From contig CAIWHK010000006.1 of the NCBI GenBank assembly GCA_903912525.1, positions 124,001-188,000 of the forward strand: 64,000 nucleotides of DNA, written 5' to 3'. A program made the position numbers and the translations under genes. The stretch is from an uncultured bacterium. Its GTDB lineage: Bacteria > Krumholzibacteriota > Krumholzibacteriia > LZORAL124-64-63. This document shows positions 1 through 64,000 of the stretch, piece after piece (position 1 is the first letter of the stretch; every line of letters begins with the position of its first letter). The notes under the pieces are model-generated. The model searched no databases. It saw nothing but the letters and a program-made list of their open reading frames with translations, and had not been told where the DNA came from.

Positions 1-604
1 GATATGCGGCGTAGGCGAGTGTGTCGACAAGTCCCGCTGAAACGGGCCGTCGGAATGCCGCCGCACTTCCGCAAAATCTGCTCATTTCCGCTACGCGTGC
101 CAGTCGACTGATGTTTGAGCTGGACACGGTGGTAACGATTCCTCCGGCGACAAAGTGACCGGTAGCAAGCGCTGTCGCACAGTGATTAAGGAAGTCAGAT
201 GGCATCCGGCTATGGGCGTCCAATCGCAAGAGGAACGGAAGGGATGCGTTCGAGATTGCAATATTCCAGCCGCATGGCAATGTCCGCCCTTGGTTTTCCA
301 GCACACGCCACGTGCAGGCTGCATTCGCTCGCAGGCATTCTACTGCTATTTCGCGAGTGCGGTCAGTCGACCCCCCGTCGACAATCAAGACTTCGAACGA
401 TTCCGGAGGAAAATCCTGCTCGGAAATGTCGAATAGAATGTCACGAATGTAATCAGCAGCATTGTAAGTGACGACGGCGACCGATATCCCGGCACGACCG
501 GATGGGTCCCAATTCGTTCGGCCGGTTGTCGCTGTTGTCGTCAAAGCGGGGCCCGAGTCGTTCTGGGTGGTCTGACATGCCCCCGTTGTTTGCACCGCGT
601 TCAT
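1..604 (-). CDS. ExoA-like family 2 glycosyltransferase, 3' end cut by window edge
   Basis: On the minus strand a reading frame opens with ATG at 604-602 and stays open to base 1, so the C-terminus lies outside the window. An in-frame TAG lies 12 bases upstream of that ATG, so the protein cannot start earlier. The first ~40 residues look unconserved. Then comes the GT2 nucleotide-binding strand ISVAVVTYN, followed by FEVLIVDGGSTDRT and the acceptor/metal region RLDAHSRMP. The DAH form and the later segment SAGLVDTLAYAAY match the ExoA branch (succinoglycan-type glucosyltransferases) better than generic GT2. It probably adds a sugar to a lipid-linked surface glycan at the inner membrane. The Shine-Dalgarno sequence is weak and the true start could be internal. 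A transposase remnant lies directly upstream, so the native promoter may be lost. The acceptor sugar cannot be told. Confidence 0.85.
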   Translation of the reverse strand, partial: MNAVQTTGACQTTQNDSGPALTTTATTGRTNWDPSGRAGISVAVVTYNAADYIRDILFDISEQDFPPESFEVLIVDGGSTDRTREIAVECLRANAACTWRVLENQGRTLPCGWNIAISNASLPFLLRLDAHSRMPSDFLNHCATALATGHFVAGGIVTTVSSSNISRLARVAEMSRFCGSAAAFRRPVSAGLVDTLAYAAY

Positions 605-632
605 AGGCTGCTCGCCCTATGGGCAGCCTGCT

Positions 633-752
633 GGCCTCCGGGGTCGGCGGGAGGAATCCCAAGGAGCTGTGCCGTTTCGCTCGATTGTAAGGCCGCTCCC
701 ACTGTTCCACCAAGACTTTTGCCTCCGAAACAATGCAAAAGATCTCCCGATT
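633..752 (-). pseudogene. IS3-family transposase (OrfB) C-terminal remnant
   Basis: About 40 codons on the minus strand read like the end of an IS3-type DDE transposase: NREIFCIVSEAKVLVEQW, then YNRAKRHSSLGFLPPTPEA. The W..x..YN..R.HSSLG..PP.PEA pattern is the hallmark of the integrase C-terminus. Nothing resembling the catalytic DDE core lies upstream. There the same strand is antisense to a methyltransferase fragment, so only a stub of the element is left. No terminal inverted repeat was recognised. The remnant sits between a GT2 gene and the main polysaccharide operon, a usual place for rearrangement. Confidence 0.75.
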
Positions 753-785
753 CCGATTGGATGCAATCGTCTGGTACGCATCCGG

Positions 786-998
786 GTCGACAATCCGCGC
801 AATGGTGATGTCAAAGGAATCAGCGCGCAGGAAGTGCATTCCCTGTTTCCCGGATTCAACCTCGATGTCCGGCGCGTGACCCTGGCGCCTCCGCTGGCCC
901 GGCGCGCCGCTCCGGCTTCACCGATGATATTCCGGCTTCTGGCGGCCGCTCCTTGGTTGCGGACGCACCTGCTCATTTGGCTGAACCGGCCCGCCTAA
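786..998 (+). pseudogene. SAM-dependent methyltransferase 3' remnant
   Basis: The plus-strand frame ending at TAA 996-998 contains VDNPRNGDVKG, HSLFPGF and RRVTLAPPLARR, then PWLRTHLLIW. This is the characteristic C-terminal pattern of class I methyltransferases found in polysaccharide clusters (DNP.N...GY....LFPG...RR.TLAPPLAR...LRTH). No SAM-binding N-terminus precedes it. Upstream of about 785 the strand is antisense to the transposase remnant, which suggests the gene was truncated there. It is presumably non-functional. Confidence 0.6.
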
Positions 999-1237
999 TA
1001 GCGTCACCTTCCTCGCATTTGTGGCCGACCGATGCTGCAATTTGGCACGTGGTCAGGAATTCCCTCGTGGGGGGTATGAAAACGACCGTTCTGGACTAGG
1101 AATCCGGGGTCGCCGCCCCACCTCAACGGAGCTCAGAACGCGAGATTTCGCTTGCAGATTCCCATAACTCCATACAGAATTGCACCATTGGATATAGCGA
1201 AGGCATCGCTGATTGAATTGCTGGACAGCTGAGGGAG
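999..1237. other. Non-coding stretch, comparatively AT-rich
   Basis: No convincing reading frame was found between the methyltransferase remnant and the promoter of the main operon. Base composition is clearly less GC-rich than the genes downstream. If the promoter at 1238-1254 is sigma-54 dependent, activator sites would be expected here, but no clear paired inverted repeat was identified. Confidence 0.5.
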
Positions 1238-1254
1238 TGGCACCAGCGTTGCAT
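1238..1254 (+). promoter_or_regulatory. Sigma-54 (RpoN) -24/-12 type promoter
   Basis: TGGCAC (1238-1243), five bases, then TTGCAT (1249-1254). The invariant GG and GC dinucleotides are exactly 12 bases apart, as required for RpoN promoters (TGGCAC-N5-TTGCW). Transcription would begin near 1264, about 70 bases upstream of the sugar transferase start. An RpoN promoter needs an enhancer-binding activator, which would put the polysaccharide operon under specific signal control. A TATAAA at 1286-1291 is a competing -10 element, but it has no good -35. Confidence 0.6.
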
Positions 1255-1320
1255 GAATCCCTAAGGAATTCCCGCGCTCGGTCGATATAAAACGGCCGGT
1301 TCGGCGTGGGACATGTCAGG

Positions 1321-1330
1321 GAAGGGGAGA
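1321..1330 (+). promoter_or_regulatory. Ribosome binding site that selects the TTG start at 1333
   Basis: GAAGGGGAGA lies immediately upstream of an in-frame TTG at 1333-1335. The ATG nine codons earlier (1306) has no comparable Shine-Dalgarno sequence. Starting at the TTG gives MVKRVFD, the usual N-terminus of this transferase family. Confidence 0.65.
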
Positions 1331-1332
1331 TC

Positions 1333-2166
1333 TTGGTTAAGCGAGTTTTTGATGTTTCGGCTTCTGCGATCGGATTGATCGTTTTGTTGCCGCTTATCCT
1401 GGGGATCTCCGCCGCTATCCGCCTGACCAGCCCGGGCCCCATCGTCTTCACGCAGTCCCGCCTCGGCCGCCACGGCCGCCCGTTCCGCATGTACAAGTTC
1501 CGCTCGATGATTGTCGACGCCGACCGCCGCGGTGCCCGCGTCACCGCCGGTGGCGATCCGCGCATCACGCCGGTGGGCCGCCTCCTGCGCCGCACCAAGC
1601 TCGACGAAGTGCCCCAGCTGTGGAACGTCCTGAAGGGCGACATGTCGCTCGTCGGCCCGCGGCCCGAAGTCCCCGAGTTCGCTTCCATGTTCCCGCGCCA
1701 GTACCAGAGGATCCTGAGCGTCAGGCCCGGCATCACGCATCGCACCACGCTGGCCTTCCGCAGCGAAGAAGCGATCCTGGCCGACGACCAGGTGCGCGAG
1801 CCGCGCCGGTTCTACATCGATCGCGTCATGCCGCGCAAGCTGGCCATGTACGAGGAGTGCCTGCGGGATCCTCTGCTGCGCGACATCTGGACCATCCTCG
1901 AGACCGTCTCGCCGTGGAAGTCGACGCCCGCGATGACGGCCGAGCAACTGCTCGACGCCCCGCTGGTGGCCAACGTGCCCGCCTGGTACGAGCCCGCGGC
2001 CCGGCCGCAGCGGCCCGTGGTGGCGCAGCGCGTGGCGCGCCCGGCGACCGCCAGGCTTGTCGCCGTGCCGACCCTCGCCTCGGTGGCGGTCGGTGGCGGT
2101 CGTGCCGGCGACGACGCAGACGAGGCTGTGGAAGAGCTGCTCCAGTACCTCGCCAGCCAGAGCTGA
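1333..2166 (+). CDS. Monotopic polyprenyl-phosphate sugar phosphotransferase (PF02397 type)
   Basis: It transfers a sugar-1-phosphate from a nucleotide sugar to undecaprenyl phosphate, which starts a lipid-linked repeat unit at the inner membrane. The start is the TTG at 1333; an upstream in-frame ATG at 1306 is less likely. One re-entrant hydrophobic segment (about residues 10-30, GLIVLLPLILGISAAIRL) is followed by SPGPIVFTQSRLGRHG, FRMYKFRSM, the catalytic-type KLDEVPQLWNVLKGDMSLVG and GPRPE. The length of 277 residues fits the short PglC-like class, which lacks the four-helix N-terminal domain of WbaP. About 80 C-terminal residues are Ala/Val/Arg rich and look extra to the family core. The first ~20 codons have lower G+C than the rest of the gene. 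The sugar specificity is unknown. Confidence 0.9.
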   Translation: MVKRVFDVSASAIGLIVLLPLILGISAAIRLTSPGPIVFTQSRLGRHGRPFRMYKFRSMIVDADRRGARVTAGGDPRITPVGRLLRRTKLDEVPQLWNVLKGDMSLVGPRPEVPEFASMFPRQYQRILSVRPGITHRTTLAFRSEEAILADDQVREPRRFYIDRVMPRKLAMYEECLRDPLLRDIWTILETVSPWKSTPAMTAEQLLDAPLVANVPAWYEPAARPQRPVVAQRVARPATARLVAVPTLASVAVGGGRAGDDADEAVEELLQYLASQS

Positions 2167-2266
2167 CGTCGGGGGGCGGTCCTTGACTGCCCCTTGACAT
2201 TGCTTCCATCCTGCCCTGATCGTTGCCTCCGCTTGCCAACCCGCCAATCCCTTAGCCTGGAGTCCC

Positions 2267-3433
2267 ATGGACGGTCGTCCCGCACGCCTGGTCATCGTCA
2301 TCACCGGCCTGCGGACAGGCGGCGCCGAGATGATGCTGCTGAAGGTGCTGGAACGGCTGGACCCGGCCTGGCGGCCGCACGTCATCTCCCTGACCGACGT
2401 GGGCGAGATCGGGCACCGGATCGCCGCCCTGGGCATCCCGGTCGAGGGCCTGGGCCTGCGCCCCGGGCGCGTGGGGCCGCTGGCCGTCGCGCGCCTGGCG
2501 ACGCGCCTGCGCGAGCTGCGACCTGACGTCGTGCACACCTGGATGTACCATGCCGATCTGGTGGGCGGGCTGGCGGCGAAGCTGGCCGGGGGATGCGCCG
2601 TGGGGTGGGCGATCCACAACACGTCGCTGGACCCCGCGCGGACCAAGCGGTCCACCCGACTGGTGGTCCGGGCCTGCGCGCTGCTGTCTCGCCGCGTGCC
2701 GGACCGCATCCTCTCGGTCTCGGAGGCGGCGCGCGACGCTCATGTCGCGCTCGGCTACGCGGCCGAGCGCATGGTTGTGGTGCCGAACGGGTTCGACGTG
2801 GCGCGATTCAAACCCGACCCGGAGGCCCGGGTGGACGTACGGCGGGAACTGGGCCTGGCCCCGGATGCGCCGTTGGTCGGCCTGGTCGCCCGCTGGGACC
2901 CGTTGAAAAACATCGAGGGTTTCGTCGAGGCCGCCGGGATCGTGCATGGGCGGCGCCCTGATGTGCATTTCATCATGGTGGGTTCCGGCATCGACAGTGC
3001 CAATGAACGGCTCGTCGCGATGGTGCAGCAGGCGGGCGTGACGGGTGTCGTACACACGCTCGGCCGTCGTGACGACGTGCCGCGCCTGATGACGGCCATG
3101 GATGTCCTCGTTTCGCCGTCGTGGGGCGAGGCCTTCCCCAGCGTGCTGGGCGAGTCCATGGCCTGTGGGGTGCCTTGCGCCGTGACCGACGCCGGCGATT
3201 CGGCCTTGATCGTGGGTGATACGGGGCGCGTGGTGGCCTGCGGCGACATGGAGGGCCTGGCGAAGGCGGCCTGCGGCCTGCTCGGGCTTTCCCCTGGCGA
3301 ACGCGCGACGCTCGGCGCGCGCGCCCGCGATCGTATCGCCGCGAACTTCGAGCTCGGGGAAATCGTCAATCGGTACGCGGCGTTCTACGCGGAGTTGGCC
3401 ACGCTGGCCGTGCAGCGGAAGGCGGAGAACTAG
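2267..3433 (+). CDS. Family 4 glycosyltransferase
   Basis: 388 residues with the two-domain GT-B layout. The N-terminus has VIVITGLRTGGAEMMLLKVL, the loop common to retaining GT4 enzymes. The C-terminal donor domain has GLVARWDPLKNIEGFVEA and SPSWGEAFPSVLGESMACG, the E-x7-E region contacting the nucleotide sugar. It should act on the cytoplasmic face of the inner membrane, adding one sugar of the repeat unit. The ATG at 2267 is preceded by TGGAG. The next gene starts two bases after the stop, so the two are co-transcribed. Donor and acceptor cannot be predicted. Confidence 0.9.
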   Translation: MDGRPARLVIVITGLRTGGAEMMLLKVLERLDPAWRPHVISLTDVGEIGHRIAALGIPVEGLGLRPGRVGPLAVARLATRLRELRPDVVHTWMYHADLVGGLAAKLAGGCAVGWAIHNTSLDPARTKRSTRLVVRACALLSRRVPDRILSVSEAARDAHVALGYAAERMVVVPNGFDVARFKPDPEARVDVRRELGLAPDAPLVGLVARWDPLKNIEGFVEAAGIVHGRRPDVHFIMVGSGIDSANERLVAMVQQAGVTGVVHTLGRRDDVPRLMTAMDVLVSPSWGEAFPSVLGESMACGVPCAVTDAGDSALIVGDTGRVVACGDMEGLAKAACGLLGLSPGERATLGARARDRIAANFELGEIVNRYAAFYAELATLAVQRKAEN

Positions 3434-3435
3434 GG

Positions 3436-5379
3436 ATGTGCGGCATTGCCGGGTACCTGGGCGCCTCGGCGGCGTTCGATTGGTCCGCGGGACCCGAAGT
3501 CCTGCGGCGGATGGGGCAGGCGATTGCCCATCGCGGCCCCGACCATGCCGACGTCTGGGTGGACGCGGATGCGCAGGTGGGGCTGGTTCATCGGCGACTG
3601 TCCATCGTCGAACTGAGCGAGGCCGGGAACCAGCCCATGTCTTCGGCCGGCGGCCGCTTCGTCATGGTCTTCAACGGCGAGATCTACAACCATCTGGAGC
3701 TGCGCGACCGGCTGGGTGAAGCGGCGCCGTCGTGGCGGGGCCATGCCGACACCGAAACGCTTCTTGCCGGCTTTGAAGCCTGGGGCGTGGACGAGACCAT
3801 CACCCGCAGCGTCGGCATGTTCGCGCTGGCGGTCTGGGATCGTGAACAACGCGAACTGACCCTGACGCGCGACCGCCTGGGCGAGAAGCCGCTGTACTAC
3901 GGATGGCAGGGCGGCACGCTGCTGTTCGGCTCCGAGCTGAAGGCCTTGCGCGCGCACCCGGCGTTCACCGCCCCGGTCAACCGCGACGCCCTCTGCCTGC
4001 TGCTGCGGCACAACGCCATCTCGGCGCCGCATTCCATCTTCCAGGGCATCGCCAAGCTGGTGCCGGGCTCGCTGCTCACGTTGTCGCTGGCGGCGCGCGA
4101 TGCCGAGCCCCGCCGCTACTGGGACCTGCGCGATGTGGTGGCCGACGGACTGCAGAATCCGTTCGGCGGCACGCCGGCCGACGCCGTCGACCGGCTGGAC
4201 ACGCTGCTGCGCGACGCGGTGCGCGGGCAGATGATGTCCGACGTGCCGCTGGGCGCGTTCCTGTCCGGCGGCGTCGACTCGTCGACCATCGTGGCGTTGA
4301 TGCAGGCACAATCGTCACGGCCGGTGCGCACGTTTACCATCGGCGTGCCCGACCAGAACTACCAGGAAGCCGAACACGCGCGCGCCGTCGCGAAGCACCT
4401 GGGCACCGACCACACCGAGCTCGAGGTGACGCCGCAGCAGGCGCTGGACGTGATCCCCCGGCTGCCCGCGTTGTACGACGAGCCGTTCGCTGATTCATCG
4501 CAGATCCCCACCTTCCTGGTGGCGCAGATGGCGAGGCGCCACGTGACCGTGTCGCTGTCCGGCGACGGGGGCGACGAGGTGTTCAGCGGCTACAACCGCT
4601 ACGTCCTGGCCAATACGCTGTGGCGCCGGTTCTCGAAGTTGCCGCGCGCCGGTCGGGCCGGGCTCGGAAGCGCGCTGACCGCGGTCAGCCCGCCGGCCTG
4701 GGACCGCCTCCTGCGGCCGCTGCAGTCAAGGCTTCCAACGGGGATCGGGCAGGCGAACGTGGGCGAGAAGCTGCACAAGGGCGCCGACGTGATGGGCGCC
4801 CGCTCGGGCGAAGACCTGTACCGCATGCTGGTCAGCCACTGGCAGGACCCGGCTTCGGTGGTCATCGGTGCGGTGGAACCGGGAACGGTGCTGACCACGC
4901 CCGCGCTGCAGCCGCGCACCGACGGCTTCATCCACCGCATGATGGCGCTCGACACGCTGGCCTTCCTGCCGGACGACATCCTCGTGAAGGTCGACAGGGC
5001 TGCCATGGCCGTCAGTCTCGAGACCCGCGTTCCGCTGCTGGACCATCGGGTCGTGGCGTTCGCATGGTCGCTGCCGCTGGACTACAAGCTGCGGGGCGGC
5101 GTCGGGAAGTGGCCGTTGCGCCAGGTGCTGTACCGCTACGTGCCGCGCGAACTGATCGAACGGCCGAAAATGGGATTCAGCGTCCCCATCGACACCTGGC
5201 TGCGCGGCCCGCTGCGCGACTGGGCCGAGGACCTGCTCGAGCCGGGCCGCCTGGCGCAGGAAGGCTATTTCAACCCCGCGCCCATCCGCCGCAAGTGGGA
5301 CGAGCACCTGTCCGGCCGTCGCAACTGGCAGTACGCGCTGTGGGACGTGCTCATGTTCCAGCTGTGGCTCAGGCGCTAG
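3436..5379 (+). CDS. asnB: AsnB-like glutamine-dependent amidotransferase
   Basis: 647 residues with both halves of class B asparagine synthase. The N-terminal Ntn glutaminase begins MCGIAGYLG (Cys2 is the nucleophile after Met removal), with HRGPDHADVW and FNGEIYNH. The synthetase half has the PP-loop LSGGVDSSTIVAL and SGDGGDEVFSGYNRY. The family converts aspartate to asparagine using glutamine and ATP. Here it is embedded between glycosyltransferases. Relatives in O-antigen loci (for example WbpS in Pseudomonas) are thought to amidate uronic acids, so a glycan substrate is a real alternative. No other asparagine pathway gene is nearby. The chemistry is clear; the substrate is open. Confidence 0.92.
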   Translation: MCGIAGYLGASAAFDWSAGPEVLRRMGQAIAHRGPDHADVWVDADAQVGLVHRRLSIVELSEAGNQPMSSAGGRFVMVFNGEIYNHLELRDRLGEAAPSWRGHADTETLLAGFEAWGVDETITRSVGMFALAVWDREQRELTLTRDRLGEKPLYYGWQGGTLLFGSELKALRAHPAFTAPVNRDALCLLLRHNAISAPHSIFQGIAKLVPGSLLTLSLAARDAEPRRYWDLRDVVADGLQNPFGGTPADAVDRLDTLLRDAVRGQMMSDVPLGAFLSGGVDSSTIVALMQAQSSRPVRTFTIGVPDQNYQEAEHARAVAKHLGTDHTELEVTPQQALDVIPRLPALYDEPFADSSQIPTFLVAQMARRHVTVSLSGDGGDEVFSGYNRYVLANTLWRRFSKLPRAGRAGLGSALTAVSPPAWDRLLRPLQSRLPTGIGQANVGEKLHKGADVMGARSGEDLYRMLVSHWQDPASVVIGAVEPGTVLTTPALQPRTDGFIHRMMALDTLAFLPDDILVKVDRAAMAVSLETRVPLLDHRVVAFAWSLPLDYKLRGGVGKWPLRQVLYRYVPRELIERPKMGFSVPIDTWLRGPLRDWAEDLLEPGRLAQEGYFNPAPIRRKWDEHLSGRRNWQYALWDVLMFQLWLRR

Positions 5380-5402
5380 GTACCGGGCACGGGAGGCTTC
5401 CA

Positions 5403-6563
5403 TTGGGCTCGCACAAGCCGAAGCTGCTGTTCCTGGTCACCGAGGACTGGGTGTTCTGCTCGCACCGCCTGTCGCTGGCGCGGGCGGCGCGTGACGCGGG
5501 CTACGACGTCGTCGTCGTGACGCGCGTGAACCGCCACGGCGCCATCATCGAGAACGAGGGCTTTCGCCTGTACCCGCTCTCGCTCAGCCGGCGCAGCATC
5601 GACCCGCTGCGCGAACTGGCGACGCTGCGCCAGATCACCGCCATCTACCGCGCCGAACGACCCGACCTCGTGCACCACGTCGCGCTCAAGCCCATCATCT
5701 ACGGCAGCCTGGCCGCCCGTTCGGCCGGCGTGCCGGCCGTCGTCAACGCGTTCACCGGCCTGGGTTACGTGTTCATCGCGCAGGGCGCCAAGGGCGCGGC
5801 CCTGCGCGCGGTGGCCGGCAGCCTGCTCAAGATGGCGTTGAAGCGGGTGCGCGCGCGGACCATCCTGCAGAACGACGACGACGCCGACAGCCTGGTGAAG
5901 GCCGGCATCGTGCGGCGTCAGGACATCGTGATCATCCGCGGGTCGGGCGTCGACCTGTCGTTGTTCCCCGTGACGACGCCGCCCGCCGGCGTGCCGCTGG
6001 TGGTGCTGACGGCGCGCCAGCTCTGGGACAAGGGCGTGGGCGAGTTCGTCGCCGCGGCGCGCCAGTTGCGCAGCGAGGGTGTGCAGGCGCGGTTCGTGCT
6101 GGTGGGCGACGCCGACGTCGACAACCCGGCGGCCGTGCCGGAGCAGACCCTGCTGAAGTGGCGCGAGGCCGGCGACGTGGAGTGGTGGGGCCATCGCGAC
6201 GACGTGCCGGCCATCCTCGCCTCTTGCCACATCGTGTGCCTGCCGTCGTATCGCGAAGGCCTGCCCAAGACCCTGCTCGAGGCTGCCGCGGCCGGCCGGC
6301 CCTCGGTCACCACCGACGTGCCGGGTTGCCGCGACATCGTCATCCACGAAGAGACGGGGCTGGTGGTGCCGGCGCGCGACGAGGTCGCGCTGGCCGATGC
6401 GCTGCGGCAGCTGCTGGCGGACGCGGCGCTGCGCGAACGCTACGGCCTGGCCGCCCGCCGTCTGGTGGAGTCGGGGTTCACGCAGCAGCACGTGGCGCAG
6501 CAGACGCTGGCCCTGTACGCCGAGTTGCGGGGAGCGAAGGGTCAGGCGGGGCCGCGGGGCTGA
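5403..6563 (+). CDS. Family 4 glycosyltransferase (second in locus), TTG start
   Basis: 386 residues. The best start is TTG at 5403, preceded by GGGAGG (about 5391-5396) and leading into GSHKPKLLFLVTEDWVFCSH. The frame stays open far upstream inside asnB, but that part is out-of-frame shadow. Donor-domain motifs are LVVLTARQLWDKGVGEFV and LPSYREGLPKTLLEAAAAGR, followed by ETGLVVPARD. It resembles WbpJ/PglA-like GT4 enzymes that extend undecaprenyl-linked N-acetylated sugars, though this is only a family-level match. Its 3' end overlaps by 22 bases the end of the converging transferase gene. Confidence 0.9.
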   Translation: MGSHKPKLLFLVTEDWVFCSHRLSLARAARDAGYDVVVVTRVNRHGAIIENEGFRLYPLSLSRRSIDPLRELATLRQITAIYRAERPDLVHHVALKPIIYGSLAARSAGVPAVVNAFTGLGYVFIAQGAKGAALRAVAGSLLKMALKRVRARTILQNDDDADSLVKAGIVRRQDIVIIRGSGVDLSLFPVTTPPAGVPLVVLTARQLWDKGVGEFVAAARQLRSEGVQARFVLVGDADVDNPAAVPEQTLLKWREAGDVEWWGHRDDVPAILASCHIVCLPSYREGLPKTLLEAAAAGRPSVTTDVPGCRDIVIHEETGLVVPARDEVALADALRQLLADAALRERYGLAARRLVESGFTQQHVAQQTLALYAELRGAKGQAGPRG

Positions 6564-7648
6564 TCGATGTCGACGTGGCGGCCTTCGGTCATGCTGGCGC
6601 GCACGCGCCGGACGACGCGGATGGTATAGAGGGTCGAGCCCACCAGGATCAACGCCAGCGCCCCGCGCAGGATCTCCGGGTCGCGCCGCTGGCAGGCCAA
6701 CCCGGCGACGGCGCAGGCCAGCATCGCCACTCCGTAGCGCAGGGTGATGGCCTTGTGCGACATCCCCGTCACGTACAGCCGCTGGTAGAGATGGCTGCGG
6801 TGCGGACGGAACGGGTTGCGGCGGTGGTACACCCGGTTGAGCAGGGTGAAGCCGCCGTCCCACAGGAACGGCCACAGCACGAACAGCGCCGCGATCCAGG
6901 GCATGCCCTCGGCGCGCGGGCCGAATCCCGCCCGCAGCGCCAGCATCGCCAGCAGGAATCCCGATGGCAGGCTGCCCACATCCCCCATGAAGATGAGCGC
7001 GCGCGGGAAGTTGTACTTCAACGTGCCCAGCGCCGCGCCCGAAGCCAGCGCGCCGGCGATCGCCAGCTCGTAGTCGTCGGTGGCCACGCCCATCAGGCAG
7101 AAGGCGGCGCCGGCCACGGTCAGCTGCGTGAACGCCAGGCCGTTGATGCCGTCCATGAAGTTGAAGATGTTGGTGAAGCCCACCAGCCAGACGATGGCGA
7201 ACACCCAGCCCAGCGCGCCCAGGTCGTACGCCCCGCCGAACGGCAGGCCCAGGTCGGTCACGCGCAGGCCCGACTGCCACAGCGCGCCGGCCGTGACCGC
7301 CACCTGCGCGACCAGCTTCACGTACGGGTTCAGGTTGTGCCGGTCGTCCTGGTAGCCCAGGAAGGCCAGCACGGCCATGCCGGCAGCGGTGCCCAGCACG
7401 AAACCGTCGGGCGCCATGATGCCCAGGGCGGGCAGCGGGTAGCGCAGGGCCCAGGTGCTGCACATGCCCAGCAGCCAGGTGCCGACGATGGCGATGCCGG
7501 CGCCGCGCGGCACCGGCTGGTCGTGGCTGCTGCGCGCGTTGGGGATGTCGAGCAGGGATCGTTCACGCAAATAGCGGATGAGCCATGGCGTGGCCACCAG
7601 GTTCAGCGTCGCCGCCCCGAGGAAGGCGAAAAAGGGTGCTTCGAACAT
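6542..7648 (-). CDS. WecA/WbpL-type polyprenyl-phosphate HexNAc-1-phosphate transferase
   Basis: Polytopic membrane enzyme of the MraY/WecA superfamily, 368 residues, about 10-11 hydrophobic helices. Family motifs in order are GYQDDR (Mg2+-binding aspartates), IFNFMDGINGLA, LIFMGDVGSLPSGF and, near the C-terminus, RSHLYQRLYVTGMSH. It loads HexNAc-1-phosphate onto undecaprenyl phosphate, the first committed step of many O-antigens. The ATG at 7648 places a hydrophobic N-terminus directly after the start; ATGs further upstream add a polar stretch not typical of the family. It is the only minus-strand gene inside the cluster and has its own candidate promoter at 7708-7736. A second, unrelated initiating transferase lies at 1333. 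Confidence 0.9.
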   Translation of the reverse strand: MFEAPFFAFLGAATLNLVATPWLIRYLRERSLLDIPNARSSHDQPVPRGAGIAIVGTWLLGMCSTWALRYPLPALGIMAPDGFVLGTAAGMAVLAFLGYQDDRHNLNPYVKLVAQVAVTAGALWQSGLRVTDLGLPFGGAYDLGALGWVFAIVWLVGFTNIFNFMDGINGLAFTQLTVAGAAFCLMGVATDDYELAIAGALASGAALGTLKYNFPRALIFMGDVGSLPSGFLLAMLALRAGFGPRAEGMPWIAALFVLWPFLWDGGFTLLNRVYHRRNPFRPHRSHLYQRLYVTGMSHKAITLRYGVAMLACAVAGLACQRRDPEILRGALALILVGSTLYTIRVVRRVRASMTEGRHVDIDQPRGPA

Positions 7649-7707
7649 GCCAGAGTGACTTTCCGGAAGTCGTCCATCCGCCTGCGGCGCGGCCATGCCG
7701 GGCATCC

Positions 7708-7736
7708 ATAGTGAGAACCCCGGGGCGGGTGGTCAA
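7708..7736 (-). promoter_or_regulatory. Sigma-70 type promoter for the WecA-like gene
   Basis: Read on the minus strand: TTGACC (7736-7731), 17 bases, CACTAT (7713-7708). The predicted transcript start near 7701 leaves about 50 bases of leader before the ATG at 7648. The -35 is strong and the -10 moderate. Confidence 0.5.
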
Positions 7737-7765
7737 GCCCGGATGCGCGGGGGCCCAATTGCCGG

Positions 7766-7794
7766 CAGACATTCGCCCCCGGCGGCATTATGCT
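7766..7794 (+). promoter_or_regulatory. Candidate sigma-70 promoter for the dehydratase-flippase genes
   Basis: CAGACA (7766-7771), 17 bases, TATGCT (7789-7794), four of six matches to consensus in each box. It lies about 80 bases before the gene start at 7873 and diverges from the promoter of the WecA-like gene. Confidence 0.35.
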
Positions 7795-7822
7795 TGCGGC
7801 TTCCGGGCCCGGACCGCGCCGG

Positions 7823-7854
7823 CCGCCACGAACAGCCGCCACGAACAGCCGCCA
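7823..7854 (+). repeat. 13-bp tandem repeat in the leader of the dehydratase gene
   Basis: The unit CCGCCACGAACAG occurs twice in full (7823-7835, 7836-7848) and then for six more bases, ending just before the AGGAGGG ribosome-binding motif at 7854-7860. Copy-number change by slippage would move sequence directly upstream of the start. Function unknown. Confidence 0.8.
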
Positions 7855-7872
7855 GGAGGGGTGACCCCGTCC

Positions 7873-9885
7873 ATGTCGACTCCCGCCGATCCCGACCTCG
7901 ACAGCGGCTTGCCTTCGCGCGAGCGGTCGATGGCCTCCCGGCTGCTGCGGCAGGACGGGCGCCTGACGACCCTGGTCCGCGAGCACCGGCTGCTGTTCGC
8001 GATGCTGTTCTTCGGCCTGCTGTGCGCGGCGTCGGTCACCGTGTCTTTCCTCCTGCGCTTCGTCGTGCTCGACCAACTGTTGAAGACGAACACCGAGCAG
8101 TGGCAGCTCTGGTGGCTGGCCATGCTGGCGGTGACGGTGCCGGTGCGGCTGCTGTTCCTGTGGGGCTCGGGCGTGCACCGCCAGTCGTGGCGCTTCGCCT
8201 CGGTCGAGGACCTGCCGCCTCTGGTGCTGAGCATCTTCTCCAGCAGCGCGCTGATCATCGTCGCTCTGTGGCTGTTCTGGCGACGCCCGGGCGGCTTCCC
8301 GCTGTCGACGCTCGCCATGGACATGGTCCTGTGCCTGGGCCTGGTCGTGGCCGGGCGCTTCGCCTACCGCATCATCGGCGGCCCGGCCGACCGGCTGGGC
8401 AACCGCGCCCCGCGCCGCCGCGCCGTGGTCATCGGCGGCGGCAACGCCGGCGCCCTGACCATCGAGGCCATGCAGTCGCCGCGCCTGGGCGGCTTCAAGC
8501 CCGTGGCCATCGTCGACGACAACCTGCAGGCGCGCGGCATGCGCATCCGCGGCGTGCCCATCCTGGGCGGCATCGACGACATCGGCGAGGTGGCCCACCG
8601 CACCCAGGCCGACGTCATCGTGCTGGCGATCCCCTCGGCGACGACCACGCAGCTCTACCGCATCCTCGGCCTGTGCCAGGAGACCGGGTTGCCGCTGAAG
8701 TCGGTGCCCAGCTTCTGGGAGATCATGGAGAGCGAGAAGCCCGGCGTCCGGCGCGTGGAGGACTTCTCGACCACCAGCCTGCTCAACCGGCGGCCCATCG
8801 TCGGCGACCAGCAGGTGCTGTCCGGCCTGCTGAAGGGCAAGCGCGTGCTGGTGACGGGCGCGGCCGGCTCGATCGGCTCGGAACTGTGCCGCCAGGTGGT
8901 GCAGGGCGGCGCCGCGTACCTGGCCTGCCTGGACAAGGACGAGAACGGGCTGTTCCGCATCGAGCGCGAGCTGCGCGATGGTGGGGCCCGCCAGCCGCTG
9001 GAGTTCCTGCTCGGCGACATCCGCGACGAGAACCGCCTCGAGCGCTTCTTCAGCACCGCGAAGCCCGACATCGTCTTCCACGCCGCGGCCTACAAGCACG
9101 TGCCCATCCTGCAGTTCCATCCCGAGGAGGCGATGCTGAACAACGTGCTCGGCACGCGCCAGCTCGTGGACATGGCGCTGAAGCACGGCGTCGAGCGCTT
9201 CGTGATGATCTCCACCGACAAGGCCGTCAAGCCGACCAACGTCATGGGCGCCAGCAAGCAGGTGGCCGAGAAGGTCGTGCTCTCGCGGCACGAGCAGCCC
9301 GGCTGCGGCACGCGCTTCATGATCATCCGCTTCGGCAACGTGCTCGGCTCGGCGGGCAGCGTGGTGGAGCTGTTCAACAAGCAGATCGCCCAGGGCGGCC
9401 CGGTCACCGTGACCGACCCGTCGATGGAGCGCTTCTTCATGACCATCGCCGAGGCCGTGCAGTTGGTGCTGTTTGCCGCGGCGATGGGCACCGGCGGCGA
9501 CGTCTTCATCCTGGACATGGGCAAGCCGGTGAAGATCGACGACCTGGCGCGCCGCATGATCCGCCTGTCGGGCCTGACGCCCAACGTCGACATCGGCATC
9601 CGCTACACCGGCCTGCGCCCGGGCGAGAAGATGTACGAGGAGCTGTGGGCCGAGGGCGAGGAGCCGCAGCCCACCGCCAACCCGGGCATCCTGGCGGCGC
9701 GGCGCCAGGCCATCGACACCGTCGCGGTGGCCGAGGGTGTGGCCGCCCTGCTGGCGTCGGCGCGCGTTGGCGACCGCCCGGCGCTCTGGACCGAGCTGTT
9801 GAAGCTGGTGCCCGACTTCCAGGGCCACACCGGTGATCACGCGGAGGTGCCGCCAAGCGTCGGCCCCACCGCGAGCGGCAGTTGA
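7873..9885 (+). CDS. Membrane-bound nucleotide-sugar 4,6-dehydratase/epimerase (CapD/WbpM family)
   Basis: 670 residues. Four membrane segments fill roughly residues 35-165. A first Rossmann region (AVVIGGGNAGALTIEAM) follows at about 190. The catalytic SDR domain starts with VLVTGAAGSIGSELCRQVV at about 324. YKHVPIL and STDKAVKPTNVMGASK (about 446-461) contain the Ser/Met/Lys-type active site of UDP-GlcNAc 4,6-dehydratases such as WbpM and PglF. These make the 4-keto-6-deoxy precursor of QuiNAc, FucNAc and bacillosamine-type sugars. The start was chosen as ATG 7873: GTG at 7861 is in frame but touches the AGGAGGG motif. The WecA-like enzyme next door is the logical consumer of such a sugar. 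Confidence 0.9.
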   Translation: MSTPADPDLDSGLPSRERSMASRLLRQDGRLTTLVREHRLLFAMLFFGLLCAASVTVSFLLRFVVLDQLLKTNTEQWQLWWLAMLAVTVPVRLLFLWGSGVHRQSWRFASVEDLPPLVLSIFSSSALIIVALWLFWRRPGGFPLSTLAMDMVLCLGLVVAGRFAYRIIGGPADRLGNRAPRRRAVVIGGGNAGALTIEAMQSPRLGGFKPVAIVDDNLQARGMRIRGVPILGGIDDIGEVAHRTQADVIVLAIPSATTTQLYRILGLCQETGLPLKSVPSFWEIMESEKPGVRRVEDFSTTSLLNRRPIVGDQQVLSGLLKGKRVLVTGAAGSIGSELCRQVVQGGAAYLACLDKDENGLFRIERELRDGGARQPLEFLLGDIRDENRLERFFSTAKPDIVFHAAAYKHVPILQFHPEEAMLNNVLGTRQLVDMALKHGVERFVMISTDKAVKPTNVMGASKQVAEKVVLSRHEQPGCGTRFMIIRFGNVLGSAGSVVELFNKQIAQGGPVTVTDPSMERFFMTIAEAVQLVLFAAAMGTGGDVFILDMGKPVKIDDLARRMIRLSGLTPNVDIGIRYTGLRPGEKMYEELWAEGEEPQPTANPGILAARRQAIDTVAVAEGVAALLASARVGDRPALWTELLKLVPDFQGHTGDHAEVPPSVGPTASGS

Positions 9886-9887
9886 CG

Positions 9888-11135
9888 ATGGCCGGCCTGT
9901 CCCTGCGCCGCAACTTCGCCTGGACGCTGGTCGGCAACGTCGTCTACGCCGTGTGCCTGTGGGCCCAGCTGGCCCTGCTGACCAAGCTGGGCGGCGCCGA
10001 GGTGGTCGGCCGCTTCTCGCTGGGCTCGGCCATCGCCTCCCCGGTCCTCATGTTCGCCCAGCTCAGCCTGCGCCCGGTGCTCGCCTCCGACGCGCGCGGC
10101 GAGTTCGCTTTCCAGGACTACCTCGGCCTGCGCGTGCTGCTGCTGCCGATCGCGCTGCTGGTCGTCGTGGCCATCGGCTGGGTGGCCTACACGCCGGCGC
10201 AGGCGCTGGTCATCTCCCTGTTCGGGATGGGTCGCCTGGTCGAGTCGATGGCCGACATCTACTTCGGCTTCCAGCAGAAGCAGGAGCGCATGGACCTGGC
10301 GGCCATCTCGCTCATGCTCAAGGGCGTCATCGCGCTGGGCCTGTTCGGCGGCGTGTTCAAGGCGACCGGCTCGCTGGAACTGAGCCTGGCCTCGATGGTG
10401 GCGGGCTGGCTGCTGGTGCTGCTCACGGTCGACCTGCCGTACACGGCCAGGCTGGTGCGCGCGTGTCCGGGGCAGTCGCTGCGCCCGCGCTTCGATCGCC
10501 CCGCGCTGCGCCGCCTGTTCCTGCTGGCGCTGCCCATGGGCACGGTGTTCCTGGCCATCCAGCTGCGCATGACCATCCCGCGCGCCATGCTCGAGCGCAC
10601 GCACGGCGAAGCCGAGCTCGGCATCTTCTCGGCGCTGTCGTACCTCGTCATCGCCGGCAGCACCGTCACGCAGGCCCTGGCGCAGTCGGCGCTGGCCGGG
10701 CTGGGCCGCGACGTCGCCGCGCGCGACGTGCCGAGCCTGCGCCACCGGGTGCGCCAGTTGATCCTCCTGGGCGCCGGCATCGGCGTGGCGGGCGTGGCGG
10801 TCTCTGCCGTCGCGGGCGGGCCGCTGCTCAAGATCATCTACACCGCCGAGTACGCCGCGCACGTGCCGCTGCTGGTCCTGGTGATGGCCGGCGGCGCGGT
10901 GCTCTACGTGGGCAGCCTGCTCGGTGCGCCAGCCACGGCGATGCGAGCCTTCAAGTCCCAGCTGTGGGTGCACGGGTCGCAGGTCGTGGTCATGATCGGC
11001 TCGGGCCTGGTCCTGCTGCCGCGGCTGGGCATGATGGGCGCGGCCTGGATGATGCTGATCGGTTCGGCGTGGGTGACCGTCGGCACGGGCTGGATCGTGT
11101 GGCGCGGCCTGCGCAGGCTGGAGGCGGCGCCATGA
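9888..11135 (+). CDS. Wzx-like polysaccharide flippase (MOP/MATE superfamily)
   Basis: 415 residues and about 12 predicted membrane helices, beginning LSLRRNFAWTLVGNVVYAVC, the usual N-terminus of Wzx/RfbX proteins. The family flips undecaprenyl-linked repeat units to the periplasmic face. The ATG at 9888 lies two bases after the preceding stop, and the stop overlaps the next gene by ATGA. Together with the Wzy-like gene that follows, it marks the locus as Wzx/Wzy-dependent rather than ABC-dependent. Confidence 0.88.
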   Translation: MAGLSLRRNFAWTLVGNVVYAVCLWAQLALLTKLGGAEVVGRFSLGSAIASPVLMFAQLSLRPVLASDARGEFAFQDYLGLRVLLLPIALLVVVAIGWVAYTPAQALVISLFGMGRLVESMADIYFGFQQKQERMDLAAISLMLKGVIALGLFGGVFKATGSLELSLASMVAGWLLVLLTVDLPYTARLVRACPGQSLRPRFDRPALRRLFLLALPMGTVFLAIQLRMTIPRAMLERTHGEAELGIFSALSYLVIAGSTVTQALAQSALAGLGRDVAARDVPSLRHRVRQLILLGAGIGVAGVAVSAVAGGPLLKIIYTAEYAAHVPLLVLVMAGGAVLYVGSLLGAPATAMRAFKSQLWVHGSQVVVMIGSGLVLLPRLGMMGAAWMMLIGSAWVTVGTGWIVWRGLRRLEAAP

Positions 11136-12388
11136 TGGGCTTCAGCGACTTCCTTTGGCTGTTGCTGTTCGCCTTCCTGGGCGTGTTTTCCGTGGTGTGG
11201 TCGAAGCGCCTGTATGCCTTCTGGTTTACGCCGCTGAGCCTGTTCTTCATCGTCAATTGTGCCTCGCTCTGCGCGTACCACCTGCGCCTGGTCGAGATGA
11301 AGGATGTGTCGCTGGTCACGCACCTGGGCGTGGTGGCCTGTCTCCTGGCCTTTGCGCTCGGCTGCGCCCTGGGCGCCATCGGCCGTCCGGTGCCGCCGCC
11401 CGGGACGATGCCCCGGGCGCTGGACGACCGCGGGCTGGCGCTGTTCTTCTACACCACCGCCGGCATCGCCACTGCCGGCTGGCTGCTGGCCGCCGCCATC
11501 CTGTACATGCGCCACCGCGGCTTCGGCCTGCTGCTGGCCAACATCTGGCTGCTGCAGAGCGAATTCCAGATGCAGGGCATCGGCTACCTGAACATGCTGG
11601 GCATCCTCGTGCTTCCGGCTTACCTGCTGCGGCGCGCGCGCGGCAAGAGCAGCCTGTTCGACATGCTGCTGGTGGCGAGCGCCATCTGGGGCCTGCTGCT
11701 GGCGGGCATCAAGGCGTTCGTGTTCTACTCGGTGCTGACGGCGCTCGGAACATGGGGCGTGGCGATGCCCCACAGGTTCCGCCCGCGCCACCTGGTGGTG
11801 ATGGGGTCGGTGCTGGTCGCGTTCTTCGTGGCCTACAACGCTCGCATCGACATCTTCACGCTGAATGTGCGCGTTGCCGAAGGAAGTCCCCTGGCGCACG
11901 TGCGCGCCCTGCAGTGGCCGTATGTGTACTTCGTGGGGGCCTGGCCGGCGACGCAGAACATCGCCGACGGCCTGCTGCCGTCGCCCGCGCTGCCCGGGGC
12001 GATGACGTTCTACGCGGTCTGGAAGGTGGCCGGCGACCTGCTGGGCCTCGTCGAATCGGTGCCCTTTGCGCAAGCGTTCACGAACATCGGCCCGGCCATG
12101 TTCAACGTCTACTCGATCTTCGGCGTGCTCTACCAGGAGTGGACGTGGCCCGGCGCCGCGGTCGCCTGCTGCGTGCTCGGGTTCATCGGCTCGCGCCTCT
12201 ACCTGCGCGCGCGCCGGGCGGGCTACTGGGGGCATGTGCTCGTCTACGGGCTGTTTTCGTACGGCCTTTCGATGAGCTGCTTCATGTACGTCTACCGCTT
12301 CAACGAGGCCGTGCTGTTCATCTACCTCTACGTGATGGGCTTCGTCGTGGCGCGCCACGGGGTGCTGGTCGACCGGAGGGGACGATGA
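11132..12388 (+). CDS. Wzy-like polytopic membrane protein (O-antigen polymerase candidate)
   Basis: 418 residues with about ten hydrophobic helices and a central periplasmic-sized loop containing NARIDIFTLNVRVAEGSPL. Sequence motifs in Wzy proteins are weak, so the call rests on topology and on its place directly after the flippase. The start is ATG 11132 (MMGFSDFLW), overlapping the flippase stop by four bases; ATG 11135 is equally possible. It would join repeat units at the periplasmic face. An oligosaccharide-modifying membrane protein remains an alternative. Confidence 0.7.
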   Translation: MMGFSDFLWLLLFAFLGVFSVVWSKRLYAFWFTPLSLFFIVNCASLCAYHLRLVEMKDVSLVTHLGVVACLLAFALGCALGAIGRPVPPPGTMPRALDDRGLALFFYTTAGIATAGWLLAAAILYMRHRGFGLLLANIWLLQSEFQMQGIGYLNMLGILVLPAYLLRRARGKSSLFDMLLVASAIWGLLLAGIKAFVFYSVLTALGTWGVAMPHRFRPRHLVVMGSVLVAFFVAYNARIDIFTLNVRVAEGSPLAHVRALQWPYVYFVGAWPATQNIADGLLPSPALPGAMTFYAVWKVAGDLLGLVESVPFAQAFTNIGPAMFNVYSIFGVLYQEWTWPGAAVACCVLGFIGSRLYLRARRAGYWGHVLVYGLFSYGLSMSCFMYVYRFNEAVLFIYLYVMGFVVARHGVLVDRRGR

Positions 12389-13422
12389 GCGGCCGCCTGC
12401 GCGTGACGGCGCTGACCGGGGGGCGCCATGTGCCTTCGGCGCGGTTCCGGGTGGAGCAGCTGGCGCCCGCCCTCGCGCGCGACGGCGTGGACCTCGACGT
12501 GCGCCATGCGCGCATCTCCAGCTTCCCGCCCGCCAGCCGCCCGCTGCGCCCGTTCTGGCTGGCCGCGACGCTGGCCGCCCGGCTGCCGGACATCGCGGCC
12601 ACGCGGCGGGGGCAGGTCACGCTCCTGCAGCGCGAGTTCGTCTCGACCCTCGCCACGCTCGAGCGCTTCACCGCTCGCCCGCGCGTCCTGGATGTCGACG
12701 ACGCCATCTGGCTGAACCGCGGCGACGGCGGCTTTGCGCGGCGGCTGGCCCGCGAGGTCGACCTGGTCGTGGCCGGCAATGCGTATCTGGCGGAATGGTT
12801 CGGGGCCTGGTGCGGGCGGGTCGAGATCCTGCCGACAGCCATCGACACCGACCGCTTCCGTCCGGGCCTGCGGGGGCCTGTCCGGCCGCGCGCGATCGGC
12901 TGGACCGGCTCGTCGGCCAACTTCCCGTACCTGCTGCTGTGGGCAGACGCCCTGCGTGCGGTCCTGGCGGCCGTGCCCGATGTGCGCGTGCTCGTCTGCG
13001 CGGACCGGCGCCCGCCGCTCGATGCGCTGCCCGCCGACCGCTGGCAGTGGGTGCCGTGGACGCCGGATGTCGAGGTCCCGTTCCTGCAGTCCCTGGATAT
13101 CGGGCTGATGCCGCTGGCCGACACCCCGTGGGCGCGCGGCAAGTGCTCCTACAAGATGCTGCAGTACCTGGCGTGCGGTGTGCCGGCCGTGGTCTCGCCG
13201 GTGGGGATGAACAACGAGGTCCTGGCGCAGGCGCCGGTGGGGATCGGGGCCGCCGGCGCCGACGAGGCCGCCGCCGCCATCATCGGGTTGCTGGCCGACC
13301 CCGCACGGAGCGCCGCGTTCGGGCAGGCGGGGCGCGCACTGGTGGAAAGGGGCTACGCGGTGGATGTCATCGCTCCCCGGCTGGGCGCGATTCTCCGGGA
13401 CGTGGCCGGATCGAGTAGTTGA
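12385..13422 (+). CDS. Family 4 glycosyltransferase (third in locus)
   Basis: 345 residues, starting at the ATG at 12385 behind CGGAGGGG and overlapping the previous stop. The N-terminal half is unusual for GT4: RVTALTGGRHVPSARFRVEQ, then VLDVDDAIWLN, the pattern of GT4 proteins that read the heteropolymer acceptor. The C-terminal donor domain has AIGWTGSSANFPYLLLW and KCSYKMLQYLACGVPAVVSP. It is the last gene of the operon; the next 400 bases are non-coding. It presumably adds a late sugar of the repeat unit. Confidence 0.85.
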   Translation: MSGRLRVTALTGGRHVPSARFRVEQLAPALARDGVDLDVRHARISSFPPASRPLRPFWLAATLAARLPDIAATRRGQVTLLQREFVSTLATLERFTARPRVLDVDDAIWLNRGDGGFARRLAREVDLVVAGNAYLAEWFGAWCGRVEILPTAIDTDRFRPGLRGPVRPRAIGWTGSSANFPYLLLWADALRAVLAAVPDVRVLVCADRRPPLDALPADRWQWVPWTPDVEVPFLQSLDIGLMPLADTPWARGKCSYKMLQYLACGVPAVVSPVGMNNEVLAQAPVGIGAAGADEAAAAIIGLLADPARSAAFGQAGRALVERGYAVDVIAPRLGAILRDVAGSSS

Positions 13423-13480
13423 ACAGCCATTGTCTTTTGAGGGTCGATGGCTTCTCAAGTCCATTCTTCCCAAGACGATA

Positions 13481-13512
13481 CCCTCTCCGGTACGGTCCGC
13501 GGACCGAGAGGG
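13481..13512. terminator. Long interrupted hairpin downstream of the glycan operon
   Basis: CCCTCTC (13481-13487) can pair with GAGAGGG (13506-13512) around the palindromic core GGTCCGCGGACC. No T-run follows on either strand, so it is not a standard intrinsic terminator. It could stabilise the 3' end of the operon mRNA or be a regulatory site for rpsO. Confidence 0.35.
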
Positions 13513-13563
13513 GAGCAACCCGCCAGGGAACCCGGCCAGATCGCCCGGAAACCGGCTTTCGCC

Positions 13564-13592
13564 TTGCCACCTGCGGGAACGCCCTCTATCTT
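13564..13592 (+). promoter_or_regulatory. Sigma-70 promoter for rpsO-pnp
   Basis: TTGCCA (13564-13569), 17 bases, TATCTT (13587-13592). Start of transcription near 13599 would give rpsO a leader of about 228 bases, long enough for the S15-binding autoregulatory structure known from other bacteria. The leader structure itself was not matched to a known class. Confidence 0.55.
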
Positions 13593-13826
13593 GAACCGCG
13601 CGACAACCGGACAGGGAAGTCGGGATTTTTTCCCGTACGTCACCTGCCCGGTGGTTTTCGCGCAATCCCGTACAGCGGGTCGGCGCCTTCATCCGGAGCG
13701 GAATGCCCCGGCCGGATGACATGGTCCCGTCCTGTTCCCGTTGACGACTTCGGCAGACGGGCAGGACGGCCGGCCTGCGGCCATCGTGACGCCGCGGCGT
13801 GACGTAGTTTCTGGAGGTTCTGGACG

Positions 13827-14096
13827 ATGGCACTGACCAAGGATCAGAAGGACGCGGTGATCGGCAAGTACCGCAAGCACGAGCACGACTCGGGCTCGCC
13901 GCAAGTGCAGATCGCGCTGCTGACCGAACGGATCAACACCCTCGGTGACCACTTCAAGATGCACAAGGCGGATCACCACTCCCGCCGTGGGCTGCTGAAG
14001 ATGGTCGGCCAGCGCAAGCGACTGCTGTCCTACCTGAAGAAGACGGACCTTGAGGGCTATCGCGGCCTGATCAAGGACCTGGGCATCCGGGGTTGA
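13827..14096 (+). CDS. rpsO: 30S ribosomal protein S15
   Basis: 89 residues, exactly the usual length. Landmarks are [39 protein letters not shown] and [14 protein letters not shown]15 binds 16S rRNA early in assembly of the small-subunit platform. GGAGG sits at about 13813, well spaced from the ATG. As in many bacteria it is followed by pnp. In E. coli S15 also represses its own translation through the leader; whether that happens here cannot be read from the sequence. Confidence 0.98.
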
Positions 14097-14119
14097 TGAC
14101 TGGACCCGGAATGTGAGCC

Positions 14120-14172
14120 TGCCTGGCTGTCGGTCGCGCCGGAAACGTCGCGACCGATTGCCGTCTTAGGCA
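14120..14172 (+). promoter_or_regulatory. Stem-loop in the rpsO-pnp intergenic region (pnp leader)
   Basis: CGGTCGCG (14131-14138) pairs perfectly with CGCGACCG (14149-14156) around a 10-base loop. TGCCT (14120-14124) with AGGCA (14168-14172) can extend the structure. No T-run follows. In E. coli the pnp leader forms an RNase III-cleaved hairpin through which PNPase represses itself; this hairpin is at the equivalent position. The alternative is a partial terminator after rpsO. Confidence 0.5.
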
Positions 14173-14316
14173 GCGCCCACGGTTGAGAGGAAGCTGCCTG
14201 TCCCGGATGTCGGGGCGGGGGCGGAGCGGAACGGGCGTGAAGCGTCCGGACGGCACAAGCGCGGCAATAGGGCCACGTGTCATGCCGACAAAGCGGATGG
14301 AAGGAAAGAAAGCGTG

Positions 14317-16524
14317 ATGATGAACAAGCAGACTGTCAGCCTCGAGATGAACGGCACGACCTTCAGTCTCGAGACCGGCCGCATGGCCAAGCAGGCCAAC
14401 GGCTCGGTGGTCGTCCGGATGGGCGACACCATGAGCCTTCTCGCGGTGACCGCCGACCCGAAGCCGACCGACAAGGATTTCCTGCCCCTGATGGTCGAAT
14501 ACCGCGACAAGACGTATGCCGCGGGCAAGATCCCCGGCGGCTTCTTCAAGCGTGAAGGCAAGCCGACCGAGCGCGAGACGCTCACCTGCCGGCTGATCGA
14601 TCGCCCCCTGCGCCCGATGTTCCCGAAGGGCTACAAGCACGAGACGCAGGTCGTGGCCTTCATCATCAGCGCCGACACCGAGTTCCATGCCGACACGCTG
14701 AGCATCACGGCCGCCTCGGCCGCGCTCGCGCTGTCGGACATCCCGTTCCACGAGATCCTGTCGGGCGTGCGCGTGGCGGACATCGACGGCGAGTTCGTGC
14801 CGAACCCGAGCTTCGAGCAGCTCGAGGCGTCGTGCATGGACCTGGTCGTGGCCGGCACCGACGACATTGTCTGCATGATCGAGGGCGAGTGCCTCGAGGT
14901 CAGCGAAGACCGCCTGCTGGATGCGATCGAGTTCGCGCACACGTGGATCCGCAAGCTGAACGCGCTGCAGCGCGAGCTGGTGCAGAAGGCCGGCGGCAAG
15001 ACCAAGTGGGCCGACCCGGTGGTCAAGGACACCTCTGCGAACCTGGCGAAGGTGCTCGACTTCATCGGCCCCGAGCTCAAGGTCGCCGGCTCGGTCAAGG
15101 GCAAGTTCGAGCGCTACGCCGCCATCGACGCCGCCAAGGCGAAGGTCGTCGCCCAGTTCCCGGGTGAAGACGGCAAGACCGACCCCGCGATCGTCGAGGC
15201 CTTCGGCAAGGCCGAGAAGAAGCTCATGCGCGAGATGATCCTCACCGAGGGCGTGCGCTCCGACGGCCGCGACCTGGTCACGGTGCGGCCCATCACCATC
15301 GAGTGCGGCGTGCTGCCGCGCGCGCACGGCTCCTGCCTGTTCACCCGCGGCGAGACGCAGGCCCTGGGCACCGTCACGCTGGGCAGCAAGCAGGCCGAGC
15401 AGCGCATCGAGCCGCTGGGCGGCGAGCAGTACTGGAGCAAGTACTACCTGCACTACAATTTCCCGCCGTTCTCGGTGGGCGAGTGCGGTCGTTACGGCGG
15501 CACGGGCCGTCGCGAGATCGGCCACGGCAAGCTGGCCGAGCGCGCCATCCGCCCGATCCTGCCCGAGCTGGAAGACTTCCCGTACACCATCCGCCTGGTG
15601 TCGGACATCCTCGAGAGCAACGGTTCGTCGTCGATGGCCACCGTCTGCGCCTGCACCATGGCGCTGCTGGATGCCGGCGCGCCGATCCGCAAGGCCGTGG
15701 CCGGCGTGGCCATGGGCCTGATCAAGGAAGATGACCGCATCGCGGTGCTGACCGACATCCTGGGCGTCGAGGATCACCTCGGCGACATGGACTTCAAGGT
15801 CACCGGCACGCGCGACGGCATCACCGCCTTCCAGCTGGACACCAAGATCGCCGGCATCAGCCGCGCGGTCATGAACAAGGCCCTGAGCGATGCCCAGGCC
15901 GCGCGCCTGCACATCCTCGGCGTGATGGAAGAGGCCCTGCCCGGCCCGCGCGCCACGATGAGCCCGTACGCCCCGAAGATCGACACGGTGCAGATCCCGG
16001 TCTCCAAGATCGGCACGCTCATCGGCCCGGGCGGCAAGGTCATCAAGCGCATCCAGGAAGAGACCGGCGCGACCATCGAGGTGGATGACACCGGTATGGT
16101 GTTCATCTCGAGCGTCGACCAGGCCGGCGGCGCTGCCGCCATGGCCTACGTGACCGGCCTGATGGCCGAGCCCGAGGTCGGCAAGGTCTACAAGGGCGTG
16201 GTCAAGACGATCGTCGACTTCGGCGCCTTCGTCGAGTTCCTGCCCGGCAAGGACGGCCTGCTGCACATCTCGGAGCTGGAGTACCACCGCGTGGCCAACG
16301 TCGAGGACGTGCTGCAGGTGGGCGACACCATCGAGGTCAAGCTGGTCGAGATCGACAGCCGTACGGGCAAGGTGCGCCTCAGCCGCAAGGCGATGCTGCC
16401 GGCTCCCGAGGGCTGGGTCGAGCCCGAGCGTCGCGAGCGCAGCGACAGCTACGGTGACCGTGGCGGTCGCCCCGGCGGCGGCGGTGGTCGCGACCGTGGT
16501 GGTCGCGGCGGGCCGCGTCGGTAG
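14317..16524 (+). CDS. pnp: Polyribonucleotide nucleotidyltransferase (PNPase)
   Basis: 735 residues. Two RNase PH-like cores are seen (MVEYRDKTYAAGKIPGGFFK in the first; PFSVGECGRYGGTGRREIGH and SNGSSSMATVCACTMALLDA in the second). A KH domain (KIGTLIGPGGKVIKRIQEET, about residues 563-582) and an S1 domain (GKVYKGVVKTIVDFGAFVEF) follow. The tail is rich in Arg/Gly (SYGDRGGRPGGGGGRDRGG), an RGG-like extension that often binds RNA or partners. It degrades mRNA 3' to 5' using phosphate. GTG 14314, ATG 14317 and ATG 14320 are all possible starts; the purine-rich GGAAGGAAAG upstream favours 14317. Confidence 0.98.
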   Translation: MMNKQTVSLEMNGTTFSLETGRMAKQANGSVVVRMGDTMSLLAVTADPKPTDKDFLPLMVEYRDKTYAAGKIPGGFFKREGKPTERETLTCRLIDRPLRPMFPKGYKHETQVVAFIISADTEFHADTLSITAASAALALSDIPFHEILSGVRVADIDGEFVPNPSFEQLEASCMDLVVAGTDDIVCMIEGECLEVSEDRLLDAIEFAHTWIRKLNALQRELVQKAGGKTKWADPVVKDTSANLAKVLDFIGPELKVAGSVKGKFERYAAIDAAKAKVVAQFPGEDGKTDPAIVEAFGKAEKKLMREMILTEGVRSDGRDLVTVRPITIECGVLPRAHGSCLFTRGETQALGTVTLGSKQAEQRIEPLGGEQYWSKYYLHYNFPPFSVGECGRYGGTGRREIGHGKLAERAIRPILPELEDFPYTIRLVSDILESNGSSSMATVCACTMALLDAGAPIRKAVAGVAMGLIKEDDRIAVLTDILGVEDHLGDMDFKVTGTRDGITAFQLDTKIAGISRAVMNKALSDAQAARLHILGVMEEALPGPRATMSPYAPKIDTVQIPVSKIGTLIGPGGKVIKRIQEETGATIEVDDTGMVFISSVDQAGGAAAMAYVTGLMAEPEVGKVYKGVVKTIVDFGAFVEFLPGKDGLLHISELEYHRVANVEDVLQVGDTIEVKLVEIDSRTGKVRLSRKAMLPAPEGWVEPERRERSDSYGDRGGRPGGGGGRDRGGRGGPRR

Positions 16525-16536
16525 CGGTAACAGTCG

Positions 16537-17898
16537 ATGAACCTCGATCCTTACAGGAACGAGACGCCGCCCCGCCGGGAGGTACTCCCCGGCGGGGCGG
16601 TGCTGCTGACGGCTCCGCTGCCGACGGCCACCGCCGTGACGCTCGGTGTCTGGCTGCGCCGCGGCAGCCAGGAAGAGGCGCCGGCCCTGGGCGGCATCTC
16701 GCATTTCCTCGAGCACATGGTCTTCAAGGGCACCATGCGGCGCAGCGCGTACGAGCTGGCCGCCGGCTTCGACGCCATCGGCGCCGCGGTCGACGCCTTC
16801 ACGACGAAGGACCTCGTGGCCTTCACCGTGAAGGTGCTGCCCGAGTACTTCAACACCGCGTCGGACCTGCTGGCCGAGATGCTGCTCGAGCCCGCGTTCG
16901 CGCCCGACCTGACCGCGCTCGAGCAGGACGTTGTCTGCGAGGAGATCCAGGAAGCGCTGGACACTCCCGAGGACCGCCTGCACGACGCCTTCGCTTCCCG
17001 TATCTACGGCGCGCACCCGCGCGGCCGGCCCATCCTGGGCACGCCGGCGCTCGTGCGTTCGTACGGTCCCGACGTGCTGCGCGCGCAGCACGCGCGCCTG
17101 TTCTCGGCGCCGAACCTGGTCGTCTCGCTGGCGGGCAACGTCAGCGAAGCCGATCGCGATCGCGTGGCCGCCCTGTTCGGCGGCGCGGGCGTGGGCAGCG
17201 GCGCCCCGTTGACGGCGCCGGCGGCCGTCTCTGCGCCGGCCCGCGCGGCCGCCTACCTCGACCCGGCGCTCGACCTCGAGAGCGAGGGCGACCCGCTGCG
17301 CCTGGACCTGCACAGCCCCATCCTGCAGACCTATTTCGAGGCCGGCAACCTGGGCGTCTCGTTCGGTCACGCCGACCGGCTGGCCATCTACCTGATGGTC
17401 AACGTGCTGGGCGGCGGCATGAGCAGCCGCATCTTCCAGTCCGTGCGCGAGCGCGAGGGCCTGGCCTACACCATCTACAACTACCATGACATGGGGCGCG
17501 ACACCGGGCTGGTCAGCTGCTCGGGCTCGTGCTCGCCCGAGAAGCTGCCGCGGCTGGAGGAGGTGCTCCGCCTGGAGTACCGCAAGCTGCTGACGGACGG
17601 TCTTCCCGCCGCCGAGCTGGACAGCAACAAGGCGCAGCTCAAGTCGCAGCTGATCTTCTCGCTCGACGGCGTCAGCAACCAGATGTACCGCTCGGCGCGC
17701 AACGAGATCTACTACGGGCGCTTTGTGCCGGTGGCCGAGCTGGTCGACGGCATCGACAAGGTCGACAACGACCAGCTCATGCGCTGCGCCGCCACCTGGT
17801 TCGATCCCGACCGCCTGCTTTTCGCCGTGCACGGACCCGCCGAGGGCGAGGACGGCGACGACGAGGATGACGACGACTACGACGGCGGCGAAGACTGA
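16537..17898 (+). CDS. M16 family zinc metalloprotease (insulinase/PqqL/YmxG type)
   Basis: 453 residues with the inverted zinc motif HFLEH (H56, E59, H60) and the third ligand expected in the EEIQEAL segment. The C-terminal half carries NVLGGGMSSRIFQSVREREG, the R/Y-containing region of M16B subunits. Length fits a single-chain M16B processing peptidase (YmxG-like), which often follows pnp. No signal peptide is seen, so it is probably cytoplasmic. The last ~15 residues are almost all acidic (EGEDGDDEDDDDYDGGED), an unusual tail. It starts 12 bases after pnp and is presumably co-transcribed. Confidence 0.9.
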   Translation: MNLDPYRNETPPRREVLPGGAVLLTAPLPTATAVTLGVWLRRGSQEEAPALGGISHFLEHMVFKGTMRRSAYELAAGFDAIGAAVDAFTTKDLVAFTVKVLPEYFNTASDLLAEMLLEPAFAPDLTALEQDVVCEEIQEALDTPEDRLHDAFASRIYGAHPRGRPILGTPALVRSYGPDVLRAQHARLFSAPNLVVSLAGNVSEADRDRVAALFGGAGVGSGAPLTAPAAVSAPARAAAYLDPALDLESEGDPLRLDLHSPILQTYFEAGNLGVSFGHADRLAIYLMVNVLGGGMSSRIFQSVREREGLAYTIYNYHDMGRDTGLVSCSGSCSPEKLPRLEEVLRLEYRKLLTDGLPAAELDSNKAQLKSQLIFSLDGVSNQMYRSARNEIYYGRFVPVAELVDGIDKVDNDQLMRCAATWFDPDRLLFAVHGPAEGEDGDDEDDDDYDGGED

Positions 17899-17907
17899 AA
17901 TAGAAAA

Positions 17908-17982
17908 CGGCGGCGACCGTTCAAGCCGCCGCCGCCTCGTTGTTCCGCTTCGGCGCCGGGCCATCCCGGCGCCGTTTCCTTT
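17908..17982 (+). terminator. Double hairpin terminator after the M16 gene
   Basis: A 7-bp stem CGGCGGC/GCCGCCG (17908-17914 with 17925-17931) is followed by a perfect 10-bp stem CGGCGCCGGG/CCCGGCGCCG (17951-17960 with 17965-17974, four-base loop) and then TTTCCTTT. The T-rich run is on the plus strand, so the second hairpin serves the rpsO-pnp-M16 unit. The converging aminotransferase gene ends at 17981 and may share the stem. Confidence 0.7.
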
Positions 17983-19192
17983 ACCGGCTCCAGTCGAAGC
18001 CCGCGCCCTCCAGCAATCCCATCACCTTGGCGATCTGCGCGTCGGGCGCCACCAGCGAGGTGCGGCAGTAGCCGCGCCCGTGCACGCCGAAACCGCTGCC
18101 CGGCGAGAGCAGCACGCCCGTCTTCGCGAACACGTCGCGCACGAAAGCGAAGTCGTCGTCGCCCCAGGCGCGGGGAATGCGCGCCCAGATGTACAGCGTG
18201 GCCGGCGGCGTCGGCACCTGCCAGCCCAGCTTGCGGTAGCCGGCCACCATCTGGTTGCGGCGGTGCAGGTACTGCGCCCGGTTGTCGCGCACCGTCTGGC
18301 CGCCGTGCTTCAGCGCGGCGACCGCCGCCATCTGGATGCCGCCGAACAGCGAGAAGTCGACATGGCTCTTCAGCTTCGCCAGCACGCCGATGGGCTCGCC
18401 GGCGCCGACCGCGAAGCCCACGCGCCAGCCGGCCAGGTTGTGGCTCTTGCTCAGGCTCTGGAACTCGACGGCCACGTCGAACGCGCCGGGCACCTGCAGC
18501 ACGCTCGGCGGCGGGTTCTCCGTGTCGTAGCCCAGCTCGGTGTAGGCCGCGTCGCTGACCAGCATCACGCGGTTCTTGCGGCACCAGTCGACGGCCTTCG
18601 CGAAGAACACCAGGTCGACGACGCCGCCGGTCGGGTTGTTCGGGTAGTTGAGGATCAGCATCTTCGCGCGCCCGGCGACATCCAGCGGGATGTCCTCGAG
18701 GCGCGGCACGAAGCCGTCCTCCTCGCGCAGCTTCAGCTCGAAGATCTCCGCCTCGCACAGGTGCGCCGCGCCGAAGTAGGCGGGGTAGCACGGGCTCGGC
18801 AGGATGATGGCGTCGCCCGGGTTCAGGTAGGCGCGCATCAGGTTGGCCAGGCCTTCCTTCGAGCCGATCAGCGGCAGCGACTGCGTATGCGGTTCGATCC
18901 GCACGCCGAAGCGCTCGAAGTACCAGTCGGCGATGGCCTCGCGAAAGCGCGGCAGGCCGTTGAAGGTGCCGTAGCGGTGGACATTCCAACTGTCGTCCTC
19001 GAGCGAACCGGTCAGCGCGGCCAGCACCGCCGGCGCCGGGCGCACGTCCGGGTTGCCGACGCTCAGGTCGATGACGTCGCGGCCGGCGGCCACGGCCTCG
19101 TCCCGCATGCGGAACAACGTGGCGAAGACGTACGGCGGCAGGTTCGAGACGCGCTCGCTGCAGGGCACGACGAACGGGGTCTGGTCGTTCAT
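17981..19192 (-). CDS. Class I/II PLP aminotransferase, LL-diaminopimelate aminotransferase-like
   Basis: 403 residues, fold type I. Landmarks are DLSVGNPDVRPAP, HRYGTFNGLPRFREAIADWY, ILNYPNNPTGGV, VSDAAYTELGY and the Schiff-base lysine in SLSKSHNLAGWRVGF. Overall arrangement and length agree with DapL, which makes LL-diaminopimelate from tetrahydrodipicolinate in one step. Relatives that transaminate Ala, Asp or aromatic acids share the same motifs, so the substrate is inferred. An aspartokinase at 53183 would feed the same pathway. It is transcribed alone, with a 9-bp palindrome in its upstream region. Confidence 0.8.
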   Translation of the reverse strand: MNDQTPFVVPCSERVSNLPPYVFATLFRMRDEAVAAGRDVIDLSVGNPDVRPAPAVLAALTGSLEDDSWNVHRYGTFNGLPRFREAIADWYFERFGVRIEPHTQSLPLIGSKEGLANLMRAYLNPGDAIILPSPCYPAYFGAAHLCEAEIFELKLREEDGFVPRLEDIPLDVAGRAKMLILNYPNNPTGGVVDLVFFAKAVDWCRKNRVMLVSDAAYTELGYDTENPPPSVLQVPGAFDVAVEFQSLSKSHNLAGWRVGFAVGAGEPIGVLAKLKSHVDFSLFGGIQMAAVAALKHGGQTVRDNRAQYLHRRNQMVAGYRKLGWQVPTPPATLYIWARIPRAWGDDDFAFVRDVFAKTGVLLSPGSGFGVHGRGYCRTSLVAPDAQIAKVMGLLEGAGFDWSR

Positions 19193-19219
19193 GGCGGCCT
19201 TCCGGGGGCGGGGTGATCC

Positions 19220-19242
19220 GTGACGGTCAAGGGGACCGTCAC
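19220..19242. promoter_or_regulatory. 9-bp perfect inverted repeat upstream of the aminotransferase
   Basis: GTGACGGTC (19220-19228) and GACCGTCAC (19234-19242) are perfect complements separated by five bases, 28 bases before the aminotransferase ATG (minus strand). Position and symmetry suit a repressor operator or an mRNA hairpin next to the ribosome-binding region. No T-run argues against a terminator. Confidence 0.5.
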
Positions 19243-19283
19243 CCGTCGGCTTTCCAGTTAAATCGATTCGCGGCCGGAAGCAA

Positions 19284-19328
19284 GAAACAAGCGCGGGCGG
19301 CGTTCCGTTCCCGGAGCGCCGCCCGCGC
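19284..19328 (-). terminator. Intrinsic terminator of the TPR-DUF4388 operon
   Basis: On the minus strand a perfect 12-bp stem, GCGCGGGCGGCG paired with CGCCGCCCGCGC (19328-19317 with 19302-19291), encloses a 14-base loop and is followed by TTGTTTCTTG. It begins 18 bases past the stop of the DUF4388 gene. Confidence 0.85.
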
Positions 19329-19345
19329 GGGGCAGGGCCGGGCGG

Positions 19346-20416
19346 CTACGAGTCCAGGCTGAAGGCGTCGCGGTCGACCTGCAGCGTGTAGCGCCAGCCG
19401 AGGCCTTCGACTGTCTGCAGCACCTTGTCCTCCAGCTGGCCCGCGCGCACCAGCGACTGGAGGTCCTGCGGCCACTGACCCTGCTCGTAGCGGTACAGTT
19501 GCGCCGCGGTGACGACCTCCTGGCGCAACTGGGCCAACCGCAGGTCCCGGCCGGGGTCGGCGCGGTCCAGGGGGAAGGCTACCCAGCGGGCGATGAGCAG
19601 CGTGCCGGTCACCAGGACCAGCGCGGCGGTCGCCTTCGCCGAGCGCAGCGCCGGGCCGCGGGTCAGGGACAGGCCGCGGCCGCCGTCGGCGCCGGCGTCG
19701 TCGTCCTCCACCGGCAGGTGGCGGACCAGCACGTCGTCGTGGCACCAGTTCTTCAGCAGGTCGCGCACGACGAAGCTCTCGGCGCGCCCCTGCCGGATGA
19801 TGCGGCCGAGCGCCAGGCCCGACAGCGCCAGTTCCATCACGCGCTGCGCGGTCGGCGACAGCGCCTCGGGCGGCATGACCTTGCGGCCGGCGGTGAAGGT
19901 GATCGACTGCGAGGGCAGCATCTCCTTCAGCATCGGCTCCTCGTCCATGCGCCGGGCGGCTTCCATCAGCAGGCCCTGCACATCGACCTGCAGGCGGTGC
20001 TTCACGCCCGGGGGCGAGTCCTTGCACGCGCTGAACTGGTAGCTGCCGCGGTTCAGCTTCATGCCGGCGTGGGTCATCTCCTGGGCCAGGCCGCGCAGGA
20101 CGCGCTCCAGCTCAGCCGTGTCCATCAGGCCCTCCGAGACGAGGATCTCCGTCAGGTCCAGCGAGCTGTTCTGGCCCACGTACTCGATGTGCTTCCACTG
20201 CGCCTCGGTGAACCAGCCGTACGCGCGCAGGTAGCTCTCGAGCGGGTCGCGCTCCTGGTTGCGGCGGTCGCGCGTGGAGATCAGCACACCCTTGTCGAAC
20301 ACGAACACCAGGTTGCGTCCGGCTTCGATGTTCAGGAACCCGGTTTTCTGCTGGCTCGCCAGCAGCTGGAGGATCTCCGCCAGGTTGAAATCGCTCAGTT
20401 GGCCTTCGAGGGCCAT
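19346..20416 (-). CDS. DUF4388 (PATAN-type) protein with membrane anchor and pseudopilin-like C-terminus
   Basis: 356 residues. The first ~100 match the DUF4388 pattern (MALEGQLSDFNLAEILQLLA, KTGFLNIEAG, FVFDKGVLIST), a domain often attached to signalling proteins in FCB and delta-type bacteria. A middle helical region (about 100-235) follows. A single hydrophobic helix (ATAALVLVTGTLLIARWVAF) sits near residue 270. The ending (LRQEVVTAAQLYRYEQGQWP, DLQSLVRAG) resembles the globular part of GspG-type pseudopilins. The combination suggests a cytoplasmic sensor tied through the membrane to a small periplasmic domain. It is co-transcribed with the TPR protein 12 bases upstream. Function unknown. 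Confidence 0.75.
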   Translation of the reverse strand: MALEGQLSDFNLAEILQLLASQQKTGFLNIEAGRNLVFVFDKGVLISTRDRRNQERDPLESYLRAYGWFTEAQWKHIEYVGQNSSLDLTEILVSEGLMDTAELERVLRGLAQEMTHAGMKLNRGSYQFSACKDSPPGVKHRLQVDVQGLLMEAARRMDEEPMLKEMLPSQSITFTAGRKVMPPEALSPTAQRVMELALSGLALGRIIRQGRAESFVVRDLLKNWCHDDVLVRHLPVEDDDAGADGGRGLSLTRGPALRSAKATAALVLVTGTLLIARWVAFPLDRADPGRDLRLAQLRQEVVTAAQLYRYEQGQWPQDLQSLVRAGQLEDKVLQTVEGLGWRYTLQVDRDAFSLDS

Positions 20417-20428
20417 GGTCGACCTCCG

Positions 20429-22501
20429 TTAACGGGTGACGGCGCCGGCGCGCCGTGCCGGTTGCTTCTTCGGGTTGCCCGTGATCGTCGTAAAGCGCTC
20501 GTGCAGCCGCCGGCGCAGGGTCGGGGCGTCCAGCATCGCGGTCAGCCAGACCAGGCACAGCAGCACCGCGCCGAGCACGACCGGCAAGCCGTGCAAGCCG
20601 GGCCAGGCGGCCGACGGCAACGGGAACCAGGCCGGGTTGATGGTCTCGCCGGGCAGGAGCAGGCCCGGCGTATTCCACTCGGCGCCGGGATCGAAAGCCC
20701 AGGCCGCCGCGATCAGGAACAGGCCGAACGAAACCATGCTCAGGCGCATCCAGCCGCCCCAGAAACAGCCGGTGGCCAGGTGGCCGCTGCCCGGGACGAC
20801 CCGGCCCATGCGCACGATGCGCGCCGAGTGGGCCAGGCCTTCGGTGCGGCCGCGGTTCTTCAGCAGCGTGCCGAGCACCAGGTCGCTGCGCGAACGGATC
20901 GCCGTCTCGTTGCAGGCGGCGCACAGGCAGGCGCCGTCGTGCACGCCGCTGCAGGCGCGACACAGGGGAGCGCCGCAGTTGTCGCACTCGTGCGCGTGGC
21001 GCGGCTTGCGGCCGGCCCACGCCGTGGCCAGCAGCCCCAGCAGGAGCGGAGCGCCGACCAGGAGATACAGCGGCACCGGCGGCGCACCCAGCAGGTTGCG
21101 CCACGCCGACACCGTCACCAGCGGCGGGTAGCCCGCGCCTTCCCAGGTACACGCAGCCTTCAGCTGCTGGTCGGTCAGGCCCGGGTAGACGACGGCCGAG
21201 AAGCCGCCGCGCGGGTTGGGTTCGTGGTTGGCGCGCGGCGGGTCGAAGCCCAGCTGCCGCGCCCTGTCCAGCGAGGCGGTGGCCTCGGGCACGAACAGCT
21301 TCTTGAACTGCACCTGCGCCAGGTTGAACGGGATCTCGCCGCGGCCCGGCCAGCGGCCCGCCGCCTCGCGGTAGGCGGCGGCCGATTCGTCCAATTCGCC
21401 CAGGTAGTAACGGTTGTTGGCGATGCCGACCGTGGCGGCAAAGGCGTGCGGCTCGTGCTTCAGGGCTTCCTGGAACCGCGCGTTGCTGGCGGCGAACGCG
21501 CCGCGGCGCGCCTCCTGGATGCCGAGGGCCGTCAGCAACCGGGCCTTGCGGGCCGGTTCCTCGGCCTGTGCCAGCTGCCGGTTCAGCGCGTCGATGAGCG
21601 ACGCCGATGGCGGCAACGTCGAGCCCTGCAGCAGCAGTGTCACTTCGCTCGCGGGGTCGATCACGGGCACGGCCTCGCGCAGCAGCGGCCAGTTCGGGAA
21701 CGTCAGGCACAGCGCGCACAGCCAGGTCAGCATCAGCAGGTTGTGGCGGCGTCCGCGCGTGCGCACGAGCACCGGCACCGACAGCAGCGCGAGCAGGCCC
21801 AGCCAGCCCGGGCGCAGCAGCAGCGCCACCAGCAGGATCAGCACCGGCATCAGCAGGCGCGGCCGATGGCGACGGTCCTTCAGCAGCGTCGCGGAAAGGT
21901 CGTGCGCCAGCAGGCGCCAGCGGCCGAGCCACAGCGCGGCCACAAGCACGGTCCAGAAGATCGACGTCGCCAGCAGCAGACCCTGGTGCGTGGCGATGAC
22001 CAGGGGGCCGCGGGCGATCGGGGAATCGACAAGGCTGCGCACCGACGCCGGCAGCACCTTCGCCAACGTTGCGGTGTCCATGGCGCGCACCGATCTCGCC
22101 ACCGACCACAACTGGTAACGCGGCTGGCCGGGCGCCGCCTCGAGCGCGGCGGCCATGCTGGTCATCACGCCGCCGGGATCATCACTCATTGCGGCCTGGC
22201 GCGCCTGCCGATAGGCGACGGCCGCGCCGAGCGGATCATCCAGCCGCGGCGGCTGCTTCGACAGGCGTCCGGTCTGCGCTGCGCTGCCGGTCATTTCCGG
22301 CAACACGCGCCGGCTGATCTCCACGTGCGGTTGCGCGTAACGTGGATCCGGCACCGGGACCTGCGGTTCGGTGATGAACGTGTCGAGCGGCGCGGCCGCC
22401 GTCTGGGCGCCCGACGCCGCGACTGCGGCGCCCGCAGGCCGCCAGGGGGCCAGGAGCGCCAGGCACAGCGCCGGGACGATCATCAACGTGCGGGATTTCA
22501 T
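20429..22501 (-). CDS. Large TPR-containing membrane protein with Cys-rich zinc-like insert
   Basis: 690 residues. A signal peptide (MKSRTLMIVPALCLALLAPW) leads to a periplasmic segment and then a cluster of hydrophobic helices at about 165-290. TPR-like helices follow (LLTALGIQEARRGAFAASNA, ANNRYYLGELDESAAAYREA, PFNLAQVQFKKLFVPEA). After another helix comes a Cys-rich cluster, CDNCGAPLCRACSGVHDGA then CLCAACNE, which could bind zinc. The C-terminus has two or three more membrane helices. It heads a two-gene operon with the DUF4388 protein. The layout resembles secretion or motility scaffold proteins of candidate phyla, but no named family is recognised. Confidence 0.75.
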   Translation of the reverse strand: MKSRTLMIVPALCLALLAPWRPAGAAVAASGAQTAAAPLDTFITEPQVPVPDPRYAQPHVEISRRVLPEMTGSAAQTGRLSKQPPRLDDPLGAAVAYRQARQAAMSDDPGGVMTSMAAALEAAPGQPRYQLWSVARSVRAMDTATLAKVLPASVRSLVDSPIARGPLVIATHQGLLLATSIFWTVLVAALWLGRWRLLAHDLSATLLKDRRHRPRLLMPVLILLVALLLRPGWLGLLALLSVPVLVRTRGRRHNLLMLTWLCALCLTFPNWPLLREAVPVIDPASEVTLLLQGSTLPPSASLIDALNRQLAQAEEPARKARLLTALGIQEARRGAFAASNARFQEALKHEPHAFAATVGIANNRYYLGELDESAAAYREAAGRWPGRGEIPFNLAQVQFKKLFVPEATASLDRARQLGFDPPRANHEPNPRGGFSAVVYPGLTDQQLKAACTWEGAGYPPLVTVSAWRNLLGAPPVPLYLLVGAPLLLGLLATAWAGRKPRHAHECDNCGAPLCRACSGVHDGACLCAACNETAIRSRSDLVLGTLLKNRGRTEGLAHSARIVRMGRVVPGSGHLATGCFWGGWMRLSMVSFGLFLIAAAWAFDPGAEWNTPGLLLPGETINPAWFPLPSAAWPGLHGLPVVLGAVLLCLVWLTAMLDAPTLRRRLHERFTTITGNPKKQPARRAGAVTR

Positions 22502-22953
22502 CTACGTGCCACCTGCCTTCGAGGGTGCCATCGCCGGCCGGATCCAGCGGGGTCCGGCACGGGGGAATAGGGCAACGCCCGGCCCCCTGGACCGGGGCTG
22601 CCGGGCCCGGGGGTTCGGTCGCTTTATCGGACGAAACGTTGGGGGATTTACCGTAATTGCGGTTTCCGGGGGGCGGGCCCGTCCGGGCGCCGCAATCGCC
22701 CCGTCCAGGGCCTTGCGGACCGCGATCGGGACGGCAGCGGGGGACCAGGAGGGGCCTGTAGCGGCCCGGGGCGCCCCGCGGCCGGGCCCGCCGGGCGCAG
22801 GCTGGCCGTTGCCGGTCCAAGGGGTTATCATCCGGGGTCGGCCCGGGAACCGGGGCGGCGCCACGGCGTTGGCCCGCCTTTCGGCCCCGGCACACCGTCA
22901 TCTTCTCCCCGCGGCAGGCGGACCCGACCGCCCCGCGAGCCCCCGGAGGCGAC
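22502..22953. other. Divergent intergenic region, 452 bases
   Basis: No gene found. It is extremely GC-rich except for an AT-richer island at about 22625-22665, which could carry the promoter of the minus-strand TPR operon. For the plus-strand cyclophilin a -10-like TATCAT occurs at 22826-22831 without a convincing -35. GC-rich palindromes are frequent but none is followed by a T-run. Confidence 0.4.
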
Positions 22954-23751
22954 ATGCGTCCCGTTTCCCGCGTCATCGGCACCGTGCTGACCCTGATGCT
23001 GGCGATGTCCTGCCTGGCCACGGCCCTGGCCGGGCCCGTCGCGGACAAGGCCAGGCCGGACGCTGCCGCCCAGGCTGCGCCACCGCTGTTCGTGCGCTTC
23101 CAGACCGAGCGCGGCGACATCCTGATGGTGATGTACCCGGAGCTGGCCCCGCATCATGTCGCGAACTTCACGCACCTGTCCCGCAGCGGCTTCTTCGCCG
23201 GGACCCGCATCCACCGCATCGTGCCGGGCTTCGTGATCCAGGGCGGCGACCCGTTCACGAAGGACGAGGACCCCGCCAACGACGGCACCGGCGGCCCGAT
23301 CATTCGCGACGTCCTGGGTGAACAGGAATGGCTGGACTATTCGAAGGCCGACCCCACGCAGGCGGCGGCGCTGCTCGCCGGCAAGGGCTATGTGGCCGCG
23401 CCCGACGGCAAGGCCTACCTGAAGGCCGAGTTCTCACCGGCGAAGCACGTGCGCGGCACGCTCAGCATGGCGCGCGCGCCTGAGCTCGACTCGGCCGGCA
23501 GCCAGTTCTTCCTCTGCGTCAGCGAAGCCTCGTTCCTGGACCGCGCCTACACCGTGTTCGGCCACGTGGTCCTGGGCCTGGACGTGGCGGACAAGATCGT
23601 GAACGCCGAGCGGACCTCTCCCGCGAGCGAGACGCCGGCCGTGCCGGTGCAGGTGATCGCCACCACGGTGCTCGAGGGCACGGGCGAATTGACCAAGGCC
23701 GAACTGGCTGCCTGGGAAGCCCTCCCGGCGGAACTGAAGAGCATCCGCTGA
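22954..23751 (+). CDS. Exported peptidyl-prolyl cis-trans isomerase, cyclophilin type
   Basis: 265 residues. An N-terminal signal ([20 protein letters not shown]) leads to the cyclophilin barrel: [40 protein letters not shown] (active-site Arg/Phe region), [18 protein letters not shown] and [18 protein letters not shown] roughly 50-residue insertion between GGPIIRD and [13 protein letters not shown] is longer than in PpiA. A Cys in the signal region (MSCLATA) is not followed by a clear lipobox, so a soluble periplasmic protein is preferred. It would help fold exported proteins. GGAGGCG precedes the ATG. It is followed by a degenerate repeat and then uvrA. Confidence 0.92.
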
Positions 23752-23763
23752 TCGCGGCGGGCG

Positions 23764-23811
23764 ACGTGACTGTAGGAAGACGTGACTGTAGGAAAACATG
23801 ACGGCAGGCAA
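23764..23811 (+). repeat. Three degenerate 16-bp direct repeats before uvrA
   Basis: ACGTGACTGTAGGAAG (23764-23779), ACGTGACTGTAGGAAA (23780-23795) and a diverged copy ACATGACGGCAGGCAA (23796-23811) lie head-to-tail between the cyclophilin stop and the uvrA start. The first two differ at one base. They could be a regulator-binding array or simple slippage. Confidence 0.8.
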
Positions 23812-23828
23812 CCCATGATGGTGCGCGC

Positions 23829-26693
23829 GTGACGAAGAACCCGACCGGACAACCGGGCAGGCCGCCGACGGACGCCCCGTGGGGAGTGATCTCCGTGCGG
23901 GGCGTGCGCGTGCACAACCTGCGCAACCTCGACCTCGAGATCCCGCGCCGGCAGTTGGTCGTGGTGACCGGGCCCAGCGGCTCGGGCAAGTCGTCGCTCG
24001 CCTTCGACACGCTGTATGCCGAAGGACAGCGTCGCTACATCGAAAGCCTGTCGTCGTACGCGCACCAGTTCCTCGACCAGCTGGCCAAGCCGGACGTCGA
24101 CCGCATCGACGGGCTGTCGCCCGCGCTGGCCATCGACCAGAAGGGCCTCGGGCGCAGCCCGCGTTCGACGGTCGGCACGGTCACCGAGATCTACAATTTC
24201 CTGCGCCTGCTCTACGCGCGCTGCGGCGTCGTGCACTGCCCCGACTGCGACGTGCCGGCCAGCGGCCGGCTTTTGTCCGACATCCACGACGAGATCGCCG
24301 CGCTGCCCGAGGGCACGCGCATCTACCTGCTGGCCCCGGTCGTGCGCGGGCGCAAGGGAGAGCACAAGCAGCTGCTGGCCGACCTGGTGCGGAAGGGTTT
24401 CGTGCGCGCGCTGATCGACGGCGAGCTGTGCGAACTGGACGAGGATCCGGACCTGGCCAAGGGGAAGGCGCACGACATCGCCGTCGTCGTCGACGGTCTG
24501 GTCTGGCGTCCCGGTGTGGCCGACCGGCTGCGCGCGGCGCTCGATCGCGCGTCCGAGCTGGGCGAGGGCACCGTCATCGTCCGTGCCGGCGAACGCGAGA
24601 CCTGGTACAGCAAGCAGTCCTCGTGCCCCGGCTGCGGCCGCGGCTTCCCGACGCCCGAGCCCCGGCTGTTCTCGTTCAACTCGCCGGCCGGCTCGTGCCC
24701 CGAGTGCAACGGGCTCGGCACGCTGCGCACCATCCGCCCCGAGGCCGTGGTGCCCGACGAGACCATCTCCGTGCGCGACGGCGCCATCGCCTTCCTGAAG
24801 GGCAAGCCCTCGAACTGGCTGTACGTGCAGTGCGAGGCGCTGGTCGGCGCGATGGACGCCGACCTGGACGCGCCCTGGACGAAGTTGCCGGCGCGCGTGA
24901 AGCAGGGCCTGCTGCACGGGCTGACGCCGGCGATGACGCGCGACCTGAAGGACCACAAGCTCTACAACGCGTTCCTGCGCGACTGGGCGGGCCTGGTGCC
25001 CGAACTGGTGCGCCGCCATCGCGAGACGAAGTCGGACAAGATCCGGCAGTCGCTCGAGAAGATGATGACCGAGCTTCCGTGCACGGCCTGCGAGGGCTAC
25101 CGCCTGCGCGACGAGGCGCTGAACGTGCGCGTGGGCGCGCTGCACATCGGCGAGGCCGCGGCGTTGACCCTGGATCGCTTTGCCGAATGGGTGTCCACGC
25201 TGGAGTTCACGACCGAACGCGATCGCCTGGTGGCCGGTCCGGTGCTCGACCAGATCCGCCACCGCCTGCGTTTCCTCCTGCAGGTGGGGGTCAGCTACCT
25301 GTCGCTGGCGCGCGGCACGTCGTCGCTGTCGGGCGGCGAGGGCCAGCGCGTGCGCCTGGCCACGCAGGTGGGCTCGCAGCTGCGCGGCGTGCTCTACATC
25401 CTCGACGAGCCCAGCGTCGGCCTGCACCACCGCGACATCGGCCGCCTGATCGAGACGTTGCGCGCGCTGCGCGACCGCGGCAACTCGGTCATCGTGGTCG
25501 AGCACGACCGCGACGTCATGCTCGCGGCCGACCACCTGCTCGACCTCGGGCCCGGGGCCGGCGAGCACGGCGGCCAGTTGATGGCGCAGGGCACGGTGGC
25601 CGAGGTCTGCGCCACCGTCGGCTCGCCCACCGGCGACTACCTGGCCGGGCGCGTGGGCAAGGGCCCGGCCGACCCGCTGACCGGGCGCTCGCCGGACGAC
25701 CGCTGGCTGCGGCTGCGCGACCTGCGCGGGCGCAACCTGCAGGGCATCGACCTCGAGATTCCGCTCGGGCGCCTGACCGTCGTTACCGGGGTGTCGGGCT
25801 CGGGCAAGAGTACGGCCGTGCACGAGACGCTCTACCGCGCGCTGGCCGCCAGCAAGCACGGGGCGCGCCGCGACCCGGCGCCGTTTGCCGGCATGGAGGG
25901 CGACGAGGACATCTTCGGCGTGGTGCTGGTCGACCAATCGCCCATCGGGCGCTCGCCGCGTTCGACGCCCGCCACCTACACCGGCCTCTACAACCACCTG
26001 CGGAACGTCTTTGCGCAGACCACGCTGGCGCGCATGCGCGGCTACGGCGCGGGGCGCTTCAGCTTCAACACCGACGGCGGCCGCTGCCGCGTGTGCGAGG
26101 GCGCCGGCGTCCGGCGCCTGACGATGGACTTCCTGCCGGACGTCGAGATCCCCTGCGAGGAGTGCGGCGGCAAGCGCTTCGATCGCGAGACGCTCGAGGT
26201 GCACTTCAAGGGGCACTCCATCGCCGACTTCCTGGACATGCCCGTCTCACGCGCGCACGAGGAGCTGGCGAACATCCCCTCCTGCCGGCGCGTGCTCGAG
26301 GTGATGCAGGGTGTGGGGCTGGACTACCTGCGGCTGGGGCAGTCGGGCGGCACGCTCTCGGGCGGCGAGGCGCAGCGTCTCAAACTGGTGCGCGAACTGG
26401 CCCGCGGCGGGCAGCGCCACACCGTCTACATCCTGGACGAGCCGACCACGGGCCTTCATTTCTGTGACGTCGACCGGCTGCTGGCCGTGCTGGCCCGGCT
26501 GCTGGCCGCCGGGCACACCGTGATCGTCATCGAGCACAACGGCGAGGTCATCCGCCGCGCCGACCACGTCATCGACCTGGGCCCGGAGGGCGGCGTGGGG
26601 GGCGGCAAGCTGGTCGCGTCCGGTTCGGTGGCCGACATCGCCGCCAGCCCGGCCTCGTACACGGGGCAGATGCTCCGGGAGCTGCTGGGCTGA
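23829..26693 (+). CDS. uvrA: Excinuclease ABC subunit A
   Basis: 954 residues, close to the 940 of E. coli. Two ABC ATPase heads are seen: Walker [15 protein letters not shown] at about 48 and [15 protein letters not shown] at about 654, with signatures [16 protein letters not shown] and [15 protein letters not shown]. Zinc fingers are seen as CPGCGRGF...CPECNGLG (central) and CRVCEGAG...CEECGGKRF (C-terminal). The segment between about residues 130 and 260 is present, so the UvrB-binding part is not missing as it is in UvrA2. It scans DNA for bulky lesions with UvrB. GTG 23829 is the first start that fits; nearby ATGs at 23815 and 23818 are out of frame. uvrB and uvrC are not in the window. 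Confidence 0.95.
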
Positions 26694-26722
26694 GCCTCCG
26701 ACCGGCCCCGGAGGCGCCTTTT
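26694..26722 (+). terminator. Intrinsic terminator of uvrA
   Basis: GCCTCCG (26694-26700) and CGGAGGC (26709-26715) form a perfect 7-bp stem with an 8-base loop, followed by GCCTTTT. The stem starts at the first base after the stop codon. Confidence 0.85.
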
Positions 26723-26753
26723 CCCAGCCTCGGGACGCGGTCTGCGGATTCGC

Positions 26754-26782
26754 TTGTTCGCGCTCCGGTCGCAGTTTAGATT
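26754..26782 (+). promoter_or_regulatory. Sigma-70 promoter of the glycine cleavage operon
   Basis: TTGTTC (26754-26759), 17 bases, TAGATT (26777-26782). Transcription would start near 26789, leaving only about 60 bases before gcvT. That is too short for a tandem glycine riboswitch, and none was recognised. Confidence 0.5.
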
Positions 26783-26848
26783 GGGCCTCGCGGCCGCACC
26801 CACCCGGGCCCGGCCTGATCCTGCAGCTCCAGCCCTGGAGATGTTCCC

Positions 26849-27997
26849 GTGGACGACCTGACGGGCCTCAAGACCACACCGCTGACTGCCTGGCACCGCG
26901 CGCACGGCGCGAAGATGGTGCCGTACGCCGGCTACGAGATGCCGGTCCAGTACGAAGGCGTGCTCGCCGAGCATGCGGCCGTGCGCGAGCACGTCGGCCT
27001 CTTCGACATCACCCACATGGGCGAGATCTTCGTCGACGGCCCGGGAGCCGAGGCCTGGCTCGACGGCCTGGTCACCAACCGCGTCACCGGTGGCGCCCTG
27101 GGCAAGGTCGTCTACACGGCCATGTGCAAGGACGACGGCGGCGTGCTCGACGACATGCTCATCTACCGCCTGGGCGCCGAGCGCTGGCTGGTGGTGTGCA
27201 ACGCGGCCAACCACGACAAGATCGCGGCCTGGATGAAGAAGCGCGTGCCGGCCGCGGGCGTCGCCATGGACGACCGCAGCGACGCCACCGCGCTCATCGC
27301 CGTGCAGGGCCCCGACAGCCGCGAGCTGCTGGGCCGCCTGGCGCGCCTGGCCAACCTGCACGCAGACATCGCCGCGCTGGACTTCTACACCGCGTTCACC
27401 TGCCCAGGCGCGACCGGCGAATGGATCGTCTCGCGCACCGGCTACACCGGTGAGCACGGCTACGAGCTCTACCTGCCCAACGCCGACGCGCTGGCCGTGT
27501 GGGAAGAGCTGGTTGCGCGCGGCGCCGACCTCGGCGTGGCGCCTATTGGTCTCGCGGCGCGCGACACGCTGCGCTTCGAGGTCTGCTACTGCCTGTACGG
27601 CCACGAGTTGGGCGAGGACACCACCCCGCTGGAAGCCGGCATCGGCTGGGCCGTGAAGCTGAAGAAGGACGCCTTCACCGGCGTCGCGGCGCTCCGGGCC
27701 CAGCAGGCCGCGGGCGTGCCGCGCAAGCTGATGGCCCTCGAGGTGACCGGCCGCGGCATTGCGCGGCAGGACGCGCGCGTGCTGTACCAGGGCCGCGACG
27801 TGGGGTACGTCACCAGCGGCACCTTCAGCCCGACCCTGAAGAAGCCGTTGGCGCTGGCGCTGGTCGAGACCGGGGTCCCGGCGGGCGACGTGATGATCGA
27901 TATCCGCGGCAAGGGCGTCGAGGCGCGCACCACCGCGTTCCCGTTCCTTTCGGCGCGCGTGAAGGGCGATCCGCGGGCCGAGCGGACGCTGGCCTGA
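26849..27997 (+). CDS. gcvT: Glycine cleavage system T protein (aminomethyltransferase)
   Basis: 382 residues, slightly longer than E. coli GcvT. Family landmarks are TPLTAWHRAHGAKMVPYAGY, EHVGLFDITHMGEI, MCKDDGGVLDDMLIYRLG, ISRTGYTGEHGYELY-like (written here as VSRTGYTGEHGYELY), RDTLRFEVCYCLYGHEL and GYVTSGTFSPTLKKPLALAL. It takes the aminomethyl group from lipoylated GcvH and makes 5,10-methylene-THF and ammonia. GTG 26849 is preceded by CTGGAGA. It is first in a five-gene operon. Confidence 0.97.
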   Translation: MDDLTGLKTTPLTAWHRAHGAKMVPYAGYEMPVQYEGVLAEHAAVREHVGLFDITHMGEIFVDGPGAEAWLDGLVTNRVTGGALGKVVYTAMCKDDGGVLDDMLIYRLGAERWLVVCNAANHDKIAAWMKKRVPAAGVAMDDRSDATALIAVQGPDSRELLGRLARLANLHADIAALDFYTAFTCPGATGEWIVSRTGYTGEHGYELYLPNADALAVWEELVARGADLGVAPIGLAARDTLRFEVCYCLYGHELGEDTTPLEAGIGWAVKLKKDAFTGVAALRAQQAAGVPRKLMALEVTGRGIARQDARVLYQGRDVGYVTSGTFSPTLKKPLALALVETGVPAGDVMIDIRGKGVEARTTAFPFLSARVKGDPRAERTLA

Positions 27998-28028
27998 CCG
28001 ACAACCACCTGGCAGGAGGCAATCGAGC

Positions 28029-28406
28029 ATGGTACCCGCAGACCGCAAGTACACGCAGGAACACGAGTGGATCCAGGTCGATGGTGGCACCGGCACCGTG
28101 GGCGTGACCGAGTTCGCGGCGCACGAGCTGGGCGACATCGTGTTCGTCGAGCTGCCCGCGGTCGGCTCGACCTGGGCCCAGGGCGACGCCGTCGGCACCA
28201 TCGAATCGGTGAAGGCCGTCGCGGACCTCTACCTGCCGGTGTCGGGCGAGATCGTCGCCGTCAACGACGCCGTTACGGGCAGCCCCGAGCTGCTCAACAG
28301 CGACTCCTTCGGCGGCGGTTGGCTGGTCAAGGTCAAGCTGAGCGCCCCGGCCGAGCTGGATGCGCTGCTGGACGCCGCTGCCTACAACGAACTGCTGGGA
28401 GGCTGA
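28029..28406 (+). CDS. gcvH: Glycine cleavage system H protein
   Basis: 125 residues, the normal size. YTQEHEWIQVDGGTGTVGVT and ELGDIVFVELPAVG lead to the lipoylation hairpin GTIESVKAVADLYLPVSGEI, with the lipoyl lysine at about residue 62. It shuttles the aminomethyl group between P, T and L proteins on its lipoyl arm. A strong GGCAGGAGG precedes the ATG. The lipoyl-transfer enzyme at the end of the operon (31286) is its natural maturation partner. Confidence 0.97.
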   Translation: MVPADRKYTQEHEWIQVDGGTGTVGVTEFAAHELGDIVFVELPAVGSTWAQGDAVGTIESVKAVADLYLPVSGEIVAVNDAVTGSPELLNSDSFGGGWLVKVKLSAPAELDALLDAAAYNELLGG

Positions 28407-28413
28407 ACGGGGC

Positions 28414-29781
28414 ATGCCCTACGTTCCGCATGCGGATGAGGACATCCGCCAGATGCTCGCGGTGATGGGTCTGGACAGCATCGAGCAGCTGTTCAGCCAC
28501 TTGCCGTCGAATGTGCGACTCGGCCGCGATATCGACCTGCCCCTGGGCCTGAGCGAGGAGGAAGTGCGCAACTGGTTCAGCTGCGCCGCCTCCATCAACC
28601 ACGGCACGACGGAACTGGTCAGCTTCCTCGGCGGCGGCGTCTACGACACGGTCATCCCCGCGGTCATCGACGCCCTGGTCTCGCGCAGCGAGTTCCTGAC
28701 GGCCTACACGCCGTACCAGCCCGAGGTGTCGCAGGGCACGCTGCAGGCCATCTACGAGTGGCAGAGCTTCGTGTGCCGCCTGACGGGCCTGGCCGTGGCC
28801 AACGCGAGCATGTACGACGGCGCCACCGCGCTGGCCGAGGCCTGCCAGGTCGCCGTCGCCACCAAGCGCAAGCCGCTGGTGGTGCTCCCGGCCACGCTGA
28901 ACCCGCGCTGGGCGCGCGTCGTGCGCACGTCGATGCGCGGGGCGGGCATCGCGGTCGTCGAGGTGCCTGCCGGCATCGCCGGCACCACCGACGCCGCAGC
29001 GCTGGAGAGCGTGCTGGCGAACGCGCAGGCTGCCGCCTTCGTCCTGCCGAATCCCAACTACCTGGGCCTGGTCGAGCCGGTGGCCGAACTGTCGGCCGTT
29101 GCCAAGGCGGCCGGCGCGATCGTCATCGCGGCGGTCAACCCGGTCAGCCTGACGCTGCTGAAGTCGCCCGCGGAGTACGGCGCCGAGCTGTGCGTGGGCG
29201 AGGCCCAGCCGTTCGGCATCCCGCCCACCTGGGGCGGGCCGCTGCTCGGGTTCCTGTCCTGCACCGACGAGCACAAGCGTCGCATCCCCGGTCGCATCGT
29301 CGGCCGCACGACCGACAGCCGCGGCCAGGACGGCTACGTGCTGACGCTGCAGACGCGCGAACAGCACATCCGCCGCGAGAAGGCCACGAGCAACATCTGC
29401 AGCAACCAGGGCCTGAACATGATGCGGGCGACGATCTACCTGGCGATGCTGGGCGCCGGCGGTCTGGTCGAACTCGGCGAAGCGAACCGCGCCCGCATCG
29501 AGGCCTTGCGCAAGCGCGCCGCCGCGGTGCCCGGCGTGACGCTGCCGTATACGGGCCCGGTCTTCAACGAGACCGTACTGCGCCTGCCGCGCCCCGCGCG
29601 CGAGTTTCGCGCCTTCGCCCGGAAGCACGGCGTGCTGGCCGGCATCCCGCTGGACGGCGTCGCCGACTGCGGCCCGAACGACATCCTGGTGGCCGTCACC
29701 GAGAAGCGCGCCCTGTACCAGATCGACCAGTATGCGGCCCTGCTCGCGGAATTCGCGGCGACCGGCGGAAAGGGCAAGTGA
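28414..29781 (+). CDS. gcvPA: Glycine dehydrogenase (decarboxylating) subunit 1
   Basis: 455 residues, the N-terminal half of the split P protein. It opens MPYVPHADEDIRQMLAVMG and continues SFLGGGVYDTVIPAVIDALV, TPYQPEVSQGTLQAIYEWQS and NASMYDGATALAEA. The later DGYVLTLQTREQHIRREKAT and SNICSNQGL are also family-typical. It has no PLP lysine of its own; the PLP site is in subunit 2. The two-subunit form is typical of Firmicutes, Thermotogae and many candidate phyla, whereas Proteobacteria usually carry one fused chain. Its stop overlaps the next start by one base, consistent with coupled translation of a 1:1 complex. Confidence 0.96.
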   Translation: MPYVPHADEDIRQMLAVMGLDSIEQLFSHLPSNVRLGRDIDLPLGLSEEEVRNWFSCAASINHGTTELVSFLGGGVYDTVIPAVIDALVSRSEFLTAYTPYQPEVSQGTLQAIYEWQSFVCRLTGLAVANASMYDGATALAEACQVAVATKRKPLVVLPATLNPRWARVVRTSMRGAGIAVVEVPAGIAGTTDAAALESVLANAQAAAFVLPNPNYLGLVEPVAELSAVAKAAGAIVIAAVNPVSLTLLKSPAEYGAELCVGEAQPFGIPPTWGGPLLGFLSCTDEHKRRIPGRIVGRTTDSRGQDGYVLTLQTREQHIRREKATSNICSNQGLNMMRATIYLAMLGAGGLVELGEANRARIEALRKRAAAVPGVTLPYTGPVFNETVLRLPRPAREFRAFARKHGVLAGIPLDGVADCGPNDILVAVTEKRALYQIDQYAALLAEFAATGGKGK

Positions 29782-31277
29782 TGAGCGGCGAACGTCAAGT
29801 GACCAGCGGCTGGCTGGGTGAACTCCCCGGTTCGCTGTTCGACAAGGGCGGTCCCGGGCGTCGTGGGCTGACCTTCCCGCGCTGGGAGGGCGAGCCCGCG
29901 CCGAAGCTGCCGGCGTCCGTGCTGCGCGCGGCCCCGGCCGACTTCCCGGCCATCAGCGAGCCCGAAGTGATGCGTCACTTCACGGCGCTGTCGAACCTGA
30001 ACCACCACATCGAGCGCGGCATGTACCCCCTGGGCAGCTGCACGATGAAGTACAACCCGCGCCTGAACGAGCAGGTCGCGGCGATGCAGGGAATGGCCGA
30101 CCTGCACCCCGAGCAGGATGTGGCCGACATCCAGGGCCTGCTCGGCGCGCTGATGCACCTCGAGAAGGCGCTGTGCGAGATCACCGGCTTCGCGGGCTGC
30201 TCGCTGGTCCCGGCGGCCGGCGCCCACGGCGAGTACCTGGGCATGCTCGTTATTCGCGCCTGGCACGAGTCGCGCGGCGACACCGGGCGCACCGAGATCC
30301 TGATCCCCGACTCCGCGCACGGCACGAACCCGGCCAGCGTCGCGATCATGGGCATGACGCCGCGCCAGATCGCCTCCAAGGCGGACGGCCGCATCGACCT
30401 CGAGGCGCTCAAGGCCGCGGTGGGTCCGAAGACCGCCGGCATCATGATCACCAACCCCAATACGCTGGGGTTGTTCGAGAACGACATCGTCGAGGTCTCG
30501 CGCATCGTCCACGAAGCCGGCGGTCGCCTGTACATGGACGGCGCCAACCTCAACGCGATCCTCGGCAAGGCGCGCCCGGGGGACATGGGCTTCGACGTCG
30601 TGCACATGAACCTGCACAAGACGTTCAGCACGCCGCACGGCGGCGGCGGCCCGGGCGCCGGCCCGATCTGCGTGGCCGAGGACCTGGTCCCGTTCCTGCC
30701 CGGCCCGCGCATCGGCAAGGCGGCCGACGGCACGTTCACGCTGGAGCGGATGCCGGGCGTCGACGACACGGCCATCCACGCCTACTACGGCAACGTGGGG
30801 GTGTGCCTGCGCGCGCTGGCCTACATTCTGCGCAACGGTCGCAACGGCCTGAAGCGCGTCACCGAGTGCGCCGTGCTCAACGCGAACTACCTGAAGCACC
30901 AGCTGAAGGACGTCATCGAGGTGCAGCACGCCGAGGACTGCCTGCACGAGTTCGTCGCCACCGGCGCCGGCTGGAAGCGCGACTTCGGCGTGCGCACGCT
31001 GGACATCGCCAAGCGCCTGCTCGACTACGGTGTTCACGCGCCGACGGTGTACTTCCCGCTGATCGTCGAAGAGGCCTTCATGGTCGAGCCGACCGAGACC
31101 GAGTCGCGCGAGAGCCTCGACCACTTCGTCGCGGTGATGAAGCGCATCCGCGAAGAGGCGGCCACCGATCCGGACCTGCTGCACGGCGCCCCGCACCACA
31201 CGCCCGTCGGTCGCATGGACGAGGCCAAGGCCGCCCGCGACCCGGACCTGCGGTGGATGGGCCCCTGCAACTGCTGA
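29781..31277 (+). CDS. gcvPB: Glycine dehydrogenase (decarboxylating) subunit 2
   Basis: 498 residues. RHFTALSNLNHHIERGMYPL, GSCTMKYNPRLNEQ, DSAHGTNPASVAIMGM and MDGANLNAILGKARPGDMGF lead to the PLP lysine in NLHKTFSTPHGGGGPGAGP (about K280). The C-terminal half has YFPLIVEEAFMVEPTETES. With subunit 1 it decarboxylates glycine and loads the aminomethyl group onto GcvH. The dihydrolipoamide dehydrogenase (L protein) is not encoded here; it is usually shared with other complexes and located elsewhere. Confidence 0.97.
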   Translation: MSGERQVTSGWLGELPGSLFDKGGPGRRGLTFPRWEGEPAPKLPASVLRAAPADFPAISEPEVMRHFTALSNLNHHIERGMYPLGSCTMKYNPRLNEQVAAMQGMADLHPEQDVADIQGLLGALMHLEKALCEITGFAGCSLVPAAGAHGEYLGMLVIRAWHESRGDTGRTEILIPDSAHGTNPASVAIMGMTPRQIASKADGRIDLEALKAAVGPKTAGIMITNPNTLGLFENDIVEVSRIVHEAGGRLYMDGANLNAILGKARPGDMGFDVVHMNLHKTFSTPHGGGGPGAGPICVAEDLVPFLPGPRIGKAADGTFTLERMPGVDDTAIHAYYGNVGVCLRALAYILRNGRNGLKRVTECAVLNANYLKHQLKDVIEVQHAEDCLHEFVATGAGWKRDFGVRTLDIAKRLLDYGVHAPTVYFPLIVEEAFMVEPTETESRESLDHFVAVMKRIREEAATDPDLLHGAPHHTPVGRMDEAKAARDPDLRWMGPCNC

Positions 31278-31285
31278 GGTCGCGC

Positions 31286-32014
31286 GTGGCGGGCAAGCTG
31301 AGGATCCTCATCGAGGGCGCCGCCGACGGCGCGACCAACATGGCGCGGGATGCCGCGCTGCTTGACGAGCACCGGCCGGGCGACCCGCCGGTGCTCCGTC
31401 TTTACCGCTGGCGGCCGTTCGCCGTCTCCTACGGGTACCACCAGTCCCTCGAAGGGTTCGACGCCGGGGCCATCGCGGCGGCCGGCTACGGCCTGGTGCG
31501 CCGGCCCACCGGCGGCCGCGCCATCCTGCACGCCGACGAACTGACGTACGCCGTCGTCGGCACCAGCCCGTCGGAACTGTTCGGGACGACGCTGCACCAG
31601 ACCTACACGCGCATCAACGAGGCTCTCGTGCTGTTCCTGCGCGACCTCGGCCTGCCGGCCGACGTCTCGGGCGGCGAGAGCCGCGACGACGCGCGCGGCA
31701 TGGTCTGCTTCAAGAGCGCGGGCCGCCACGAGATCAACGTGCGCGGCCGCAAGCTCGTCGGCTCGGCGCAGCGGCGGCGCGGCGACGTCTTCCTGCAGCA
31801 CGGCTCGATCCTGGCCGGCCCGGCGCACCTGGAACTGCCGCGCTTCCTGCACCCGGACGCGCGCCGCCCGGCGCCCGATCGCGCCACGCTCGCCATGGTC
31901 ACCACCGACCTCGGCCAGCTGCTGGGCGCCCCCCTCGACGACGAAGGCCAGTCGCAGCTGCTGCCGCGACTGGCCGACGCCTTCTGCCGGGCGTGGGGGC
32001 TGGACGCCGTCTAG
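31286..32014 (+). CDS. lipM: Lipoate/octanoate transferase of the BPL_LplA_LipB fold, LipM-like
   Basis: 242 residues from GTG 31286 (VAGKLRILIEGA). Fold landmarks are LRLYRWRPFAVSYGYHQS, RRPTGGRAILHADELTYAVV and KLVGSAQRRRGDVFLQHGSI. MVCFKSAGRHEINV places a Cys just before the GSAQ motif, as in Bacillus LipM, where it is the acyl-enzyme nucleophile. LplA-type ligases lack it and carry an extra C-terminal domain, which is absent here. It should transfer octanoyl groups from acyl carrier protein to GcvH, with LipA (not in the window) inserting sulfur. It ends the gcv operon and overlaps the end of the converging OMP gene by four bases. Confidence 0.85.
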   Translation: MAGKLRILIEGAADGATNMARDAALLDEHRPGDPPVLRLYRWRPFAVSYGYHQSLEGFDAGAIAAAGYGLVRRPTGGRAILHADELTYAVVGTSPSELFGTTLHQTYTRINEALVLFLRDLGLPADVSGGESRDDARGMVCFKSAGRHEINVRGRKLVGSAQRRRGDVFLQHGSILAGPAHLELPRFLHPDARRPAPDRATLAMVTTDLGQLLGAPLDDEGQSQLLPRLADAFCRAWGLDAV

Positions 32015-33297
32015 AAGACCAGCGACGAGGCCACGGCCACGCCCAATCCCTTCGTGTCGCCCACCTTCATGCCGCCGCGGGTGACCGCTGCCGCATCCAG
32101 GTGCCAGAACCCGAGGTCCAGGCCCAGGCCCACCGAGGCGCTCTGGCCCTGGACGCCGCCGCTCGCCGCGCCGAAACGCGGCTTGAGGAAGCCCAGCTGC
32201 CACTCGACGCCGCCCGCCACGCGGGGCTGGGTCGAGACCAGGCCACGGTCCTCGAAGCCCTGCAGGTAGTCCGCCGCCAGCACGAACGGGCCCACCTTCG
32301 CCGACGCGCCCAGGCGCGCCGCGCGCGGCAGCACGGTCGTGTACGGGTCGCCCGCGTAGGTCGTATCCGCATCGTCGACCGAGGCGTCGATGTTCGTGTT
32401 CAGCAGGTTGATGTCCGCGGCGGTGACGCGGTACTCGCGGTTCTCGACGTTGCGGTTCCATTCCATGCGGCCCTGCGCGTTCTCCAGCGTCAGGCCCAGC
32501 TGCAGGCCGCCCGTCGTGCGCATGGCCAGTCCGACGTCCACGCCGTAGCCGCGGCCGCCCTCGCTCGACACCGTCGAGACGTGCGCATCGCCGGCGATCT
32601 CGGTCATGCCGGTGGTCAACGAGCCGCCGGCGTCGGCCACGTGCATCTCGTACACGCCGTACAGGTAGCGCACGTTGACGCCCGCGCCCAGCTGCGAGCC
32701 GCCCAGCGAGAGCAGCTTCATGCCGTACGACACGGTCGCCGCGCCCATCGCGCTGCCTTCGCCCCAGGTGTTGTTGAAGTCGACGGTCTTGCCCAGCTGG
32801 TTGCCGTACAGGACCAGGTCGAAGTAATCCTTGTCGAGGTTGCCGTGCCCGGTGCCGATGGCGCCCGCCGTCAGGGCGACGTTGCCGAACTGGAAGCCGA
32901 GCGCCGAAGCGCGCACGTCGGCGTCCAGGCTGAAGCCGCCCTCGGGGATGTCCGACAGCAGCTGCGCCTTCGCCGCGCCGTCGAGGTGCGTGCCGGTGAT
33001 CTCGTTGTAACGGTCGAGGCTCAGCGAGTTGTTCTGCACCGACACCGCCGCGCCGGCCATGCCCACGCTCGAGTGCTCGCTGAACGCCAGGTTGGCCGGG
33101 TTGAAGGTGACGGCCTCGAGGCCCTGGGCCACGGCGCCGCCGGCGCCGCCCATGCCCCAGGCCCTGACCGGGCTCTGCGCCGCGGCGTTGGTGGCGGCCA
33201 GGGCCGCCAGGATCGCGATCACCAGGGCCGCCGTCGCCCAGGCGAGGGCCGGGTGCCGTCGCCGGGCCTGCGCGATGCTCTTCGGGATGTTGTTCAT
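32011..33297 (-). CDS. Outer-membrane beta-barrel protein, FadL/TraF-PorV-like
   Basis: 428 residues. A long signal segment (about residues 15-41, ending ATNAAAQ) is followed by SPVRAWGMGGAGGAVAQGLE and AVTFNPANLAF, the PorV/FadL-like opening in which a glycine-rich loop precedes 'xxNPAxL'. Alternating polar/hydrophobic beta-strands run to the end, and the last residue is Phe, as expected for BAM substrates. It could act as a small-molecule pore or scaffold. It is the second gene of a minus-strand pair after a lipoprotein gene, separated by 43 bases. Confidence 0.8.
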   Translation of the reverse strand: MNNIPKSIAQARRRHPALAWATAALVIAILAALAATNAAAQSPVRAWGMGGAGGAVAQGLEAVTFNPANLAFSEHSSVGMAGAAVSVQNNSLSLDRYNEITGTHLDGAAKAQLLSDIPEGGFSLDADVRASALGFQFGNVALTAGAIGTGHGNLDKDYFDLVLYGNQLGKTVDFNNTWGEGSAMGAATVSYGMKLLSLGGSQLGAGVNVRYLYGVYEMHVADAGGSLTTGMTEIAGDAHVSTVSSEGGRGYGVDVGLAMRTTGGLQLGLTLENAQGRMEWNRNVENREYRVTAADINLLNTNIDASVDDADTTYAGDPYTTVLPRAARLGASAKVGPFVLAADYLQGFEDRGLVSTQPRVAGGVEWQLGFLKPRFGAASGGVQGQSASVGLGLDLGFWHLDAAAVTRGGMKVGDTKGLGVAVASSLVF

Positions 33298-33340
33298 GTT
33301 TCCGGTCCTTTGCTGCTCCCGCCGTGCGGGAGGTGAATCC

Positions 33341-35401
33341 CTAGAACTGGTCGTCGACCAGGACGTCCAGCTGCACGGTGCCGCGCACCTCGAGGTAGTC
33401 CGTGCTGAGCACGCGGGCTGCCTGTCCGTTCGAGGACGGCAGCGTGGCCACGACCTTGGTGACCAGGCCGGGCCGGCCGAAGATCTGGGCCTGGGCGGCG
33501 GTCAGCGCGAACGTGGGTCGGCTGACGACGGCCTGGGTGACGATGTGTGTCGTCGGGTCGATCAGGGCCGCATCGATGACCAGGGGCCCGATCGTCAGCA
33601 GCGGCGCGGTGTCCAGCGTGTTCGCGTCCTGCCCCACCAGCACCACCAGCGACAGGGCCACGGGCAGGTGGTTGAGCACTTCCAGCTGCGCGCTGGCGCC
33701 CTGGGCGTGCGTCGAGATGTTGTCCTGCAGCCCGGTGTCGATGTCCAGCAGGCGCGGGTCGCTGTCCAGGCTGGCGCCGTCGATGATGACCTCGACCGGC
33801 GCCGAGATCCGCCAGCGCACGACAGCCTTGTCGTTCGGCCGGACGGTGCCGACGGCGCCGTTGCCGCCGAGGGTAACCTGGCCCAGCAGGGTGATGCGCT
33901 CGGGGAGGTTGTTCAGGAAGCCGACGATGCTGCTGTTGTTCTGGTCGAGCACGATCTCGGTCAGCGCCTTGCCTGGATCCTGGTTCAGCGCCTGCGCGAT
34001 CGACAGGTCCTGGACGTGCCCGCTGGCCGAGACGCCGCGCAGCGTCAGGTCCACCGTGCCGGGCAGCGACGCGGCCGTCTCCAACTCCAGTGTCAGGGTC
34101 GCGGCCGTCAGCGACAGGCCGTTGAGCTCGGCGGGCAGGTTGATGTTCTCGACCGTCGGGTCCATCACCACCACGGCCTCGGGGATCACGCCGGTCACGC
34201 TCGCGAAGGTGATCGTCGCGGCGCCGAGCGTGGCCGACAGGCCGTCGCCCGAATCCATCGTCACGGCGGCGCCGCTGCTGCCGGGCGACGTCACGCTGAC
34301 CGTCGCGTCCAGCGACGTCACGGAGGCGCCGCCGTCGGCCAGCGTGTAGCCGGCGAAGTTGACGGTGTGCGTTGCCGCGGCGTGGGCGGCCAGGCTGAAC
34401 TGCTCGACCAGCGGCTGTCCGGCCTGGTTGCGCAGGTCGGCCCAGGTCAGGACGGCGGTGCAGGGCACCGGCATGTCGTTGGTCACGCTCAGTTGGGCCG
34501 AACCGCTGCCCAGCACGGCCTCGGTCACTTCGTAGCCCGAAGGCAGGCCCGAACTGAATGTCGTTTCGAAGCCCTGAGCGCCGACCACGGCGGTGGCCGA
34601 AGACACCAGCAGGTCGGTGAACGTCGCTTCGATGTCCAGCGCCGCGCCGGCGTTGATCGTTACCGCCTGGTCGCCCGACCCCGCGGAGCCGCCGGCCAGC
34701 CGCACGCGCAGGCGGTCGGGCAGGACCGCGCCGGTCAGGTCGACCGTACGCGTTTGGCTGGTTCCGGCGGCGATCGATCCGAAAGTGAACGAGGCGAATT
34801 CGGCGCCGGACGGGCTCTCCAGGACCAGCACCAGCTGGTCGGGGCCGCTGGCGGCAGAGACTGCGACCGGCAGGCTGTTGGTTACCGTGACCTGCGCCGT
34901 CCCGGACGCGAGCCTGGCGGACTGGATCTCGGGCACGTCCTGGTCGGTGCTCGTCACCGCGACCGGGAACGGCGGCACGATCGTCGTCAGGCCGTTCGCC
35001 GCGGCGGCGGGGGCCCACACGTCGCTCAGGAGGAATCCGTACGAGAGGGGGCCGAAAGAGGCGAGCGAGAACTCGCCGAGGCCCTGGCTCATCGACTGCG
35101 CCGGCACATCGGCCGACAGGTCGAAGTCGAAGCTCAGCGTGTCCGGGTCGCCGTCGACCTGGAACAACAGGCTGCCGTCGCTGCCCGTCGCCAGGAAGTC
35201 CTCGCTGTTGAGGGCGTCGGCGACGTCCAGGCGCTCGACGCCCAGCGGCAACGTCAGCGACGTGTCGAACGTCGGCATTTCCGGCTTGTTGATGTCGCAA
35301 CCCGCGAGGACCGCGAGGGCGGCGACCAGCAGGAATGCCGCAGCGAAACGCGCGGCCCTTCCGCAGTCCCGGCTCCGGGTGATGTTCCAAGGCATCGACA
35401 T
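33341..35401 (-). CDS. Repeat-bearing surface lipoprotein of unknown function
   Basis: 686 residues from the ATG at 35401 (a second ATG at 35395 is also possible). The signal peptide ends in lipobox LAGC with Cys35. Asp at +2 is the inner-membrane retention signal in E. coli, though the rule may not hold here. The rest is beta-rich, Ser/Thr/Ala/Val-dominated and almost without Cys. The pattern A-x-(L/V)-x-V-x-N-x-(L/M)-P-V recurs at about 168, 301 and 570, with a weaker copy near 435, spaced about 134 residues apart. This suggests four tandem Ig-like modules. It forms a pair with the barrel protein downstream. No known family is recognised beyond that. Confidence 0.8.
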   Translation of the reverse strand: MSMPWNITRSRDCGRAARFAAAFLLVAALAVLAGCDINKPEMPTFDTSLTLPLGVERLDVADALNSEDFLATGSDGSLLFQVDGDPDTLSFDFDLSADVPAQSMSQGLGEFSLASFGPLSYGFLLSDVWAPAAAANGLTTIVPPFPVAVTSTDQDVPEIQSARLASGTAQVTVTNSLPVAVSAASGPDQLVLVLESPSGAEFASFTFGSIAAGTSQTRTVDLTGAVLPDRLRVRLAGGSAGSGDQAVTINAGAALDIEATFTDLLVSSATAVVGAQGFETTFSSGLPSGYEVTEAVLGSGSAQLSVTNDMPVPCTAVLTWADLRNQAGQPLVEQFSLAAHAAATHTVNFAGYTLADGGASVTSLDATVSVTSPGSSGAAVTMDSGDGLSATLGAATITFASVTGVIPEAVVVMDPTVENINLPAELNGLSLTAATLTLELETAASLPGTVDLTLRGVSASGHVQDLSIAQALNQDPGKALTEIVLDQNNSSIVGFLNNLPERITLLGQVTLGGNGAVGTVRPNDKAVVRWRISAPVEVIIDGASLDSDPRLLDIDTGLQDNISTHAQGASAQLEVLNHLPVALSLVVLVGQDANTLDTAPLLTIGPLVIDAALIDPTTHIVTQAVVSRPTFALTAAQAQIFGRPGLVTKVVATLPSSNGQAARVLSTDYLEVRGTVQLDVLVDDQF

Positions 35402-35520
35402 GGTGAACCCCTCGGTTGTTCGTTCGTGGTTCCCGGTGCCCACCTGCCCATGGACACGGGAATGCCGGGCACGTGCTGAAAGAACCGTACCGGCGCGCCG
35501 GGGGATCGCCGCGGGCCCGC

Positions 35521-35570
35521 CCGCGGGGAACGACGGGGAACGAAGGGGAACCGCGGGGAACGAAAGGGAC
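35521..35570 (+). repeat. 10-bp tandem repeats (GGGGAA-containing)
   Basis: Four consecutive 10-base units all end in GGGGAA (35521-35560), and a fifth diverged unit follows to 35570. They lie in the divergent region between the lipoprotein and the ABC permease genes. A related GGGAAAGGACGGGGAATC stretch occurs about 30 bases later. Confidence 0.75.
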
Positions 35571-35676
35571 GATCCGCGTCGCCCCGGGATCGGCGGGAAA
35601 GGACGGGGAATCGTGCGGTCCGGCAGGGAAGGTGCGCCGCCATCGTGCAGGATGCCCTCAGGACCGACCGCAACGC

Positions 35677-35706
35677 TTGACCAGTGCGCCGGGCCGTTCC
35701 TACTAT
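35677..35706 (+). promoter_or_regulatory. Sigma-70 promoter of the ABC importer operon
   Basis: TTGACC (35677-35682), 18 bases, TACTAT (35701-35706), five and four of six consensus matches. The ATG is at 35741, with AAGGA just before it. Confidence 0.6.
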
Positions 35707-35740
35707 CAGCCTTCATTGGTCCCGGCCGCGAAGGACGGAC

Positions 35741-36721
35741 ATGATCCCCTGGCTTGCGCGACGCCTGCTGTGGTCCCTGCTGATGCTCGTCCTGCTGGCG
35801 ACGATCGTGTTCGCCGTCGTGCGTCTGGCGCCGGGTGACCCGGTGGCAGCGGCTGCTTCCGAATCCGCCGAGGCGCGCGACCTCCAGTTGCAGCGCGAGC
35901 GCCTGGGCCTCGATCGTCCGCTCATCGACCAGTACCTGAGGTGGGTGGCGCAGTGCGCGCGCGGCGACTGGGGGCAGAGTTGGCGGCAGCAGCGGCCGGT
36001 GGCCGACATCATCGGCGAAGCCCTCGGGCCCACGCTGCTGCTGACGACCACTGCCTACGCGCTGCAACTGGCGCTGGCGATCGCCGCCGCCGTGCTGATG
36101 GCGGCGTATCGCGGCCGCGCGTCCGACCATCTGGTCGGCGGCATCGGGCTCGTGTTCCAGTCGATGCCCGGCTACTGGCTGGGGCTGATGCTCATCCTGG
36201 TCTTCGGCCGCGGACTCGGCTGGCTTCCGTCCGGCGGCTTCGGCTCGCCGGGCGCGGCCGGGCTGTCCGCCGGCGCGCGCCTGGTCGACCTTGCGCGTCA
36301 CCTGGCGCTGCCTGTCGCCACGCTCGCGCTCGGCTCGTTCATGGTGACGGCCCGGTATCTGCGCGCCGCGCTGGACGAGGCCCTGGCGCAGGACTTCATC
36401 CTGGCCGCCCGCGCGCGCGGCGTGCCGCACCGGCGCCTGGTGTGGCGACACGCCATGCCGCACGCGCTGGTGCCCATGGTGACGCTGGCCGGTCTGCACC
36501 TGCCGCAACTGGTGGGCGGTGCGGTGGTGGTCGAGACGGTTTTCGGCTGGCCGGGCCTCGGGCGCATCGCCGTCGAGGCGATCGCCGCCCGCGACTACCC
36601 GGTGATCATGGCCACGACGCTGCTGGCGGCGGTGCTCGTCACGCTCGGCTCGCTGCTGGCTGACATCGGCGCCCGTCGCGCCGACCCGCGCATCCGTCTG
36701 TCCGGCCCGGAGACGCCGTGA
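35741..36721 (+). CDS. Dipeptide/nickel-type ABC transporter permease (DppB/OppB family)
   Basis: 326 residues and six membrane helices. It begins MIPWLARRLLWSLLMLVLL, followed by the periplasmic LAPGDPVAAA typical of OppB/DppB. The EAA coupling loop is in the region ALAQDFILAARARGVPHRRL, which contacts the ATPases. TVFGWPGLGRIAVEAI near the end is also family-typical. It pairs with the next permease to form the channel for peptides or similar solutes across the inner membrane. The start was chosen as the ATG behind AAGGA; the frame also stays open upstream. It overlaps the next gene by four bases. Confidence 0.93.
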   Translation: MIPWLARRLLWSLLMLVLLATIVFAVVRLAPGDPVAAAASESAEARDLQLQRERLGLDRPLIDQYLRWVAQCARGDWGQSWRQQRPVADIIGEALGPTLLLTTTAYALQLALAIAAAVLMAAYRGRASDHLVGGIGLVFQSMPGYWLGLMLILVFGRGLGWLPSGGFGSPGAAGLSAGARLVDLARHLALPVATLALGSFMVTARYLRAALDEALAQDFILAARARGVPHRRLVWRHAMPHALVPMVTLAGLHLPQLVGGAVVVETVFGWPGLGRIAVEAIAARDYPVIMATTLLAAVLVTLGSLLADIGARRADPRIRLSGPETP

Positions 36722-37593
36722 ACGCGCCCGCCCTCGTGTCAGCGACGTCCACACGGCGTCCGCACCGGCCGGGGACCGGCGCCCTGCGCGCGGGTGCGGC
36801 CATGCTCGCCCTGGCGACGCTGGCCGCGCTGTTGGCCCCGGTCCTGATGCCCGGCGACCCGGCGGCGCTGGGTCCGGCCGCCGCGCGACTGCTGCCACCG
36901 TCGCCGGCGCATCCCCTGGGCACCGACCAGCTCAGCCGCGACATCCTGGCGCGCGTGTTGCATGGTAGCCGCGTGTCGCTGCTGGCCGGCTGGCTGAGCG
37001 CGATGGTGGCCGTGACGCTCGGCGTCGCGGTGGGGCTGGCCGCCGGCGGCGGGCCCCGCTGGCTGGACCGGCTCCTGATGACCGCCACCGATGCCTGCCT
37101 GGCCTTCCCGCGCGTGTTCCTGGTCCTGCTGCTCGTCTCGTTGACCAGGCCGAGTCTGGTCCTGACGATGCTCGTCATCGGCCTGACCGGCTGGATGGGT
37201 GTCGCCCGGCTCGTGCGCGCCGAGACGCTCGGTCTGCGCGAGCGCGAGTTCGTCGCCGCCGCCCGCGGGCTGGGCCTTTCGCGCCTGAGTGTCGGCCTGC
37301 GCCACATCCTGCCTTCGCTGTGGCCGACGATCATCGTTGCCGCCACGTTGCGCGTGGGCTCGGCCATCCTCACCGAGTCGTTCCTGTCGTTCCTCGGCCT
37401 CGGCGCGCAGGAGCCCGCGGTCAGCTGGGGGGCGATGATCCAGGCTGGGCGTCCCGTGCTGCTGGAGGCGTGGTGGGTGGCGACGTTCCCGGGCCTGGCG
37501 CTGGCGTTCGTGGTCGTCGGCTGCAACCTGCTGGGCGACGGCCTGCGGGGGCGGCTTGACCCGCGCGGAGGGGCAGAGGTCCGCCATGAGTGA
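36718..37593 (+). CDS. Dipeptide/nickel-type ABC transporter permease (DppC/OppC family)
   Basis: 291 residues from GTG 36718. The first helix (about residues 20-45) is followed by HPLGTDQLSRDILARVLHGS, the OppC/DppC hallmark. The EAA loop is REREFVAAARGLGLSRLSVG and the distal motif is ESFLSFLGLGAQEPAVSWGA. It forms a heterodimer with the preceding permease. Overlaps at both ends (4 and 8 bases) indicate translational coupling. Confidence 0.93.
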   Translation: MNAPALVSATSTRRPHRPGTGALRAGAAMLALATLAALLAPVLMPGDPAALGPAAARLLPPSPAHPLGTDQLSRDILARVLHGSRVSLLAGWLSAMVAVTLGVAVGLAAGGGPRWLDRLLMTATDACLAFPRVFLVLLLVSLTRPSLVLTMLVIGLTGWMGVARLVRAETLGLREREFVAAARGLGLSRLSVGLRHILPSLWPTIIVAATLRVGSAILTESFLSFLGLGAQEPAVSWGAMIQAGRPVLLEAWWVATFPGLALAFVVVGCNLLGDGLRGRLDPRGGAEVRHE

Positions 37594-39295
37594 GTTGCTG
37601 CGGTGTGAAGGCCTCGCGCTCGGGTTCACGGCGGCGTCCGCGCCGCTGCTGCACGGCGTGGACCTGGTCATCGGCGAGGGCGAGGCGGTTGCGCTGTCCG
37701 GGCCCTCGGGCTGCGGCAAGACGCTGCTGGCTCGCGCGCTGCTCGGGTTGCTGCCGTCAGGCGCGTGGTGCGACGGTCGCCTGCTGTGGGAAGGCCGCGA
37801 CCCGACAACATCCGCGGACGGCTGGAAGCGGTTGCGCGGCGGCGGCATCAGCTGGCTGCCGCAGGATCCGCTCGGCGGGCTCAACCCCCTGCTGCGCGTC
37901 GGTGAGCAGGTGGCGGAGTCCGCGCGCCTGGCCGGCGCCGCCTCGCGCGCGGAGGCCCGCGGCATTGCCGCCGGTCTGCTTGCCGAAATGCAATTGCCCG
38001 ACCCCGAGCGCCTGCTGGACGCCTGGCCCCACCAGTTGAGCGGCGGCATGCGCCAGCGCGCGCTGCTGGCGGCCGTGCTGGCGCGGCGACCGCGCCTGCT
38101 GCTGGCCGACGAGCCGACTTCGAGCCTCGACGCCCCTTTGCAGCGCGAACTGCTGGCCCTGCTCGACCGCGCCCGGCGCGCGCGCGGCCTGGCTCTCCTG
38201 TTCATCACCCATGACCGCGACCTGGCGCCGCTGGTGGCGGATCGGTGCCTGGAGATCCGCGGCGGGCGGCTCGTCGCGCTGTCGGCGGTGGCGACGCCAA
38301 ACAGCGACCCGGTCCCAGCCGCCCGCGCGCCGGGGATCGGCGAGCCGGCGCTGGCGGCTGCCGGTCTGGAGGTGCGGTACCCGGGCGCGCGAGCGTTCGC
38401 GGTGGCTGGCGTGGACCTCGAACTGCACGCGGGCCGGGCGGTCGGGCTGGTGGGCGGGTCGGGCTCGGGCAAGTCGAGCCTCGCGCGCGCGCTGGCCGGA
38501 CACCTCGTTCCGGGTGCGGGCACGGTGACGGTCGCGGGCCTGCCGCAGGCGCACGGCGATTCGGCGCCGGCGCGCGCGGCGCGACGACGCGTTCAGATGC
38601 TCTTCCAGGACGCAGGCGCCTCACTGGATCCCCGACAGCGCGTGGGGGATGCACTCACCGAGGCGGCGGCCGCCGCCGGCGCGGCCACCGAGTCAGTCGC
38701 CGTGCGCCTGCTGGCCGAGGTGGGGCTGCCCGCCGAACTCGCTGCGCGCCATCCCCACGCCTTGTCCGGCGGTCAACGCCAGCGCGTCGCGCTCGCGCGC
38801 TGCCTTGCCGCGGGTCCGGCGGTGCTGATCGCCGACGAGCCGACCAGTGCGCTCGACGCCGAGGCGCGTGACCGCATCCTGACGCTGCTGGGAACCGTGA
38901 TGGTGTCGCGCGGGTTAGCTGTTCTTCTGGTCACGCACGACGTCGACACAGCCTCCGCTTTCTGTGACGAGCTGCTGGTGATGCACAGCGGCCGCATCGT
39001 CGAGCGCGCGCCGGCCGCGCCGCTCGCGCTCCTGCGCCATCCGCACTCGCGGCTGTTGCTCGCCTGCCGCCCTGCGGCGCTGGCAGCCCTGCCGCAGTGG
39101 AGCGAGGGACCGGTGCGGGCCCGTGTCGAAGTGGGGGGAGCGCCCTCGTCCGGCTGCCCCCTCGCAGGGGGTTGCCCGCTCCAGAACGCGCCCTGCTTCA
39201 AGGAGTTGCCGCCCCTGGCGCCGCTGGCCCCGGGGCACTGGCTGCGATGCCCGCCGGCGTCCGAACTCCCTTCCCCACAATTTATTGACACGTAA
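37586..39295 (+). CDS. Fused dual ATPase of a peptide-type ABC importer (DppD-DppF fusion)
   Basis: 569 residues with two complete ABC domains. The first has Walker A GPSGCGKTLL (about 39) and signature HQLSGGMRQRALLAAVLARR. The second has [16 protein letters not shown] (about 291) and [19 protein letters not shown]. The C-terminus has spaced cysteines (GCPLAGGCPLQNAPCF and LRCPP), the oligo/HPY tail that in related proteins can hold an iron-sulfur cluster. DppD and DppF are usually separate genes; fused forms such as GsiA and YejF exist. No periplasmic substrate-binding protein is encoded next to the set. The start overlaps the permease gene by eight bases and GGAGGGGCAGAGG lies just upstream. 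The last codons contain the -35 box of the next promoter. Confidence 0.92.
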   Translation: MSELLRCEGLALGFTAASAPLLHGVDLVIGEGEAVALSGPSGCGKTLLARALLGLLPSGAWCDGRLLWEGRDPTTSADGWKRLRGGGISWLPQDPLGGLNPLLRVGEQVAESARLAGAASRAEARGIAAGLLAEMQLPDPERLLDAWPHQLSGGMRQRALLAAVLARRPRLLLADEPTSSLDAPLQRELLALLDRARRARGLALLFITHDRDLAPLVADRCLEIRGGRLVALSAVATPNSDPVPAARAPGIGEPALAAAGLEVRYPGARAFAVAGVDLELHAGRAVGLVGGSGSGKSSLARALAGHLVPGAGTVTVAGLPQAHGDSAPARAARRRVQMLFQDAGASLDPRQRVGDALTEAAAAAGAATESVAVRLLAEVGLPAELAARHPHALSGGQRQRVALARCLAAGPAVLIADEPTSALDAEARDRILTLLGTVMVSRGLAVLLVTHDVDTASAFCDELLVMHSGRIVERAPAAPLALLRHPHSRLLLACRPAALAALPQWSEGPVRARVEVGGAPSSGCPLAGGCPLQNAPCFKELPPLAPLAPGHWLRCPPASELPSPQFIDT

Positions 39296-39313
39296 TAAGC
39301 CAATCTCTATATT
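39285..39313 (+). promoter_or_regulatory. Near-consensus sigma-70 promoter for the TonB-receptor operon
   Basis: TTGACA (39285-39290, perfect), 17 bases, TATATT (39308-39313, five of six). It is the best vegetative promoter in the window. The -35 lies inside the last four codons of the upstream ATPase gene. Transcription would begin near 39320, giving a leader of about 190 bases. Confidence 0.85.
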
Positions 39314-39379
39314 CAGCCACCAGTTGCGGCACGGCGCCCGGACCCCACGTCCCCGGTGTTCCAAAGTGCCCCGAGGACC

Positions 39380-39473
39380 GGCGGAAACGCCCCAAATCAG
39401 CAAGGCACCCCACGCTGCCCGGCTAAGGTCCAGTGCGAAATACAGACCAGATCGCGGGTTCCCCCCGGAACCC
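39380..39473 (+). promoter_or_regulatory. Structured 5' leader of the TonB-receptor mRNA
   Basis: Two hairpins are visible in the leader: GGCG-GAAA-CGCC (39380-39391, a GNRA tetraloop) and GGGTTCC/GGAACCC (39456-39462 with 39467-39473, four-base C loop). No known riboswitch consensus (cobalamin, TPP, c-di-GMP) was matched. A long structured leader before an outer-membrane receptor is compatible with ligand- or sRNA-mediated control. Confidence 0.35.
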
Positions 39474-39513
39474 AGAGCTAGCCGGATTCGTCCCCACGGA
39501 AAGGAGCCGCCGT

Positions 39514-42507
39514 ATGCTCCGGCGTCACCGGATCCACCGGGTTTTGCCCCTTCTGGTATTGATGCTGATCACGGTGGCGATGGCGGGTAGCGCCCTGGCC
39601 CAGACGGGCTCCATTCGGGGCGTGATCCGCGACAGGGAATCCAACGAGCTTCTGGACTACGCAAACGTGCTGCTGGTCGGCTCGACGCGCGGAACGATGT
39701 CGCTCGGTGGCGGCACGTTCATGTTCAGCAACCTCGAACCCGGCAGCTACACTGTCCGGGTCCTGTACCTCGGTTATGCCCCCGTCGACAAGACCGTCTC
39801 CGTCGCGCCCGGTGGGGTGCAGACGCTGGCGTTCGACCTCGAAGCGGTGGTCGTGCAGACGCTCGATGACATCGACGTCACAGCCGAAGAGTACATGGTC
39901 GACATCAAGAGCGCGGTGACCGAACAGGTGGTCAGTTCCGAGTCGTTCGAGAAGTACGCGATCGACTCGGTCGAGGACGCGATCTCGAAGCAGGCCGGCG
40001 TCGTCTACAAGGCGGGCGAACTGTACGTCCGCGGCGGCCGCTCCGGCGAAGTCTCGATGCAGATGGACGGCGTGGCCGTCGACAATCCTTTGGGCACCGG
40101 CTCGATGGAAGTCTCGACGCTGGCGGTCGAGAGCATGGCCATCGCCACCGGCGGTCTCGACGCCAAGTTCGGCAACGCGCTGTCCGGCGTCATCAACATC
40201 ACGACGAAGGAAGGCGGCAAGAAGTTCGGCGGCGGCGTCCGCTTCCTGACCGACGACTTCGGCCGCCAGGACAAGACCTTCACGAACTACGACCGCCTGG
40301 AGTACGGCTTCGGCGGCCCGTCGCCGTTCAAGGGCCTGACCTACTACCTGGCCGGCGACCTGCAGTTCACCGACACCGAGAACACCTCGGTCGCGCACCG
40401 GCCCGAGTACAAGCTCAACCTGGGCGACACCACGTTGTTCAAGTTCCGCCGCCGCCAGTTCAACCAGGCCAAGGGCTCGGCCAAGCTGGCGTGGACCTTG
40501 GACCAGGACAAGAAGGTCAGCGCCGAGTACTCATACACCACGACCCTGGGTGAGGGCTACGCGCCCAACTGGAGCGTCGAGGGCTATGCTCGCCGCGTGC
40601 TGTACATGACGGAAGTCATCTACCGCAGCAGCTTCGGCGACTGGCTGGCCACGGGACGGAACATCCCGGTCTACTACGGCCCGTGGTACGACAACATGCT
40701 GACCACGGCGCGCACCGCGATGGTGGTCGACACGCGCAACAGCAGCGAGCGCCGCGTGGCCCTGCCGATCCTCGAGGTCCGCGGCGCGACCGACAACCAG
40801 CTCTACACGGTCGTCGCGCAGGCCCAGTTCGACGGGTTCCGTTACCCGTACGGCGCCTTCTCGACGGTCGCCGAGGACAGTTCGTACGCGAAATTCAACG
40901 CCGCGAACCAGCTGACCCAGAACAAGGCGATCGGCCAGGTGGCCAAGGTCGTCTGGCACCACAACCTCGACCAGAGCACGTTCTACGCGCTGCGCCTGGG
41001 CCTGGTGGCCTTCGACAGTCGCATCGACGTTCAGGGCAAGGACCCGTGGGAATACAACCACGGCGGCATCTGGTCGCCCGGCCTGTTCCTCGGGCAGACC
41101 CGCATCTACCAGGGCGGTTCGTCGTACTACTCCGACCCGCTGAGCCCGTACTATGTGACCAACAGCGACGTGGCGTTCTACTCCGAGGAATACAGCCGCA
41201 CCTACAGCCTGGGCGGCGAGATTGTCTCCAGCCGCTGGAAGGGCCACATGGCCGAGATGGGCCTGGGCGTGCGCTACAACGACCTGCAGCGCTATGCCCT
41301 CAACACCCCGGCGGTCATGCGCCAGAGCCAGGCCGGCGAGTGGACGCTGGGTGGCAATCGCAACGTGTTCCATACCTACAACCCCGAAGCCTACTGGTAC
41401 ATGCAGGACCGGTGGGAATACGAGGGCATGGTCGTCAGCTACGGCCTGCGGTACGACATGTTCTCGCCGGGCTCGGCGGCGGCCATCGAGCTGACCAACG
41501 ATTCGGTCAACGCCAACGTGATCAAGTACAAGACCGCGTTCCAGCCCCGCCTGGGATTCTCGTTCCCGATCACCGAGCGTGACGGATTCAGCTTCCACTA
41601 CGGCCGGTTCGTGCAGTTCCCGGACCGCCAGTACCTGTTCGCCTCGCAGGACCCGGTGGGCAACGCCGGCACCCTGGGCAACCCGAACCTGGAGCCGATG
41701 ACGACGGTGCAGTACTCGTCGGGCATCAAGCACCAGTTCAACGACTTCATCGCCGGCCAGTTCTCGCTGTACAGCAAGGACATGTACGACCTGATCGCCG
41801 CCACCCAGGTGACGGACGAGGCAACCGGCCAGACGCTGGCGCGCTACATCAACAAGGCGTACGCGTCGGCGCGCGGCATCGAACTCTCGCTGAACAAGCG
41901 GTACAGCCAGAACTACGAGTTCAACATGAGCTACACCTACTCGTTCGCCGACGGTGTGGCTTCGGACACTGAATTCGGCTCGAACCCCGAGGGGCTGCAG
42001 TACCTGCCTAACCAGGAACTGCCGCTCGACTGGGACCAGCGCCACACGATCAACGTGCAGTTCCTGCTGGCCGAGCCGGGCACCTGGTCCTCGTCGTTCT
42101 CGTTCTCGTACGGCAGCGGCATGCCGTGGACGCCGTTCGACCGCTTCGCCAAGCGCCAGGACCCCATGCTGGAGAACAGCGAGCGCCTGCCCTCGACCTA
42201 CTCGCTGGACATCCAGCTCGAACGCAACGTGAACCTGTACGGCAAGCGCCTGTCGCTGCAGTTGCAGGCGTACAACCTGCTGAACCAGGATGTCGTCGTC
42301 GCCCAGGGCGGTGCCGGCATCGCGCCGGGTATGATCAACGGCGCCCAAAGCCTGGGCATCGGCCACCTGACGGAGACCGGCAAGTACGGCGCGGCCCTGT
42401 TGCAGGACGCGAACGGCGACGGCGTCAACGAGTACATCCCGATCGTGGACCCGCGGACCTTCGGTGAGCACCGGCTGTTCCGCCTGGCGATCGGTTACTA
42501 TTTCTAG
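39514..42507 (+). CDS. TonB-dependent outer-membrane receptor with carboxypeptidase-like N-terminal domain
   Basis: 997 residues. The start was chosen as the ATG behind GGAAAGGAG (39498-39506). The signal peptide is LLVLMLITVAMAGSALA. A CarboxypepD-regulatory-like beta domain follows (GSIRGVIRDRESNELLDYAN, about 31-110). The plug domain contains SKQAGVVYKAGELYVRGGRS and AVESMAIATGGLDAKFGNAL, then GVINITTKEGGKKFGGGVRF. A long beta-barrel ends in RLFRLAIGYYF with a terminal Phe. Barrel strands contain many Tyr and Trp residues. It should take up a large ligand at the outer membrane using TonB-ExbB-ExbD energy. The receptor is first in an operon with a secreted protein and a PorV homologue. Ligand unknown; SusC-like glycan use is possible, but no SusD follows. 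Confidence 0.92.
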   Translation: MLRRHRIHRVLPLLVLMLITVAMAGSALAQTGSIRGVIRDRESNELLDYANVLLVGSTRGTMSLGGGTFMFSNLEPGSYTVRVLYLGYAPVDKTVSVAPGGVQTLAFDLEAVVVQTLDDIDVTAEEYMVDIKSAVTEQVVSSESFEKYAIDSVEDAISKQAGVVYKAGELYVRGGRSGEVSMQMDGVAVDNPLGTGSMEVSTLAVESMAIATGGLDAKFGNALSGVINITTKEGGKKFGGGVRFLTDDFGRQDKTFTNYDRLEYGFGGPSPFKGLTYYLAGDLQFTDTENTSVAHRPEYKLNLGDTTLFKFRRRQFNQAKGSAKLAWTLDQDKKVSAEYSYTTTLGEGYAPNWSVEGYARRVLYMTEVIYRSSFGDWLATGRNIPVYYGPWYDNMLTTARTAMVVDTRNSSERRVALPILEVRGATDNQLYTVVAQAQFDGFRYPYGAFSTVAEDSSYAKFNAANQLTQNKAIGQVAKVVWHHNLDQSTFYALRLGLVAFDSRIDVQGKDPWEYNHGGIWSPGLFLGQTRIYQGGSSYYSDPLSPYYVTNSDVAFYSEEYSRTYSLGGEIVSSRWKGHMAEMGLGVRYNDLQRYALNTPAVMRQSQAGEWTLGGNRNVFHTYNPEAYWYMQDRWEYEGMVVSYGLRYDMFSPGSAAAIELTNDSVNANVIKYKTAFQPRLGFSFPITERDGFSFHYGRFVQFPDRQYLFASQDPVGNAGTLGNPNLEPMTTVQYSSGIKHQFNDFIAGQFSLYSKDMYDLIAATQVTDEATGQTLARYINKAYASARGIELSLNKRYSQNYEFNMSYTYSFADGVASDTEFGSNPEGLQYLPNQELPLDWDQRHTINVQFLLAEPGTWSSSFSFSYGSGMPWTPFDRFAKRQDPMLENSERLPSTYSLDIQLERNVNLYGKRLSLQLQAYNLLNQDVVVAQGGAGIAPGMINGAQSLGIGHLTETGKYGAALLQDANGDGVNEYIPIVDPRTFGEHRLFRLAIGYYF

Positions 42508-42551
42508 GATCGGGAGCGACCGCGCCGCGGAAGGCCGCGGCCTCGGAAAGG

Positions 42552-45404
42552 ATGGCAATGATCGCGAACCTCAAGTGCCCGCAGCAGCGGCGGTGGACGG
42601 CGGCAGCGTCGTCGGTCGTAGGGCTCCTGCTGGTGTTTGCCCTGACGGCCCCGGCGCTGGCGTTCAAGGACATCCCGAACCCGGTGCTCGACGCGGGGTA
42701 CAACCCGAACGGCATCTTCATCCTCGACGGTTCCTATGTCATGAACGTCGGCGAGGTGCAGATCAACATCACGAACTGGGGCCTGATCGGGTCGATGTAT
42801 TCATCCAATCGACCGTGGTCGGACGCACCGTCGTGCCAGTGGCCCGCCGGTTCGGGTAATGAGTACCTGTGGGGCGCAGGTCTCTGGGTGGGTGGCGTCG
42901 TGCTCGGGGAACGACTCGTGTCCACCGGGGGCTTCGGCAGCGAGATCTATCCGTTGGACGACATCGAAGCCACGATCTATGAAGCCGTCGACGGGCGCCT
43001 GGTACGTCCGGGGGGCAATCCGGAGGCCAGTGGCAAGCGGGCCCCGATGAACGGCAATGACGACGATGAGGACGGGCGGATCGACGAGGAAATCCTGAAC
43101 GGTTACGACGATGACGATGACGGGCTGATCGACGAGGATTTCGCCCAGATCGGCAACCAGATGTTCGTTCTGACGAACTACGACAACACCCGTCGCGCCC
43201 AGGAAGCCTACCCGGACCACACGCCGATGAACCTGCAGATCGTCCAGACGTCGTTCCAGTGGGAGAACGACCTGGTCGACGACTTCGTCGGCTTCGACTA
43301 CAAGATCACCAACGTCGGCGTCACTGACGTCAACAAGGTGTATATCGGCTTCTTCGCCGACAGTGACATCGGCCCGCGCGGCGCGAGCGGCACAGCGGAA
43401 GATGACATGTCCGGTTCGTGGCCCGAGACCAAGGGCGAGCCGGGCCTGGTGCGCGCGTCGGACGGCCAGTTCGTGCCGATCCAGATCGGTTACATGTATG
43501 ACGCTTCGGAGACCGACCTCATCGACGGCTACTTCGGCATCGTGTTCCTGGGGCACAATGTCGATCCCGCCGGCATCAAGGCGCCGCCGACCGTCGGTAT
43601 GCGTACGTTCCAGTCCTTTGCCAGCGCCGCGAGCTTCGAGCAGGGCGGCGACCCCAGCAACGACGACGAAGCCTACCAGTTGCTGAGCGCCGTGCGCGAC
43701 GACTGGGACAACAACACGCCGGTGGGCAAACAGGCCGATATCCGATTCCTCGTGTCCGCCGGACCGTTCTCGATTCTGGGGCCCGGCGAGAGCCTGTCCT
43801 TCCAGGTCGGCATGGTCATGGGCCCGGGCCTCGGCAACGAGGATGGCGCGCCCGGCCTGCTTGCCAATTGCGCCGAGGCGTGGCTCACGTATTCGGGCAT
43901 CTGGACCAATGAGATCACCCAGGTCGTCACCCGCGCCGGCACGACGCTCGATCCCGGCATCGGCGGTCGCGAGACCATGCTGTGCCGCGAAGACTTCGAG
44001 CCCTCGGTCTTCGACAACTTCCGCCCCGATTTCATGGACACTTCCTGCGTCAACGCGGAGTGGGTCCTGGGGCAGGTGGCGTTGACCGATAACGACCTTT
44101 TCGACTACGAGATCGGCGACGAGACGAAGGTCTGCGCCATGTTCAACATGGACAACTGCTTCGAGTGCGCCCGCCAGCTCGGCCATGCCTGCACGCCGCA
44201 GGACTTCATCGAAGGCCTGTGGACGTGCAACGACCTCGAGTCGACGAACAACATCGCCTGCACCGGCGTGGACGGCAACGAGACCCAGATCCACTGGCTG
44301 GTCGGCATGGCGCCGCCGCCGCCGGGCCTGCGGCTGTGGCCGACCGACAGCCGCGTCCATGTATTCTGGGACGACCTCAGCGAGGTCACTGAGGACATCC
44401 GGCTGCGGGTGGTGGACTTCGAATCCTACCGCATCTGGCGCGCCGACAACTGGGACCGCCCGTTCGGCTCGTCGGTCCTCAACGGCCCCGAGTCGACGCT
44501 GTGGCAGATGGTCGCCGAATACGACCTCGTGAACACCTATGTGTCCAGTCGCACCGTGGGCGTCACCACGCAGCTGGACACCCTGCCGTTGGGCGCGAAC
44601 ACGGGTCTCGGGGGCATTGCGTACCGCCCCCGCATCCTGGACAACCCGCAGTTCGCCGGCCTGGGTGAGGCCATGCAGGCGGTCATCGACGCGGATCCGG
44701 AGGGCCTGCTGCGGTCACGGCCGATCCTGCGCGGCGCGGACGGCCTCCCGATCGCGGCCTACGCGGGCCTGATCCCCTGGGAGACCTATCCCGTGGCGCT
44801 GGACACGTTCTTTGCCGTCGCCTCGCGCGCGGCAGACCCTGGTAACGGCGTGACCGCCAAGCACGGGACGCATTACTACGAGTACGTGGACCAGGACATC
44901 CACAACGGGTTCCTGTACTTCTACTCGGTCACGGCCACGGATCATGCCTTGGCTCCGACCGGCAGCGCGATCACCCTTCCGGTCGGCCCCGGGCTGGTTG
45001 GCGACCCCGGCTCGTCGTTCGACAACACGACGCCGGGCGCGACGGCCCAGACCGCCGAGGAGCGGGAGCGGTTCGGCGTGAACATCTACGTCTATCCGAA
45101 CCCGGCGACACGCGATGCCCTGGCCGAGTACCAGCAGATGAACCCGAACGGGGACGACCCGACGGGTGTCAGGGTGACGTTTACCAACCTGCCTGAGGCT
45201 CGCAACACGATCAAGATCTACACGATCAGCGGCGACCTGGTGCAGACGCTGGATCAGGATGGCCTCTCGGGCGTGGGCTACACCAGTTGGAACCTGATGA
45301 GTCGCAACGGCCAGGAGATCGTCAGCGGTGTGTACCTGTATTCGGTGGAGTCCGACGACAACCGGTTCGATCGGTTCGTCGGCAAGTTCGTGGTGGTCAG
45401 GTAA
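42552..45404 (+). CDS. Large secreted protein with Asp-rich calcium-type repeats and FlgD/T9SS-like C-terminal domain
   Basis: 950 residues. The signal peptide is SVVGLLLVFALTAPALA. Asp-rich repeats at about 165-200 (NGNDDDEDGRIDEE, YDDDDDGLIDEDF) look like thrombospondin-3/EF-hand calcium sites. A Cys-rich patch around 530-575 (VCAMFNMDNCFECARQLGHA) implies disulfides outside the cytoplasm. The last ~105 residues begin VNIYVYPNPATRDA and contain TIKIYTISGDLVQTLD and VSGVYLYSVES, the pattern of FlgD Ig-like/type IX sorting domains that direct proteins to the cell surface. It sits between a TonB receptor and a PorV homologue. It is probably a surface protein of the same system; enzymatic activity is not evident. 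Confidence 0.8.
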   Translation: MAMIANLKCPQQRRWTAAASSVVGLLLVFALTAPALAFKDIPNPVLDAGYNPNGIFILDGSYVMNVGEVQINITNWGLIGSMYSSNRPWSDAPSCQWPAGSGNEYLWGAGLWVGGVVLGERLVSTGGFGSEIYPLDDIEATIYEAVDGRLVRPGGNPEASGKRAPMNGNDDDEDGRIDEEILNGYDDDDDGLIDEDFAQIGNQMFVLTNYDNTRRAQEAYPDHTPMNLQIVQTSFQWENDLVDDFVGFDYKITNVGVTDVNKVYIGFFADSDIGPRGASGTAEDDMSGSWPETKGEPGLVRASDGQFVPIQIGYMYDASETDLIDGYFGIVFLGHNVDPAGIKAPPTVGMRTFQSFASAASFEQGGDPSNDDEAYQLLSAVRDDWDNNTPVGKQADIRFLVSAGPFSILGPGESLSFQVGMVMGPGLGNEDGAPGLLANCAEAWLTYSGIWTNEITQVVTRAGTTLDPGIGGRETMLCREDFEPSVFDNFRPDFMDTSCVNAEWVLGQVALTDNDLFDYEIGDETKVCAMFNMDNCFECARQLGHACTPQDFIEGLWTCNDLESTNNIACTGVDGNETQIHWLVGMAPPPPGLRLWPTDSRVHVFWDDLSEVTEDIRLRVVDFESYRIWRADNWDRPFGSSVLNGPESTLWQMVAEYDLVNTYVSSRTVGVTTQLDTLPLGANTGLGGIAYRPRILDNPQFAGLGEAMQAVIDADPEGLLRSRPILRGADGLPIAAYAGLIPWETYPVALDTFFAVASRAADPGNGVTAKHGTHYYEYVDQDIHNGFLYFYSVTATDHALAPTGSAITLPVGPGLVGDPGSSFDNTTPGATAQTAEERERFGVNIYVYPNPATRDALAEYQQMNPNGDDPTGVRVTFTNLPEARNTIKIYTISGDLVQTLDQDGLSGVGYTSWNLMSRNGQEIVSGVYLYSVESDDNRFDRFVGKFVVVR

Positions 45405-45443
45405 AGACCGGCTCTAGGGGCAGATCGAGTCAACTCCGTCGTT

Positions 45444-45471
45444 GGACGGAAGCGTCCGTCGCGGGACGGAC
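45444..45471 (+). promoter_or_regulatory. Alternative hairpins before the PorV-like gene
   Basis: GTCCGTC (45454-45460) pairs with GACGGAC (45465-45471) around GCGG, ending three bases before the GGAGG ribosome-binding site. GGACG (45444-45448) can instead pair with CGTCC (45453-45457), which excludes the first stem. The arrangement could tune translation of the third gene of the operon. Confidence 0.35.
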
Positions 45472-45483
45472 ACGGAGGTTTCC

Positions 45484-46416
45484 ATGAAGCGCATCGCGAT
45501 ACTGACCGCCTTCCTGCTGGCCGCGCCGACGCTTGTTCACGGCGCCGGGTTCGCGAAGGTGGGCACCTTCGGGGGTCAGGAACTCAAGATCGGCGTGAGT
45601 GCCCGGGCCACGGCCATGGGCTCCGCGTTCGTCGGCATGGCCGACGACGCCTCGGCCGTGTTCTGGAATCCGGGTGGCCTGGTCAACGTGACCGGCAATG
45701 AAGTGTCGCTGAACCACGTGCAGTGGGCGGCGGACACGAAGCTGAGCACGGCGATCCTGGCCTTCAGCCCGCGGTCGATCCCGGGCACGCTGGCGTTTTC
45801 CCTGCGGTCGTTCTGGATGGATCCGCAGCTTGAGCGTTCGGCGTACCTGCCCGAGGGCACGGGTCGCACGTTCGACGCCGGCACCACGTCGCTGGGCCTG
45901 AGTTACTCGCGGTTCTTCACCGACAAGTTCTCGGCCGGCGCCACGGTGAACTACCTGCACATGGGCCTGGCCGAGTCCGCCGTCAACACCGGCGCCCTCG
46001 ACTTCGGCATCATGTACCGCATCGGGATCCGTGACCTGAAGCTCGGCATGGTCATCCAGAACCTGGGCGGCAAGTTCATGTTCGACGAGCGCGAGTCGAA
46101 GCTGCCGGTGACCTTCAAGGTCGGCCTCAGTGCGACGGCGTTCAAGACGACCCAGCAGAAGCTGGTCGGTGCCCTCGAGTTCGCGCATCCCGCGGACAAC
46201 CTGGAGCACGCGAACGTGGGCGCGGAGTACAGCCTCAACAAGCAGTTCTTCGCCCGCGCCGGCTACCACATCAACTACGACACCGACGGCCTGGCCTTCG
46301 GCTTCGGTGCGGCGCTTCCCACCGGCGCCAAGACCAAGCTGCAGGCCGACTACAGCGCCGTCGACATGGCCGCCCTCGGCTACGTCCATCGGTTCACGCT
46401 GTCGGTCACGTACTGA
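45484..46416 (+). CDS. PorV/PorQ-family outer-membrane protein
   Basis: 310 residues. ATG 45484 follows GGAGG at ideal spacing; the signal peptide is AILTAFLLAAPTLVHG. GVSARATAMGSAFVGMADDA and SAVFWNPGGLVNVTGNEVSL are the defining PorV/PorQ/UPF0164 motifs, followed by regular beta-strands and the C-terminal TLSVTY. In Bacteroidetes PorV carries type IX cargo to the attachment complex at the outer membrane. Here its gene directly follows a gene whose product has a sorting-like C-terminal domain. Core T9SS genes are not in the window, so a T9SS role is an inference. It is the last gene before a strong terminator. Confidence 0.88.
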   Translation: MKRIAILTAFLLAAPTLVHGAGFAKVGTFGGQELKIGVSARATAMGSAFVGMADDASAVFWNPGGLVNVTGNEVSLNHVQWAADTKLSTAILAFSPRSIPGTLAFSLRSFWMDPQLERSAYLPEGTGRTFDAGTTSLGLSYSRFFTDKFSAGATVNYLHMGLAESAVNTGALDFGIMYRIGIRDLKLGMVIQNLGGKFMFDERESKLPVTFKVGLSATAFKTTQQKLVGALEFAHPADNLEHANVGAEYSLNKQFFARAGYHINYDTDGLAFGFGAALPTGAKTKLQADYSAVDMAALGYVHRFTLSVTY

Positions 46417-46460
46417 TCGCTGCGCTTCGGCTGCCGGAAACCGGCCGAAACGACCTGCCC

Positions 46461-46495
46461 GCCGCCCCGCCGCACCTGCGGCGGGGCGGCTTTTT
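46461..46495 (+). terminator. Strong intrinsic terminator of the TonB-receptor operon
   Basis: GCCGCCCCGCCGCA (46461-46474) pairs perfectly with TGCGGCGGGGCGGC (46477-46490), 14 base pairs, followed at once by TTTTT (46491-46495). It is the clearest Rho-independent terminator in the window. Confidence 0.95.
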
Positions 46496-46601
46496 GCGCC
46501 CTGCTCTGGTCAGGCGGCCGGCGATTCGGTAACTTGAGAGCGGCCGGTCGGCACCGGCCCCGGTCGTGGGGATCGGTTCCCGTCCCACCGAAAGGCCCGT
46601 C

Positions 46602-48239
46602 ATGTTCCACGCGGTGCGTCGAGTCTCCATTCTTCTGCTCATCGCCGTTGTCACGGCTGCGGCCCTGCCGTGCGCTTCGGTCGCGGCGCTCCTGCAGCCC
46701 CTGGACGGCCGCGGCAACTTCCACAGCTACGTGGATGTGGTCAACCGCTGGCGCGCGGGCGACCACCTTGACGTGGTGGCGCTGGTCTCGGTGGCCAACG
46801 GCGACCTGGCCACCCGGGACGAGGACGGCGACCTGGTGGCGCGCCTGCGGGTCGAGGTGACGATCACGGCGCCCGATGGCCGTGAGGTTACCCGGACGCG
46901 CAGCGTCCGTACCCAGGCCCTCGGGAAGCGGGATGCGGCATCGCGCACGCTGCGGCAGGTGTGCGGCGTGATCCTGCCGGACGTCCCGTTCCGCAGCGGA
47001 CGCATTTCCTGCACGGTCTACGACGTCAACCGGCGCCGCGAGGGGCTGCTCAACCAGATGCGCAGCAGCGAGGCGCGCAGCGAGGCGTTCGGGGAGTGGT
47101 ACGCCGATTCCGGCCCGCGCCCGGCCACCGGGCTGGCCTTGGACGACCCCATGTTCCTGGTGCACGCGCCGCTGGCGGCCTGGAACCCTGAGAGTGCGGC
47201 CGACCCTTCGGAGAGTGGTGGCCTTCTGGGCGACTATGTGCACCCGAGCCGGATCTACGGGATCGAGCAGGATCGCCTGCAGATGGTGATCCCCGTCTGG
47301 CCGCCCGCGGGCGGCGCCACGCGCCCGGAGGACCTGGCCGGATTGCGGCTGCAAGTGGTCAGCGCCGACGGTATCTATGCCCTGACCGATTCCATCCCGT
47401 TCGACCAGCGGGGCATCAGCGCCCTGGAGGCAGGGCGGCCCGCCTACCTGTTCTACGAACTGGACGTCAATCGCCTGCCTGCCGGCAGCTACCGGCTCAG
47501 CGCGGGCCCGTTGGGGGCGCAGGGGCGCGGCCTGCTCAGCGGGTTCTCCGTGGTCTGGGAGCTGGGCGCCCTTTCGCGCGAGCACGACCTGGTCCTCGGT
47601 GAAGGCTTCACCGTGTTCACCGGTGGGCAGCGCGAGCGCTTTCTCCAGGCGAGCCCGACCGACCAGCAGAGCATGCTCGACGAGTTCTGGCGCGCACTGA
47701 ACCCCGACCCGGGCAGCCTCGTCAACCCGGTGCAGATCGAGTTCCAGTACCGGATCGCCTATGTGCAGCAGTTCCTCGGCGGCTTCGGGCCCCAGGGTGC
47801 GCGGGACGGCCGGGGCGAGGTTTTCCTGCTGCTCGGCGCCGCGGACGAGGTCGAGCGGGAACCGGTGCCCTTGAACTACCGCGACCAGGACGATGCGCGG
47901 GTCAAGGTCTACGACCGGTTCACCCCGGACCGGCCAGGCTCGACCGCGAAGGGCGCGGCCCCCGAGGGGACCCAGGTCGTCAGCCCTTACGCGACCATCG
48001 GCGGCGTACCGCTGGTTTCGCCGGTGTCCCGGTCGGCGGAGCGCGACCGCACCGAAATGATGCACAAGGCGGGGCGCGACTACGGCTTCGAACTCTGGAA
48101 ATACGACAACGGCGGCAATCCCCTGTTTGCCAGCAAGTTGTCGGGCAAGGGCATGGGCCAGCGCTTCCTGTTCGTGGACGCCGATGGGACCGGCAACTAC
48201 CGGCTTGAATCGTCCAATATCGTCAACGGCGAGGAGTAG
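46602..48239 (+). CDS. Exported GWxTD-domain-related protein with degenerate motif
   Basis: 545 residues; signal peptide VSILLLIAVVTAAALPCASV. The middle-to-late part (about 355-415) follows the GWxTD family plan: RFLQASPTDQQSMLDEFWRA, then LNPDPGSL, then EFQYRIAYVQQFLGGF, then GRGEVFLLLGAADEVE. At the diagnostic GWxTD position the sequence reads GARDGRG, so the tryptophan and threonine are lost. GWxTD proteins are common exported proteins of FCB-group candidate phyla and Acidobacteria, of unknown biochemical role. The C-terminal ~80 residues are unlike the family core. The start was chosen at ATG 46602, where the signal peptide begins; an upstream in-frame ATG gives a poor N-terminus. It follows the operon terminator and lacks an obvious promoter. 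Confidence 0.75.
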   Translation: MFHAVRRVSILLLIAVVTAAALPCASVAALLQPLDGRGNFHSYVDVVNRWRAGDHLDVVALVSVANGDLATRDEDGDLVARLRVEVTITAPDGREVTRTRSVRTQALGKRDAASRTLRQVCGVILPDVPFRSGRISCTVYDVNRRREGLLNQMRSSEARSEAFGEWYADSGPRPATGLALDDPMFLVHAPLAAWNPESAADPSESGGLLGDYVHPSRIYGIEQDRLQMVIPVWPPAGGATRPEDLAGLRLQVVSADGIYALTDSIPFDQRGISALEAGRPAYLFYELDVNRLPAGSYRLSAGPLGAQGRGLLSGFSVVWELGALSREHDLVLGEGFTVFTGGQRERFLQASPTDQQSMLDEFWRALNPDPGSLVNPVQIEFQYRIAYVQQFLGGFGPQGARDGRGEVFLLLGAADEVEREPVPLNYRDQDDARVKVYDRFTPDRPGSTAKGAAPEGTQVVSPYATIGGVPLVSPVSRSAERDRTEMMHKAGRDYGFELWKYDNGGNPLFASKLSGKGMGQRFLFVDADGTGNYRLESSNIVNGEE

Positions 48240-48341
48240 CCGGCCCACAGGTAGGGGTGGGCGGCGCCCTCCGCCACGACCGGCGGGGCAATCGGCCCGG
48301 CGGCGAACCGCTTTTCAGGTCGCGGTTTGGGCGGTTGGGGT

Positions 48342-48371
48342 TTGACTTGAGTCCCTGCCTTCCACTAATTA
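48342..48371 (+). promoter_or_regulatory. Candidate sigma-70 promoter for the ExbB-like gene
   Basis: TTGACT (48342-48347), 18 bases, then the AT-rich TAATTA (48366-48371) in an otherwise GC-rich spacer. The -35 is good; the -10 register is uncertain by one or two bases. Confidence 0.5.
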
Positions 48372-48463
48372 TTTCGGGGGCGCGGAGCGCTGCCTGTCGG
48401 TATCCCACTGCCGGCGCCCGGCCCGCACCCGGGCCCAACCGAGCGGAAAGGAAGTCTCGCGCA

Positions 48464-49348
48464 ATGGCTCGTCAGGATTCGAGGACTCTCGCACTCCGTA
48501 TCCGGTGTCTGCTGGCCGTACTGGCTGCGACCCTGATGGTTTCCGCCGCGGTGGCCGCCCCGGCCGACCCCGCCGATCCGTTTGCCCTGGCTGAGAAATT
48601 CGCCAGGATCCAGGCGACGACCGACTCGCTGGGCTACGGCATCGCCGTGACCGACTCGTCGGACGAGGTGGCCAAGGTGGCGCCCCCGATGGGCGGCCTC
48701 ATGGGCATGGTCGATCGCTCCGCCTGGGGCGCGACGGCGCCGGGCCGCACCTGGGTCGCCGGTGGTCCGTTCATGTGGTGGATCCTGGCACTGGCCGTCT
48801 TCGGCCTCGTGGTCGTGGCCGAGCGCGCGTGGACCCTCAGCCGGGCGCGCGTCAGCACGCGCCGGGTGCTGGGCATCATCATGACGACGCTGCGCAACGA
48901 CGGCGTCCAGGCTGCCGGTGACGAGTGCCAGAAGGTGCGCGGTCCCGTGGCGGCCATCCTGTATTCCGGCCTGCAGAAGGCCGACCAGGGGCGCGACGAG
49001 GCGAGCCGCGCGATGAACACCGCCGGCACGATCGAGATGTCGTTCCTCGAGCGCGGCCTCGTGTATGTGTCGTCGGTGACGACGCTGGCGCCGCTGCTGG
49101 GCATCATCGGCAGCGTCTACGGCATGATCCAGTTGCTGGATGGCTTCGCCGCCGCCGAGCGCATCACGTCGGCCATGGTGGTCGCGGGCATTTCGAAATC
49201 CCTGGTCACGACGGCCTTCGGGTTCGCCGTCGCCATCCCCGCGTCGTTCGCCTACAACTACCTGGTCGGCATGATCGCCCGGCTGGTGGGCGACATGGAG
49301 GACTCGAGCAAGCAGCTGCTGGGCGAGCTGGACAAGCGGCGGAACTGA
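48464..49348 (+). CDS. ExbB/TolQ/MotA-type proton channel protein with exported N-terminal segment
   Basis: 294 residues. The ATG follows GGAAAGGAAG. A signal-like helix (CLLAVLAATLMVSAAVAAPA) and a ~70-residue hydrophilic stretch precede the family core. The core has helix WWILALAVFGLVVVAERAW, the cytoplasmic loop, and the two conserved helices with TLAPLLGIIGSVYGMIQLL and KSLVTTAFGFAVAIPASFAY. ExbB pentamers with ExbD couple proton flow to TonB or Tol partners. The usual exbD does not follow: the next gene is a TolC homologue after 316 bases. It could energise the TonB receptor at 39514 if exbD and tonB lie elsewhere. Confidence 0.88.
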   Translation: MARQDSRTLALRIRCLLAVLAATLMVSAAVAAPADPADPFALAEKFARIQATTDSLGYGIAVTDSSDEVAKVAPPMGGLMGMVDRSAWGATAPGRTWVAGGPFMWWILALAVFGLVVVAERAWTLSRARVSTRRVLGIIMTTLRNDGVQAAGDECQKVRGPVAAILYSGLQKADQGRDEASRAMNTAGTIEMSFLERGLVYVSSVTTLAPLLGIIGSVYGMIQLLDGFAAAERITSAMVVAGISKSLVTTAFGFAVAIPASFAYNYLVGMIARLVGDMEDSSKQLLGELDKRRN

Positions 49349-49375
49349 GCGCCCGACGCCGAGCGAAGGAATGGG

Positions 49376-49404
49376 ACCGGCCGCGCTGGCAAGGCGCGGC
49401 CGGT
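49376..49404 (+). terminator. Hairpin after the ExbB-like gene
   Basis: ACCGGCCGCG (49376-49385) and CGCGGCCGGT (49395-49404) form a perfect 10-bp stem with a 9-base loop. The following TCGTTATG is a poor T-run, so termination may be partial. Confidence 0.55.
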
Positions 49405-49562
49405 TCGTTATGTCTCCTGTTGCGCAGCGGCCCGGCCACTGCCGGTCGAGGGCCCGGGGGCCGGCCGCGGGCGGGCGCCGGGGCTCCCCGGGGCGGCGCA
49501 ACCTTTCCCGGTGGCCTGCGTCTATGGCTGGTCTGCCCCCGGCCGGTCGCCCGAAACCGGGT

Positions 49563-49592
49563 CTGGCAAACCGGATGCCCGGGTTCTATCAT
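49563..49592 (+). promoter_or_regulatory. Candidate promoter for the TolC-ATPase pair
   Basis: CTGGCA (49563-49568), 18 bases, TATCAT (49587-49592). The match is moderate, and the site is about 70 bases ahead of the ATG. Confidence 0.35.
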
Positions 49593-49664
49593 GAACAACG
49601 AGAAACGGATACCCGGCGGCCCGGCGTCTTTGGCCTGGCTGCGTCACAGAACGGGAGAGGGACC

Positions 49665-51125
49665 ATGAGCGGTGGTCGTATGGCGATGACGGGTCTGGGA
49701 GCGCGCGGCCTGGCGGTCGCGCTCGTCGTGTTGTCGGCTGTGGGGTCGGTGACCGCGGCGACCGCGCAGGGGGCCGCTGCCCCGGCCGCGAGCCAGGAAC
49801 TGCCTGTGATGTCGCTGGCGCAGTGCGTGAAGCTGGCCCTGGAGGACAGCCCCTCGCTCGAGATCGCCCGGCAGCAGCGCGGCATGGCGGCGCAGGATGT
49901 CCGCGGCGCCTGGGGCGCCTTCCTGCCGAGCCTCTCGCTGGCGTACAACTGGCAGAAGTCCGAGCGCACCGACTACGACGTCGCCCAGACCGAGTTCGGC
50001 ACGTACCCGATGACGACCGTGGGCGGCGACACCCTGCTGTTCCCGACGCAGGTCCCGACCGGCGCCGTCATGGACGAGACGAACAGCAGCAAGTACAAGT
50101 CGCTGTCGGCGCGCGCGCAGCTCAACGTCTTCGACGGCTTCGCCAAGTACGGCACGCTGGCCAGTGCGCGGCGCGGGCTCGAGGCCGCTGATGCCAGCAC
50201 CGGCTACGCGCACGAGCGCGTGGTCGAGTCGGTTGTCGCCGCCTACTTCAACCTGGTCCGCTTCCAGGAACTGGCCAAGGTGGCCCGCGACTCCCGCGAC
50301 CAGGCCGCCAAGGAACTCGAGCGCATGGATACCTACTTCCGGCTGGGCAGCGCCGCCAAGAGCGACGTCCTGCAGCAGCGGGTGCAGTTCGAGAACACAA
50401 AGCTGGCGGTCGTGATCGCCGACAACAACATCCAGCAGGGCATCGCCAACCTGGCGTACGCCATGAACCGGCCGCTGGCGGCCTCGTTCGCGGTGGACGG
50501 CGGCGTGCTGGCGACAGACTTCGAGGTGGAGGAGGTCGCGGCGATGTACGACGAGGCCCTCCGCAACCGGCTGGACCTCCAGAGCAGCGAACGCAACGTC
50601 GAGGCGCGGCGCGGCGATGCCAAGGCCGTTGCCGGCGGGCTGTTCCCGCGGGTGGACCTGTTCGGCAACTACAACCGCGACAACAACGAGTCGCCCTACA
50701 AGTTCGGCGCGCAGATCGCGTCGTCCACCTCCTACGGCGCCTCGGTGTCGTGGAACGTGTTCGATCGCATGCAGACGATCACCGGCGTCTCGAAGGCCAA
50801 GGCCGGCGTTCGCATCGCCGAGTACCAGCTGCAGCAGGCCCGCCTGAACGCGCAGGTCGAGATCCGGCAGCTGCACAACGCCCTGGTGGAATCCCGTGAG
50901 CGCGCCAGCGTCAGCCGCGAGACGATCATCCAGGCCGAGGAAGGCCTGCGCCTGGCGCAGGAGCGCTTCCGCGTGGGCGCCGGCACGGCGCTGGACGTGG
51001 TCGTCGCGCAGGTGAACCTGGCCTCGGCCCGCTCGCAGGAGGTCCAGGCCAAGTGCGACTTCCTGATCGCGCGCGCCAGCCTCGACCGGGCCGTGGGCCG
51101 TGCCAGCGCCCTGGCGGCGAACTGA
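49665..51125 (+). CDS. TolC-family outer-membrane efflux/export channel
   Basis: 486 residues. The signal is [20 protein letters not shown]. The two TolC half-repeats are seen: [20 protein letters not shown] with [20 protein letters not shown] in the first, and [20 protein letters not shown] with [20 protein letters not shown] in the second. Long helical stretches between them form the periplasmic tunnel, and [20 protein letters not shown] is the second coiled-coil signature. It forms a trimeric channel used by tripartite exporters. It is followed one base later by an ABC ATPase, but no membrane-fusion protein or permease is adjacent. Confidence 0.93.
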
Positions 51126-51126
51126 C

Positions 51127-51873
51127 ATGGTTGGCGCGGGCAATGGGAGCGGCGCGGGTCAGGACAGCAGCGGGAGCAGCGACGTCCTGATCGCCGTCCA
51201 CGACCTCCACAAGACGTACACGGTGGGCACGCAGTCGGTGCCGGCGGTGCGCGGGGTCGAGCTCTCGATCCGCCGCGGCGAGTACGTCGCCATCATGGGC
51301 ACCAGCGGCTCGGGCAAGTCGACGCTGATGAACATGCTTGGCTGCCTCGACACGCCGACCAGCGGTTCGTACCGGCTGAACGGCGTGGAGGTCAGCACGC
51401 TGACCGACGACCAGCTGGCGGACATCCGCAACCGCGAGATCGGGTTCGTCTTCCAGACGTTCAACCTGCTGCCCCGGAGCACGGCGTCGCAGAACGTCGA
51501 GTTGCCGCTGGTCTACGCCGGCGTCAAGCCGGCGGCGCGCCAGCCGCGCGTGGTCGAGGCCATCCGGGCCGTCGGCCTGACCGACCGGGCGACGCACAAG
51601 CCGAATGAACTGTCCGGCGGCCAGCGCCAGCGCGTGGCCATTGCCCGCGCCCTGGTGAACCACCCGTCGCTGATCCTGGCGGACGAGCCCACCGGCAACC
51701 TCGACTCGACCACGTCGGACGAGATCATGGGGCTTCTGAAGGGCCTGAACGACGCCGGCCACACGATCGTCATCGTCACGCACGAGCCCGATATCGCGGC
51801 CCGTTGCCGGCGCATCGTCCGGCTGGCCGACGGGCGCATCGTCAGCGACCAGCCGGTGGTCCCGGCCGCCTGA
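51127..51873 (+). CDS. MacB/LolD-type ABC transporter ATP-binding subunit
   Basis: 248 residues. [20 protein letters not shown], Walker [21 protein letters not shown] (about 58), Q-loop [20 protein letters not shown], signature [20 protein letters not shown], Walker [14 protein letters not shown]. The 'GxxTVxxxAL..V' opening and the DEPTGNLD box are those of MacB/LolD/FtsE mechanotransmission ATPases. About 20 Gly/Ser-rich residues precede the domain. Its cognate FtsX-like permease is not in the window; the following gene is a rhomboid protease on its own start. It may work with TolC and permeases encoded elsewhere, or in lipoprotein release. Confidence 0.9.
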
Positions 51874-51987
51874 ACCGGGCCGCCGATCGGCGCCGTTCAG
51901 TTGCCACGTCAAGTCCCCGCCCGTCCTGCCGATCCTCACTCCGGTGCCGTGTGTCGGCAGGGACTGTGGATCCGGCAGGACGGGCGG

Positions 51988-53256
51988 ATGTATTTCTTCT
52001 ACTTCTTTCCCCTCGGACTGGATCGCCCGACCCGGCGACGCCCCCTGTTGACCTGGGCGTTCATGGCGACACTCGTCGTTGTCTTCGTCTGGCAGCGCTG
52101 GCTCGCGCCCGCGACCGGCCGTGATCCCTACGACTTCGTTTTCTTCCCCGGTAACGACCGCCCGTGGACCGTGCTGACGGCCGTCTTCCTGCACGGCTCG
52201 TGGCTCCATCTGGTGGGCAATCTCCTTTACCTGCACGTGCTGGGGCCTCCCCTGGAGGATCGTCTGGGGCGTTTGGCGCTGGCGGGGCTGGTGATCATAC
52301 TCGGCATCGGCGGCAACCTGGCGCACGGCGTCACCTCGGTGTTCGGCTGGTTCGGGCAGGCCGATGTGGGCGTGATGGGCGCGTCCGGCGCCATCGCGGG
52401 GCTGATGGCCCTGATCCTGCTGAGGCTCTACAGCGCGCGCGTGGTCGTCGCCTGGTGGGTGTTCGCGCCGCTGGGAGGCCAGAACCGCGTCGGGCGCACG
52501 GCCGTGGCGGTCCCGTGGGCCGTGCCCCTGTGGGTGTTGCTGCAGGTCGTGCAGATGCTGTTGGCGCCCCACACGGGGGCGACCGTCAGTTTCGGCGCGC
52601 ACCTGGGCGGGTTCGGGCTCGGCGTCCTGGTGGGGCTGGCGCTGGGCGAGTGGCGCGCCGGGCGGGCCGAGGCCGCTGCCGCGCGCGCACGCGCGTATTT
52701 CCGGGCGGGACACTACCTGCCGTCGGTCGGCGCCTGGACCGAAGTGCTCGCCACGCGCCCGGAGGACGTCGAGGCCATGACCGGACTGGCGCGTGGCCTG
52801 GTCGTGGCGGGGCAGACGCGTGAGGCGGGCCTCGCCTGGCGGCGCCTGTGGGACCTGCACCGGCGCGAGCGCCGGCTGGGCGAGGCGTTGAAGGTGTACG
52901 ACGAGGCGACGCGCGCCGGACTGGGCGGGCTGCTGACCGCGGCGGAACTGGCCGAAGTCGCGCGCACCAAGGAACTGCAGGGCGATAAGCGCGGAGCGTT
53001 GGATGTCTACCACCGCCTCTACGAACAGCACCCGCGCGATCCCCTGGGGCAGCGAGCCCTGGTGCGTATCGTCGTGCTGCGCCGGGGCGGGGCGGGCGAC
53101 GTGGAGACGGCGGAGCGGTGGCTGGAAGAGGCCCGCCGCATCCTGCCGGCGGGCCCGTGGCGTGAAATGCTCGAGCGCGAGTTCAGGCCGGCAGCAGCGC
53201 GCGGTGCAGGCGCGCCGGCAGGTCGCCCGGCTCGGCTCCATCCAGCAGGATCCTGA
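51988..53256 (+). CDS. Rhomboid intramembrane serine protease fused to C-terminal TPR region
   Basis: 422 residues from the ATG behind GGCAGGACGGGCGG. The rhomboid core spans about 1-225: WTVLTAVFLHGSWLHLVGNL (loop 1 and the HxxxN oxyanion helix), VGVMGASGAIAGLMALILL with catalytic Ser near 133, and FGAHLGGFGLGVLVGLAL with catalytic His near 205. The remaining ~190 residues are helical repeats (RARAYFRAGHYLPSVGAWTE, EAMTGLARGLVVAGQTREAG, LGEALKVYDEATRAGLGG) typical of TPRs. The fusion suggests substrate or partner recruitment to the protease. The last 74 bases overlap the end of the converging aspartokinase gene. Confidence 0.9.
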   Translation: MYFFYFFPLGLDRPTRRRPLLTWAFMATLVVVFVWQRWLAPATGRDPYDFVFFPGNDRPWTVLTAVFLHGSWLHLVGNLLYLHVLGPPLEDRLGRLALAGLVIILGIGGNLAHGVTSVFGWFGQADVGVMGASGAIAGLMALILLRLYSARVVVAWWVFAPLGGQNRVGRTAVAVPWAVPLWVLLQVVQMLLAPHTGATVSFGAHLGGFGLGVLVGLALGEWRAGRAEAAAARARAYFRAGHYLPSVGAWTEVLATRPEDVEAMTGLARGLVVAGQTREAGLAWRRLWDLHRRERRLGEALKVYDEATRAGLGGLLTAAELAEVARTKELQGDKRGALDVYHRLYEQHPRDPLGQRALVRIVVLRRGGAGDVETAERWLEEARRILPAGPWREMLEREFRPAAARGAGAPAGRPARLHPAGS

Positions 53257-54508
53257 GCGTCGAACCGTCGGCGCGCAGCCGCCACGGACGCCCGTCCGTC
53301 AGGTCGCGCAGCGCGTCGAGATGGCGGTGCACCTGCAGCCAGCTGTCGGGTCGGCCGCCGGCCAGGCTGATGCACGACAGGTCCGCCTGCCAGTCGATCG
53401 TTCCCACGCCGTTCGCGTCCAGTTCGCGCAGCTGTGGCGGCAGCTCCGCCAGCGCGGACGCCGGCGCCACGATCTCCCACCGGAAGCCGTCGTTCACGTC
53501 CAGCCATTCCGCGATCGTCCGCGCGGGATCGAGCCGCTCGAGCAGCAGCGCGCGCCAGGCGCGGGTCAGGTCGGCATCGCTGGTGATCAGGCGCAGCCGC
53601 GCCACCGAAGGGCTGATCGTCATCGCCAGCGGGCGGTAGTGGCTCTGGGGCTCGGGGGCCGACGTGGCGGCCGGCGAACCGCCACCGGCAGCGGCGGGCG
53701 TCGTGGCGGCATTGGAGGCGTCGGTGTCATCGCCCAGGGGGGCGCCGATCACCGTGCCGGGCCGGTCGTGGAAGCTCGAGCGCACGACCAGCGTCACGCC
53801 GTGGCGCGCCGCGTACTCGACCGCGCGCAGGTGCACCACGCCGCAGCCGGACGCGGCGATCTTCTCCATCTCTTCCCAGGTCAGCCGCTCCAGCAGGCGC
53901 GCGTCGGGCACGCGCGCGGGATCGGCCGTCATCACGCCGTCGACGTCCTTGAGGATCTCGCAGCGCACGGCGCCGAGCGCGGCGGCGAGCGCCACCGCGG
54001 TCGTGTCCGAGCCGCCGCGGCCGAGCGTCGTGATCTCCTTGGCCAGGCTCACGCCCTGGAAGCCGGCGACGACGACCGCCTGGCCGCGCGCGATAGCTTC
54101 GCGCACGCGGTCGCCGCGCCCCTCGAGGATGCGCGCGTCGCTGTGGCTGGTGTCGGTGATGATGCCGCACTGGCTGCCGGTCAGGCTGATCGCGGGCACG
54201 CCCTCGCCCGCCAGCGCCATCGCCAGCAGGCTGGCCGTGATGCGCTCGCCCACCGAAAGCAGCATGTCCAGTTCGCGGCGCGGCGGTTCACTGCTGGCCT
54301 GCTGCGCCAGCGCGAGCAGGTCGTCCGTCGTGTCTCCCATGGCGCTGACGACGACCACCAGCGCGTGGCCGCGGTCACGGGCGCGCCTGAGGTCGCGGGC
54401 GACCTCCTTCAGGCGCTCGACGGTGGCCAGGCTCGAGCCTCCGTACTTGCGCACCAGGATGCCGGCCGCCGGAGTGGCCGAGCCGGGAGTGGGGGACAGG
54501 TCCGTCAC
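53183..54508 (-). CDS. lysC: Aspartate kinase
   Basis: 441 residues. The kinase domain has LVRKYGGSSLATVERLKEVA, VVVSAMGDTTDDLLALAQQA, SVGERITASLLAMAL and TLGRGGSDTTAVALAAALGA. An Ala/Gly/Ser-rich linker (about 250-290) separates it from a C-terminal portion of only ~150 residues, in which the two ACT domains expected for feedback control are hard to recognise. Feedback behaviour may therefore differ. It phosphorylates aspartate for Lys/Thr/Met synthesis and would supply the DapL-like branch at 17981. It is a single gene with a candidate promoter inside the start of divergent radC. Confidence 0.92.
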   Translation of the reverse strand: MTDLSPTPGSATPAAGILVRKYGGSSLATVERLKEVARDLRRARDRGHALVVVVSAMGDTTDDLLALAQQASSEPPRRELDMLLSVGERITASLLAMALAGEGVPAISLTGSQCGIITDTSHSDARILEGRGDRVREAIARGQAVVVAGFQGVSLAKEITTLGRGGSDTTAVALAAALGAVRCEILKDVDGVMTADPARVPDARLLERLTWEEMEKIAASGCGVVHLRAVEYAARHGVTLVVRSSFHDRPGTVIGAPLGDDTDASNAATTPAAAGGGSPAATSAPEPQSHYRPLAMTISPSVARLRLITSDADLTRAWRALLLERLDPARTIAEWLDVNDGFRWEIVAPASALAELPPQLRELDANGVGTIDWQADLSCISLAGGRPDSWLQVHRHLDALRDLTDGRPWRLRADGSTLRILLDGAEPGDLPARLHRALLPA

Positions 54509-54582
54509 GCAGGGCCTTTCACTGAACCGGGGTTTTCAACGTTTGCCGCAGCCCGCCCGGGAGGCGGCGCCGCGCGGGGCCA

Positions 54583-54612
54583 ATTATGATGTTCAAACCG
54601 GCCAGGATACAA
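54583..54612 (-). promoter_or_regulatory. Candidate lysC promoter overlapping the radC start
   Basis: On the minus strand TTGTAT (54612-54607), 18 bases, CATAAT (54588-54583). The -10 matches five of six and the -35 only three. It covers the annotated ATG of radC, so transcription of the two divergent genes may interfere. Confidence 0.4.
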
Positions 54613-55353
54613 GACAATGCACAGGATGGGTGCGCGGGAGCCGTGCCGGGAGGCCCGGAATGCGTCGTCGGGACGCCGCCGGCGCCCGATCCGCTGGCCG
54701 AAGCCCGTGAGCGCTTGCGCCGGTTCGGCCCGAGGGCCTTGTCGGACGGGGAGTTGCTGGGTTGGGTCCTCGATGTCCGCCCGGGGCCTGATCCGTTCGC
54801 CGCCTCCCGCGGACTGTTGGCGACCGTGCCCCTGGCCGAGCTGGCGGGGGCGTCCGCGTCCCGCCTGGCGGGGCTGCCGGGCCTGGGCCCGGCGCGGGCC
54901 CGCCGCCTTCTGGCCGCCCTGGAACTGGGGCGCCGGGCGGCGGTTCCGGTACCTGTGGCCGGGTTGCTGGTCCGCCGGCCGGAGGACCTGACCGGCGTCC
55001 TGAGGGACGAGTTCCGGGGTCTTGACAGGGAACGCTTCATAGCGCTTTATCTCGATGCGCGGCACCGCGTGAGGGCGCTGGAAACCGTCTCGATCGGCTC
55101 GTTGAACGCTTCGCTGGTGCACCCGCGGGAGGTCTTCAAGCCCGCCATCGCCCTGTCGGCCGCCGCCGTCATTGTTGCACACAACCACCCCTCGGGCGAC
55201 CCGCGTCCCAGCGGCGACGATCTCGAATTGACCGGCCGCCTCGACAAGTGTGGGGAATTGCTGGGTATCGCACTGCTGGATCACCTCGTGGTCGGGGACG
55301 CCGACATCACGAGCATCAGGGAATACGGCTGGCCCGCACCGACGCACGGGTAG
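54586..55353 (+). CDS. radC: RadC-family protein (JAB/MPN domain)
   Basis: 255 residues. A helix-hairpin-helix part (LARERLRRFGPRALSDGELL-like region, then LAGLPGLGPARARRLLAALE) is followed by the MPN domain: FIALYLDARHRVRALETVSI, SLVHPREVFKPAIALSAAAV and the JAMM metal motif HNHPSGDPRPSGDD. Despite the name, RadC is not firmly tied to repair; metal-dependent hydrolase or recombination-linked roles are proposed. The first ~30 residues are unconserved, so the true start may be downstream (GTG 54643 is in frame). It ends 28 bases before mreB and is probably co-transcribed with it. Confidence 0.9.
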   Translation: MMFKPARIQDNAQDGCAGAVPGGPECVVGTPPAPDPLAEARERLRRFGPRALSDGELLGWVLDVRPGPDPFAASRGLLATVPLAELAGASASRLAGLPGLGPARARRLLAALELGRRAAVPVPVAGLLVRRPEDLTGVLRDEFRGLDRERFIALYLDARHRVRALETVSIGSLNASLVHPREVFKPAIALSAAAVIVAHNHPSGDPRPSGDDLELTGRLDKCGELLGIALLDHLVVGDADITSIREYGWPAPTHG

Positions 55354-55381
55354 CGGCCGGCCGCCGCCGGAAGGATTCGGG

Positions 55382-56419
55382 ATGTTCAAGCATCTGCAGG
55401 GGATGGTCACCAACGATATCGCCATCGACCTCGGGACCGCCAATACGCTGGTCTACGTGAAGGGCAAGGGCATCGTCCTGAACCAGCCCTCGGTCGTGGC
55501 ACTCGACAAGCACACGGGCAAGGTCTATGCGGTCGGCGCCGAAGCCAAGGCGATGCTGGGCAAGACGCCCGAGCGCATCGCGGCCATCCGCCCCATGAAG
55601 GACGGCGTGATCGCCGACTTCGAAGTCACCGAGTTCATGCTCCGCGAATTCATCCGCATGGCGCAGAAGAAGCGGCACTTCATCGCGCCGCGCATCGTCA
55701 TCTGCGTGCCGTCCGGCATCACCGAGGTGGAGAAGCGCGCGGTGCGCGACAGCGCCAAGCACGCCGGCGCGCGCGAAGTGTTCCTGGTGGCCGAACCGAT
55801 GGCCGCGGCGATCGGCGTCGGGCTGCCCGTGGACCAGCCGAGCGGCAACATGATCATCGACATCGGCGGCGGCACATCGGAGATCGCGGTGATCGCGCTC
55901 AACGGCATCGTCTGCGACACCTCGATCCGCGTGGGCGGCGACGAGCTCGACGAGGCCATCGTCAACTACGTGAAGAAGAACCACAACCTGCTGATCGGCG
56001 ACCAGACCGCCGAGAACATCAAGAAGACCATCGGCTCGGCGCACAAGTTCGACGAGGAACGCGAGATGGACGTCAAGGGCCTGTACCAGGTGTCGGGCGT
56101 GCCCAAGACCATCAAGATCTCGTCGGTCGAGATCCGCGAGGCGCTGCAGGAGCCGATCCAGCAGATCTGCGACGCGCTGAAGCATTCGCTCGAGCAGACG
56201 CCGCCCGAGCTGGCGGCCGACATCAAGGACCGGGGCATCGTGCTGACCGGCGGCGGCGCGCTGCTGCGCGGCCTGCCGGAACTGCTGCGCGAGCAGACCG
56301 ACCTGCCGGTCAACCTGATGGACGACCCGCTGTTCTGCGTCGTGCTCGGCACCGGCAAGATCCTCGACGATTTCGAGAAGTACCGGTCGGTGATCATGCC
56401 GAGCGGACGCAACGGATGA
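55382..56419 (+). CDS. mreB: Rod shape-determining protein MreB
   Basis: 345 residues from ATG 55382 behind GGAAGGA. Actin-fold nucleotide motifs are DIAIDLGTANTLVYVKGKGI (phosphate 1), NMIIDIGGGTSEIAVIALNG (phosphate 2) and IVLTGGGALLRGLPELL (adenosine). VAEPMAAAIGVGLPV is also family-typical. It polymerises on the inner membrane and guides the elongasome. The frame stays open upstream into radC, but sequence conservation begins at MFKHLQGMVTNDIAID. Confidence 0.98.
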   Translation: MFKHLQGMVTNDIAIDLGTANTLVYVKGKGIVLNQPSVVALDKHTGKVYAVGAEAKAMLGKTPERIAAIRPMKDGVIADFEVTEFMLREFIRMAQKKRHFIAPRIVICVPSGITEVEKRAVRDSAKHAGAREVFLVAEPMAAAIGVGLPVDQPSGNMIIDIGGGTSEIAVIALNGIVCDTSIRVGGDELDEAIVNYVKKNHNLLIGDQTAENIKKTIGSAHKFDEEREMDVKGLYQVSGVPKTIKISSVEIREALQEPIQQICDALKHSLEQTPPELAADIKDRGIVLTGGGALLRGLPELLREQTDLPVNLMDDPLFCVVLGTGKILDDFEKYRSVIMPSGRNG

Positions 56420-56438
56420 CCTGCCCCGGAGCGCGGGC

Positions 56439-57278
56439 ATGAACCTTCGCCTGCACCGGTACTCGCATCGCGGCGAACTGCTGTCCCTCGCCGTGTGCGC
56501 CGGTCTTGCCCTGCTGCTGCTCTTCCTGCCCGGCGACGCCCGGGTGCTTGTCGCCGACCGCCTGGCGGCCGTGCTGACCGACCCCTGGACCCGCGTGCGG
56601 GACTTCGGCCAGGACGTGGTGAAACTGCGCTCGCAGAACGCCGACCTGCAAACGCGCCTGGTCCAACTGGAACTGCAGGCGGCGGCCGCCGCCCGCCAGG
56701 CGGCCGATGCGGCGCGCATGGCCGGTCCGGCCCTTGACCCCGGCTACACCGGCGACCTGATCCCCTGTCGCGTGGTGACGCGCCAGCGGGGGCGCCAGGT
56801 GACCATGATCAAGATCAGCAGCGCGCAACCGGTGGGCTGGCGGGTGTACCAGCCGGTCGTCTCGCGCACGGGTTACCTGGGCCGGGTGCGCCAGATCGTC
56901 AGCCCGCGCGAGGCGTGGGTCGAGCTGTTGACGGCGCCCGATTTCGCACTCGGCGTGGAGTTGCAGCGCACCGGCCTGGTGGGCATCCTGCGGCCCCGCG
57001 CGAGCACCATCTGCGTCGACATGATCGGGCGCGACGAGGATGTGGCCGAAGGCGATACGGTCATCACCTCGGGCATCATCGAGGTGCGCGACCTGGCCGG
57101 CGCGTCCGACGGCGGGCAGACGCCGCGCGGGTTCCCGCTGGGCATCGTGACTGCGGTCGAGAAGCCGGCCGACGGGATGTTCAAGGAGATCACGCTGAAG
57201 CTGGCGGCCACCGCCGACGTCAACGAGACGGTGTTCGTCGTCACGCGGCTGGGCGCCGCTGCGGGGCTGGCGCCGTGA
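56439..57278 (+). CDS. mreC: Rod shape-determining protein MreC
   Basis: 279 residues. A short cytoplasmic N-terminus, one membrane helix (LSLAVCAGLALLLLFLPGD), a coiled coil (about 50-95) rich in Ala/Gln/Arg, and the periplasmic double beta-barrel with VSRTGYLGRVRQIVSPREAW and TGLVGILRPRASTICVDMIG. It links MreB to PBP2 in the periplasm. It follows mreB by 19 bases and overlaps mreD by four. Confidence 0.95.
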   Translation: MNLRLHRYSHRGELLSLAVCAGLALLLLFLPGDARVLVADRLAAVLTDPWTRVRDFGQDVVKLRSQNADLQTRLVQLELQAAAAARQAADAARMAGPALDPGYTGDLIPCRVVTRQRGRQVTMIKISSAQPVGWRVYQPVVSRTGYLGRVRQIVSPREAWVELLTAPDFALGVELQRTGLVGILRPRASTICVDMIGRDEDVAEGDTVITSGIIEVRDLAGASDGGQTPRGFPLGIVTAVEKPADGMFKEITLKLAATADVNETVFVVTRLGAAAGLAP

Positions 57279-57766
57279 GGCAGTTCCTCCGCATCACCCT
57301 GCTGTGGATGGGCGTGGCCTTCGTGGGCGACGCGCTGGTCTCGCCGATGATCGACATCGCGGGCCGGGCGCCCGACTTCACGATCATCGCCCTGGTCATG
57401 CTGGCGCTGTCGGCCGGCGCGATGCCGGCGACGATCGGCGGCTTCCTGCTCGGCCTGGTGCAGGACGTCGCCAACCCCCCGCTGCTGGGCCTGCGCTCTC
57501 TGTGCAAGTGCGTGCTCGGGTTCGGGCTGGGGCGGTTGCGCGGGCGCCTGGTGCACGGCGTGGTGGTGGTCGACGCCGTGATGATCATGGCGGCCGTCCT
57601 GCTGCACGACTTCGTCTTCCTGCTGGTGCAGAGCAACCTGACCCAGGAGCGATTCCTGGTGCCCCTCCTGACACAGAGTCTGCCGACGGCCGCCTACTCG
57701 GCCCTGGTCGGCGTGCCCCTGTTGCGCCTGGCCGAGTCGCTGGGCATCATGAACCCCGAGGACTAG
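57275..57766 (+). CDS. mreD: Rod shape-determining protein MreD
   Basis: 163 residues from GTG 57275. About five membrane helices, with PDFTIIALVMLALSAGAMPA and GFLLGLVQDVANPPLLGLRS, the conserved G..QD...P..G pattern of MreD, which is otherwise poorly conserved. Position between mreC and PBP2 makes the assignment secure. The GTG overlaps the mreC stop. Confidence 0.93.
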   Translation: MRQFLRITLLWMGVAFVGDALVSPMIDIAGRAPDFTIIALVMLALSAGAMPATIGGFLLGLVQDVANPPLLGLRSLCKCVLGFGLGRLRGRLVHGVVVVDAVMIMAAVLLHDFVFLLVQSNLTQERFLVPLLTQSLPTAAYSALVGVPLLRLAESLGIMNPED

Positions 57767-57769
57767 GCC

Positions 57770-59548
57770 GTGGGTGACAGCGACATCACCGTCCGTCACG
57801 CGCTCCTGCGGACGATCATCATCGTCGCTTTCGCCATCCTCGTGGTGAACCTCTTCCAGATGACCGTCATCCGGCACCGGTTCTGGCAGGGGCAGGCCCT
57901 GGAGAACCGCCAGGACCGGTTCCGCGTGCGCGCCCCGCGCGGGCGCATCTACGACCGCGACGGCGCCCTGCTGGCGGCAAACCTCTACATCGCCGACATC
58001 ACCGTGCCCCGGAAGTGCCTGACCCCGGCCGGGCCCGACTCGACGCTGAACCGGCTGATCGAGTGGTTCGGGCTCGACCGCTGGGAGACCATCGACAAGC
58101 TGCAGCAGCAGGCCGCGCGCAAGGACCAGCTGGTGCTGGTGTCGGACGCGTCGCCGGCGCGCATCTTCACCGTCGAGGAGCGCGGGCGCGACCTGCCGGG
58201 TGTCAAGGTGGTCACGCATTCCCGTCGCCAGTACCTGTTCGGGCCGCTGTTCGCGCACTCGCTCGGCTACCTCGGCGAGATCGGCCCGGCCGACCTTGAC
58301 TCGACGAAGTCCATCTACACGCAGGGCGACTACATCGGGAAGATGGGCGTCGAGGAGGCCATGGAACCGGCGCTGCGCGGGACCGCCGGCATCAAGCTGG
58401 AAGAGGTCAACGCCTCCGGCCGCGTCGTGGGGCAGCACCCGGTGTGGGTGCGGGATGTGGTGGCGGGCACCGATGTCCACGTGACGATGTCGCTGAAGCT
58501 TCAGCAGCGGCTGGCGGCGGCGATCGGCGATCGGCCGGCCTGTGCCGTGGCGGTGGACACGCGCACCGGAGAGGTGCTGGCCGCCTATTCGAACCCGGGC
58601 TTCGACCCGAACATCATGGGCGGGTCACTGACGACCAAGCAATGGAACGAACTGATCACCAACCCGGACAAGCCGCTGTTCAACCGCATCACGCAGGCGA
58701 CCTATCCGCCGGCCTCGCTGTTCAAGACGATCACCTCGCTGGCGGGCCTGTCGGGTGGGCATATCGCCATGGATTCGGTGCTGGACGGATGCGGGGGCGG
58801 CTGGACCTTCGGGGGACGCTACTTCCGCTGCTGGAAGAAGGGCGGGCACGGGGCGCTGAACCACACCGGCGCGATGATGAACTCGTGCGACACCTTCTAC
58901 TACCAGCTCGGTGTTCGGCTTCAGGTCGACGAGCTGGCGGCAGCCGCCCGCTCCATGGGGCTCGGCGCGCGGGTGACCACCGAGTTCGACGACGAGGTGA
59001 AGGGGAACGTCCCTGATTCCGCCTGGTACGACCGCCACATGGGCAAGGGCAAGTGGTCGCGGGGCGTGCTGATGAATACGTCGATCGGCCAGGGTGAACT
59101 GCTGGTCACACCCATCCAGATGGCCGTGGTGGCCGGCCGGATCGCCTCGGGCGGGCGCATGCCGGACCCGACCTTCGTGAAGGATCCCGCGCCGGTGCGG
59201 CGGCAGCCGAAGGCGCTGCCGTTCCGGGCCGAGCACCTGTCGTGGCTGCGCGAGGCGATGCGCCGGACGGTGTCCGACGGCACCGGCCGCGCCGCGCGCC
59301 TCAAGACGGTCTCGGTGGCCGGCAAGACGGGCACGGCGCAGAACCCGCACGGCGACGACCATGCCTGGTTCATGTGCTTCGCCCCGGCCGAGGCGCCCGA
59401 GGTGGCCCTGGCCATCATCGTCGAGAATGCCGGCCACGGCGGCACCGAGGCGGGCCCGATCGCGCACGCCTTCCTGGCGTCCTACTTCCACGAGGACGAG
59501 GCTGACAGCGTGGCCGTCCCCGTCGAGATTCCCGAGGGGGCGGACTGA
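57770..59548 (+). CDS. mrdA: Penicillin-binding protein 2 (elongasome transpeptidase)
   Basis: 592 residues from GTG 57770. One N-terminal helix (LLRTIIIVAFAILVVNLFQM), pedestal domain with RFRVRAPRGRIYDRDGALLA, then the transpeptidase: catalytic SLFK in PPASLFKTITSLAG (S316, K319), SCD in NSCDTFYYQLG, and KTG in VAGKTGTAQNP (about 519). NTSIGQGELLVTPIQMA is also typical. It cross-links new lateral-wall peptidoglycan together with RodA. The insert CGGGWTFGGRYFRCWKKGGH with two cysteines is the zinc/Cys loop seen in many PBP2 proteins. It overlaps rodA by one base. Confidence 0.97.
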   Translation: MGDSDITVRHALLRTIIIVAFAILVVNLFQMTVIRHRFWQGQALENRQDRFRVRAPRGRIYDRDGALLAANLYIADITVPRKCLTPAGPDSTLNRLIEWFGLDRWETIDKLQQQAARKDQLVLVSDASPARIFTVEERGRDLPGVKVVTHSRRQYLFGPLFAHSLGYLGEIGPADLDSTKSIYTQGDYIGKMGVEEAMEPALRGTAGIKLEEVNASGRVVGQHPVWVRDVVAGTDVHVTMSLKLQQRLAAAIGDRPACAVAVDTRTGEVLAAYSNPGFDPNIMGGSLTTKQWNELITNPDKPLFNRITQATYPPASLFKTITSLAGLSGGHIAMDSVLDGCGGGWTFGGRYFRCWKKGGHGALNHTGAMMNSCDTFYYQLGVRLQVDELAAAARSMGLGARVTTEFDDEVKGNVPDSAWYDRHMGKGKWSRGVLMNTSIGQGELLVTPIQMAVVAGRIASGGRMPDPTFVKDPAPVRRQPKALPFRAEHLSWLREAMRRTVSDGTGRAARLKTVSVAGKTGTAQNPHGDDHAWFMCFAPAEAPEVALAIIVENAGHGGTEAGPIAHAFLASYFHEDEADSVAVPVEIPEGAD

Positions 59549-60825
59549 TGGGAGGCGGCCTGCGCGACCTGCTGACCCCCCGGGGGGACCGCGTCATCTT
59601 CTGGTGCTGGCTCGCGCTGTGCCTGATGAGCCTGGCCGTCCTGTGGTCGGTGACCGAGCCGATCATCGGGCCTTACGAAAACGTCGACCCGGGCGTGCCG
59701 AAATCGATCTTCTGGCGCCAGATGATGTGGGCGATCGTGGGCTATGTGGGGCTGGTGGTGGCCTCGCGCGTGCCGCTGCGGCACATCGACAACCTCGCGG
59801 CCATCCCGTGGCTCGTGTCGCTCTTCCTGCTGTTGCTGGTGCCGGTCATCGGCCCGGTCATCTCGGGGGCGCGCCGCTGGATCGTGCTGGGGCCGGTCAG
59901 CCTGCAGCCCGCCGAGCTCGGCAAGGTCTCGTGCATCATCCTCAACGCCAGCCTGTTGGCCAGGGGTATCGACAGCCAGCGCAAGTCGCTGGCAACGGGC
60001 GCCTCGCTGGTGCTGACAGTGATCCCGGCGATGCTCGTGCTCAAGCAGCCGGACCTGGGCACCAGCCTGGTCTTCGGGGCCGCCTGGGTGGCGATGATCT
60101 TCTGGTTCGGGATGCCCGGCATCTTCCTGCTGGTGGCCGCGACGGCCGCCGTCAGTTCCATCCTCATGTTCTATTCGGAGGCGGTGCTGCACCAGCCCTG
60201 GCCCTGGGGTGCGTACCTTCTGGTGCTGCTCGGGTTGTTGTACTGGGTGCGGTGGAGCATCCCCGCCAAGGTGACGATGCTGGTGGTCAACCTCTTCTCG
60301 GGAATCGGCATCCCCATCATGTGGGGCCAGCTGAAGGGGTACCAGCAGGACCGCGTGATGGCGTTCTTCAAGCCGGCCGAGCATGCCTTCAGCAGCGGCT
60401 ACCAGACCATCCAGTCCAAGGTGGCCATCGGTTCGGGCGGGCTTTTCGGCACGCACTACCTTAAAGGAACACAGAAAGGTCTGGCCTTTATCCCCGAGCG
60501 GCAGACCGACTTCATCTTCTCGGTCGTGGGCGAGGAACTGGGATTCGTCGGCGCTGTTTTCGTGATCGGCCTGTTCTTCGTGATCGTCATCCGGGGCGTC
60601 GACCACGCAGCGAAGGTGCGCAAGCCGTTCTCGCGGTTCCTGGCCGTCGGCATCGTGGCCTACCTGACCTTCCATGTCGTGGTGAACGTCTCGATCACCA
60701 CCGGCCTGATGCCGGTCACGGGGATCCCGCTGCCCCTGATGAGCTATGGCGGCTCGAACCTGCTGGTGACCTCGGCCATGCTGGGGCTGCTGCTGAACGT
60801 GAGTTCGAAATCCTTTGACGACTGA
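59548..60825 (+). CDS. rodA: Peptidoglycan glycosyltransferase RodA (SEDS family)
   Basis: 425 residues with about ten helices. Family landmarks are SGARRWIVLGPVSLQPAELG, VLKQPDLGTSLVFGAAWVAM, FIPERQTDFIFSVVGEELGF and MPVTGIPLPLMSYGGSNLLV. The catalytic Asp region of SEDS enzymes corresponds to the GYQTIQSKVAIGSGGLFG loop and QTDFIF. It polymerises lipid II for the lateral wall with PBP2. Its ATG shares a base with the mrdA stop, so stoichiometric coupling is likely. Compared with E. coli (370 aa) there is extra loop sequence around 205-255. Confidence 0.96.
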   Translation: MGGGLRDLLTPRGDRVIFWCWLALCLMSLAVLWSVTEPIIGPYENVDPGVPKSIFWRQMMWAIVGYVGLVVASRVPLRHIDNLAAIPWLVSLFLLLLVPVIGPVISGARRWIVLGPVSLQPAELGKVSCIILNASLLARGIDSQRKSLATGASLVLTVIPAMLVLKQPDLGTSLVFGAAWVAMIFWFGMPGIFLLVAATAAVSSILMFYSEAVLHQPWPWGAYLLVLLGLLYWVRWSIPAKVTMLVVNLFSGIGIPIMWGQLKGYQQDRVMAFFKPAEHAFSSGYQTIQSKVAIGSGGLFGTHYLKGTQKGLAFIPERQTDFIFSVVGEELGFVGAVFVIGLFFVIVIRGVDHAAKVRKPFSRFLAVGIVAYLTFHVVVNVSITTGLMPVTGIPLPLMSYGGSNLLVTSAMLGLLLNVSSKSFDD

Positions 60826-60855
60826 CCGGCGCGGACCCGGGAACAGGGAGCGACG

Positions 60856-61614
60856 ATGCACCCGCAGATCTTCGGCATCATCAAGAGCTACGGGCTGATG
60901 CTGGCCATCAGCTTCGGCGTCGGGATGTGGCTGGCTGTCCGGCGGGGACGGCCGCGGCGGATTCCCGCCGAGACCATCCTCGACCTGATCTTCGCCGTCC
61001 TGGTCTCGAGCATCCTGGGCGTGCGGCTGTTCTACGTCGCCACGCACGCCTCGGAGTTCCATCCGTGGTACCGGGTCCTGTTCATCTGGGACGGCGGCCT
61101 GACGCTGTACGGGGGCATCCTGGCGGCCATGGCGGCCGTGTGGTGGATGTGCCGCCGTCGCCGACTGCGCTTCCTGGACGCCGCCGACATCATTTCGCCG
61201 TGCCTGGCGCTCGGCATCGGCCTGACGCGCATCGGCTGCTACCTGGCCGGCTGCTGCTTCGGCAAGGCGACGACCTGCGCGCTGGGCGTGCACTTCCCGG
61301 CCGACGCGCCGGCGACCCGGGCCTGGGGCGCGAGCGCCGTGCACCCGACGCAGCTCTACGCGTCGGCGGCGGGCTTCGCGATCTTTGGCCTGCTCCTGTG
61401 GGCCGAGCGCCTGCCCGGCGGCCGCGGCGCCACGTTCGGCCGCTTCCTGATGCTGTACGGTGGCGCCCGCATCGCCGAGGATTTCTTCCGCACCTACGAA
61501 CCCGGCCAGATGCTGGCGGGCCTGAGCAACAACCAGTGGCTGTCGCTGGCGCTCGTGGCCGTCGGCCTGGTCGTCCTGTGGCGCGCGCGTCGCCCGGAGA
61601 TGGCTCATGACTGA
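60856..61614 (+). CDS. lgt: Prolipoprotein diacylglyceryl transferase
   Basis: 252 residues and about seven helices. Motifs are VRLFYVATHASEFHPWY, IWDGGLTLYGGILAAMAAVW, ALGIGLTRIGCYLAGCCFGK and SAVHPTQLYASAAGFAIFGL. The Lgt signature arginine is in LTRIG. Instead of the E. coli GNFFNGE loop it has the GCYLAGCCFG variant seen in several delta-type and candidate-phylum Lgt proteins. It transfers diacylglycerol to the lipobox Cys of lipoproteins such as the one at 33341. It is part of the mre operon and overlaps aroE by eight bases. Confidence 0.92.
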   Translation: MHPQIFGIIKSYGLMLAISFGVGMWLAVRRGRPRRIPAETILDLIFAVLVSSILGVRLFYVATHASEFHPWYRVLFIWDGGLTLYGGILAAMAAVWWMCRRRRLRFLDAADIISPCLALGIGLTRIGCYLAGCCFGKATTCALGVHFPADAPATRAWGASAVHPTQLYASAAGFAIFGLLLWAERLPGGRGATFGRFLMLYGGARIAEDFFRTYEPGQMLAGLSNNQWLSLALVAVGLVVLWRARRPEMAHD

Positions 61615-62500
61615 ACTGGTGCGCCCTGGTGCGCAGGGCTGGCTGAAGGGTGATGCCCCGTGGACGCCGGACGCCGACTTCTATGCGGTCATCGGCGATC
61701 CGGTGGCGCACTCGCTGTCGCCGCGCATGCATGCCGCTGCCCTCGCTGAGCGTGCGCTGGCGCACCGCTACGTGGCGCTGCACGTGACGGAGGCCGAACT
61801 GCCGGGGTTGAAGGCGCGCGCCGCAGACGAGGCCCTGGGGCGTCTGGCGGGCTTCAACGTGACAGCCCCGCACAAGGAAGCGGTCGCCGCGTTGTGCGAC
61901 GGCCGCACCGACCAGGCCCGCGCGCTCGGCGCCGTCAACACGGTGCGCGTCGAGAACGGTCGCTGGCTCGGGCACAACACCGACAGCGGCGGCCTGCTGG
62001 CCGTGCTCAGCCAGGTGTGGGAACAGGGCGAGCCGCCGCCGCCGGTGGGTGTCGTGCTGGGCACCGGCGGCTCGGCCCGCGCGGCGGTCGACGCGCTCGT
62101 GCGCTGGGGCGTGGAGTCCGTCGAGGTCCGCTACCGCAGCGGCCCGTCGGGCGAGCGCTTCGCCGCCTGGCTCGAGGCGCGCGGCCTGGCCGACGACGTC
62201 GCGCTGTCGCCGCTCGTGCCCGATGTCGAACCGGCTCCCGAATTGGCGAGTGTCTGGATCTGCTGCCTGGCCGGCGGCGTCGCGTCGCACCCGTACCTGC
62301 CGGCCGCGGCGGGCAAGGAGCCCGCGCTGCTGGTCGATGTGCGCTACGGCGACCAGCGCCCGGCCGAGACGCCGCCGCTCGGTTTCCGGTTCAGCGACGG
62401 GTTGCCCATGCTGCTGATGCAGGGCGGCCTGTCGTTCGCGTGGTGGTTCGGCCCGCCGGTGCCGTGGGCCGCCATGCTCGGTGCCATCCAGCCGCGCTGA
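61607..62500 (+). CDS. aroE: Shikimate dehydrogenase
   Basis: 297 residues. DFYAVIGDPVAHSLSPRMHA (shikimate-binding S.S pair), GFNVTAPHKEAVAALCDG (catalytic Lys), ALGAVNTVRVENGRWLGHNT followed by DSGG (catalytic Asp), and a C-terminal NADP Rossmann half starting VVLGTGGSARAAVDAL. It reduces 3-dehydroshikimate in aromatic biosynthesis. The NADP loop after GTGGSARA is short on basic residues, so cofactor preference is not certain. It overlaps lgt, an unusual neighbour that suggests simple co-expression. Confidence 0.94.
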   Translation: MTELVRPGAQGWLKGDAPWTPDADFYAVIGDPVAHSLSPRMHAAALAERALAHRYVALHVTEAELPGLKARAADEALGRLAGFNVTAPHKEAVAALCDGRTDQARALGAVNTVRVENGRWLGHNTDSGGLLAVLSQVWEQGEPPPPVGVVLGTGGSARAAVDALVRWGVESVEVRYRSGPSGERFAAWLEARGLADDVALSPLVPDVEPAPELASVWICCLAGGVASHPYLPAAAGKEPALLVDVRYGDQRPAETPPLGFRFSDGLPMLLMQGGLSFAWWFGPPVPWAAMLGAIQPR

Positions 62501-62558
62501 GCGCCCCTCTCTCGTCGCTGTCGTCTATTGGCCTCCTCCCGGATCGTCGGGTTTCGTC

Positions 62559-63437
62559 ATGCCCGGACCTCTTCGCCGTGCCGCCGCCACGGGCGCCGGC
62601 CCTCGCGCCGGATCCGGCCTCGTCGCCGTGATCGGCTCTGTCGGAGCGCTGGGTCCCGCTTCGCTCGGCGCGCTCGTCGAACTGCTCCTGCCCGAACAGT
62701 GCGCCACCTGCGGCATCGGCGTCGCCTTCGCGCCGTGGGAGGACACAGGTCCCCGCGTGGGTGGCTTGCGTTCCTGGGATCGTCCCCACTTCTGCGCGGC
62801 CTGTGCCGCGCGCCTGTTCGCCCAGCCGCGCCTGGGCACGGTGGCCGGCGGAGCATCGCGCGGTCTTCCCCAGGGCGATGACGACGGGTTGCGGGTCGTC
62901 GCCGCCGCGGCCACGAGCTCCGAGCTGGCCGATGTCGTCGGGGCCTGGAAGTACCATGGTGTGCGCGGCCTCGGTTGGCCGCTGGCCCGCGCCCTGGCCG
63001 GCGTCGTCGCGCCGTTCACTGCCGGACTCGACGGGCCCGTGGTGCTCGTGCCTGTGCCGCTCCACCGGTCGCGGCAGCGCCGGCGGGGATTCAACCAGGC
63101 CGCGATGCTGGCGGAACTGGTCGGGGCGATCACGGGCCTGACCGTGGAGGCGGGAGCCCTGCGCCGCCATCGCGCCACGGCGCAGCAGGCCCGCCTGGTC
63201 GAGGCACAGGCGAGGGAGGCGAACCTGGCCGGGGCCTTCGCTGCCCGGCCGCCGGGTGGGATCGGACGCGCCCTTCTGGTTGACGACCTGGTCACGGCCG
63301 GTGCCACGGTGCGGGCGGCGGCCGCGGCCCTCGCGACCGCGGGGTGGGAGGTGGCCGGAGCGGCCGCCCTGGGCCTGGCTCTTTCGCGGGATGACAGTGA
63401 TGGCCCTCACGTTGACACCCCGGATGACGATCTCTAA
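62559..63437 (+). CDS. comF: ComF-family phosphoribosyltransferase-like protein
   Basis: 292 residues. The N-terminal zinc-finger-like pairs are EQCATCGIG and [10 protein letters not shown]. The PRT domain includes [29 protein letters not shown] and the PRPP loop [20 protein letters not shown]. ComF proteins act in natural transformation, probably binding single-stranded DNA in the cytoplasm; homologues without competence systems (GntX) exist. The start ATG 62559 is chosen for lack of upstream conservation, but a later start closer to the zinc finger is also possible. Its 3' end contains the -35 box of the pgk promoter. Confidence 0.9.
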
Positions 63438-63440
63438 TGT
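63412..63440 (+). promoter_or_regulatory. Sigma-70 promoter of pgk
   Basis: TTGACA (63412-63417, perfect), 17 bases, TAATGT (63435-63440); TCTAAT at 63433-63438 is an alternative -10 with a 15-base spacer. The -35 and spacer lie in the last codons of comF. Start of transcription near 63447 gives a ~55-base leader. Confidence 0.6.
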
Positions 63441-63501
63441 TGGGTCGGCCCGCGGGCGGGGTCCGCCCGGTGGCGATGGACGCAACGGAGGGTGGAGGAC
63501 G

Positions 63502-64000
63502 ATGAACAGGAAGCGGAATCTCGACGGGTTCGACGGCAAGGGGCAGAAGGTCCTGGTGCGGGTCGATTTCAACGTGCCCCTGGACAAGGACCGCAACATC
63601 ACGGACGACACGCGCATCCGCGAGACGCTGCCGACCATCAGGCGGCTGCTCGACAGTGGGGCCGCAGTCATCCTGATGAGTCACCTCGGCCGCCCGAAGG
63701 GCAAGATCGATCCCGCCGCGTCGCTGCGCCCCGTCGCCGACCGGCTCGCGGAACTGCTGTCGTGTCGCGTGCGCTTCGCCACCGACACTGTCGGCCCCGA
63801 CGCCACGGCCCAGGCGGCGTCCCTGGCCCCGGGCGAGGTGCTGCTGCTGGAGAACGTCCGCTTCAACCCGGGCGAGACCACGAACGACGCCGGCTTCGCG
63901 CGCGGCATCGCGGCCCTCGGGACCTGCTACGTGAACGATGCCTTCGGTTCCGCCCACCGTGCCCACGCCTCGACCGCCGGCATCACCGCGTTCTTCCCGG
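63502..64000 (+). CDS. pgk: Phosphoglycerate kinase, 3' end cut by window edge
   Basis: The first ~166 residues are present. [53 protein letters not shown] and [20 protein letters not shown] contain the 3-phosphoglycerate-binding Arg/Asp/His residues; [18 protein letters not shown] follows. It makes ATP from 1,3-bisphosphoglycerate in glycolysis. GGGTGGAGGAC precedes the ATG, and a separate promoter at 63412 drives it. gap and tpi, the common neighbours, are not seen upstream. Confidence 0.97.

Follow-up and report, generated by a model that had tools for sequence, protein, structure and literature searches.

A conserved gene set of TonB-dependent receptor, type A T9SS cargo and PorV paralogue in the Krumholzibacteriia

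A genome of the phylum Krumholzibacteriota encodes, one after the other, a TonB-dependent receptor, a 950-aa secreted protein and a PorV/PorQ-family protein, which raises the question of whether these genes stand on their own or belong to a larger cluster and whether their products act as one surface assembly. The source genome is a metagenome-assembled genome (MAG) of 4.29 Mb in 72 contigs that is 97.75% complete, and the window analyzed here is a stretch of 64,000 nucleotides from it (G000:C6:124001-188000). Coordinates are those of the window, and all of the features described lie on the + strand. ORF and domain searches agreed with a first-pass annotation on the identities and coordinates of the three genes. 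The named relatives of the 950-aa protein come nearly all from MAGs labeled Candidatus Krumholzibacteriia/Krumholzibacteriota or simply bacterium, with a few carrying other labels.

Transcription unit and receptor

The promoter TTGACA-N17-TATATT (39285..39313), which the first-pass annotation had called near-consensus, matches the consensus at 11 of 12 positions and is conserved in the class. It lies at the same place upstream of the receptor gene, with a spacer of 17, at 36 of the 37 class loci with room to look. Its forms in relatives are TTGACA/T-N17-TATATT/TACATT, always with a spacer of 17, and it is also kept in distant families where the flanking DNA differs. Shuffled sequences give a mean of 0.8 such matches in 10.5 kb by chance, compared with the 1 found, and a lone chance promoter is ruled out by the conservation across loci. 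Downstream of the third gene, an intrinsic terminator (46461..46495) consists of a GC stem, a 4-nt loop and T5; the T-tailed stem described earlier is present, although it has 13 pairs rather than 14 bp. About 20 of 38 relatives, most of them members of the same family, also have a GC hairpin with a T run 3' of porV, and in many genomes the terminator parts the three-gene unit from the GWxTD and Ton genes. Because the promoter and the hairpin both recur, the three genes form a real transcription unit that is under selection.

The receptor gene (39514..42507) encodes a protein of 997 aa with a signal peptide, and its ATG at 39514 is preceded by a Shine-Dalgarno sequence. The CarboxypepD_reg, Plug and TonB barrel domains identified with Pfam give it the Oar/SusC-type architecture and place it in that group, and its N terminus and plug start are conserved across 39 receptors. 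A single-sequence search of the PDB with the receptor gave no match. The SusD/RagB domain (PF07980) was found in none of 13 class genomes, whereas Bacteroides ihuae, which served as the positive control, gave a match, and membership of the operon in the SusCD systems was rejected on these grounds.

The cargo protein, the operon PorV and the T9SS components

The second gene (42552..45404; the best start codon, judged from the ribosome-binding site, is at 42552 or 42558) encodes the 950-aa cargo, which was found in all 38 of the family genomes searched, its own included. The protein consists of a Sec signal peptide, a beta-rich N-terminal domain, a Cys-rich segment, an Fn3-like middle region and a sorting domain at residues ~846 to 950. 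The signal peptide has a basic start, a hydrophobic core and an ALA-F site, as read from the sequence, and the cysteines are conserved. The N-terminal domain was predicted with a pLDDT of 92 and a pTM of 0.90; its weak Foldseek matches to the beta-sandwich domains of GH94, GH116 and mutarotase-like proteins (TMq up to 0.34) offer a lead toward possible carbohydrate binding. A role as an enzyme was rejected, no catalytic family having been found, and a PDB profile search with the cargo gave no match. The Asp-rich repeats pointed out in the first-pass annotation are two tandem DxDxDG loops (residues 171 to 196; 43062..43139), the D, G and E positions of which are invariant over 70 sequences, and their motif suggests that they are of the calcium-binding type.

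The C-terminal domain, annotated earlier as FlgD/T9SS-like, is a T9SS type A sorting domain (45087..45404) with the motifs YPNP ... SGVYLYSV ... GKFVVVR. It scores 25.9 bits against TIGR04183 in the genome search and 21.3 bits in the whole-protein scan, with a cut-off of 23. The predicted model of the domain has 7 strands and matches PorZ (5m11) in Foldseek with a probability of 1.00. Among the cargo orthologues, the C-terminal region of PorZ was matched in 24 of 24 and FlgD in 1 of 24, which, with the PorZ fold match, rules out a generic FlgD domain.

The third gene (45484..46416; its start codon was likewise placed by the ribosome-binding site) encodes a barrel of the PorV/PorQ family, a candidate cargo shuttle, which scores 180.6 bits against NF033709 (cut-off, 90) and 88.7 bits against the PorQ model. 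In addition, it aligns with the SprA-bound PorV of Flavobacterium johnsoniae (6h3i) with an E value of 6e-11 in a profile match. Against the T9SS PorV equivalog NF033710, it reaches 67 bits, below the cut-off of 250; the PorU-linked PorV of the source genome is also below this cut-off with 113 bits, yet it is the best match in the genome. The PorP/SprF model TIGR03519 gives the operon barrel 14.8 bits against a cut-off of 90.55, and no PorP/SprF protein was found above the cut-off in 14 genomes searched, so membership in the type B CTD/SprF systems was rejected.

Six PorV-family proteins above the cut-off are encoded in the source genome, so the operon barrel is not its only PorV. In the PorV tree, one clade (support, 100/99) unites the operon PorVs from 25 loci and a separate clade (support, 99/96) holds the PorU-linked PorVs from seven genomes, while some paralogues from the source genome sit on long branches and are placed with uncertainty. 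The separation of the two clades indicates that both lineages predate the diversification of the class. As the canonical PorV adjoins PorU elsewhere in the genome, the operon PorV is a paralogue with an ancient clade of its own.

The first-pass annotation had suggested a search of the genome for T9SS core genes, and SprA and PorU were found. SprA is represented by a 2,278-aa frame (G000:C32) with 492 bits, and PorU (G000:C28) scores 464 bits against a cut-off of 420 and is followed immediately by a PorV-family gene. Type A sorting domains above the cut-off number about 120 in the genome. The GldM and GldN models were silent in 13 and 18 genomes, respectively, and no control genome gave a match to them either.

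Conserved neighborhood of the three genes

The recurrence of the three-gene order in relatives, which the first-pass annotation had also proposed to examine, was found throughout the class and beyond. Neither of the outcomes that it had named as speaking against its reading came about, namely, T9SS core genes and recurrent gene order both being absent or a C terminus matching only generic FlgD folds. At 38 loci of the class, the receptor, cargo and PorV genes follow one another, with cargo and PorV swapped at 1 of the 38. The unit is not self-contained, as had been thought: in a comparison of 77 loci from named genomes, intact contigs carry OppB-OppC-OppDF, then receptor-cargo-PorV, then the GWxTD gene and ExbB-ExbD-ExbD-TonB, usually followed by an OEP efflux protein and a LolD/MacB-type ATPase. 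The three-gene unit is thus the middle of a class-wide conserved cluster, and the earlier count of exactly three genes describes the transcription unit correctly, whereas the conserved neighborhood is larger. In the window, the upstream part of the cluster comprises OppB/OppC-type permeases of a peptide-type ABC transporter (35684..37593; Pfam BPD_transp_1), kept upstream across the class, and a fused OppD-OppF-type ATPase with two ABC_tran domains (37556..39295). A gene for a substrate-binding protein was not found next to OppBC. Downstream are a GWxTD-domain protein (46602..48239; TIGR04514, E value of 1.1e-11) and the ExbB proton channel (48257..49348; PF01618); both of these and the ATPase are conserved neighbors in the class.

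The window and one congener (L097) are without ExbD-ExbD-TonB between ExbB and the OEP gene, and another congener (L093) has these genes after ExbB. They have been lost from the operon site in the source genome, which carries further ExbD and TonB genes elsewhere.

Similar sets occur in the source genome and in other phyla. One paralogous set of the source genome (L022) contains a CTD protein, a protein of unknown type, a receptor and a PorV, and another (L024) contains a receptor, a CTD protein and a PorV. In four genomes that share only the taxonomic domain with the source genome and so belong to other phyla, the closest PorV relatives adjoin genes for a CTD protein and a CarboxypepD_reg receptor. 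Loci with a receptor, a CTD protein and a PorV were found in L180, L181, L182 and L183 and twice in L188, and these sets are without Ton genes. In addition, many cargo paralogues of the same family are found at a distance from porV and receptor genes, either alone or in tandem arrays (arrays in L077, L122, L129 and L133). A strict one-to-one pairing of cargo and PorV is doubtful because so many related cargo genes are located away from porV and receptor genes.

A possible surface assembly and its alternatives

The conservation of the module is plain from the comparison of loci; how its products act can be proposed from gene order and domain content. The reading that we favor, tentatively and at somewhat less than an even chance, is that the three gene products form one surface assembly in which the PorV shuttle holds the cargo beside a TonB-powered receptor, as a substitute for SusD. 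The 950-aa protein would enter the periplasm via Sec and be exported through the genome's SprA translocon, directed by its type A sorting domain. The operon PorV paralogue would then collect the cargo by its CTD and hold it at the surface beside the receptor, where the beta-domains and calcium-type loops of the cargo may serve as the ligand-capturing partner of the receptor. The cargo would thereby stand in functionally for the SusD lipoprotein, which is absent from these genomes. Import would be powered by ExbB/ExbD/TonB, whose genes adjoin the unit in most relatives and lie elsewhere in the source genome, and the adjacent Opp-type ABC transporter would carry the substrate, which is probably a peptide, through the inner membrane. 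The pairing of PorV with the cargo and the contact between cargo and receptor are suggested by gene order, and the import direction and the peptide substrate are likewise presumed.

One assembly is favored because the three-gene order (38 loci), the promoter (36/37) and the cargo (38/38 family genomes) are retained, because paralogous sets occur in the source genome and similar sets in other phyla, and because the Ton set and OppBCDF are conserved alongside while SusD is absent. It is also favored by the presence of the T9SS core, the separate PorV clade and the ~120 type A CTDs that occur without PorP/SprF above the cut-off. The lone cargo paralogues, the lack of a substrate-binding protein beside OppBC, the weak fold matches of the N-terminal domain and the terminator before the GWxTD and Ton genes count against it. 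Precedents for adjacent cargo-shuttle pairs are known from type B CTD and SprF proteins (PMC12618676, PMC9143113). A single PorV serves all type A CTDs in Bacteroidota such as F. johnsoniae (PMC12618676), and a dedicated PorV is therefore not required.

The cluster resembles several known systems in part. As in SprB-SprF of F. johnsoniae, in which a T9SS-exported surface protein is held by its cognate barrel, the barrel gene directly follows the cargo gene (PMC12618676, PMC9143113), but the barrel here is of the PorV/PorQ family, the CTD is of type A and the unit also includes a TonB-dependent receptor. A PorV-family barrel, a type A CTD, and SprA and PorU in the genome are shared with the T9SS PorV-PorU attachment complex, whereas the PorU-linked PorV is here a separate gene in a separate clade. 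As in SusCD/RagAB, a CarboxypepD_reg receptor is cotranscribed with a surface protein, and uptake of peptides or glycans is possible. Unlike in those systems, the surface protein is a T9SS cargo rather than a lipoprotein, SusD is lacking in 13 of 13 genomes, and the unit has its own PorV with ExbBD-TonB and Opp genes nearby. The receptor, with PF13620, PF07715 and PF00593, and the ExbB/ExbD/ExbD/TonB set resemble the Oar system of Myxococcus xanthus (PMC6434023), from which the T9SS CTD of the cargo and its PorV-family partner set the cluster apart. Cargo-shuttle pairs (type B/SprF) and pairs of receptor and surface protein (SusCD) are already known. The literature searched contained no case of a type A cargo whose gene is grouped with those of a PorV paralogue and a TonB-dependent receptor, and it gave no account of T9SS for Eisenbacteria or in a paper on Krumholzibacteriota.

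A rather unlikely alternative, though the best placed of those considered, is that the genes form a coregulated outer-membrane island without a joint machine. The PorV paralogue would then serve a subclass of type A cargo generally, and the 950-aa protein would be a structural or adhesive surface protein without contact to the receptor. The tandem cargo paralogues away from porV and receptor genes are consistent with such an island, as is the ratio of ~120 type A CTDs to six PorV-family proteins above the cut-off. However, the retention of the three genes with their promoter over the class, and the existence of comparable sets, with different receptors and cargos, in the source genome and other phyla, argue for a functional link.

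It is more unlikely still that the Oar-like receptor, driven by ExbB-ExbD-ExbD-TonB, helps to secrete or position the cargo and so replaces or supplements the PorL/M motor. In M. xanthus, the Oar TonB-dependent transporter and ExbB/ExbD/ExbD/TonB are needed for the secretion of PopC, and the receptor domains and the Ton set found here are the same as in that system (PMC6434023). The silence of the GldM and GldN models would also agree with such a role, but these searches had no positive control. The Opp importer conserved in the same cluster and the known route of CTD cargo through SprA point away from it, as does the loss of ExbD-ExbD-TonB from the site in the window and L097. A broader form is a long shot: in Krumholzibacteriota, and perhaps in further phyla, the local ExbB-ExbD-ExbD-TonB set instead of PorL/M would power cargo export via the receptor, and a single machine would both export its own surface subunit and use it to take up nutrients. 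Overall, the evidence does not distinguish between import and export. Equally improbable is a FadL-like small-molecule porin as the third gene product, a second uptake channel beside a cargo that uses the PorU-linked PorV: PorV is a member of the FadL barrel superfamily (PMC9143113) and the operon barrel has weak FadL/Toluene_X/OMP matches (E value of about 5e-5), but against these stand its PorV-family, PorQ and PorV scores (180.6, 88.7 and 67 bits), its profile match to the SprA-bound PorV and its consistent position beside a CTD protein.

If the proposed link among the three proteins is true, a T9SS cargo could make up the surface part of an importer in the outer membrane, the role that SusD lipoproteins have in Bacteroidota. 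The question is also raised of what drives the T9SS in phyla without detected PorM/PorN. Among the known T9SS shuttles, a single PorV handles type A cargo, and several SprF/PorP proteins handle type B; here, PorV itself has multiplied, and one copy has become a fixed member of an operon that also encodes a cargo and a receptor across the class.

Genes flanking the operon

In the relatives, the energiser genes ExbD-ExbD-TonB are kept between ExbB and the OEP efflux gene. A neighbourhood comparison reveals that these genes are absent at window positions 48257-49700 and from the locus of one congener (L097) and that they are retained in a second congener (L093), and their loss in the window and L097 is local and recent. 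On the other side, upstream of and divergent from oppB, the minus strand (window 32011-35500) carries a gene for a secreted, lipoprotein-like product and a DUF5723 (FadL/PorV-like) barrel gene.

Secretion-system components in the class

SprA and PorU were matched across the class (G000, G001, G003, G009, G014, G015, G038, G040, G042, G045, G047, G050, and G059). The GldM and GldN models gave no match in the same genomes, with the positive controls being equally silent, and the secretion-system motor of the class may have diverged or been replaced. Elsewhere in the window's own genome, locus L189 (L189:2172-8412; G000:C72:50171-56412) encodes, in this order, a second PorV-like protein with a FlgD_ig domain at its C-terminus, a TPR protein of 1113 aa, ExbB, and two ExbD proteins, a set that possibly constitutes an alternative motor unit for the secretion system; that the TPR protein is SprE/PorW-like is only a guess. 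The congener G003 carries a tandem pair of PorU sortase genes (G003:C121:57837-66184), each scoring above the family cut-off.

Cargo proteins

The tandem DxDxDG loops of the 950-aa cargo (window 43062-43139) are invariant in every cargo paralogue of the class and are conserved above most of the rest of the protein. In genome G007, this family occurs in four tandem copies (L077:6271-17834 and L133), without an adjoining receptor or porV gene. In a genome placed in another phylum, a subtilisin-like protease with a strong type A sorting domain (38.7 bits) is encoded as a CTD protein close to the receptor-PorV pair (L182:4982-7852).
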